This document shows positions 1 to 33,451 of a DNA stretch of 33,451 bases, piece after piece. The position numbers and the translations under genes are program-made. Position 1 is the stretch's first letter, and each line of letters begins with the position of its first letter. The stretch spans positions 134,304 through 167,754 of the forward strand of contig JAEKDP010000008.1 in assembly GCA_016521575.1 (NCBI GenBank), written 5' to 3'. The notes below the pieces were generated by a model. It saw only the letters and a program-made list of their open reading frames with translations. It made no database searches and had not been told where the DNA came from. The stretch is from Rhodobacteraceae bacterium F11138. GTDB taxonomy: Bacteria > Pseudomonadota > Alphaproteobacteria > Rhodobacterales > Rhodobacteraceae.

Positions 1-144
1 GCCAATCCGCTCCAGCACACGTGCAAGCACGGGCCGCGCGCGATTGCCGCCCGAGGCGTGCTCTTCAAAGATCTCGGCGCATCCCGCAGACTGCAATGCC
101 TCAGACTGGGGCAGGGGGGTCTGATCCTCGGTGGAGACATGAGG

Positions 145-153
145 TAATCGCGG
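145..153 (+). repeat. Subterminal inverted repeat, left end of the IS1111-type element
   Basis: TAATCGCGG is the exact reverse complement of 1532-1540. It lies 6 bp inside the left junction. Confidence 0.8.
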
Positions 154-214
154 CGGCGCTGATCGGTTGGTTAGTGCAAGCTGCGGGGATAGAAGCCTTG
201 AAGGAGAAAGCCCT

Positions 215-1252
215 ATGCCCATGTTTGCCGCCCTTGATGTGTCCAAGAAAGAGACGCAGGTTCATATCGTTGATGTGTCTGGAAGGTGCGTTTGGCGCGG
301 AAACGTGCCGACCACCCCGACGAACATTGCGACAGTGCTGCATCCCTACGCCAAACAGCTTGAGAAAGTTGGCCTTGAGACGGGCAGCTGGAGTTCGTGG
401 CTGTACCATGGCCTGACCGATCTGGGTTTTGACGTCGCGTGCATGGACGCACGCCAAGCACACGCCGCGCTCTCTGTAACGGTCAACAAGACCGATGCAA
501 ACGACGCCGAAGGGCTCGCGCATCTGCTGAGAACTGGTTTGTTCCGCGACGTGCGTGTGAAGCCATGGTGCGATCTGCGCAGGCGGGCCTTGCTTCGTGC
601 GCGCGCAACGCTTGTGCGCACCGTCATCGATCTCGGCAATGCGATCCGCAGTGCTTTGCGGTTGTTTGGCTTCAACATGGCAGCGGGTTCTGGCTCGGGA
701 GGCGCGCGCGCTTTTGAGCGTCGGGTCGAACAACACCTCGCTGAACAGCCTGGGCTTGCGCCCGTTGTGATGCCGCTGCTTGATGCTTGGCGCGCTGCCC
801 GTAAACAGGTAGCCCGGTATGAAAGTTCGATCCGCGCAGAGGTTCGGGCAGATGAGCAATGTCAGATTCTGATGACTGTCCCAGGGGTCGGTCATTTGAA
901 CGCGCTCGCCTTCGTGGCGGCAATCGGTGACACCAAGGCTTTCCCGTCCGGGCGCACGGCCGCGGCATGGATAGGCCTGACACCGCGACGATATCAATCA
1001 GGTGAGATCAACATGCAGGGCAGGATTTCGCGTCACGGCGACAAGCTGTTGCGGTCCTACCTCTATGAGGCCGCCGCCCACATCATGACCCGCGCCAAGA
1101 CCGACAGCGCCCTGAAGAGATGGGGCACAGCCCTGCGCGAAAAGATCGGCTTCAAACGTGCGAACGTGGCGGTCGCCAGGAAGCTCGCGGTAACGCTGTT
1201 TGCAATGCTGCGTTCTGGAAAGCCCTTTGAGGCTGATGGAGTTGCTGCGTAA
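215..1252 (+). CDS. IS110-family transposase (DEDD recombinase, IS1111 group)
   Basis: Cut-and-paste transposase of 345 residues, the usual family size. The start ATG at 215 has the ribosome site AAGGAG at 201-206 (8-nt spacing) and gives MPMFAALDVSKKETQVHIVD, where the first acidic residue of the RuvC-like DEDD domain sits in ALDVS. The DANDAEGLAHLLRTGLF block (about residue 95) is typical of the DEDD_Tnp_IS110 domain. The C-terminal Transposase_20 domain is seen in VPGVGHLNALAFVAAIGD and GLTPRRYQSGE, followed by GRISRHGDKLLRSYLYEAA, which contains the conserved serine region. An upstream in-frame start at 167 is possible but has no comparable ribosome site. The gene appears intact and is oriented opposite to the serine recombinase it interrupts. 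Confidence 0.93.
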   Translation: MPMFAALDVSKKETQVHIVDVSGRCVWRGNVPTTPTNIATVLHPYAKQLEKVGLETGSWSSWLYHGLTDLGFDVACMDARQAHAALSVTVNKTDANDAEGLAHLLRTGLFRDVRVKPWCDLRRRALLRARATLVRTVIDLGNAIRSALRLFGFNMAAGSGSGGARAFERRVEQHLAEQPGLAPVVMPLLDAWRAARKQVARYESSIRAEVRADEQCQILMTVPGVGHLNALAFVAAIGDTKAFPSGRTAAAWIGLTPRRYQSGEINMQGRISRHGDKLLRSYLYEAAAHIMTRAKTDSALKRWGTALREKIGFKRANVAVARKLAVTLFAMLRSGKPFEADGVAA

Positions 1253-1531
1253 GGAATGACCGAGATCCACTGCTGACCAGCAGTGGCGCGTCCGCCGGGA
1301 CGCCGAGCCGGTTTACCGCGTTATGCTCGCTGCAGACCCATCCGGGAGCACTGCGTTTGGAAACATTGCGGGAGCCGTTTTCGGAGCTCATGATGCAGCG
1401 GCACATGCCCGACTGCGAAGACAACCCTGACCCCGGATAGGCGGACACGCCACAGAAGTTCAGTTGCCCAGAAGACAAAAAACGCCGCCCTTTTTGGCGA
1501 CGTTCAAGAGAAGAAGTGCTTGACCCATAGT
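1253..1531 (+). ncRNA. Putative bridge/seeker guide RNA region of the IS1111-type element
   Basis: These 279 nt between the transposase stop and the right subterminal repeat hold no credible gene. IS110-family elements are known to encode a structured guide RNA in their longer noncoding end; in the IS1111 group it lies downstream of the transposase. A clear stem-loop is visible: CCACTGCT (1267-1274), loop GACC, AGCAGTGG (1279-1286). It has no U tract, so it is not a standard terminator. RNA boundaries and guide loops could not be set by eye. The RNA itself is an inference from position. Confidence 0.4.
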
Positions 1532-1540
1532 CCGCGATTA
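1532..1540 (+). repeat. Subterminal inverted repeat, right end of the IS1111-type element
   Basis: CCGCGATTA is the exact partner of 145-153. It lies 6 bp inside the right junction. Confidence 0.8.
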
Positions 1541-1572
1541 GACAACGCGGGCATAGCCTATCAGGGACATGA

Positions 1573-1585
1573 AAACGGGCCGTTT
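1573..1585. promoter_or_regulatory. Palindrome just upstream of the serine recombinase start
   Basis: AAACGG-G-CCGTTT is a perfect palindrome ending 2 bp before the ATG of the minus-strand recombinase. Serine resolvases commonly bind res sites overlapping their own promoters, so this could be part of a res/operator site. It also lies in the leader of the divergent SNF2 gene. The function is not demonstrated, and a chance 12-bp match cannot be excluded. Confidence 0.3.
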
Positions 1586-1687
1586 GCAATTTTATGTATC
1601 ACCAATAAACGACCGATTGATGGCAGAAGAATAACGTTTCGGAGGTTGGTGCCACCTTTTTTCTGTAAGTTCCACATAGGCGGCGCA

Positions 1688-4600
1688 ATGGAAAACCGCT
1701 ATCTGGAAGAATATGCGGGAGACCTGTGGGCCGGGTCTGCGGGGCGGGCATTGGGGTGTTGCATGGACTTACGGTTGAGGGATTATTTTGATGTCGGCAC
1801 GCTGCAACGCGGTGAAGATTATGCGCATCGCGGTCTGGTCGCGACGGTCGAGCCTCTGCCGGATGGGAGTATCCGCGGGCGTGTGTTGAATGGGCGCGGG
1901 GAAAGCTACCAACAGCGGATTACCCTGAGCAACAGCTTTGTGGACGGGATTTGCTCTTGCCCGGTGGGGCATAATTGCAAGCACGTGGTCGCTGTTTTGA
2001 TGACATCGGCGGAACGCGATTCCAGCTCCCCGCAACTGGCAGCACCGGTGCGGGGTTGGCTGACCCGTGTCAAGCAGCAGCCGACAGCCCTAGTGCCGCC
2101 TGAGGCACGTCCCGAGGACTATCCGGACAAGGTGAAGGAACGCCTGCTTTATGTCCTGATCCCGAATGAAACAAAAGTCAGGATCGACATTTACAAGGGC
2201 CGTATCAATGCTGCTGGCACGGGCCTGAACAAGGCGATCCGGCGCTATGATGCGCTGCATGCCCTGCGCAGCAACGCTGTGGCAAAATTCATCCGACCGA
2301 CCGATCTGGAGCTTTTGTCTGCGCTGGCGCAGACCCAACTGTGGGAAACGCACTATAGCTACGGCCTGCCCGGTATGTTCAAGCCAAAGGGGCAGGATGC
2401 TTTGCCCCTGATCCGGCGCTTGTGCGACACGGGTCGCTTCCTCCATGACAATTCTCCGGACGCGGAGTTGAGCTGGTCAGAAGCGTGTCCAAAGGCCAGA
2501 CTGGCCTGGCGCATGGCGGCGGATGGCAGTCAGAGCCTGGGGTTTGAGGACGCAGACGGCATACAGTTGGAGTTGCGGGCGTTGGACGGGGCAGCGCTAT
2601 GGGTGAACACCGCGCACGGTCAGATCGGGGCGCTGGCACAGCCGGTGCAGATTGAGGCGCTGCAGCTTGTCCAGAGCGCTCCCCAAGTCGCGCCCGATGA
2701 AGCGGCGGCCCTGGCTGCGGAGATGCCCGCCACGCTCGCTGGACTGGCCTTGCCGCCGCCGCATGTGGCGCGACAGAGACGGCGCGCGGCCCATAAACGC
2801 ATCGCTCGTTTGACGCTTGGAGCGGAGAGCGCGCGTGACGGCTATAGGCGTTGGGACAGCGTTTCTGTCACTCTGCCCACACTGACATTGCGCTTTGTCT
2901 ATGACGGGCAGGAGGTTTGGGAAGGCGACCCCGACCCCCGGGTCGTTGAAAACAACGAGGTCGTAACGCTGACGCGCGATCATCAATGGGAAGCTGCTTG
3001 CGTCATCCGGCTGATGGATGCAGGGGCGATACCCGTTGACGAAATGGACTATCTTTTGCCGAGCGCTCGAATGCTGCAATGCGATTTCGTCTTCGCTGAG
3101 GAGGAGATGGGCGCGAACAGTATGCGCCTCCCGTCGTCGCGCGATGGTCTCGAGTTTGCGTTCCGAACGCTGCCCGGGTTGCGGACCGAAGGCTGGGAAA
3201 TCATTGAAACATCAAAGTGGCCCTTCCGTTTGAGCGATGAAGCTGCTGCGCTGACGGTTGCAACACAGGCCGAGGCAGGCGACGCATTCCACGGCAACGA
3301 CTGGTTCTCGCTGGGGTTTCAAGCCGAGATCGGCGGCAAGCCTGTGGATGTCGCGCCCCTGATCGCGGCCTTTCTTGAACAGGTGCGTGACGAATGGGAC
3401 GCCGTGCCGGTTGTCGACGTCCTGTCGCAGCATCTGTCCGATAAGCCGGTTTACCTGAACCGGGGCAAGGCGGGCTATGCCCCCCTGGACCTCAGTCCGC
3501 TGGCACCCCTACTCCATCTGGTGCTGACGCATTATGCCGAGTTGGGCGCGCTGCACCCGTCGGATGCGGATGTCGCTCGGTTGGCAGAAAAGGCGCTGGC
3601 AGGCAGCTCGGTACACTTCGCCGATAACGCCGGGATCATTCCGCTGGCTCGTAGCCTGAAGGCATTGGCCGAGGCCGAGAGTTTTGCTCCACCAAAGGGA
3701 TTGCGCGCGCAGTTGCGCCCCTATCAGGCCTATGGTTCCGCCTGGATGGGCAGCTTGCTCGAAGCCGGTTTTGGCGGAGTTCTGGCGGATGATATGGGGC
3801 TGGGCAAGACAATTCAGGTGTTGGCCCTCTTGCAGGCACGTCGCGAAGCAGGAGCAGCTGGCCCGGCGCTTCTGATCGTACCGACCAGCCTGCTGCATGG
3901 CTGGCAGATGCAGTCCGCGCAATTCACACCGGATATTCGACTCGTGGTCCTGCATGGCACAGGCCGGGCGGCGCTGCGCGACGAGGCTCTGCGCGCCGAT
4001 CTGGTCGTCACCACCTATCCGTTGCTGGCGCGTGATCAAGACTGGCTGACAGCGACAGAGTGGCCTCTGGTGATCCTGGACGAAGCGCAAACCCTCAAGA
4101 ACCCTGCGTCGCAAATGGCCAAGAGCCTGCGCAACATTCCTGCCAAGGGGCGGCTGGCGCTGACCGGCACGCCGCTGGAAAACTCGCAACAAGACCTTTG
4201 GACACTGATCGACTGGGTGAATCCGGGTCTTCTGGGGTATAGAAAAGAGTTTCAGAAACTGTTTCGCACCCCGATCGAAAAGCATGGTGACGCGGTCGCA
4301 CAATCGCGTCTCAACCGTAGGCTGCGCCCCTTCATGCTGCGTCGCACCAAGGAGCAGGTCGCAACCGAACTTCCTCCTAAGACCGAAATCCTGGAACGGG
4401 TGGAGCTGCCAAAGCCGCAGCAAGCGCTTTATGAAACCGTGCGCAGCACCATGGATGCCCGGGTGCGCGAGGCGATCAGCGCCCGTGGTCTGGCCGCAGC
4501 GCGGATTACTGTGCTCGATGCGCTGCTCAAGCTGCGGCAGGTGTGCTGCGACCCCGCGCTGGTCAAGACTGACGCGGCGCGCGCGGTGGCGGACAGCGCC

Positions 4601-5113
4601 AAACGCGTGCGTTTGCGTGAATTGCTGGCCGAGCTTGTGGCCGAGGGTCGCCGCGTTCTGGTGTTTTCGCAATTCGTTGAAATGCTGCATCTGATCGAAG
4701 CGGATCTTGCGGCCGCCGGTATCCCCCATCTGACATTGACGGGCCAGACGCAAAAGCGTGCCGATGTACTGGAAAGCTTTGCAAAAGGCACTGCGCCGGT
4801 TTTCCTGCTCAGCCTGAAAGCCGGTGGTCTTGGGCTGACCTTGACCGAGGCGGATACGGTGATCCTTTATGACCCATGGTGGAACCCAGCTGTGGAGCGT
4901 CAGGCCATGGACCGCACCCATCGCATAGGTCAGGACAAACCGGTATTCGTGCATCGTCTGGTCGCCGCAGGCACAGTAGAGGAAAAGATACTTGACATGC
5001 AGTCGCGCAAACAGGCGCTGGCCGACGCCTTGTTCGACAAGGATGGGGGACAGGCTGGCCCGTTGCTGGACGAGGCGATACTGCAAGATCTGTTTGCGCC
5101 GCTCGGGGTGTGA
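1688..5113 (+). CDS. SWIM zinc-finger SNF2-family DNA helicase/ATPase
   Basis: Superfamily 2 ATP-dependent DNA translocase of about 1141 residues. Near residue 90 there is a SWIM finger, CSCPVGHNCKH (C-x-C-x5-C-x-H). A long middle region of the SNF2-associated type follows. The RecA-like core is in the C-terminal third: Walker A ADDMGLGKT (about 700), DEAQ box ILDEAQTLKNP (about 796), motif III LTGTPLENS (about 825), motif IV VFSQFVEML, motif V LKAGGLGLTLT and motif VI QAMDRTHRIGQ (about 1075). All core motifs look intact. The open frame extends upstream to 1520, but that part lies in the IS and the recombinase, so the start is set at ATG 1688; ATG 1763 (MDLRLRDYFDVG) is an equally good alternative, since the SWIM region usually begins there. 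The biological role of bacterial SWIM-SNF2 proteins is poorly known. It converges with the tyrosine recombinase. Confidence 0.9.
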   Translation: MENRYLEEYAGDLWAGSAGRALGCCMDLRLRDYFDVGTLQRGEDYAHRGLVATVEPLPDGSIRGRVLNGRGESYQQRITLSNSFVDGICSCPVGHNCKHVVAVLMTSAERDSSSPQLAAPVRGWLTRVKQQPTALVPPEARPEDYPDKVKERLLYVLIPNETKVRIDIYKGRINAAGTGLNKAIRRYDALHALRSNAVAKFIRPTDLELLSALAQTQLWETHYSYGLPGMFKPKGQDALPLIRRLCDTGRFLHDNSPDAELSWSEACPKARLAWRMAADGSQSLGFEDADGIQLELRALDGAALWVNTAHGQIGALAQPVQIEALQLVQSAPQVAPDEAAALAAEMPATLAGLALPPPHVARQRRRAAHKRIARLTLGAESARDGYRRWDSVSVTLPTLTLRFVYDGQEVWEGDPDPRVVENNEVVTLTRDHQWEAACVIRLMDAGAIPVDEMDYLLPSARMLQCDFVFAEEEMGANSMRLPSSRDGLEFAFRTLPGLRTEGWEIIETSKWPFRLSDEAAALTVATQAEAGDAFHGNDWFSLGFQAEIGGKPVDVAPLIAAFLEQVRDEWDAVPVVDVLSQHLSDKPVYLNRGKAGYAPLDLSPLAPLLHLVLTHYAELGALHPSDADVARLAEKALAGSSVHFADNAGIIPLARSLKALAEAESFAPPKGLRAQLRPYQAYGSAWMGSLLEAGFGGVLADDMGLGKTIQVLALLQARREAGAAGPALLIVPTSLLHGWQMQSAQFTPDIRLVVLHGTGRAALRDEALRADLVVTTYPLLARDQDWLTATEWPLVILDEAQTLKNPASQMAKSLRNIPAKGRLALTGTPLENSQQDLWTLIDWVNPGLLGYRKEFQKLFRTPIEKHGDAVAQSRLNRRLRPFMLRRTKEQVATELPPKTEILERVELPKPQQALYETVRSTMDARVREAISARGLAAARITVLDALLKLRQVCCDPALVKTDAARAVADSAKRVRLRELLAELVAEGRRVLVFSQFVEMLHLIEADLAAAGIPHLTLTGQTQKRADVLESFAKGTAPVFLLSLKAGGLGLTLTEADTVILYDPWWNPAVERQAMDRTHRIGQDKPVFVHRLVAAGTVEEKILDMQSRKQALADALFDKDGGQAGPLLDEAILQDLFAPLGV

Positions 5114-5216
5114 CAGGGGCTCGCCGCCTAGACGTTGCGCCAAAGCATGCGAACGCGGCTCTTCCGGCTTGAGATGTTACCGACCATTTCTGGCAAACGC
5201 GCCGAAGGTCCGAAGG

Positions 5217-6317
5217 TTACAGCCCCGCAGCCTTGGTCAGGTTTACGCGGAACCGGTCGCGGCGCCGCTGGTAGCGGCGGGTCATCTCCGCCGAGGCGTG
5301 CCCCAGCTGCTTCTGGACATAGCGTTCGTCAACCTCTGCGGAGCTGGCGAGACCGGCGCGCAAGCTGTGGCCAGAAAACAGCGCCAGGCGCTCTTTTTCG
5401 GACAGTTCGGATCGGATGCCGGCGTCGAGGACCGTGCGCTTGATCAGTCGTGCGACATGTTTGTCGTTCAGGCGTGTTTCAGATGCGCGCTTGCCATCCC
5501 GCGAGGTGCCGACGAAGACAGGGCCGCAGTCGATCTTTGCAAAGTGCAGCCATTGTTCCAGCGCCTGGACCGGGCAGGTCTGATCGCTGGAGCCGCGGCC
5601 AATTTCGACCTCGCGCCAGCCGGTCTTGGCGTTGAGCGTGAGCAGGGCGCCTTTGTCGAAGATCTCAATCCAGCCACCAGAATCCGGCGTGTCGTCCTTG
5701 TGCACGTCGAGGCTGACGATTTCTGACCGGCGCATACCGCCCGCATAACCGTTCAGCAGGATCGCCCGATCCCTGAGCCCGCGCAGGTCGTAGGGCAGGG
5801 TGGCCACCATCGCGAGGATGTCCTCGGCCAGGATCGCCTCCTTTTGCACGGGCGGTCGCGCGTGCTTGCGCTTGATCCCGGCAAGGACGGTTGCGATGTG
5901 GCGGTTCTTACGTTCAAAGGTGAAGCCGCGTTGCGCATAGTTCCAGGCAAGGCCTGACAGGCGACGTTCGATCGTGCTGACAGACAGGGCAGGGGCCTTA
6001 CCCTGAGGCGCTGCCAGATCCGCCAGATAAAGCCCGATCATCTCCGGCGAGGGCGGCAAAGGCTCCGCCCCTTTCATCCGGCACCAGCGCGCGAAATGCG
6101 CCCAGTCCTTCGCATAGGCTTTCAGCGTATTCTCGGAAGCCGCGGCACGGGCATAGTCGCGCGCCGTGTCCACCAGCCGATCGAGGGTGCCAGACCCAGC
6201 AACATGAGCCGGCCGGGCGATCCAGTCGCTTTTCTCTTGACGGCTCTCGTCACCCTGAGCATCATCAAACTTATCAGAGCGTGCTGAGGTCGATTTATCG
6301 TGTTCTGCGCCCATCAT
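5217..6317 (-). CDS. Tyrosine recombinase (XerC/D or integrase type)
   Basis: Site-specific recombinase of 366 residues. A charged N-terminal tail of about 40 residues precedes a SAM-like core-binding domain (residues about 42-140, including SENTLKAYAKDWAHFARWC). The catalytic domain shows the first Arg in GGMRRSEIVSL (about 193), H-x-x-R in GHSLRAG (about 316), the second His in QLGHASAEMTRRY and the nucleophilic Tyr in that RRY (about 347). The family breaks and rejoins DNA through a 3'-phosphotyrosine at sites with two inverted arms around a 6-8-bp spacer. Exactly such a site lies 51 bp upstream (6368-6394). It is divergent from the DUF1403/ScpB-like pair. Tandem ATGs at 6317 and 6314 are both possible starts. 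No tRNA is adjacent, so a Xer/plasmid-resolution type role is as likely as a phage-type integrase. Confidence 0.9.
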   Translation of the reverse strand: MMGAEHDKSTSARSDKFDDAQGDESRQEKSDWIARPAHVAGSGTLDRLVDTARDYARAAASENTLKAYAKDWAHFARWCRMKGAEPLPPSPEMIGLYLADLAAPQGKAPALSVSTIERRLSGLAWNYAQRGFTFERKNRHIATVLAGIKRKHARPPVQKEAILAEDILAMVATLPYDLRGLRDRAILLNGYAGGMRRSEIVSLDVHKDDTPDSGGWIEIFDKGALLTLNAKTGWREVEIGRGSSDQTCPVQALEQWLHFAKIDCGPVFVGTSRDGKRASETRLNDKHVARLIKRTVLDAGIRSELSEKERLALFSGHSLRAGLASSAEVDERYVQKQLGHASAEMTRRYQRRRDRFRVNLTKAAGL

Positions 6318-6367
6318 TTTTCCAAAAATCCACTCATTTTAAGCCTATGTTACAGCATATTCCTTTG

Positions 6368-6394
6368 TGTCCGATAATGCAAACTTATTGGACA
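6368..6394. other. dif-like inverted repeat beside the tyrosine recombinase
   Basis: TGTCCGATAA (6368-6377), spacer TGCAAAC, TTATTGGACA (6385-6394). The arms are 10 bp with one mismatch, and the inner bases give ATAA-N7-TTAT. This matches the architecture of tyrosine-recombinase core sites such as dif, whose inner arms also read ATAA and TTAT around a 6-bp spacer. It sits in the 154-bp divergent region between the recombinase and DUF1403, so it could instead be an operator. The only direct evidence is the sequence pattern. Confidence 0.5.
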
Positions 6395-7009
6395 TAATAG
6401 AGAGCAGCAGGGTGCGGCGGTTTATGCGCTATTTTCTGGAAGAAAGCGCCGTTCTGAAGTAAGCTCAGAGCATGAAATTTGCCCGGCCCGATCCCATCGA
6501 CGCCCTCGACATACTACCCTGGATGCCCACTTGGATCACCTCCGCGCGGGTTGAAGCCCTTGAAGATGTTGCGTTTTTGTCGGGGGCCGCGCTGAACCAC
6601 CTGTATGTTGTGCTGGGATGCGTGCAAGTGCCCCAAGCCTTGTTACGCGATCGTCTCGCGCTTCGCGCGGCCGAGGCCTGTGTCGCGTTTTCAGGACGCC
6701 CGGAACGGGCAGGGGAGCTGCGCGATGCCGTACACCTTCTGCGCCCCGGTGACCTGCCTGGACCAGCCGGAGAAATCTATCTGCACTGGCGGCGCGCAGT
6801 GGAGCGGCCGGTGTCGGTCAAGGCGCTTAGCCGGGCGTTCCCTGATTTCCAGACCGAGCGGATCGCGGGCTGGCTCGATGCAGGGCAGGGCGCAGCGGTC
6901 AGCCGAGCCGCAATGGCGCTGGAGGCGGTGCTGTCAACGCCGCGTTAAAAATCCCCAGAAGTGCCGAAGTAAAATTCCCCACTTGCACGGGTCCGGTGAT
7001 CAGCCGGTT

Positions 7010-7852
7010 TCAGTGATCTGAGGCTCCGCTATTGGTTTTTGGCGGCCGGCCGCGCCGCTTCGGCGGCGGTGGCGGGGTGATGGGTGCGTTGGCCCGGACA
7101 TGCTCGGGAATGAGGTTGGCATGGCTGCGGAGCCGGTAACTGGCGCCCTCGATCTGGATGACCACGGCGTGGTGCAGCAGCCGGTCGAGTAGCGCTGTCG
7201 CGACGACCGGGTCGCCGAAGACCTCGCCCCATTCCGCGAAGCCACGGTTCGAGGTGAGGATCATGGCGCCTTTCTCGTAGCGGGCGTTGACGAGCTGGAA
7301 GAACAGGTTGGCGCCGCCTGTGGTGATCGGCAGGTAGCCGATCTCATCGACGATCAGCAAAGAGGCCCGGGTATAGAAGCGGATCTTCTCGGTCAGCCGG
7401 CCCTCGCGTTCGGCCTGGCTCAGCGCCGTGATCAGGTCGGCCAGGGTGGCGCGATAAACGCTTTTGCCGGCCTTGACCGCGGCAACGCCGAGGGCCGTGG
7501 CCAGGTGCGACTTGCCGGTGCCCGGCGGTCCGAGGAAGTGGACGACCTCGGCCCGCCGGATGAAGTCCAGCTGGGCCAGAGCCGCGATCCGTTCGCGGTC
7601 GAGCGACGGCTGGAAGCTGAAGTCGAAGCCTTCGAGCGTCTTAACGGGCAGGAGCTTGGCGGTGCGCAGGGCCACGTCGATCCGGCGCGTCTCCCGTGTC
7701 GCGTATTCCTCACTCAGGAGCGTGTCGATGGCCTCGATCGCGGTGATCTCGCCTTTCTCCAGTTGCCGCAGCGTGTGATCGAGGGCTTCGAGCGCGCGCG
7801 GCATCTTCAGCCCGACCAGGGCGCCGCGGATCCGGTCCAGAAGATCGCTCAT
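7010..7852 (-). CDS. istB: IS21-family helper ATPase IstB
   Basis: AAA+ ATPase of 280 residues that assembles on target DNA and stimulates the IstA transposase. Walker A is FLGPPGTGKSHLA (about residue 107), Walker B is LLIVDEIGYLP (about 168), and sensor I falls in ILTSNRGFAEWGEVF. The C-terminal tail is proline- and arginine-rich (PPPPPKRRGRPPK). The ATG overlaps the istA stop as ATGA, so the two are translationally coupled. Length is close to the family norm of about 250-270, plus the basic tail. All motifs are intact. Confidence 0.95.
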   Translation of the reverse strand: MSDLLDRIRGALVGLKMPRALEALDHTLRQLEKGEITAIEAIDTLLSEEYATRETRRIDVALRTAKLLPVKTLEGFDFSFQPSLDRERIAALAQLDFIRRAEVVHFLGPPGTGKSHLATALGVAAVKAGKSVYRATLADLITALSQAEREGRLTEKIRFYTRASLLIVDEIGYLPITTGGANLFFQLVNARYEKGAMILTSNRGFAEWGEVFGDPVVATALLDRLLHHAVVIQIEGASYRLRSHANLIPEHVRANAPITPPPPPKRRGRPPKTNSGASDH

Positions 7853-9081
7853 GACCGTGTCCCCTCGGCCGCCAGGCGCTGGCCAACCGCACCGTAGAAG
7901 TCGAGCGGCCGGCGCAGCCCCTGCGAGGACCGCGACGGGGATGGCCTTGGCGGTGGTGCCTTGCGATGCGCCGGATCGACGCGGCGCCGGGCCTTGCCTT
8001 CCAGCACCGGATGGCGGGCGATCAGTTGGCCATCTTCGAAGATCCGCAACTCGGTGGCGTGATGCTGGACCTCGAGTGTTCGGCGCCGGGTGGTGTCCGG
8101 GACGGAGTAGAAGTTGCCACCGACCGCGATCATCCCGTCCTTGCTCACCCGGCGCTCCACGGTCAGCACAGCGCTGTAGGGGATCGCCGGGAGCGGCTTC
8201 AGATGGCGGACTTCCTCGGCGAAGGCCTCATCCACCACCCGCCGCGTCGTGGCATGAACGCGCGGATTGGCCACCTCGGTCCGCCAGGTTTCGAATTGGG
8301 CATTGAGATCGTCCATATTCCGGAAGGTGCGGGCCAGGAAGAAGTCCTGACGGATATAGCGGAACGGCCGCTCGACCTTCCCCTTGGTCTTGGCCCGATA
8401 CGGCTGGCAGGCCCGCGGCACCGCGCCGTAATGGTTCAGCAGCGCCACCAGGGAGGCGTTGTAGGTCACCACCCCGGCCTCGTCCTCGCCGATCACGGCG
8501 GTCTTAATCCGGTCATAGAGGATCTCCTCGGGCACACCGCCCATGTCCGAGAAGGCCGCGATGTGGCAGCGCAGCACCGATTGCAGGTTCTGGCTGGCAA
8601 CGAACCGGCCCCAGAGCCAGCGGCTGTGACCGAGCACCATCGAGAACAGCCAGACCTTGCGGACGACGCCGGGTTCATCGGTGAACTCAACCGTGAACTC
8701 GGCAAAATCGACCTGGGCCTGCTGGCCCGGCGGGGTTTCGAACCGGCGCTCGAACTGCGCCTGTCTGGGCGGCCGCACCTCGCGCAGGAAGTCCGTCACC
8801 GCGGTGTAGCCGCCGTCATAGCCCAACTCCCGGATCTCGCGCAGTAGGCGCGCCCCGCTGAGATCGGGGAAAGCCTGGATGCGCTCCTGCAGATAGTGCT
8901 CATAGGGCGCGATCACGCGCGCCCGCGGCCGGCGCGGGCCGTAGACCGGCGCCTCCAGCCCACGGTCGAGATACTTCCGCACGGTCTTCCGGTCAGAGCC
9001 AACCTTCCGCGCGATCGCGGATATACTCAGACCCTGCTTCTTCAAATCTTGGATCAAAACGATCTCCCTCAGTCCTTTCAC
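7849..9081 (-). CDS. istA: IS21-family DDE transposase IstA
   Basis: Transposase of 410 residues starting at a GTG. An N-terminal HTH is seen in KKQGLSISAIARKVGSDRK (about residues 14-32). The retroviral-integrase-type DDE domain follows: first Asp in QVDFAEFTVEF, second Asp in EEILYDRIKTAV, and Glu in KTKGKVERPFRYIR. The C-terminal part (GMIAVGGNFYSVPD) matches the usual Mu-type C-terminal domain. IstA binds the terminal repeats and carries out strand transfer together with IstB. The gene appears intact, so the element is probably capable of transposition. Confidence 0.95.
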   Translation of the reverse strand: MKGLREIVLIQDLKKQGLSISAIARKVGSDRKTVRKYLDRGLEAPVYGPRRPRARVIAPYEHYLQERIQAFPDLSGARLLREIRELGYDGGYTAVTDFLREVRPPRQAQFERRFETPPGQQAQVDFAEFTVEFTDEPGVVRKVWLFSMVLGHSRWLWGRFVASQNLQSVLRCHIAAFSDMGGVPEEILYDRIKTAVIGEDEAGVVTYNASLVALLNHYGAVPRACQPYRAKTKGKVERPFRYIRQDFFLARTFRNMDDLNAQFETWRTEVANPRVHATTRRVVDEAFAEEVRHLKPLPAIPYSAVLTVERRVSKDGMIAVGGNFYSVPDTTRRRTLEVQHHATELRIFEDGQLIARHPVLEGKARRRVDPAHRKAPPPRPSPSRSSQGLRRPLDFYGAVGQRLAAEGTRS

Positions 9082-9668
9082 CTGCCTGCCCCTGTCAGTT
9101 CCTCGTTCAGGGCATCAGGCTTGCATCCCGCGCCAGTGACAATTCCGAATAAATGAAGTTCGGAATTGCCCCTGACGCTCACCACTGGGGAAAATTCAAA
9201 CGGCGGTTCTGGGGAGATTACATCCGGCGGTTACAGGTGCTGACGGAGGCGCCGCGTGCCGAAGTGGTGGCGTTCGTCCTTGCTGACGCGTCCCTCGCGC
9301 AGGCGTTTGGTTTGGATCATGTCGTGCCGCTGCTCGCCCCAGCCCTGAAACGCGCCGCCCTACGCAAACGCGGGGACGACTTGCGGCTCGCCTGTCACCG
9401 CGCGCTCGTCTCATCAGCGGTCGAGGCCGCGCGTCTCGCCACAGACCTCGCGCGCCGGGCCGCGCATCTGAAAGCGGTCGCGCCCAAGCTTCGGGCCAAG
9501 GGCGCGGGCGACGCGGTCGAGATGTTCCTGACCCGCGATGCCGTGGCGCCTTCGGCCCTGCCTTTGCCGGACCGCGCCGCTCGGCGGCTCTGTGATCGGC
9601 TGGTCGACCTCGGTGCCGTGCGGGAGCTGACCGGGCGCGACACCTTCCGGCTCTACGGGGTTTGAGCG

Positions 9669-10265
9669 ATGGCGAAGGATCGCTCTGAACCCGACCTGGA
9701 CCGCGAGTTGGCCGACCTGCCGCCCGAACTGCGCTGGCGGGAATGGATGCGGCGGATCGAGGCCGTGCTCTTTGCAAGCGCCTCACCGGTGCCGCGCGAG
9801 GATTTGGCGCGGGTCGTGGGGCAGGGGGTGTCGGTGGACCTGCTGGTCGAGGATCTGGCCGCCGATCTGGAGGGCAGGGCGTTTGAAGTTGCGCAGACCG
9901 CCGGGGGCTGGATGTTCCGGACGCGGGCAGCCTACGCGCCTGCAATCCGCGCTGCGGCGGATGTCGGGGATCAATTGCTGGATCTGAGCGAGTTCGACGT
10001 CGCGGTGCTGGCCGCCATCGCCTATCACCAGCCGATTACGCGCGACGGGCTCAAGGACATCTTCGGCAAGGAGATCAGCCGTGACCTGATCGGGCGACTG
10101 CATGCGCGCAACCTGATCGGGACCGGGCCACGGTCGCCTCGACGTGGCGCGCCCTATACCTTCGTGACCACGGATCAGTTCCTGGTCGCCTTCGGGTTGG
10201 AGAGCCTGCGCGATCTTCCCGATCGGGGACAGCTAGAGGATGCGGGCCTGAGTATTGAACCCTAG
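9669..10265 (+). CDS. scpB: ScpB-like segregation/condensation protein
   Basis: Protein of 198 residues resembling ScpB, the paired winged-helix subunit of the SMC-ScpA-ScpB condensin. Family features include RRIEAVLFASASPVPREDLA (first winged helix, about residue 28), EVAQTAGGWMFRTR (the family's usual GGW/GGY turn), LDLSEFDVAVLAAIAYHQPI, and GRGLPY-like text near the end, seen here as RRGAPYTFVTTDQFLVAFGL. It starts 3 nt after the DUF1403 stop and is therefore in the same operon. No scpA or smc lies in the window. In housekeeping loci scpB normally follows scpA, so this copy is probably an accessory paralogue working with DUF1403 and the tyrosine recombinase. It converges with kynU. With IS21 in DUF1403, its expression may now be polar-affected. 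Confidence 0.82.
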   Translation: MAKDRSEPDLDRELADLPPELRWREWMRRIEAVLFASASPVPREDLARVVGQGVSVDLLVEDLAADLEGRAFEVAQTAGGWMFRTRAAYAPAIRAAADVGDQLLDLSEFDVAVLAAIAYHQPITRDGLKDIFGKEISRDLIGRLHARNLIGTGPRSPRRGAPYTFVTTDQFLVAFGLESLRDLPDRGQLEDAGLSIEP

Positions 10266-10320
10266 TCAGCATCGACGGGATTCGACGGCAACTTTCGACA
10301 GGGTTATCCGCTTCGCTGAC

Positions 10321-11562
10321 TCAGGTCACCGCGCCGCGAATGCGGAATCTGTCATCGTCCCATTCGCGGGTGGAGAGGATTGCCGACAAATATTCTGCCG
10401 CTTTTAGTACCTCGACAAAGCTGAGATAGAGGGGGGCAAAGCCGAAGCGCAGCGTGGATGGCGCGCGGAAATCGCCGATCACACCGCTTGCGGCCAGTGC
10501 CTGCATCACCTCGAAGCCGCCCATTTCGAGATCGAAGGACACATGGCTGCCTCGCTGCGTCTCCTCACGCGGGCTTGCCAGAGTGATCGGCTGACCCGCG
10601 CAAAGCTCCTCGACCGCCTCGATGAAGAATCCGGTCATCGCGCGCGATTTGGCCCAAAGCGCGGCCAGATCCACATCGGCCCAGAGTTTCAGCGCCTCAT
10701 CCAAAGCTGAAAGAGAAATCACCTGGGGGGTTCCGCAGACCAGTTTTCGCGCGCCCTCCGCAGGGGTGTACCCTCGCGTGAAATCGAACGGTGCGGCATG
10801 CCCCATCCAGCCCGAAAGCGGTTGGCGCATCGCTGAGACATGGCGTGGATTGACCCAGGCAAAAGCCGGGGCGCCCGGTCCGCCGTTCAGATACTTATAG
10901 CCACACCCGACTGCGAAATCGGCATCGGCTCCCAGCAGGTCGCAGGCGACGGCACCCGTGGTATGCGACAGGTCCCACAGCACGGCAGTGCCCTTTTCAT
11001 GGGCGTCTGCCGTGATGGCCGCCATGTCCCGGACCCGTGCAGAGCGATAGTCCACATGGCTCAGCAGCAGGACTGCGGTGTCATCGTCGATATGAGCAGC
11101 AGGGTTGTCGCCCTTTTCGAAATAGCGAAGCTCGATATCCGGAACGAGCGCGGCAAGCCCTTGGGCGATGTAACTGTCGGTCGGGAAGTTGTCGCCTTCG
11201 GCCAGGATCACTTTGCGCTCTGGCCGTAATTGCAGCGCGGCGGCAAGGCATTTGAAAATGTTGACCGAGGTGGAATCCCCGACAGAGACCTGCCCGGTGG
11301 CGGCGCCGATCAGCGGGGCGATCCGGTCGCCGGCGGTCATCGGCAGGGTGAACCATCCGGCCTTGCTCCAACTGCGGATCAGCCCTTCGGCCCATTCGCC
11401 GCGCGTGACCGAGGCGATCCGGTCGGCGGCGGCTTTGGGCATCAGCCCAAGGGAATTCCCGTCCAGATAGATAAGCCCCTCGGGCAGATGGAAAAGGTCG
11501 CGCTTGGCGGCGAGCGGATCCCTGGCATCCATGGCCGCGGCTGTTTTTGAAAGATCGCTCAT
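10321..11562 (-). CDS. kynU: Kynureninase (PLP-dependent)
   Basis: Fold-type I PLP enzyme of 413 residues that cleaves L-kynurenine to anthranilate and alanine. Family blocks are clear: IYLDGNSLGLMPK (about 31-43), EGDNFPTDSYIAQGL (about 122), LWDLSHTTGA with the PLP-ring Asp 197, and GCGYKYLNGGPGAP with the Schiff-base Lys 223. AGGAGA at 11570-11575 lies 7 nt upstream of the ATG. It is the last gene of a minus-strand operon after the acyl-CoA dehydrogenase and CoA transferase, with a 69-bp gap. No tryptophan dioxygenase, kynurenine formamidase or anthranilate-degradation gene is present, so a standard tryptophan-catabolic locus is not indicated. The enzyme may act on kynurenine released from a conjugate, or on a related beta-acyl amino acid; this is inference. 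Confidence 0.93.
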   Translation of the reverse strand: MSDLSKTAAAMDARDPLAAKRDLFHLPEGLIYLDGNSLGLMPKAAADRIASVTRGEWAEGLIRSWSKAGWFTLPMTAGDRIAPLIGAATGQVSVGDSTSVNIFKCLAAALQLRPERKVILAEGDNFPTDSYIAQGLAALVPDIELRYFEKGDNPAAHIDDDTAVLLLSHVDYRSARVRDMAAITADAHEKGTAVLWDLSHTTGAVACDLLGADADFAVGCGYKYLNGGPGAPAFAWVNPRHVSAMRQPLSGWMGHAAPFDFTRGYTPAEGARKLVCGTPQVISLSALDEALKLWADVDLAALWAKSRAMTGFFIEAVEELCAGQPITLASPREETQRGSHVSFDLEMGGFEVMQALAASGVIGDFRAPSTLRFGFAPLYLSFVEVLKAAEYLSAILSTREWDDDRFRIRGAVT

Positions 11563-11581
11563 GGGGACATCTCCTGATTTA

Positions 11582-11593
11582 CGGCATATGCCG
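11582..11593. promoter_or_regulatory. 12-bp palindrome between the CoA transferase gene and kynU
   Basis: CGGCATATGCCG is a perfect palindrome inside the 69-bp gap upstream of kynU. It could be an internal operator or a processing hairpin. It does not match the T-N11-A sites found upstream of the operon, and no function can be shown. Confidence 0.25.
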
Positions 11594-11631
11594 GGCTTGG
11601 GTGGTTCGAGGCTTTCGGAAAATTCTCCGGA

Positions 11632-12846
11632 TCACATGCCAAGCCGGGCGCGTGGCGCGATGCCAGCCTTGACCAGATCCTCAGCCTCAGCCTCGGAAAA
11701 GCCGAGCTCTGCGAGTATCTCGCCGGTATGCTCTGCGAAACGCGGCGGTCGGCGGCGGTAGTCTGGTGCGTTGCGACGGGGGCGGGCCGGCGCGCCGATA
11801 CCCTGATAACCGTCGATCTCGACTCGCATCTCGCGATGCAGCGTATGCGGATGCGCCAGGCTTTCGCCCACGTCCAGCACTGGCCCGGCGGGAACCCCGG
11901 CGCGGATCAGCCGTTCGGCAAGCACCCCGCCATCCAGCTCTGCCATTGCAGCTTCGAGCGCCGCGCGCAGCTCCTCTCGGTGGGTCACGCGCAACGCATT
12001 GCCGGCAAAGCACGGATGATCGGCGATTTCCGGAGCGCCGATCTCATTGCAGAGGTGGCGGAACTGCTGATCGTTCCCGATCGCTAAATAGATGGGTCTT
12101 GTTGCTGTCGCATAAGAGGAATAGGGTGCGATGTTTGGATGCGCATTTCCAGTTCTGCGTGGCAGTTTACCGGAGATCAGATAATTGGCGGCATGCGGAT
12201 GGAGCAATGACAGAGCACTGTCGAAGAGCGTGGCGTCGACGATCTGCCCCTGGCCGGTTTCCGCCCGCGCATGCAGTGCCAGCAGGATGCCGATCACCGC
12301 GTTGAGGCCCGTGACCATGTCCACCACGGGCAGGCCGACGCGCGTGGGGCCGCCCTCCTCGGTGCCATTGACGCTCATCAGGCCGCCCATGGCCTGAAGG
12401 ATCGCGTCATAGCCCGGCAGCCCCCCGAGCGGGCCATCGGCGCCAAAACCGCTGATCCGGCAATGGATCAGTCGCGGGAACCGCGCCGCCAGCACATCAT
12501 CATAGCCGAGCCCCCATTTCTCCAACGTGCCGATTTTGAAGTTCTCCACGAGGACATCCGCCTGTTCGAGCATCCGCAACAGCACCGCGCGGCCCTCCTC
12601 GCGGCGCAGGTCGAGCGCGATGCCGCGCTTGTTGCGATTGGCCCCGTCGAAATAGGAAGCGGTTTCTTCGCGGAACGGCGGACCCCAGTTGCGCGTTTCA
12701 TCTCCCATGGGGGGCTCGACCTTGATGACATCCGCCCCGTGGTCGCCCAGGATCTGCGTGGAAACCGGACCGCCCAGCACGCGGGACAGGTCGATGACGC
12801 GAATGCCTGTCAAGGCGCCGGTGTTCGGGCTGTCTGTTCCGATCAT
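11632..12846 (-). CDS. Family III CoA transferase (CaiB/BaiF type)
   Basis: Enzyme of 404 residues that moves CoA between an acyl-CoA donor and a carboxylic acid through an aspartyl-CoA intermediate. Signature parts are VIDLSRVLGGPVSTQILGDH near the N terminus, GADVIKVEPPMGDETRNWGP, NRNKRGIALDL, ENFKIGTLEKWGLGYD, and GLPGYDAILQAMGG, in which Asp 147 matches the catalytic Asp of the family. The ATG overlaps the stop of the upstream acyl-CoA dehydrogenase as ATGA, so the two are coupled. In this context it most likely activates a carboxylic acid before oxidation by the dehydrogenase. Substrate specificity cannot be predicted from sequence. Length is normal for the family. Confidence 0.93.
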   Translation of the reverse strand: MIGTDSPNTGALTGIRVIDLSRVLGGPVSTQILGDHGADVIKVEPPMGDETRNWGPPFREETASYFDGANRNKRGIALDLRREEGRAVLLRMLEQADVLVENFKIGTLEKWGLGYDDVLAARFPRLIHCRISGFGADGPLGGLPGYDAILQAMGGLMSVNGTEEGGPTRVGLPVVDMVTGLNAVIGILLALHARAETGQGQIVDATLFDSALSLLHPHAANYLISGKLPRRTGNAHPNIAPYSSYATATRPIYLAIGNDQQFRHLCNEIGAPEIADHPCFAGNALRVTHREELRAALEAAMAELDGGVLAERLIRAGVPAGPVLDVGESLAHPHTLHREMRVEIDGYQGIGAPARPRRNAPDYRRRPPRFAEHTGEILAELGFSEAEAEDLVKAGIAPRARLGM

Positions 12847-14567
12847 GCGACCACATCCAATACATCCGCAGCGGAGTCGAAAAACCGGGCGATTGCCTCG
12901 ACCTCACCGGGATCACGTTCCAGCGGATCGCGCGCCGAAAGCTTGTGACGCACCACATTGCGGGCCAGCGCCAGCCGGTTCCCATTGGCGTCGTTTCCGG
13001 TTCGGCGCAGCTGTGCGTCCTCCCAAGCCAGGATAGCGGCTGAGGTGGCGTTATAGACCGCCGTGGCGGCGGTACGCGTTTCGATTTCACGGTCGCGGTC
13101 GTGGGCGACGGCCTCCATCATTGCGGCGGCACGGGCGAAATGATCGATGATCTCGGGTAGCGGGCCGAGCGTCTCGCTTGCCCGCGCCGTCAGCTCGTCG
13201 ACATATGTCCGCAACGCGGAAAGCGCATCCTCGCGGCGCACCGCGCGCGCCACATCGAGCGCGACGATGTTGCTGGTTCCTTCCCAGATCGAGCCGAGAT
13301 GCGCATCACGCAGCACACGCGCATCAGACCATTCCTCGATATAGCCGCAGCCGCCGCGCACCTCCATGGCATCGCCCGCGACCTTGCGGGCGTCGCGGCA
13401 TGTGCGGAACTTCACGAGCGGTGTGAGGATCCGCAGCACCTTCTGCATCGCCTCGTCTCCGGCATCGGCACGCCGCAGGACATCGGCGGTATGGAAAACC
13501 ATCGCACGGCCCTGTTCGGCGGTGGTCGCCATCTTTATCAACTGCCGCCGCATCACCGGCAAGTCCACCAGCCGCTTGCCAAAAGCGGTACGGTTGCGCG
13601 CGATGAAAAGCGCTTCGGTCACCGAACGACGCATCAGCCCGGCAGAACGAACGCCATTCGCCAGGCGCGACATGTTGATCATGTCGGTCATTTGCTTGAA
13701 ACCTTGCCCCGCATCGCCGACGAGATAGGCCTCGGCCCCCTCAAGCGCGATCTCGCCGCTGGCCATGGACTTCGTGCCCATCTTTTCTTTCAAACGCAGG
13801 ATGCGATAGGCGTTGCGCCGCCCGTCGGGCAAATGGCGTGGCAGCAGGAACAAAGACAGGCCCTTCGTTCCAGTGTCGCCGCCCTCAGGGCGTGCCAACA
13901 CCATGCTTAGCGCGGCGTCGGGATTCGAGCAGAACCATTTGTCGCCGTATAGGCGCCAAACTCCGTTTTCGAACCGCGACACCGTGTCGATCGCGCCAAC
14001 GTCTGAGCCCGCGGCCTGTTCTGTCATGAACATCGAGCCCTGAAACAGCCTATCCATGTCCTGGCTGGTCAGTTGATCGATATAACGCGCCGCCAGCGCG
14101 GGGTCGCCAAACTTCACGAGCGTGCGGGTCAGAGAGTCGGTCATGCTGAGCGGACAGCAGAGGCCGAACTCTGCCTGAACAAACAGGTAGACTAGGGCGT
14201 ATTTGACGATCGGCGGCAGCTTGTCGTTTGCCCCGAAGACACCCGCCCGGTGCGACATGGCCGCCAGCCCGAACTCTCCAAAGGCATAGCGTTCAAGTTC
14301 ACGGTAATCCGGATGTTTCAAGATGCGCTCCTGATCGGCGCCGTTGCGAGAGCGGATGCGCAGCTCGGGTGGATTCTTGTCGGCAGACAGCGCCAGTTCC
14401 TCCAGATATCCGCCCGCGAGTGCGCCCATGCGTTCGAGATGTGGCCGCACCAGATCCCGCGTTTCAGCATCGAGATAAACGAGCATCAGACGCCACAAAT
14501 CCGGGTCAGCCTCAAACAGGTTCAATCCGGCACTGTCGGGGATGTTGCGATGTATCTCGGGCGTCAT
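12843..14567 (-). CDS. Acyl-CoA dehydrogenase family flavoprotein, AidB-like size
   Basis: FAD-dependent acyl-CoA dehydrogenase of about 574 residues, longer than the usual 380-400 and nearer to AidB-type members. Conserved parts include FMTEQAAGSDVGAIDT (flavin/substrate loop, about residue 180), MASGEIALEGAEAYLVG, QGFKQMTDMINMSRLANGVR, NRTAFGKRLVDLPVMR, and GGCGYIEEWSDARVLRDAHL followed by SIWEGTSNIVALDVARA, where the Glu (about 427) lies at the position of the catalytic base of medium-chain enzymes. A helical extension of about 120 residues follows. The start is set at ATG 14567 because AGGAGG (14574-14579) is 6 nt upstream; the first ATG at 14573 abuts that ribosome site. It is the first gene of the operon and is divergent from lysR. 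The substrate acyl group is unknown. Confidence 0.9.
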   Translation of the reverse strand: MTPEIHRNIPDSAGLNLFEADPDLWRLMLVYLDAETRDLVRPHLERMGALAGGYLEELALSADKNPPELRIRSRNGADQERILKHPDYRELERYAFGEFGLAAMSHRAGVFGANDKLPPIVKYALVYLFVQAEFGLCCPLSMTDSLTRTLVKFGDPALAARYIDQLTSQDMDRLFQGSMFMTEQAAGSDVGAIDTVSRFENGVWRLYGDKWFCSNPDAALSMVLARPEGGDTGTKGLSLFLLPRHLPDGRRNAYRILRLKEKMGTKSMASGEIALEGAEAYLVGDAGQGFKQMTDMINMSRLANGVRSAGLMRRSVTEALFIARNRTAFGKRLVDLPVMRRQLIKMATTAEQGRAMVFHTADVLRRADAGDEAMQKVLRILTPLVKFRTCRDARKVAGDAMEVRGGCGYIEEWSDARVLRDAHLGSIWEGTSNIVALDVARAVRREDALSALRTYVDELTARASETLGPLPEIIDHFARAAAMMEAVAHDRDREIETRTAATAVYNATSAAILAWEDAQLRRTGNDANGNRLALARNVVRHKLSARDPLERDPGEVEAIARFFDSAADVLDVVA

Positions 14568-14624
14568 GGTCATCCTCCTGCGCTAAGCCGCGAACTGGGA
14601 CCGGTCTCGCAGAACAAGGATATT

Positions 14625-14647
14625 CAATCCAATACCGTTATGGTATT
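14625..14647. promoter_or_regulatory. LysR-type operator in the lysR/acyl-CoA dehydrogenase intergenic region
   Basis: It begins CAATCCAATACC and contains the inverted repeat AATACC-N5-GGTATT (14631-14647). This includes a T-N11-A core (14633-14645), the classical LysR-family box. It lies between the divergent lysR and acyl-CoA dehydrogenase starts, where autoregulating LysR proteins normally bind. A close copy lies at 22679-22703 upstream of the ABC importer operon: 12 identical bases, then further matches through TATT. The pattern is seen directly; binding by this LysR is inferred. Confidence 0.68.
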
Positions 14648-14683
14648 CAGCAATAGTGAAATGAGAATGAATTAGGGGCTGCC

Positions 14684-15574
14684 ATGTCCGTCACATTCCG
14701 GCAGTTGCGTCAGTTTCTGGTGCTGTCGCAAGAGCTTCACTTTGGCCGCGCGGCGGTTCGGCTGGGCATATCGCAACCACCGCTGAGCACCAGCCTGCGC
14801 CAGATGGAGGAGCGGCTGGGTTTTGCGTTGATGGTGCGCAGCAGCAAGTCGGTCAGCCTGACGCCAGCGGGCAAGGTCTTTGCCGAGCATGCAGCGCGAA
14901 TTCTGGGGCAAATGGATGCGGCGCGCGCTGCGGCGGCGGATACCGCTCAGGGAATGGCGGGCGAGCTGACGGTCGCCTTCGTCCCCGCGATGCTCCTGCG
15001 ATACCTCCCGACCGAACTGCGGGCCTTTCGCGAGAGCCACCCGCAGGTGGAACTGGCACTGCGCGAGATGAACACGACTGAGCAAATCGAAGGGCTGCTC
15101 GATCACAGTGTCGATGTCGGCTTCGTTCACGCAGTGCCGTTCCCCGACGAAATCGAGCAACATGTGCTCGAAACCGAACGGCTGGTCTGCTGCCTGCCCC
15201 CCAATCACCGCTTGGCAGGGCGCAGCCGGGTGTCGATTACGGAGCTGGCGAGCGATCCCGTCCTAGTCTTTGCCCGTGATTTCGCAGCACAATATCACGA
15301 CAAGATTTCGGGCCTTCTCCATGCGGCAGGGATCGAACCGGCCTCGCGATTTCACATTCGCCACTGGTTCACGGTTGTCACGCTGGTGGCACAAGGAATG
15401 GGTGTGTCGCTTGTCCCAGCATCGCTTGCCCGCAGCAACTTTGTCGATGTCACCTATATTGAAATCGAAGAAGGTCAGGCGGAACATGACGTCGTGATGA
15501 TCTGGCGGCGTGGGGAAACCTCCAAGGCGTTGGCCGCGTTTCTTGCGCGTTTCGGCGTCACTGCGGATGTCTGA
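14684..15574 (+). CDS. LysR-family transcriptional regulator
   Basis: Regulator of 296 residues, standard LTTR length. The N-terminal winged HTH is textbook: FRQLRQFLVLSQELHFGRAA, then LGISQPPLSTSLRQMEERLG (about residues 5-48). The C-terminal part is the two-lobed periplasmic-binding-like effector domain (ELTVAFVPAMLLRYLPTELR, VDVGFVHAVPFP, LVAQGMGVSLVPASLA). It is divergent from the acyl-CoA dehydrogenase operon and ends 9 bp from the convergent M20 amidohydrolase gene, so it sits between the two minus-strand operons. AGGGG at 14674-14678 serves the ATG. The shared T-N11-A sequences upstream of both operons make it the likely local regulator, with a pathway intermediate as co-inducer. Confidence 0.93.
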   Translation: MSVTFRQLRQFLVLSQELHFGRAAVRLGISQPPLSTSLRQMEERLGFALMVRSSKSVSLTPAGKVFAEHAARILGQMDAARAAAADTAQGMAGELTVAFVPAMLLRYLPTELRAFRESHPQVELALREMNTTEQIEGLLDHSVDVGFVHAVPFPDEIEQHVLETERLVCCLPPNHRLAGRSRVSITELASDPVLVFARDFAAQYHDKISGLLHAAGIEPASRFHIRHWFTVVTLVAQGMGVSLVPASLARSNFVDVTYIEIEEGQAEHDVVMIWRRGETSKALAAFLARFGVTADV

Positions 15575-15583
15575 GGCTCGGAT

Positions 15584-16747
15584 CTACGGTTCGATGGGCA
15601 TTCGATTTTCGATGACGCGCACGAACCAACTGCTTCCAAAGGGCATGGCCTCGTCGTTGAATTCGTAGGCAGGATTGTGCAGCGGTGCGCTGTCACCATT
15701 CCCGACCCTCATGAAGGCGCCCGGGCGTTCCTGTAGCATGAAGGCGAAATCCTCGCTCCCCATAGACGGACCCTGCTCGACGAAATCACCCGATACCTCT
15801 AGGGCGGCCTCGATAGCGGCTTCGGTCTGTTCCGCACTGTTCTCCAGCAAAGGATACTTGCGCGTATAAACCACCTCTGCGGTCGCCCCATATGCGGCGG
15901 CGATTCCAACCGCAGTCTCCTTGATACGCGCTTCGGCCATATCCTGTTCGTGCCGATCCAAAGCGCGCGCGGTGCCCTGCAGGGTTACCGTTTCGGGAAT
16001 AACGTTTACGGCGTCTGAGTCGGATGTGAGCTGTGTAACCGACACCACCAGCGCATGGTTGGGATCGCTGTTGCGGGAAACGATGGCCTGCAGACCGACA
16101 ATGATCATCGCGGCCACCAGCATCGTATCCACGCTGCGATGCGGCTGTGCGGCATGGCCGCCAAAGCCCCGGATCTGAATGTCGAACACATCCCCTGCCG
16201 CCAGAAGCGGGCCCTGGCGGATGCCGAACTGGCCGATGCGCATCTTTGGGCCGTTGTGCAGGGCATAGACCTCGTCGATTTTCCAGCGATCCATCAGCCC
16301 GTCTTTGCACATGGCCAGCGCCCCGGCGCCGCCTTCCTCGGCCGGCTGGAAGATCACCACCACCGTTCCCGCGAAATTGCGCGTTTCTGCAAGGTATTTC
16401 GCCGCTCCGAGCAACATTGCCGTATGTCCGTCATGACCGCAGGCATGCATCAGCCCATCAATTTTGGACGCGTGGGCGAGGCCGGTCGCTTCGCGGATCG
16501 GAAGCGCATCCATATCGGCCCGCAGACCGACCGTCCTCGGCCCCGAGGTTCGGCCTTTGATGACACCGACGACGCCGGTTCGGCCGATCCCTTCCACAAC
16601 CTCGTCACAGCCGAATTCACGTAGTTTTTGCGCAACGATTCCAGCCGTACGGTGCGTGTCATAGAGCAGCTCCGGGTTGGCATGGAAATCCCGCCGCCAC
16701 GCCGTCATCTCGGGAAGCAGTTCGTTAAATCGGTTCTTGATAGGCAT
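15584..16747 (-). CDS. M20-family amidohydrolase (hippurate hydrolase/N-acyl amino acid type)
   Basis: Metal-dependent amidohydrolase of 387 residues related to HipO, which splits N-acyl or N-aroyl amino acids. Metal-site motifs are visible: RADMDALPI (about 85), MHACGHDGHTAMLLGAAKYL (about 108), QPAEEGGAGALAMCKDGL (about 142) and GSEDFAFMLQERPGAF near the C terminus (about 335), ending with an HNPAYEFNDEA block. The start ATG 16747 has AGGAGA 4-5 nt upstream; a longer in-frame start at 16819 would overlap the dppC-like gene and lacks support. It is the last gene of the ABC importer operon, 25 bp after the second permease. This places an intracellular amide hydrolase with a peptide-type importer. 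No signal peptide is seen. Confidence 0.92.
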   Translation of the reverse strand: MPIKNRFNELLPEMTAWRRDFHANPELLYDTHRTAGIVAQKLREFGCDEVVEGIGRTGVVGVIKGRTSGPRTVGLRADMDALPIREATGLAHASKIDGLMHACGHDGHTAMLLGAAKYLAETRNFAGTVVVIFQPAEEGGAGALAMCKDGLMDRWKIDEVYALHNGPKMRIGQFGIRQGPLLAAGDVFDIQIRGFGGHAAQPHRSVDTMLVAAMIIVGLQAIVSRNSDPNHALVVSVTQLTSDSDAVNVIPETVTLQGTARALDRHEQDMAEARIKETAVGIAAAYGATAEVVYTRKYPLLENSAEQTEAAIEAALEVSGDFVEQGPSMGSEDFAFMLQERPGAFMRVGNGDSAPLHNPAYEFNDEAMPFGSSWFVRVIENRMPIEP

Positions 16748-16772
16748 GTCTTCTCCTAACCTGTTCGCACCG

Positions 16773-17681
16773 TCAGTGGCCGCGAATACGCGGGTCCAGC
16801 GCATCGCGCAGCCCGTCACCTATGTAGTTGATGCTAAGCACTGTCAGCGAAATGAGGAATCCGGGCAGAATCGCACGCCCCGGGTAGTCCTGTAGATAGT
16901 CGATCCCGTCGCTGACGAGCCGCCCCCATGTTGCAAACTCCGGCGGAAAGCCGAGGCCCAGGAAGCTCAGCGCGCTTTCGGTCATGATGGCGGTTGCCAT
17001 CATGAGTGTTGCTGACACCATGATCGAGGACAGCACGTTCGGCAGAATATGACGCGGCATAATGCGCCAGGTGGGGACACCGATCGAACGTGCGGCCAGC
17101 ACGAATTCGCGTTCTTTCAGCGTCAGCACATCACTTCTGACCACGCGGGCCGTCCCCATCCAGGAGGTGAGCGAGATCGCCGCGACGATCAGCAACAATG
17201 TTCCCAGCTCGACTCCGAACACCGCCGAGAGCGGATCGCGAAACAGCATGGACAGCACCAGCAGGAGCGGCAGCAGCGGTAACGCAAGGAACAGATCCGT
17301 CAGCCGCATCAGCACCCCGTCGACCAGCCGAAAGAAGCCGGAGATCATTCCCACCGCGGTTCCGATCACAATCGAGAGGATCATTGCGGCGCTTCCAACG
17401 ACAAGCGAAATCCTCCCCCCCATCATCAGCCGCGCGAACAGGTCGCGCCCAAGCTGATCAGTGCCGAACGGATGCGCCAGAGACATGCCCTGATTGCGCG
17501 CGCCGATATTCACCGTCGAGGCATCTACAGGCCAGATCAGCGGGCCGATAAAGCACACAGCAAGGATCGTGGCAAAGACGATCATCCCGAAAAGCGCGCC
17601 GCGATGCGTCTTGAATTGCTCCCAGACATCCCACCACTGGCTGCGGGCGGCAAAGGTGAGGTCTTGCGTCATGTCAGTCAT
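16773..17681 (-). CDS. ABC transporter permease, DppC/OppC type
   Basis: Inner-membrane permease of 302 residues. A cytoplasmic N-terminal tail leads to a first membrane span (LFGMIVFATILAVCFIGPLI). The periplasmic loop carries AHPFGTDQLGRDLFARLMMG, characteristic of the DppC/OppC branch. The EAA coupling loop is LTLKEREFVLAARSIGVPTW, and the C terminus reads GDGLRDALDPRIRG, as usual. The start ATG 17681 overlaps the preceding permease gene by 8 bp; the longer in-frame start at 17717 overlaps more and has no ribosome site. It pairs with the DppB-like permease to form the channel. Confidence 0.92.
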   Translation of the reverse strand: MTDMTQDLTFAARSQWWDVWEQFKTHRGALFGMIVFATILAVCFIGPLIWPVDASTVNIGARNQGMSLAHPFGTDQLGRDLFARLMMGGRISLVVGSAAMILSIVIGTAVGMISGFFRLVDGVLMRLTDLFLALPLLPLLLVLSMLFRDPLSAVFGVELGTLLLIVAAISLTSWMGTARVVRSDVLTLKEREFVLAARSIGVPTWRIMPRHILPNVLSSIMVSATLMMATAIMTESALSFLGLGFPPEFATWGRLVSDGIDYLQDYPGRAILPGFLISLTVLSINYIGDGLRDALDPRIRGH

Positions 17682-18684
17682 AGCGAATCCTCGGATCGAG
17701 TAGGCCGTAAAGCACATCGGCCACGAGATTGAAGAAGACGACGAGCGCGGCGAAAATCACCGAGAGCGTCATCACTGTCGGAACGTCTGACGCGTAAATC
17801 GATGTGATGAGGAGCTGGCCGATTCCATTCACGCGAAACAGCTGTTCGGTGATGATCGCCCCGGTGAAAACGGTCGGAAATCCAAGGGCGATGACGGTCA
17901 CCACGGGGATCATGGAATTGCGCAGTACATGCACGAGCAAGACGACGCGTTCGGTCATCCCCTTCGCCCGTGCGGTGCGAACATAGTCCTGCCCCAGATT
18001 GTCGAGGACGGATGCCCGCACGAAACGGCTGATCTGGGCCAGGTTCAGCAGGGACAGCACAGCGACCGGCAGGATCATCTGGCGCACCTGCAGCCAGAAG
18101 CTGGACCAGTCGCTGACGGTCAGCATCGTGTCATAGACCGTCGGAAACCAGCCCAGCCAGATCGAGAAGACCAGGATCAGCACGGGACCCGTGAAAAACG
18201 AAGGTAGAGAAAAGCCGGCCATCGAGATGAGAACGCCGAACTGATCGAACCAGCCATATTGGCGGTAGGCGGAATAGATGCCGATCGGAAGCGCCAGCAA
18301 GGTGCCGACAAGATAGGAGAGCCCGACAACCCAGAGGGTCTGGGGCAAACGCTGCATGATGAGATCTGCAACGGGAGACCGGGTTTGAAAGGAAATCAGC
18401 CGCGGTCCCTCAATTGCCAGGTTGTCCAGCCCCGTGGCGGCGGCAAGCATGTGGCTGGGCTCCACAACCGCGAACAGGTAAAGCCACCGCAAAAAGCGGA
18501 CATACCACGGATCGCCCAGACCAAGCGCGGCACGAAGGCCCTCGCGGACGTCTTCTGGAATGCTCAACGGCAGTTGAGACATCGGGTCGCCCGGCGACAA
18601 TTCGAGCAAGAGGAAGATCGCCAACGCAATGACGAGGAGTGTCGGCACCATCAAAAAAAGACGGCGCAGTGTAAACGTCAACAT
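17674..18684 (-). CDS. ABC transporter permease, DppB/OppB type
   Basis: Inner-membrane permease of 336 residues with the usual first span (LRRLFLMVPTLLVIALAIFL), then LSPGDPMSQ, typical of the DppB/OppB branch. Further hydrophobic spans follow near residues 120, 150, 210, 260 and 310. The EAA loop is DYVRTARAKGMTERVV, and the C terminus LYGLLDPRIRYD is canonical. Compared with E. coli DppB, the first periplasmic loop (about residues 40-105) has additional hydrophobic text (LRWLYLFAVVEP). It lies 63 bp downstream of the binding-protein gene in the same operon. Confidence 0.92.
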   Translation of the reverse strand: MLTFTLRRLFLMVPTLLVIALAIFLLLELSPGDPMSQLPLSIPEDVREGLRAALGLGDPWYVRFLRWLYLFAVVEPSHMLAAATGLDNLAIEGPRLISFQTRSPVADLIMQRLPQTLWVVGLSYLVGTLLALPIGIYSAYRQYGWFDQFGVLISMAGFSLPSFFTGPVLILVFSIWLGWFPTVYDTMLTVSDWSSFWLQVRQMILPVAVLSLLNLAQISRFVRASVLDNLGQDYVRTARAKGMTERVVLLVHVLRNSMIPVVTVIALGFPTVFTGAIITEQLFRVNGIGQLLITSIYASDVPTVMTLSVIFAALVVFFNLVADVLYGLLDPRIRYD

Positions 18685-18747
18685 ACCGGTTTTCCTTGGA
18701 ATGAAGGCCGACCGAGGCTACACAATTCCCCGGCCGGCGCTCATCAA

Positions 18748-20454
18748 TCAGTTTGCGCGACGCCAATCGGCGATATTCCAGAGCTCCGATCCCCAAGGGT
18801 TCATTCGGACTCCTTCCAGCGTGTTCGCTCGGGCGGAAATCTGACTGCGGTGGATAAGTGGCAGCACGATATAGGATTGAATGATGATGTCGTTCAGCTT
18901 CTTGAAGATCTCCTGGCGGGCGCTAGGCGAGGCGGTCTGACGCAGCGTGTCGAGCAGCGTGTCATATTCCTCGCTGCAGAAGCGCGGAACGTTGGTGCCT
19001 TTCCAATGCGTTTCCGGCCTGGGCTCTGCCCCGCAGCGCAGGGCATTGAGGTACGTCTCGGGATCGATGCCAGTAAAACCGTTGGTGAAAATCTGCACAT
19101 CTGCATAGAATTTCCGAAGCGTATCCGGCGAGGACACGTCACCACCGAAGAACACGGATGCATTGATGTTGCGCAGCTCGGTATCGACACCGATTTCACT
19201 CCACCACTGCTTGATCAGTACCTGAAAGTCCTGACGGACCGGGTTGGTTGGGGCCTGGAACAGGAGTTCCAGCCGCTGCCCGTCCTTCGCGCGAACCCCA
19301 TCCGGCCCCGGGACCCAGCCCGCCTGATCGAGAAGGGCCCGCGCCGCATCAAGCTGTTGTTGTACGCATCCGTCATTGTTAGGCGACCGGAAAATCTCGG
19401 GACTTTCAAGCACATTGCAGGCCGGTTTCCCGGTCCTGCCATAGCCGATGTCGACAAGGACATTTCGATCAATAGCCAGACTAAGCGCCTTGCGTACATT
19501 CAGGTCCGACAGTACGGGATTCGCCTTTTTGCGTGTCGAACGCGTGTCCGGATCCAGATCAGGCGAAGGATCGGTCAAGTTTAAGGTGATCTGCTCGATC
19601 ATCGGCCCAAATGCGATAACCGGCTCCCCTTGAGAGCCTTTCGACAGACGTTCCAGAACCTCGGGCGCAACCTGAGTATTGATCGCATAATCCATTTCGC
19701 CGGTTTCAAGCACGGTACGCGCGGCCGAAACCGCATCGCCGCCGCCCTTCATGACCAGACCGGAAAAGGCCGGCTTGTCGGCCTCCCGGTAATATGGGTT
19801 CGCCTCCATCTTCAGGACGTCGTTCGGCATGAAATCGGTAAGACGGAAGGCGCCAGTGCCGATCGGGAAGAAATTGGCTTCGGTGCATTGCAGCGCCTTC
19901 TTGCCAATACAATTTTCGAACTGCGCTTTTTGCAGGATCGGTGTCGATGCCCCGACAAAGAGGTTGAAAGGATTGGCTTCTGGCTGCTTGAACGTGATTT
20001 TCACCGTCTGTGCATCGACGGCATCCACCGACTCGATGTTCGTGAAACTACCCAGTTGGGCGCAGCCAGTGCTGGGTTCCATGCAATAGGATGCAGTGAA
20101 TGCCACATCCTCCGCCGTGAAAGCGGAACCATCGGACCAAAGAATATCGCCGCGCAGTTTCCAGGTAACCGTTTTCAGATCCGGCGAAATACCACCATTC
20201 TCTACGGACGGAATGACCTGAGCCAGCCGGGGCAGCATCTCAGCCTTTGGGTTAATACGTGCCAGAGGCTCGAGAACGATCGACGAGGCGATCTTTTCCT
20301 TGATCCCTCCGGACAGGTAGGGGTTCATCAAAGACGGGGCTTGCCAGAAGATCATTCTGAGCTCTCCGTCTGAACCTCTCTCGGCCATAAGCGTTGTCGG
20401 CAAAACCATAAGCGACGACAAAATCGTGCCGGATATCCACTTTCTCATTCTCAT
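18748..20454 (-). CDS. ABC transporter substrate-binding protein, family 5 (peptide/opine/nickel)
   Basis: Periplasmic binding protein of 568 residues. The Sec signal peptide spans about residues 1-24 (MRMRKWISG, then a hydrophobic core, ending TLMA before ERGS). The mature protein has SBP_bac_5 features: AEDVAFTASYCMEP (the usual TAEDV block), DAQTVKITFKQPEANPF, FFPIGTGAFRLTDFMPNDVLKMEANPYY, LNVRKALSLAIDRNVLVDIGY, and a C-terminal YIVLPLIHRSQISA. AGGAGAGG directly precedes the ATG. The family binds oligopeptides and many other compounds, so the ligand is open. It sits third in the operon, between the ATPase pair and the permeases. Confidence 0.93.
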   Translation of the reverse strand: MRMRKWISGTILSSLMVLPTTLMAERGSDGELRMIFWQAPSLMNPYLSGGIKEKIASSIVLEPLARINPKAEMLPRLAQVIPSVENGGISPDLKTVTWKLRGDILWSDGSAFTAEDVAFTASYCMEPSTGCAQLGSFTNIESVDAVDAQTVKITFKQPEANPFNLFVGASTPILQKAQFENCIGKKALQCTEANFFPIGTGAFRLTDFMPNDVLKMEANPYYREADKPAFSGLVMKGGGDAVSAARTVLETGEMDYAINTQVAPEVLERLSKGSQGEPVIAFGPMIEQITLNLTDPSPDLDPDTRSTRKKANPVLSDLNVRKALSLAIDRNVLVDIGYGRTGKPACNVLESPEIFRSPNNDGCVQQQLDAARALLDQAGWVPGPDGVRAKDGQRLELLFQAPTNPVRQDFQVLIKQWWSEIGVDTELRNINASVFFGGDVSSPDTLRKFYADVQIFTNGFTGIDPETYLNALRCGAEPRPETHWKGTNVPRFCSEEYDTLLDTLRQTASPSARQEIFKKLNDIIIQSYIVLPLIHRSQISARANTLEGVRMNPWGSELWNIADWRRAN

Positions 20455-20508
20455 ATTTCCTCTCCTGCTGCTTCGTTTTTTTCGCCCATCCGGTTTTCGG
20501 GGGCGTCT

Positions 20509-21483
20509 TTAGTCATTCAGATGGCATGCCGAGTACTGCCCAGGCGCGACAGCCTTTAACTCTGGTTCCGTTGTGCGGCAGATATCCATGACATGCGGGC
20601 AGCGCGTGCAGAAGTTGCAGCCCTTCGGCGGGTTTGCCGGCGACGGAAGGTCACCTTTCAGCACTTCGCGCGGCGCGTCTGCTCTCCGTGACGCCACCGC
20701 GCCGGGCACGGCGGACAACAGCGCTTTGGAATAGGGATGGCTCGGCCGTTGATAAAGCAGCTCGGTATCGGCCAGTTCAACGATCTTGCCCAAATACATG
20801 ACGGCGACCCGGTCAGCGATATGGCGAACCATCGAGAGATCGTGGCTGATAAAGAGATAGGTCAGCGAGAATTGTTCCTGCAGATCTTTCAGCAGGTTGA
20901 CAACCTGCGCCTGAATCGAGACGTCAAGCGCGGCGATCGGTTCATCGCAGACGATAAAGTCCGGGTTCAATGCCAGCGCGCGCGCGATACCGATACGCTG
21001 ACGCTGGCCGCCCGAAAAAGAACTGGGATACCGGTTGAGAAACGCGCGATTGAGCCCCACGGCATCCATGAGCTCGCAAACCCGAGCGATCAAAGCTCTA
21101 CGCTTCAGGTTGGCATGCTCATTCAGTGGTTCAGAGATAATTTCGGACACGGTCATTCGGGGGTTCAGGCTCGCCTGCGGATCCTGGAACACCATCTGCA
21201 TCCGTGTTCTGATCGCGCGCATTTCTTTGTGCGACAGCGCGGTGACCTGACGACCATCAAAGACCACCTCTCCTGAGCTGGGCTCGCTCAGCCTGAGTAA
21301 TCCACGACCGCAGGATGATTTCCCGCAGCCGGATTCCCCCACCAAGCCCAGGGTTTCGCCTTTGAATATGTCGAAGCTGACACCGTCGACGGCCTTCACG
21401 CTGCCGATCTGGTGCCGCAGCAGCCCCCCGTAAATCGGAAAATGCAGCTTCAGGTCGCGGATTTCGAACAGCGGCTCAGACAT
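20509..21483 (-). CDS. ABC transporter ATP-binding protein, DppF/OppF type
   Basis: ATPase of 324 residues. Walker [19 protein letters not shown] (about 50), Q-loop [20 protein letters not shown] signature [17 protein letters not shown], Walker [20 protein letters not shown] and H-loop [15 protein letters not shown] are all intact. The C-terminal oligopeptide/dipeptide domain carries the Cys-rich motif [15 protein letters not shown], which in related proteins binds an iron-sulfur cluster. The start at ATG 21483 ([11 protein letters not shown]) overlaps the end of the DppD-like gene by 8 bp. The DppF branch is indicated by the FPIYGG-type N terminus and the length. Confidence 0.93.
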
Positions 21484-22513
21484 GTTCGGCGACCTCCCGG
21501 AGCGGATAGTGGCAGGCCACGTCATGGCCGTTGCTCAAAGGCTGCCGGCGCGGCAGCTCTTGCGCACAGCGCGCGCGCGCGTGGCCGCATCGCGCCCGGA
21601 AGGCACAGGATTGCGGCGCTTCAGTCAGGATCGGCGGCATGCCCTCGATCGCCCGAAGGCGCTCTTGCTTCGCCCCTCCCGCACGGGGCATCGTGGCAAG
21701 CAGTGCGCGCGTATAGGGATGCGCCGGCTGTGCGAAGAGCGCGTCGACCGGCCCGTGTTCGATCACCTGGCCAGCATACATCACCAGGACCCGGTCGGCG
21801 ATTTCTCGGACCACATTCAGATCATGCGTCACCCAGATAACAGCCATGCCCAACTTGCTCTGCAATTCGCGCATCAACTCGATGATCTGCGCCTGAATTG
21901 TGACATCCAGTGCGGTCGTCGGTTCATCCGCGATCAGGACGGCGGGATCACAGGCCAGGGCCATCGCGATCATGACACGCTGGCGCATGCCGCCGGAGAA
22001 CTGATGCGGGTATTCGTCCACCCGCCGGGCCGGGTCCGGTATCCCAACAAGAGCCAGAAGTTCGACAGCGCGGTCGTGTGCCCCGCGGCGGCTCATCCCC
22101 AGATGCTGGCGCAACGGTTCCATAAGCTGGAAACCAACGGTGAATACGGGGTTCAGCGAGGTCATCGGGTCCTGGAATACGAACCCCACTTTCTTGCCCC
22201 GCAGATCGCGCAACGCACCTTCGTCGAGCTTGAGCAGATCCTCGCCTCCCAAAAGAACTTGGCCGCCGCGCAGCTCTACGGGCGGAGACGCCAGCAAACG
22301 GATCAGCGACATCATGGTCACCGATTTGCCCGAGCCGCTTTCTCCCACGACGCCCAGCGTTTCCCCCGCGTTGATCTCGAAACTGACCGAATTAACCGCG
22401 TGGACCGTTCCGCTGCGCGTGTGGATAACCGTCTCAAGATCGCGGACTTCGAATAACGGAGCGCTAGCGTGGATGCCCGCCGTAGTGGGCTTCTCAAGAT
22501 GGGAATTGGACAT
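21476..22513 (-). CDS. ABC transporter ATP-binding protein, DppD/OppD type
   Basis: ATPase of 345 residues starting at ATG 22513 ([10 protein letters not shown]). The frame is open to 22681, but the upstream part reads through the leader and operator region, so the shorter start is chosen. Walker [19 protein letters not shown]-loop [18 protein letters not shown], signature [17 protein letters not shown], Walker [19 protein letters not shown] and H-loop [16 protein letters not shown] are intact. The C-terminal tail contains [15 protein letters not shown], the iron-sulfur-type Cys motif of this subfamily. It is the first gene of the six-gene operon and lies about 166 bp downstream of an operator copy. 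Confidence 0.93.
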
Positions 22514-22678
22514 CTTATCTGTTTCTTTCAGCAACGGTCTGAGGTCTGTGAAGCCGACACCTGGATAAGGATGCGGCAACCAGTGATTGTTCCTTTCAGA
22601 GGCCAAGCCTCGGGGTGGCACAGTTGCCTCACTCTCCAGTCTGCGATTTGGAAGATTTTCTGGCAGACAGTTGACATG

Positions 22679-22703
22679 CAATCCAATACCATTGCGATAT
22701 TGG
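22679..22703. promoter_or_regulatory. Second LysR-type operator copy upstream of the ABC importer operon
   Basis: It begins CAATCCAATACC, identical over 12 bases to 14625-14636, and continues with conserved TT, G and TATT positions. It contains the perfect arms CCAATA (22683-22688) and TATTGG (22698-22703) and a T-N11-A core at 22687-22699 in the same register as the first copy. It lies 166 bp upstream of the DppD-like start, with no gene between. Its right side borders transposon debris, so debris insertion may have replaced sequence upstream of the promoter. Confidence 0.65.
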
Positions 22704-22734
22704 TTGATTTCAAAAATAGAATGATGAGACCTCC

Positions 22735-22955
22735 GGTCTCACGGACGTCTGATCGGAACGGTTATGGGTGCTGGCTGGGACCGCCCAGTCCTCGACCGCC
22801 GAGAAGGGTGACTATGATAGTGAGAAACATGCCGCCTTGACCCTGGCCGAGTTCGAGGACTGGCTAGGTCTGGAAATATGCCGCCACCACAATATGGTTC
22901 ACGATGCCCTCGGGCGAACGCCGCTTGCGGCCTGGACGGACATAGGCGGTGACAG
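22735..22955 (+). pseudogene. tniA (TnsB/Mu-type transposase) relic
   Basis: Reading RLIGTVMG, then (after a frame-shifting deletion of about 8 bp) AQSSTAEKGDYDSEKHAALT, LAEFEDWLGLEICRHHN and ALGRTPLAAWTDIGGD. This corresponds to residues about 305-380 of the tniA at 24306-27407 (ERLIGTTMG, TQSSPKDKGEYDSAGKAAMT, LNEFEDWIHLEICRYHN, GLGRAPLAAWADLGGD). Identity is clearly below 100 percent, so it comes from a different, related transposon. Neither end of that gene is present nearby. It is a dead fragment. Confidence 0.85.
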
Positions 22956-23183
22956 CCGCACCGGATCCGGGGCTGCAGCCTTTCGGGGGCTGTCCCCCGT
23001 CAGCGCCCATGGGACATCTGAGTTGATTTTGTAACGGAGGGTTTCTGGCTCATCGTAACCACCAAGGAGTGAATCTATGGACGCCCTCTGCGCAAGGTGT
23101 TTTTCAACTTCGGTTCCAACGGCATTGGATGCGTGAATCTATCCGGCCTTTTGCAAAGCTGTCTTGCTTCTGGCCTCGATGGG
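22956..23183. other. Intergenic debris without a recognisable gene
   Basis: I see no real gene here. A 19-codon frame at 23077-23136 has a good ribosome site (AAGGAG, 23064-23069) and reads MDALCARCF. It looks like the start of a lost insertion-sequence gene but matches nothing I can name. Confidence 0.35.
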
Positions 23184-23237
23184 TGGACTTGCCCTGAAAA
23201 AATGGAGAGCAGCAACTGAGGAACCAGGAGGTGTTCT

Positions 23238-23558
23238 ATGGGGAACGGAAACAGACCGACGCCGGAGTTTCGGCGCGAAGCGGTCAGGCTGGCACTGACC
23301 AGCGGACGCACACGACGTGAAATCGCAGATGATCTCGGCATTGGCCTCTGAACGCTGACGCGATGGGTGAGGCAGGATCGCGATGTCGAGGAGCCTGCGG
23401 AAGACCAGGCAGATCTCCGGGCCGAGTTGAAGCGGCTGCGCAAGGAGAATGCGGTGCTGAAGCAGGAGCGCGACATCCTAAAAATAGGTCGCCATTGTTG
23501 CGCCATTGGTCCGAGCGACAATGGCGACGCCTTCTTCGCGAAAGACGCAAGTCGATGA
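23238..23558 (+). pseudogene. IS3-family OrfA, nonsense mutation and palindromic insertion
   Basis: Reads MGNGNRPTPEFRREAVRLAL, then TSGRTRREIADDLGIGL, a TGA at 23349-23351 where a serine (TCA or similar) is expected, then TLTRWVRQDRD and a leucine-zipper-like LKRLRKENAVLKQERDILK. The first part is the HTH of IS3 OrfA proteins. After ILK the normal AFFAK ending is preceded by about 36 extra in-frame nucleotides forming a palindrome (23488-23528). The frame stops at TGA 23556-23558, overlapping the orfB ATG. OrfA is needed with OrfB to make the transposase, so the element is dead. Confidence 0.85.
23488..23528. repeat. Palindromic insertion inside IS3 orfA
   Basis: GTCGCCATTGT (23488-23498) and ACAATGGCGAC (23518-23528) are perfect 11-bp arms around a 19-nt loop. 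The pairing continues inward with one mismatch (TGC/GCG). It lies at the A-rich tract where IS3 elements normally shift frame, and adds about 36 nt relative to the expected AAAAAAGGCGACGG-type sequence. Confidence 0.6.
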
Positions 23559-24172
23559 GCTTTGCTTTCATCGAAGCGGAGAAGGCCAGCTTTCCCATCA
23601 GCCGCATGTGCCAGTCTCTGGGCGTCAGCCAGAGCGGCTTCTTTGCGTGGCGGGAACGCCCGGCCTGCCAGCGCCAGCGGCAGGACATGGTCTACCTAGC
23701 CCATATCCGCACGGTCTTCGCCTTGTCGAACGGCACCTATGGCAGCCCGCGGATGCACCGGGATCTGATCGACGACGGGCACCGGATCGGGCGTCACCGA
23801 ACGGCCCGGCTGATGCGCGAGAACGGCCTCGTGGCAAGGCAGAAACAGCGGTTCAAGCGGACGACGGACAGCCAGCATGCCTGGCCGGTCGCCCCCAACC
23901 TGATCGCCCAGGACTTCCGGGCCGAGAAGCCGGATCGGAAATGGGGTGCTGACATTTCCTACATCTGGACGGTGCAGGGTTGGCTCTACCTCGCGGTGGT
24001 CATTGACCTTTACTCGAGGCGGGTCGTCGGCTGGGCGACCAGTGACCGGCTGAAGCGCAGTCTCGCCGTCGAGGCTCTGCGGCGCGCCATCGTGAACCGC
24101 AATCCCGCACCCGGGTTGGTTCATCATAGCGACCGTGGCAGCCAATACTGCTCTGTCGATTACCAAGCCGAG
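23555..24172 (+). pseudogene. IS3-family OrfB transposase, 3' truncated
   Basis: Begins MSFAFIEAEKASFPISRMCQ and continues with the HTH_21 region (YGSPRMHRDLIDDGHRIGRH, RLMRENGLVARQK) and the rve integrase core: first Asp in KWGADISYIWTV and second Asp in LVHHSDRGSQYCSVDY. The third acidic residue (Glu) and the C terminus are lost, because the sequence passes at GAG (24170-24172) into the terminal TGTC of the tniABQ transposon. About 206 of an expected 280 or so residues remain. Inactive. Confidence 0.9.
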
Positions 24173-24295
24173 TGTCGTGGTGCCCTTAATTCCTGGACGC
24201 CGACTGCAAAAAGCTGAGCAAAATCAGTTCTTGGTTGTGTCCTTAATTTCTGGACAGTATCATTAATTACTGGACTGTACCCTTAATTCTCGGAC
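24173..24295 (+). repeat. Left transposon end with four transposase-binding-type repeats
   Basis: Four copies of a CCTTAATT-x-CTGGAC-like motif are seen. Their TTAATT cores start at 24186, 24243, 24263 and 24283. The last three are exactly 20 bp apart, like the multiple TnsB/TniA-type binding sites at Tn7-like and Tn402-like ends. Confidence 0.75.
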
Positions 24296-24468
24296 GGTCG
24301 GCATTGTGGATAAGTTGGGTGGGCGGCAGCGCTTGGTGAAGGAGGCAGAGATTTCGGAAGATCTGGCACTCGCAACTGAGAGAGCCAACGTCTTGCGTCC
24401 GATCTTGGAGCTGGAGCGAGCAGGAAGTGAGGTGGGCCCGTTGCTATTGGCTGCGGCAGAGGAGTTGG

Positions 24469-25884
24469 GAGCTATGCCCGAAAGTTGGTGACGGCGTGAT
24501 CAGGCGGCGGTTGGAAGTTGCTTGATGCCGTCTTCGAAGGCAATCCCCTGAATGATCTCTGGTAAACGGTTCGCGCCGTCGAGCTTCCGCCATTTCGATT
24601 GCGCCGACATCATGAGCCGGAATGCCATCGCGAGGCCGGTTTTCCTGCTCAGGCAGCCCCTGGTCTTGCCGGTCCGGTGGCGGACCGTGGCGAAGGTGCT
24701 CTCGATGGGGTTCGAGGTCCGGATGTGTTTCCAATGTTCGGCCGGGAAGTCATAGAAGGCGAGAAGCACGTCTCGGTCCTTAACCAACTTGGCGACCGCC
24801 TTGTCGTATTTGACACCATAGGTCTCGACGAAGAAATCGAAGGCGGCTTCGGCCTCCGCCCGGGTCTCGGCCTGCCAGATGTCGTGCAGATGGCCCTTGG
24901 CCTTGGGCTGCACCGACTTGGGCATCGCGTTGAGCACGTTGCCCGTCTTGTGAACCCAACACCTCTGCTCGCGGGTGGTGCCGAAGACCTCGCGCAGCGC
25001 CGCCCAGAACCCGAGAGCGCCATCGCCTACGGCCAGGTCCGGGGCGTGAGCGAGACCGCGGCGCTTGAGGTCGAGCAGCAGTTCGCGCCAGCTCTGCGTG
25101 CTTTCGCGGTAGCCATCGGTGAGGCCCAGAACCTCCTTGCGACCCCATTCATCCGCGCCGATCAGCACCAGGACGCATTGCTTTTCCTCGGCCATGCGCG
25201 GTCGGAAGTAGACGCCATCGGCCCAGATATAGACGATGCGCCGCGCGCCCAGGTTGCGGCCCTGCCAGCGCTCGTATTCTTCCCACCATGCAGCCTTGAG
25301 CCGGGAAATGGTGGTTGACGACAGCCCGGCGGCGTTCGGCCCCAGGAGAGCGGCAAGAGCTTCCTGGAAATCGCCCGTCGAGATGCCCTTGAGATAGAGC
25401 CAGGGCAGCAGTTCTTCAACCGACTTGGCCTTGCGCAGATAAGGCGGCAGGATCGAAGACGTGAACCGGATCTTCTCGGCCCCATCTCCCCGATCTCGAA
25501 TGCGCGGCACCTTGACCGGCACCGGGCCAATCCCGGTCATGACCTCGCGCTCGGGAAGATGACCGTGCCGGACAATGCGCGCCCGGCCATCTTCGGTCCT
25601 TTCGCCGGCATGGGCCGCAAGCAGTGCGGACAGCTCCGCTTCAACGGCTTGCTGGATCAACTCGCGCGCACCTGATCGCAAGACATCCGTGAGCGGATCG
25701 GGTGAAAATCCCCCTTTCGGCAGATTGCTTCGCAATCGCCTGTCGGCAATGGATGGATCGGGCAACGGCGTGATGGTAGAATTCTTCATGTGGCATATCC
25801 TTTTCTCTGCAGAGAATTGCGGCGCGTGAACAACGCCATGATATGCCGCCCCTCAGGGCCATCACCAACTTTCAGCTTTATCTC
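24469..25884 (-). mobile_element. IS256-family insertion sequence, 1416 bp
   Basis: The ends read GAGCTATGCCCGAAAGTTGG (left) and, inward on the other strand, GAGATAAAGCTGAAAGTTGG (right), sharing GAAAGTTGGTGA and GG. The 9-bp direct repeat AGGAGTTGG flanks it (24460-24468 and 25885-25893), within the 8-9 bp expected for the family. One transposase gene is present. The element is complete. Confidence 0.92.
24500..25789 (-). CDS. IS256-family (mutator-type) transposase
   Basis: DDE transposase of 429 residues, standard for IS256/mutator. Typical regions are ELIQQAVEAELSALLAAHAG (N-terminal), VMTGIGPVPVKVPRIRDR, LPPYLRKAKSVEELLPWLYL and the catalytic residues: Asp in YIWADGVYFRPR (about 198), Asp in LAVGDGALGFWAAL (about 260) and Glu in SNPIESTFATVRHRT (about 365). 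CWVHKTGNVLNAMPK is the conserved C-x2-H block. It is oriented opposite to tniA. The frame is complete, so the element is probably active. Confidence 0.95.
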   Translation of the reverse strand: MKNSTITPLPDPSIADRRLRSNLPKGGFSPDPLTDVLRSGARELIQQAVEAELSALLAAHAGERTEDGRARIVRHGHLPEREVMTGIGPVPVKVPRIRDRGDGAEKIRFTSSILPPYLRKAKSVEELLPWLYLKGISTGDFQEALAALLGPNAAGLSSTTISRLKAAWWEEYERWQGRNLGARRIVYIWADGVYFRPRMAEEKQCVLVLIGADEWGRKEVLGLTDGYRESTQSWRELLLDLKRRGLAHAPDLAVGDGALGFWAALREVFGTTREQRCWVHKTGNVLNAMPKSVQPKAKGHLHDIWQAETRAEAEAAFDFFVETYGVKYDKAVAKLVKDRDVLLAFYDFPAEHWKHIRTSNPIESTFATVRHRTGKTRGCLSRKTGLAMAFRLMMSAQSKWRKLDGANRLPEIIQGIAFEDGIKQLPTAA

Positions 25885-27375
25885 AGGAGTTGGGTGTCTC
25901 CCGTAGTTCTGCCTGGGATTTCTATCGCAGACTGAAGCACAACGACGGGCGATCGAGCGCGCTACTGCCGAAGCGTCGCGGCCCAAAACATGGGTCGCGT
26001 CGCTTGGGGCAAGAAGTGGAAGGCATAATCGAAAAGGTTTTGCGCCAACATTACTTGGTGCCGGAACCTCCCAGTTTCTTGAGGATCGTGGGTGAGGTTC
26101 GGGCCGAGTGCGTTTCTCGGGGCTTTCGACCGCCAACCCGTCGTACGATCAAGGCTCGTCTTGACGCGATGGACCAACGCGAGGTGCTGCGGAAGCGGAA
26201 AGGGGCGAAAGTGGCGAGGCAGGTGTTCGAGGCGAGGGCAGGGCGTTTGGGCGTGGAACGCCCCTTGGCGGTCGTTCAGATCGATCACACTTTGGCGGAC
26301 ATCATTCTCGTCGATCAGGTCGAGCGCAAGCCCTTGGCCCGACCATGGCTGACGCTTGCGATCGATGTGGCGACCAGGATCGTTCTGGGTATTTACGTTA
26401 GCTTCGACGCGCCATCGGTTCTGTCCATTGGCCTGTGTCTGGATCACTGCGTTCGGCAGAAGTCGATCCGCACGCCGGAGGCTCTGGATGAGTTGTACTG
26501 GCCAGCAGCCGGAATTCCCCAAGCCATCCACGTTGACAACGGGCGGGACTTTCGCAGCGATGCCTTCCAATCGGCCTGCAAAGAATGGGGAATCAAAGTC
26601 GAGTACAGGCCGCCAGGTCGGGTGCATTTTGGCGGTCACATTGAGCGTCTGATCGGGACGACCATGGGTGCCGTGCATGTGCTGCCTGGAACGACGCAAT
26701 CGTCGCCGAAGGACAAGGGTGAGTACGACAGCGCTGGTAAGGCCGCCATGACGCTGAACGAGTTCGAGGACTGGATTCATCTCGAGATTTGCCGCTATCA
26801 CAACACACGCCACAGTGGCCTCGGACGAGCCCCGTTGGCAGCTTGGGCGGACCTTGGTGGCGATGATGCCGGTCGGCAGGTCATTGATACCGAGGCTTTC
26901 CGCATAAGTTTTCTTCCTTCGGAACGTCGACAACTGGGACGGACCGGGATCAATCTGTTTTCGGTGGGCTACTGGAACGATGCGTTCGGGCCGATGATCG
27001 GCCGCGGCGCCGGGAGGGTCACGGTCAAGTATGACCCCCGCGATATGTCCCAGGTTTGGGTCATCACGGAGGACGGGCGCACAGTTGCAGCGCGCTACAA
27101 GGACCTCTCACGGCCGCGGATCTCACTTTGGGAGTCGCGTCGCGCCAGGGCGATCTATCATGAGCGCCATGGCGGATCGATCTCGGAGGCGATGCTGTTT
27201 CGGATTATCGAAGAACAGCGCCGTATAGCTCACGCTGCCCGGCAGCAAACGCTGTCAGCGCGATTGGAAGGCGAACGCCAGGCGCGGCTTCCGAGCGACA
27301 AGCCAAAGCGTGATCCGTCCCGCGAGATGTTCGCGATTGATACCAGCAACCCTGACCTTCCCACTTACCCGATTG

Positions 27376-28242
27376 ATGATTTTGATGGACTCCGACGAAA
27401 GACTTGACCTCATTCGCAGCGATCGCTGGATCGCGTTTGACCGCGCGACAATTGTTCTCAACAGACTGATATCCTTGATGGAGATGCCTCGGCAGTCCCG
27501 GATGCCGGGTCTCATGGTCTATGGCAGTTCCGGGATTGGCAAAACCATGGTCGCCAAGAGGATGGAGGGTCTCTATCCCTCCGAGTACGCCTCTGACATG
27601 GGGGTCACTCGCACGCCGATCTTGCTCTTGCAGGCGCCACCGGCACCGGATGAACGGCGGTTTTACCAGCACATTCTCGCGTCGATCGGCGCACCCATGT
27701 GGGGTAGGCACACGGTGTCCGAACTGGAGGTGAGGGCCCTCAGCCACTTGCGTGACATGGATCTCAAGATGATCATGATCGACGAGGTTCATAACCTGCT
27801 GGCGGGGAGCTATCGGGAGCAGCGGCGCTTCCTCAACATGCTGCGGTTCCTGGCCAATGATCTTTGCGCATCCCTCGTCGTGTTTGGCGTCAACGAAGCC
27901 GTCGATGCCATTCGGGGCGACGAGCAATTGGCTCGCAGGCTCGATGAGCACTTCCTCCCGCTCTGGGAGGACGACGTTGAGTTTTCGCGTCTTGTCCAGA
28001 CCCTGATCGCTGCGATGCAGTTGGAACGCGGATCGGGCCTGAGCGTCCAATCGCTACGGACCATTCTGGGTGTGACGGGTGGCGTCACATCTCGTGTCTT
28101 CACGATGATCAAGGCGCTGGCCATTGACGCGATCGAGACCGGCGAGGAGCGGATTACCGATGAGGCCATTCAAACCTGGCAGCCTGTCTGGGCCAAGTAC
28201 AGCTGGAACATTCGGCGACAACCATTGCCGGCGTTTCAGTGA
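27376..28242 (+). CDS. tniB: TniB, AAA+ ATPase of the transposon (TnsC-like)
   Basis: ATPase of 288 residues. Walker A is VYGSSGIGKTMVA (about 49), Walker B is KMIMIDEVHNLLAG (about 131), and sensor/arginine-finger regions are in VVFGVNEAVDAIRGDEQLARR. TniB binds target DNA and activates TniA, like TnsC in Tn7 and MuB in Mu. ATG 27376 (MILMDSDERL) or ATG 27385 could start it; both overlap the end of tniA, as expected for coupled genes. Its stop overlaps the tniQ start (GTGA). The length is near that of Tn5053 TniB (about 302). All motifs appear intact. Confidence 0.93.
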   Translation: MILMDSDERLDLIRSDRWIAFDRATIVLNRLISLMEMPRQSRMPGLMVYGSSGIGKTMVAKRMEGLYPSEYASDMGVTRTPILLLQAPPAPDERRFYQHILASIGAPMWGRHTVSELEVRALSHLRDMDLKMIMIDEVHNLLAGSYREQRRFLNMLRFLANDLCASLVVFGVNEAVDAIRGDEQLARRLDEHFLPLWEDDVEFSRLVQTLIAAMQLERGSGLSVQSLRTILGVTGGVTSRVFTMIKALAIDAIETGEERITDEAIQTWQPVWAKYSWNIRRQPLPAFQ

Positions 28243-29198
28243 GTATCCGACCACTGCCGAGGTGTCCGGCTCCACTTCGAGATGAGTTGCTGTCGAGCTG
28301 GATCGCTCGCCTTGCCGTTGCCAACCATTGCTCGGTGCCAGAACTCTGCGGGTATCTGGGGTTTGCTGGTGATCGCTCGCCGGAAACACTGGAGGAGCTG
28401 GAGGGCGTGGACGTCGAACGTATGTGCATGATAACGCGCCTGGAGCGAAGCGATCTTAACAACACGTTGCTCACGCGCCGCGCAGAGTTTCCGGTCGAAT
28501 GCATTTCCTGGTCGGACTTTCAGCATTGCGTGGCGTGCGCCCGCGAGACGCCTGGAGTTTCGCTGTGCCATTGGCGTTGCGCGTGGTCATTGACCTGCCA
28601 AATCTGTGGTTCCGAGCTGGTGCCTCTACGGCCCGATCCCAAAGCGAGCGACTATCTTCCTGCTCGGCTACGCGCCCGCGTTATCGAAGGGGCAGGGCAG
28701 TTGAAGCGTGCCTATCAACAGGGCAACGGCCGTGCTGGTCGGCGGGTGGACATCACAATGCAGGTTGTCGGTGTTCTTGAGCGCGGGTTTCGCCACGGCT
28801 CGATCTTCTCCCAATGTCGCTACGACCGATGGCTCGCGCTCGCAGCCTTGAACCTTGGTATGACACGGCCTTTGCTCGCTGTGGCAATCGCGTTGCGCAA
28901 TGATCCCGCAGCGGGGGCAAGGCTGTGTATGGCGTTTCCTCAACGGCGGAAAATCCTGGATCGGCTGGCCAGCCTCGCCGACGATTTGCCATTTCTTGGA
29001 GCTGGGCGAGGTGAAAATCATGTAGGCCGGTCACAGAGGCAACGCACGCATTTCGCCGCAACACCTCAACCCGAGTACCTCACGGCGGCGAGGCAAGCGA
29101 TCGATCAACTCGGTGCAACCGCGGACCGCAGTGAGCTTCTCAGGCGTGCGGAAATCATCCTTGAAACCTCCCGACAACATGCTGTGGATATCCAGTAA
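28239..29198 (+). CDS. tniQ: TniQ, target-site adaptor (TnsD/TniQ family)
   Basis: Protein of 319 residues starting at GTG 28239, overlapping the tniB stop by 4 bp. The N terminus CPAPLRDELLSSWIARLA, followed by NHCSVPELCGYLG, is the TniQ signature. A zinc-ribbon-like part follows: HCVACARETPGVSLCHWRCAW (split C-x2-C and C/H residues), then TCQICGSELVPLRP. TniQ proteins link the ATPase to the target site. This one is shorter than the roughly 400 residues of Tn5053 TniQ, so its C-terminal domain is reduced. It ends 69 bp before the transposon terminus, and no further gene lies inside the element. Confidence 0.9.
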   Translation: MSIRPLPRCPAPLRDELLSSWIARLAVANHCSVPELCGYLGFAGDRSPETLEELEGVDVERMCMITRLERSDLNNTLLTRRAEFPVECISWSDFQHCVACARETPGVSLCHWRCAWSLTCQICGSELVPLRPDPKASDYLPARLRARVIEGAGQLKRAYQQGNGRAGRRVDITMQVVGVLERGFRHGSIFSQCRYDRWLALAALNLGMTRPLLAVAIALRNDPAAGARLCMAFPQRRKILDRLASLADDLPFLGAGRGENHVGRSQRQRTHFAATPQPEYLTAARQAIDQLGATADRSELLRRAEIILETSRQHAVDIQ

Positions 29199-29267
29199 TT
29201 AAGGGCACAACTTCCAGAGCTTTCCCTTCAAGTTTACCTGCGTCCAGGAAATAAGGGCACAGTGACA
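29191..29267 (-). repeat. Right transposon end with two terminal motifs
   Basis: The inner copy TCCAGTAATTAAGGGCACA (29191-29209) and the outer copy GTCCAGGAAATAAGGGCACA (29242-29261) are inverted relative to the left-end motifs. The element ends with TGACA at 29263-29267. There are fewer repeats here than at the left end, as is common in asymmetrical Tn7-like and Tn402-like transposons. Confidence 0.75.
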
Positions 29268-29623
29268 ACAGCATCGACACCTGGATTGTGTCGCACGGGC
29301 TTGGCCGTTTGGCTCCGCCGCCCGAACGGTTCGAACCGACCCGTGTTCCCGCCCGGCCCCGGCTTCAAGGCAACTTGGGTGCGGGTGGGTTTCAAACTGT
29401 GATCTGGGCGACCGGGTATCGGCCGGATCACCGTTTCGTCGATCTGCCGGTGTTTGACGCCAAGGGTCGGATACGCCACGACGGCGGCGTCGTCGCGCCG
29501 GGACTTTGCGTGATGGGGCTGCCCTATCTGCGCCGTCGCCGCTCCACTTTCATCTCCGGAGCGGGTGGCGATGCGGCGGCATTGGTGCCACATCTGCTCC
29601 GCCGGACGCGCTGCGCCGCCTAG
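29268..29623 (+). pseudogene. Flavin-containing monooxygenase-like protein, C-terminal fragment
   Basis: The reading frame is open from the transposon junction to TAG 29621-29623 and encodes IDTWIVSHGLGRLAPPPERF, then GGFQTVIWATGYRPDHRFVD, GGVVAPGLCVMGLPYLRRRR and STFISGAGGDAAALVPHLL. The W-ATGYRPD block is the conserved motif near the second nucleotide-binding domain of flavin monooxygenases and related NAD(P)/FAD oxidoreductases. The FAD- and NADPH-binding GxGxxG parts are missing; they were removed at the transposon's right end and are not found on its left side. It converges with the large regulator gene. Non-functional as it stands. Confidence 0.82.
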
Positions 29624-29674
29624 AGTATTTCGCATCAGCCCTGAGGCATCCGACGCGGCCCGAAACAGGCAAAT

Positions 29675-29700
29675 GCACCGCGTCCACCGATGCGCGGTGC
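29675..29700. terminator. Hairpin between convergent genes
   Basis: GCACCGCG (29675-29682) and CGCGGTGC (29693-29700) form a perfect 8-bp GC-rich stem with a 10-nt loop. It sits between the stops of the monooxygenase fragment and the regulator. There is no T tract on either side, so it is at best a weak or bidirectional terminator. Confidence 0.35.
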
Positions 29701-29722
29701 CTCACGCACGAGGCGAATTGCA

Positions 29723-32700
29723 TTAGATCAGCGCTCGCGCGCGCAGTCCTTCCGGATGCGTACCCGCGCGTTCGGCCAGTTGTCCCAGCTCGAAACGCAA
29801 AGTCTCGTCCGTAACACCCAACTCGACCAGAGCGGTTGCGGCACGCAACTCCGACAGGCTTTCGGAGTTCGAGCGCGCGCGCGACAGTGAGTCGTGCAGC
29901 AAAGCAGCAACCTCGGCGGTGTCGACGCCGGTTCTGCGTGCGTGCTTAGCCCTGACACGCAATATCTCCGGAAACTGGAAGTAGCCGCCGCTTGAGACCG
30001 CGAGGGCCTGCGCTTCGTCCAGAAGGGCCAGCGCCCGCTGTTCCCTGCCATCATGGAGACAGCCCTCGGCCAATACGGTCAGTGCATGGCCCAATCCCAT
30101 TGTCGCGCCGAGGCGCCGGCTTCCGGCAATCCCCTCTTGGAGGCGTCGAATGCCGTCGGCCCGTGCGCCTGATTGCAGCAGGGCCCAGCCTTCGGCGATC
30201 GTCCCCAAGGGGATCAGGAACGGCAGCTTGTGCCGCTCGCCCAGTTCAAGCACGCTGGTGGCTTCCCGTCGTCCGCTCGCGCTGTCACCAGAGAACAATG
30301 CGCAATAGGCGCGGCTCCAATGCGCCAGCCCGCGGGTCAGGTGGTGATCCAGGCGCTCGACACGGGACGCCAGTTCAGCCTGGCACTGCGCCCGCTCCTC
30401 GGCATCCAACCGGATGGCATGCGCGATGGATGAGAACAGGCAGGCGCAAGCGCCCGGATCATGCCCCGAATAGCGCGCGGCCATGCCGCCATGTGCGTCG
30501 GATCGTAAAGGCTTCGTCCCTTGTCGGCTTCGCGCAATAGCGTGTCGTAATCGCCGCGAAAGAACCCATTGGTCCAGAACATGTGCGCGGTCTCGATCCG
30601 GAATTCGGCATTGTCGATCTGACGTTTCTCAAGAAGTGACTGACACTGGCAGGTGATGTCATGCGCCTGATCGTTGCGCCCGCTCAGCATCAGATATTGC
30701 GCTTTGCCGCGCAGAACGACAAAGCGTTCCGAGGCGTCGTCGATTCGGTCGGTCAACGCGGCCGCGCGGTCCAACACGTCGGCCACGGCATCCGCGCTCC
30801 AGCCTTGCATCACCATCTCGGCGACGCTCTCGATTTTGCGCAGACCCAGTTCCAGCCGGTCCCGTTCCGGCCCGTCCGGCAGATCGCCAAGCGCGTCCAG
30901 GCCGGCGTCCAGATGCTCGCGGGCCAGCCGCGGGGCGGCATGTTCCATCGCCTGCGCCGCCGCATTGATGCGATAGTGCGCGGCTTTCGCGGGCAGGTCG
31001 CCGCGCGCGGCGTGATACGCCAGTTCTTGCGGCAATGGGGCGTCGGCACCGGCTACGAGCAAATCGAGGATCCGGCGATGCAGGCCGACACGGTCCTTGC
31101 GCGTCAGCAGCGCATAGGCGCTGCTTTGCAACAGCCCGTGTTTCAGCCGAAAGACACGAACCGGGTGGAACTCGGTTTCGATGAACAGGCCGGTTTCGCA
31201 CAAGCGGTTGCACGCCGGATCGACTGCTGCGGCCGACAAGCCGCTTGCCTGCGCCAGCAGCTTTATGTCGACCCGCCGCCCGAACACCGCCGCTGCCTGC
31301 AACAACGCGCGGTCGTCGGGATCCAGCCTGCGGATGTTCATGGCCAGGATGGACTGGACGCTGGGAGGCAGGTGCGTTCCGGGCGCGTCGTCCGGACGAG
31401 TGGTCAATACCCGTGCGGTTTCTTCGATGAAGAACGGGTTGCCGTCGGTGATCTGAAAAAACGTCTTGGCGTCGGCGTCGTCGCCCGGGATCAAGGCGCG
31501 AAGTATCTCTCCCGTTTCAGTCAGATTCAGCGTCTGCAACGACTGGATTTCGGCGTGACCGGATTGTGCCCAGACCGGATCGTATTCCGGTCTGAAGGTG
31601 ACCAGAACCAGGATCGGCAGGCTCGATGCCGCCTGTATCAGCCGATGGCAAATCGAGGCGCTGACCTCGTCCATCCATTGCAGATCCTCCATCAGCAGAG
31701 TTGTCGGCTGCGTTCGCGCCTCAGCCGCGATCAGGGCCAGCATCGCGATCGTGATATGCTCGGTCCGCTCCGCCGGGGTCGTGCGCACCCAGGTCTCGGA
31801 CTCGGGCGGCAGGTCGAGCAGCGAGCGCAATGCCGGACGGTAGGTCGCCAGTTCAGCGTGGTTGAAGAGCTTGAGATCAAGGGCCACCGAACGGGCCTCT
31901 GCCGGGGCGTTGGCGGGCGTATCACAGATCGAAAGCAGAATGCGACGCGTAAGGTTGAGGCTGATCGAGCGGTCGATCTCCAGCGTGCCACATTCTACGA
32001 TGCGCCAGTCCGTGAACGCGTCAGAGGCGACAAATTCAGCGACGAGGCGTGATTTGCCTACTCCCGGAGCACCCGATATCCCCACGATCCGCCCGCCGGG
32101 ACCGATGCCAACGGCGGCACGCCGCAACAGCCGCAATTCCAGGTCGCGCCCGACAAAGGGCGTCAGGGGCCGGCTTTGGCGCATCTGCCAGCGCGACAGG
32201 CCTCCCGATTCGCCGGCAATCAACTGGCCACCGGATGCGGTCGACACCAGCGTCATGTAACCTTCCACCGCTTCGGCGGCACGGTCCGACAACAGGATGC
32301 CGGGCCGATCCAGGGTCTGCAGCAATTTTGCTGCCGTGCGGATAGGCGCCCCTGAAACATCTTTGGCATCAGTTGTGTCGGACGATGCGAAACGGATCAA
32401 CGCTTCTCCGGTGTCGATTCCGGCTCGGAGGGCCAGTCCCGATACGCCCGCCTTGGCCACCACCTGCTGTGCCTGGCGCGCAGCCTGACAAGCTAGCAAT
32501 GTATGTTCCTGCCGGTCCGTCCGATGACCAAAAACTGCGGCAAAACCAGTGGGATACCGTTGCACGATGTCGCCGCCAAGCTCGCCTATGGCTGTGGCCA
32601 GCAGATCGGACAGCGGCCCGATGGCATCCGCCTCGTCCTCGAGGTCCATCGCCGCTTCGGGGTTCGGACTGACCAGGTCGACGGCACAGATCGACACGAT

Positions 32701-33390
32701 GCCGCGCTCAGGTCGGTCCTGCCCGACGGGCACGCTGACGACCTGTTTCGTCGCCGGCGTCGGCCCGGTCGGCGGATCTCGGGGGATAGGGTGCTGCGCC
32801 TGCTGGGCCAGATCGCGGATCATGTCGGCCGCACTCTCGTTGAACGGAGCGATATCCTGCAGTTTGCGCGCCCAGCCAAGTGCCTCGGCCGGCGAGTCCC
32901 GCAATCGCTCGAACAGCTCGCCAAGAACGGCCGCCATCCGCACCTCGACCTCGGCGACAATGGCGACGCGCCAAGCAGAAAATTCCTCGGCCGCGTCCAG
33001 ATGTATATCTGCCAGCATCGGCCCGCGAAAATCCATGGCCAGGTCGCGCAAGGTTTCGGTCGACAGTTGACGTGGGCCGGAGACCTGCTTCAGCCGAACA
33101 TAGTCAATTTCGGTCTGCGACCGATCCAGCAGTATCTGGTCCCGATCGGCTATCAATCGCTGGCGGCCATCCGTCGACAATGCCTTGCGCAGCTTTGACA
33201 GGGACCAACGCAAAGCACCACGGGGATCGTCAGGCAGGTTCCAGAGCAATTCGCAAAGCCGCTCTCGCCGCACCGGCCGATCCTGGACAGCCAGGTAAGC
33301 CAGCAGCGCCTTTGTTTTCTGCGATTTTGGCAGTTCGATCTCGGAGCCGTCTTGTACCAGCCTAACCGGACCGAGCAACTTAATCTCGAT
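29723..33390 (-). pseudogene. Large SARP-like/cyclase-like/AAA-type regulator with a frameshift
   Basis: The N-terminal frame (to 30337) and the C-terminal frame (30484-29723) are parts of one gene, about 1220 residues in total. Residues 1-95 form an OmpR/BTAD-type winged helix (LLGPVRLVQDGSEIELPKSQ, RGALRWSLSKLRKAL). Residues about 228-380 resemble a class III nucleotide cyclase (AVDLVSPNP, GGDIVQRYPTGFAAVFG, LRAGIDTGEALI), but the second metal Asp is replaced in YPTG, so it is probably not catalytic. An ATPase follows (PFVGRDLELRLL, Walker A SGAPGVGKSRLV about 437, Walker B LLMEDLQWMDEVS about 563). The rest is helical, TPR-like. The frame breaks at 30477-30492 in an imperfect 8-bp tandem duplication; afterwards ARYSGHDPGACA continues the family's conserved block. 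It may be a true pseudogene or a sequence error. Confidence 0.75.
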
Positions 33391-33451
33391 ACTGCGACCT
33401 CCTGGATAAAATGACCTTCGTCAACGTCTAGCACGTCCAATGTGTCGGAAA
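33391..33451 (-). promoter_or_regulatory. Leader of the large regulator with a strong ribosome site but no standard start
   Basis: AGGAGG (minus strand, 33398-33403) is followed after 7 nt by ATC GAG ATT AAG TTG CTC. A start at the ATC (33388-33390) would give a natural MEIKLLGPV-type N terminus if it had been ATG. The first conventional alternative is TTG at 33376-33378, about 19 nt from the ribosome site. No promoter can be assigned in these 61 bp. Confidence 0.45.

Follow-up and report, generated by a model that had tools for sequence, protein, structure and literature searches.

A putative LysR regulon of mixed kinship, with an Opp importer, an M20 aminoacylase and a clade-B kynureninase, in Rhodobacteraceae bacterium F11138

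Ten neighbouring genes of Rhodobacteraceae bacterium F11138 code for a peptide-type importer, an amidohydrolase, a CoA-transferase, an acyl-CoA dehydrogenase, a kynureninase and one LysR-type regulator. Do they make up a single pathway, and which compound would it degrade? The original prediction, made from the window (the whole stretch of DNA analysed, 33,451 nucleotides), was of one undescribed pathway for an N-acylated or conjugated aromatic amino acid.

Gene order and operators

Profile matches place all ten genes of the island at the positions first proposed. Start codons of the M20 and OppD genes were picked by eye.

10321..11562, minus strand: kynU, kynureninase of divergent clade B (TIGR01814), third gene of operon 1
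11632..12846, minus strand: class III (CaiB-type) CoA-transferase (PF02515, 405 bits)
12843..14573, minus strand: AidB-like acyl-CoA dehydrogenase (PF18158, PF00441), first gene of operon 1
14625..14646: putative LysR operator 1, in the LysR/dehydrogenase gap, ATACCATAACGGTATTGGATTG on the minus strand
14684..15574, plus strand: LysR-type regulator (PF00126, PF03466)
15584..16747 (ATG at 16747), minus strand: M20-family aminoacylase/amidohydrolase (TIGR01891), last gene of operon 2
16773..17717, minus strand: OppC-type permease (PF00528, PF12911)
17674..18684, minus strand: OppB-type permease (PF00528, PF19300)
18748..20454, minus strand: family-5 solute-binding protein (PF00496, 210 bits)
20509..21525, minus strand: OppF-type ATPase (PF00005, PF08352)
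21476..22513 (ATG at 22513), minus strand: OppD-type ATPase (PF00005, PF08352), first gene of operon 2
22679..22700: putative LysR operator 2, 166–187 bases upstream of the oppD start

The arrangement of two operons around one LysR gene holds, with a refinement: LysR is transcribed away from the dehydrogenase operon and towards the importer operon. IS elements flank the island on both sides.

The operator-like sequence said to be common to both operons is borne out by a genome search and by alignment. A 22-base motif (CAATCCAATACC-N-TT-NN-G-N-TAT) occurs at 14625–14646 and 22679–22700, once before each operon. These are its only matches in the genome (4.48 Mb, up to 3 mismatches), and a backwards control gave none; the pattern was written from the two sites themselves, and the search is thus informative on the absence of a third. 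The two upstream regions align with a score of 30, reached by 0 of 2000 dinucleotide-shuffled pairs (highest, 29). The shorter ATACC-N5-GGTAT, with at most 1 mismatch, is found three times in the window (expected number, 0.14), and two of these matches lie at the operon promoters. No sigma-70-like site is listed at either operator.

The same site, as ATAC-N7-GTATTGGA, is present in five of nine related LysR/acyl-CoA dehydrogenase gaps (L086, L087, L139, L141 and, with 1 mismatch, L183). These five are exactly the triads that carry TAXI-TRAP genes behind the CoA-transferase, a feature which at 5/9 does not define all triads. The remaining four (L088, L089, L090, L137) have no operator at 0–1 mismatch, and L089 has one with 2. 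At up to 2 mismatches, none was found in the related Opp stretches L149 to L152; L153 has one operator-like site, but behind the Opp genes. On the operator pair and on the same site in 5/9 related gaps, co-regulation by one LysR, as first proposed, is well supported, and the two operons very probably constitute one LysR regulon. Binding of LysR at the operators, like co-transcription within each operon, is predicted.

Relatives of the core, the importer and the kynureninase

Family motifs, whose catalytic meaning we assume, are present in KynU, the CoA-transferase, the dehydrogenase and the M20 protein. The CoA-transferase belongs to class III by its PF02515 score and by Asp176 in VVDMVTG, presumably the catalytic residue; its best NCBIfam model, succinate--glutarate CoA-transferase (NF052585), gives 353 bits, below the cut-off of 750. 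The AidB_N domain of the dehydrogenase scores over its own cut-off. The AidB model (PRK11561, NF008594) gives 232 bits against a cut-off of 545, and a function as AidB repair protein was rejected on this score. Neither enzyme reaches an equivalog cut-off. Dehydrogenase and CoA-transferase genes (the latter 63–72% identical) adjoin or lie one gene apart in 11 of the 29 dehydrogenase loci examined, and 9 of the 29 have the triad with LysR. The divergent LysR is 57–66% identical in six loci (L086, L087, L137, L139, L141, L183). Divergent LysR, neighbouring dehydrogenase and CoA-transferase, and operator are all found in the island. The dehydrogenase is absent from all four genus mates at E<=1e-150. 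The relative in Limimaricola has other neighbour genes.

The most likely role of the core is in the opening steps of a dicarboxylate (adipate-like) beta-oxidation, since elsewhere it is accompanied by TAXI-TRAP importers and sometimes by a 3-oxoadipyl-CoA-type thiolase. In Tritonibacter (L086), the thiolase next to the core scores over the 3-oxoadipyl-CoA cut-offs and points to a dicarboxylate. L137 has a 65% relative of this thiolase, FadB/J and an MFS protein; the last has its closest match, far below cut-off, in the aromatic-acid symporter subfamily and points the other way. Two ORFs of L138 and L140 had no match in the search that typed these neighbours. In F11138 itself, a 3-oxoadipyl-CoA thiolase over cut-off is encoded on contig 1.

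Two permeases, two ATPases and a family-5 binding protein identify an Opp/Dpp peptide importer, and no Opp protein reaches an equivalog cut-off among the matches listed. Relatives of the binding protein at E<=1e-100 occur in 305 of 390 genomes of the order, the own genome included. The M20 protein scores 332 bits with TIGR01891 (cut-off 154) and carries HACGHDGH, PAEEG and GGHAAQPH, which we take to be the metal-site motifs of the family. Its PDB kin include YxeP, IAA-amino acid hydrolase ILR1-like 2 and N-acyl-glutamine aminoacylase; degradation of indole-acetate conjugates, which has the kinship to the IAA-amino acid hydrolase as its sole support, was rejected. Of five related loci, four have Opp genes of the same type close to M20 genes.

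KynU passes TIGR01814 (282 bits, cut-off 246) and falls in clade B with support 100/100 in a tree of 85 rows. F71 and S168 are found in 7/7 clade-B rows; position 71 is I in 55 of the 78 rows outside the clade. Plain kynurenine may not be the best substrate of this enzyme, given its clade and F71. Two further kynU genes reside in the genome, one on contig 26 and one in a TDO-like/hydrolase/kynU set on contig 9. TDO and formamidase are missing among the ten genes of the island, and a formamidase search of the genome retrieved three cyclase-family genes, none recognised as kynurenine formamidase. The stated absence of other tryptophan-to-anthranilate genes applies to the genes scanned in the stretch, and fails genome-wide in view of contigs 26 and 9. 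Confinement of the island KynU to standard kynurenine turnover is made less credible by the different clades of the island and TDO-linked enzymes; the standard route was rejected on this ground and on the lack of TDO and formamidase among the ten genes. A linkage of Opp genes with the canonical kynU of contig 26 was also tried with eight proteins and rejected, as only kynU and the two permeases were partnered, in L151. A loose Opp-kynU linkage recurs there.

Origin, substrate and alternative readings

The full gene combination was found in no other locus examined, and hence no evolutionary coherence stands behind the pathway. Neither kynU nor M20 occurs near the dehydrogenase in any of 29 loci, nor the CoA-transferase near kynU in any of 80; a co-conserved set, the lack of which the original prediction had itself named as grounds for refutation, is not supported. 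Weak dehydrogenase matches in kynU loci L032 and L044 (32–33%) and an M20 match in L039 (52%) do not represent the set. A known plasmid-borne copy of the whole island was rejected: in a megablast search of 72,556 plasmid records with 10321–22703, 17 gave matches, the best covering 10% of the island. KynU and M20 matches on plasmids (153 and 1240 records, respectively) are all below 60% identity. Full-text literature searches gave, among the matches listed, no title describing this gene set.

The reading preferred here, for and against which the balance is about even, is that of one LysR regulon in two operons, an IS-flanked chimera of three modules that degrades an amide conjugate. It would have been assembled recently in a Rhodobacterales genome. 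LysR, AidB-like dehydrogenase and class III CoA-transferase would be the older core; the Opp importer and M20 aminoacylase would have been brought under the operator of the core, Opp replacing its importer; the clade-B kynureninase would have been placed after the CoA-transferase. Opp would import the conjugate, from which M20 would release an acid and an amino acid. Beta-oxidation of the acid half would be started by the CoA-transferase, probably using succinyl-CoA, together with the dehydrogenase, and completed by housekeeping beta-oxidation enzymes. KynU would act on the amino acid half, a gamma-oxo-alpha-amino acid of the kynurenine type, and release alanine and an aryl (or acyl) acid. Each step of the original prediction, from uptake and amide hydrolysis through CoA activation and oxidation to kynureninase-type cleavage, is consistent with the enzymes present; their union in a single co-conserved pathway is not supported. 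An N-acyl aromatic amino acid is a possible substrate. A bolder version, to which we give little credence, holds that the substrate is an undescribed natural conjugate, a dicarboxylic acid in amide linkage with an amino acid of kynurenine type, perhaps ring-hydroxylated, and that Opp-M20 gained an adipate-type LysR operator, replacing a TRAP importer.

One alternative makes kynU a passenger. LysR may run the acid core and Opp-M20, the latter taking up N-acyl or peptide conjugates, with kynU deposited after the CoA-transferase by transposition and engaged in separate kynurenine work alongside the kynU genes of contigs 26 and 9. The lack of kynU in all 29 dehydrogenase loci, the closeness of IS elements, the two other kynU copies and the company of a hydrolase or TDO-like gene at clade-B kynU elsewhere all favour this. 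Against it, only 69 bases separate the CoA-transferase from kynU, a ribosome-site-like AGGAGA precedes kynU and no terminator-like site is listed in the gap (a weak negative, because the scan finds no more sites than in shuffles), so that transcription of kynU with the rest of operon 1, under the same LysR, is probable; we regard a mere passenger as a tentative, less probable alternative. Opp might instead import kynurenine-containing peptides or N-acyl kynurenine, as from photo-oxidised protein, for hydrolysis by M20 and then cleavage by KynU, with an acyl half of any kind left to the CoA-transferase and dehydrogenase. This overlaps with the preferred reading and agrees with a peptide-type importer and an M20 enzyme, kin to N-acyl-glutamine aminoacylase and IAA-amino acid hydrolase, beside a kynureninase over cut-off; it seems unlikely, as nothing points specifically to a substrate of this kind and the F71-bearing KynU belongs to clade B. 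The operator common to both operons and the complementary enzymes would also suit one undescribed, conserved route for the degradation of N-acylated aromatic amino acids, but the set is conserved in no locus examined and the core is akin to operons of dicarboxylate-type appearance, which leaves that idea improbable indeed.

If the chimeric regulon is real, it illustrates clearly how a catabolic regulon can be extended when a second operon acquires the operator that an existing regulator already uses, and its three modules jointly narrow the substrate to a CoA-activatable acid joined through an amide bond to an amino acid of kynurenine type. A separate kynureninase clade is also brought to light, part of it linked to a TDO-like gene.

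Comparison with related systems

The core resembles the TAXI-TRAP operons of Tritonibacter mobilis plasmids (L086, L087) and of genomes G257 (L139), G064 (L141) and G425 (L183), which have the same operator and LysR, dehydrogenase and CoA-transferase proteins 57–66%, 72–76% and 70–72% identical. These operons carry TAXI-TRAP, in Tritonibacter also a thiolase, and neither kynU nor M20 in the stretches read; no TRAP gene is found among the ten of the island. Operon 2 resembles the Opp-M20 clusters L149, L150, L152 and L153 in gene order (OppD-F-binding protein-B-C), with 57–74% identity and M20 nearby. In contrast to the island, they have M20 on the other strand and lack the operator at the promoters; L150 and L152 carry further M20 genes, and L150 also a DAO-type oxidase.

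The island KynU is 62–69% identical to those of six clade-B loci: contig 9 of the own genome (L091), Rhodosalinus (L003), a Rhodoferax MAG (L009), L001, L002 and L004. The neighbours there are an alpha/beta hydrolase (4/6) and/or a TDO-like gene (3/6), L004 having neither; none of the six has a CoA-transferase of the island type or an AidB-like dehydrogenase. The kynU of contig 26 (L092) codes for an enzyme of the same family, 48–49% identical and outside clade B, and unlike the island gene adjoins a TDO over cut-off.

Dicarboxylate beta-oxidation in beta-proteobacteria, as described in PMC12543098, offers a further parallel: there too, LysR regulators adjoin acyl-CoA dehydrogenases, with phenotypes on C6–C12 diacids. 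The paper keeps its one AidB homologue, from C. basilensis, separate from the conventional acyl-CoA dehydrogenases; the sole significant phenotype of this homologue was on adipate and positive (loss beneficial), and a catabolic role does not follow from it. The island shares with these systems a LysR regulator beside an acyl-CoA dehydrogenase, and differs from their conventional enzymes in that its dehydrogenase is AidB-like.

Island layout and shared operator

The window is the terminal part of contig 27 (bases 134304–167754 of 167,754), in a genome of 4.48 Mb and 28 contigs. The ten genes of the island lie at the places assigned to them in the original prediction. Mobile elements are found on both sides. 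To the left of the island are IS110, an SNF2 helicase, a XerC/D-like recombinase and IS21; to its right are IS3, IS256 and a tniABQ-type transposon.

1520–5113: SNF2-family helicase (1197 aa) between IS110 and the tyrosine recombinase; akin to SCO1167-type and ZorD helicases, below cut-offs
9153–10265: short ORF without NCBIfam match and ScpB-like protein (77.6 bits to TIGR00281, cut-off 89.2), directly adjoining IS21; perhaps a truncated extra ScpAB pair
10321–22703: the island
14625–14646: operator 1, in the LysR/dehydrogenase gap
22679–22700: operator 2, 166–187 bases upstream of the oppD start
25890–29198: three tniA/tniB/tniQ-type transposon genes (Mu-transposase C domain, TniB, TniQ), adjoining IS256 and IS3

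Operon 1 (minus strand) runs from the dehydrogenase to the CoA-transferase and kynU; the first two genes overlap by 4 bases, and 69 bases separate the CoA-transferase from kynU. The LysR gene is divergent from operon 1 and convergent with operon 2 (minus strand), made of oppD, oppF, binding protein, oppB, oppC and M20. All ten proteins have a Pfam match above the gathering score, and family motifs are intact in KynU, the CoA-transferase, the dehydrogenase and M20. NCBIfam cut-offs are passed by the kynureninase and the M20 amidohydrolase; none is reached by the remaining eight proteins among the matches listed (best 25 of 51 for LysR, best 25 of 187 for OppF and for OppD).

The operator-like sequence proposed as common to both operons is supported by a genome motif scan and a shuffled-pair alignment. 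When no more than one mismatch is allowed, ATACC-N5-GGTAT has three matches in the window (0.14 expected), two of them at the promoters of operons 1 and 2. The longer pattern CAATCCAATACC-N-TT-NN-G-N-TAT was derived from operators 1 and 2 themselves; with up to three mismatches its two genome-wide matches are exactly these operators, the scan showing the absence of a third site. The same pattern reversed, as a control, has no match in the genome. The upstream regions of the two operons align with a score of 30 (mean 15.8, maximum 29 in 2000 shuffled pairs). No sigma-70-like promoter is listed at either operator, the scan having found fewer than in shuffles (1 vs 4.1).

The dehydrogenase core in other genomes

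Relatives of the dehydrogenase were found in 12 of 390 order genomes and 1 of 5 genus genomes, the latter being the own genome (E≤1e-150), and in 35 of 385 class genomes (E≤1e-120); order and class counts include the own genome. Larger stretches were obtained around 29 loci: 6 from the top 8 plasmid records (1414 plasmid records had a match), one from each of the 11 other order genomes, and 12 from 11 class genomes (of 34 besides the own). Recurrence of the whole gene set, expected from the original prediction, was not observed: neither kynU nor M20 was found near the dehydrogenase in any of the 29 loci (tblastn E≤1e-8; flanks up to 10–15 kb, several shortened by contig ends). ABC transporters of a different kind are encoded in some loci, with identities of 53% at best.

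A CoA-transferase (≥63% identity) adjoins the dehydrogenase, or lies about one gene off, in 11 of the 29 loci, 9 of which also feature a divergent LysR gene. ATAC-N7-GTATTGGA is conserved without mismatches in the LysR/dehydrogenase gaps of a Tritonibacter plasmid (L086) and of genomes G257 (L139) and G064 (L141), as in the printed gap of the second Tritonibacter record (L087), and with one mismatch in that of G425 (L183). Operators thus mark 5 of the 9 triads, representing four organisms, and in the same five the CoA-transferase gene is immediately followed by TAXI-TRAP genes. One match with two mismatches is found in the gap of L089, none in those of L088, L090 and L137. Loci L138 and L140, without LysR match, have TRAP genes a few kb off.

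In a Limimaricola variabilis plasmid (L085:7773–18065) a dehydrogenase relative is accompanied by TAXI-TRAP, a two-subunit CoA-transferase, citryl-CoA lyase, CoA ester lyase, nitronate monooxygenase and MmgE/PrpD. This set possibly forms a CoA-based route for tricarboxylates or dicarboxylates.

Opp-M20 module and kynureninase

Relatives of the binding protein are common in the order, being present in 305 of 390 genomes, the own one among them (E≤1e-100). Larger stretches were obtained for 5 of 29 other Opp loci (L149–L153), selected for an oppF beside the binding-protein gene at ≥62% identity. M20 genes (57–64% identity) reside near Opp in four of the five, and additional ones occur in L150 and L152. 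At L150:13218–19901, an Opp operon is accompanied by three or more M20 genes and a DAO-type FAD oxidoreductase on the opposite strand. The recurrence of M20 genes near related Opp loci fits a module that imports and hydrolyses N-acyl amino acids or small peptides. An operator match (two mismatches) was found in only one of the five stretches, L153, behind the Opp genes; since the operator is absent before related Opp genes, the site preceding oppD looks acquired.

Window kynU has a match at E≤1e-150 in only one other of 390 order genomes. Among the best 80 of 536 confirmed kynU loci, no CoA-transferase was found nearby (tblastn E≤1e-15); two weak dehydrogenase matches (32–33%) and one M20 match were. 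In an 85-row tree, window KynU and six others form one clade (B; support 100/100), separate from the remaining 78 rows, among which is the KynU of the own genome linked to tryptophan dioxygenase (TDO); the L091 KynU sits on a long branch. Residue 71, the equivalent of a pocket-lining isoleucine of human kynureninase, is F in all 7 clade-B rows and I in 55 of the 78 others; residue 168 is S in 7/7 and T in 78/78, respectively.

In the six other clade-B loci, an alpha/beta hydrolase gene directly adjoins kynU in four (L001, L002, L003, L091), a TDO-like gene occurs in three (L003, L009, L091), and a gentisate-type dioxygenase with a FAH-type hydrolase in two (L009, L091); L004 has none of these. 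Clade B therefore probably serves, at least in part, a second route of TDO-like type, the substrate of which is perhaps ring-hydroxylated tryptophan. Window kynU stands outside this context.

Another kynU locus of the own genome (L091:388–17653; contig 9, 8387–25652) includes a divergent TDO-like gene (30% to canonical TDO), alpha/beta hydrolase, clade-B kynU, gentisate/5-aminosalicylate-type dioxygenase, FAH-type hydrolase, nitrilase and two sulfatases, parts of which are also present in Rhodosalinus (L003) and in a Rhodoferax MAG (L009). The set possibly degrades sulfated or hydroxylated tryptophan via 5-hydroxyanthranilate. In a Bugula neritina symbiont (L001:5419–15298), clade-B kynU faces genes for an AMP-forming CoA ligase, acyl-CoA dehydrogenase, enoyl-CoA hydratase, SDR, methyltransferase and FMN oxidoreductase.

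Proposed regulon assembly and function

The most economical account of the island is regulon assembly. The LysR site of the core would have come to precede the Opp-M20 operon, and kynU to lie behind the CoA-transferase; the TRAP importer would have been lost from the core, or never acquired. Joint function of the island genes is likely because of the regulatory link, the main rival being that kynU is a passenger. Under joint function, the enzyme set suggests an amide conjugate as substrate, the acid half of which would be CoA-activated and oxidized, the amino half being a kynurenine-type amino acid; we infer the whole reaction chain. No title describing the gene set was found in the full-text literature searched, and subscription literature lay mostly outside it, so that novelty of the combination is provisional.

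The core is probably involved in dicarboxylate beta-oxidation, because of its thiolase neighbours in L086 and L137. In L086 the thiolase gene follows the TRAP genes, and its product exceeds the cut-offs of pcaF (671 vs 597 bits) and PRK09050 (714 vs 605 bits); L137 carries a 65% relative, an MFS and a FadB/J-like protein. The nearest relatives of this MFS are aromatic-acid symporters (155 bits vs a cut-off of 419), which can be held against the dicarboxylate reading. According to PMC12543098, LysR genes adjoining acyl-CoA dehydrogenase genes are important for C6–C12 diacids in beta-proteobacteria, and the sole significant phenotype of one AidB homologue, a positive one, is on adipate.
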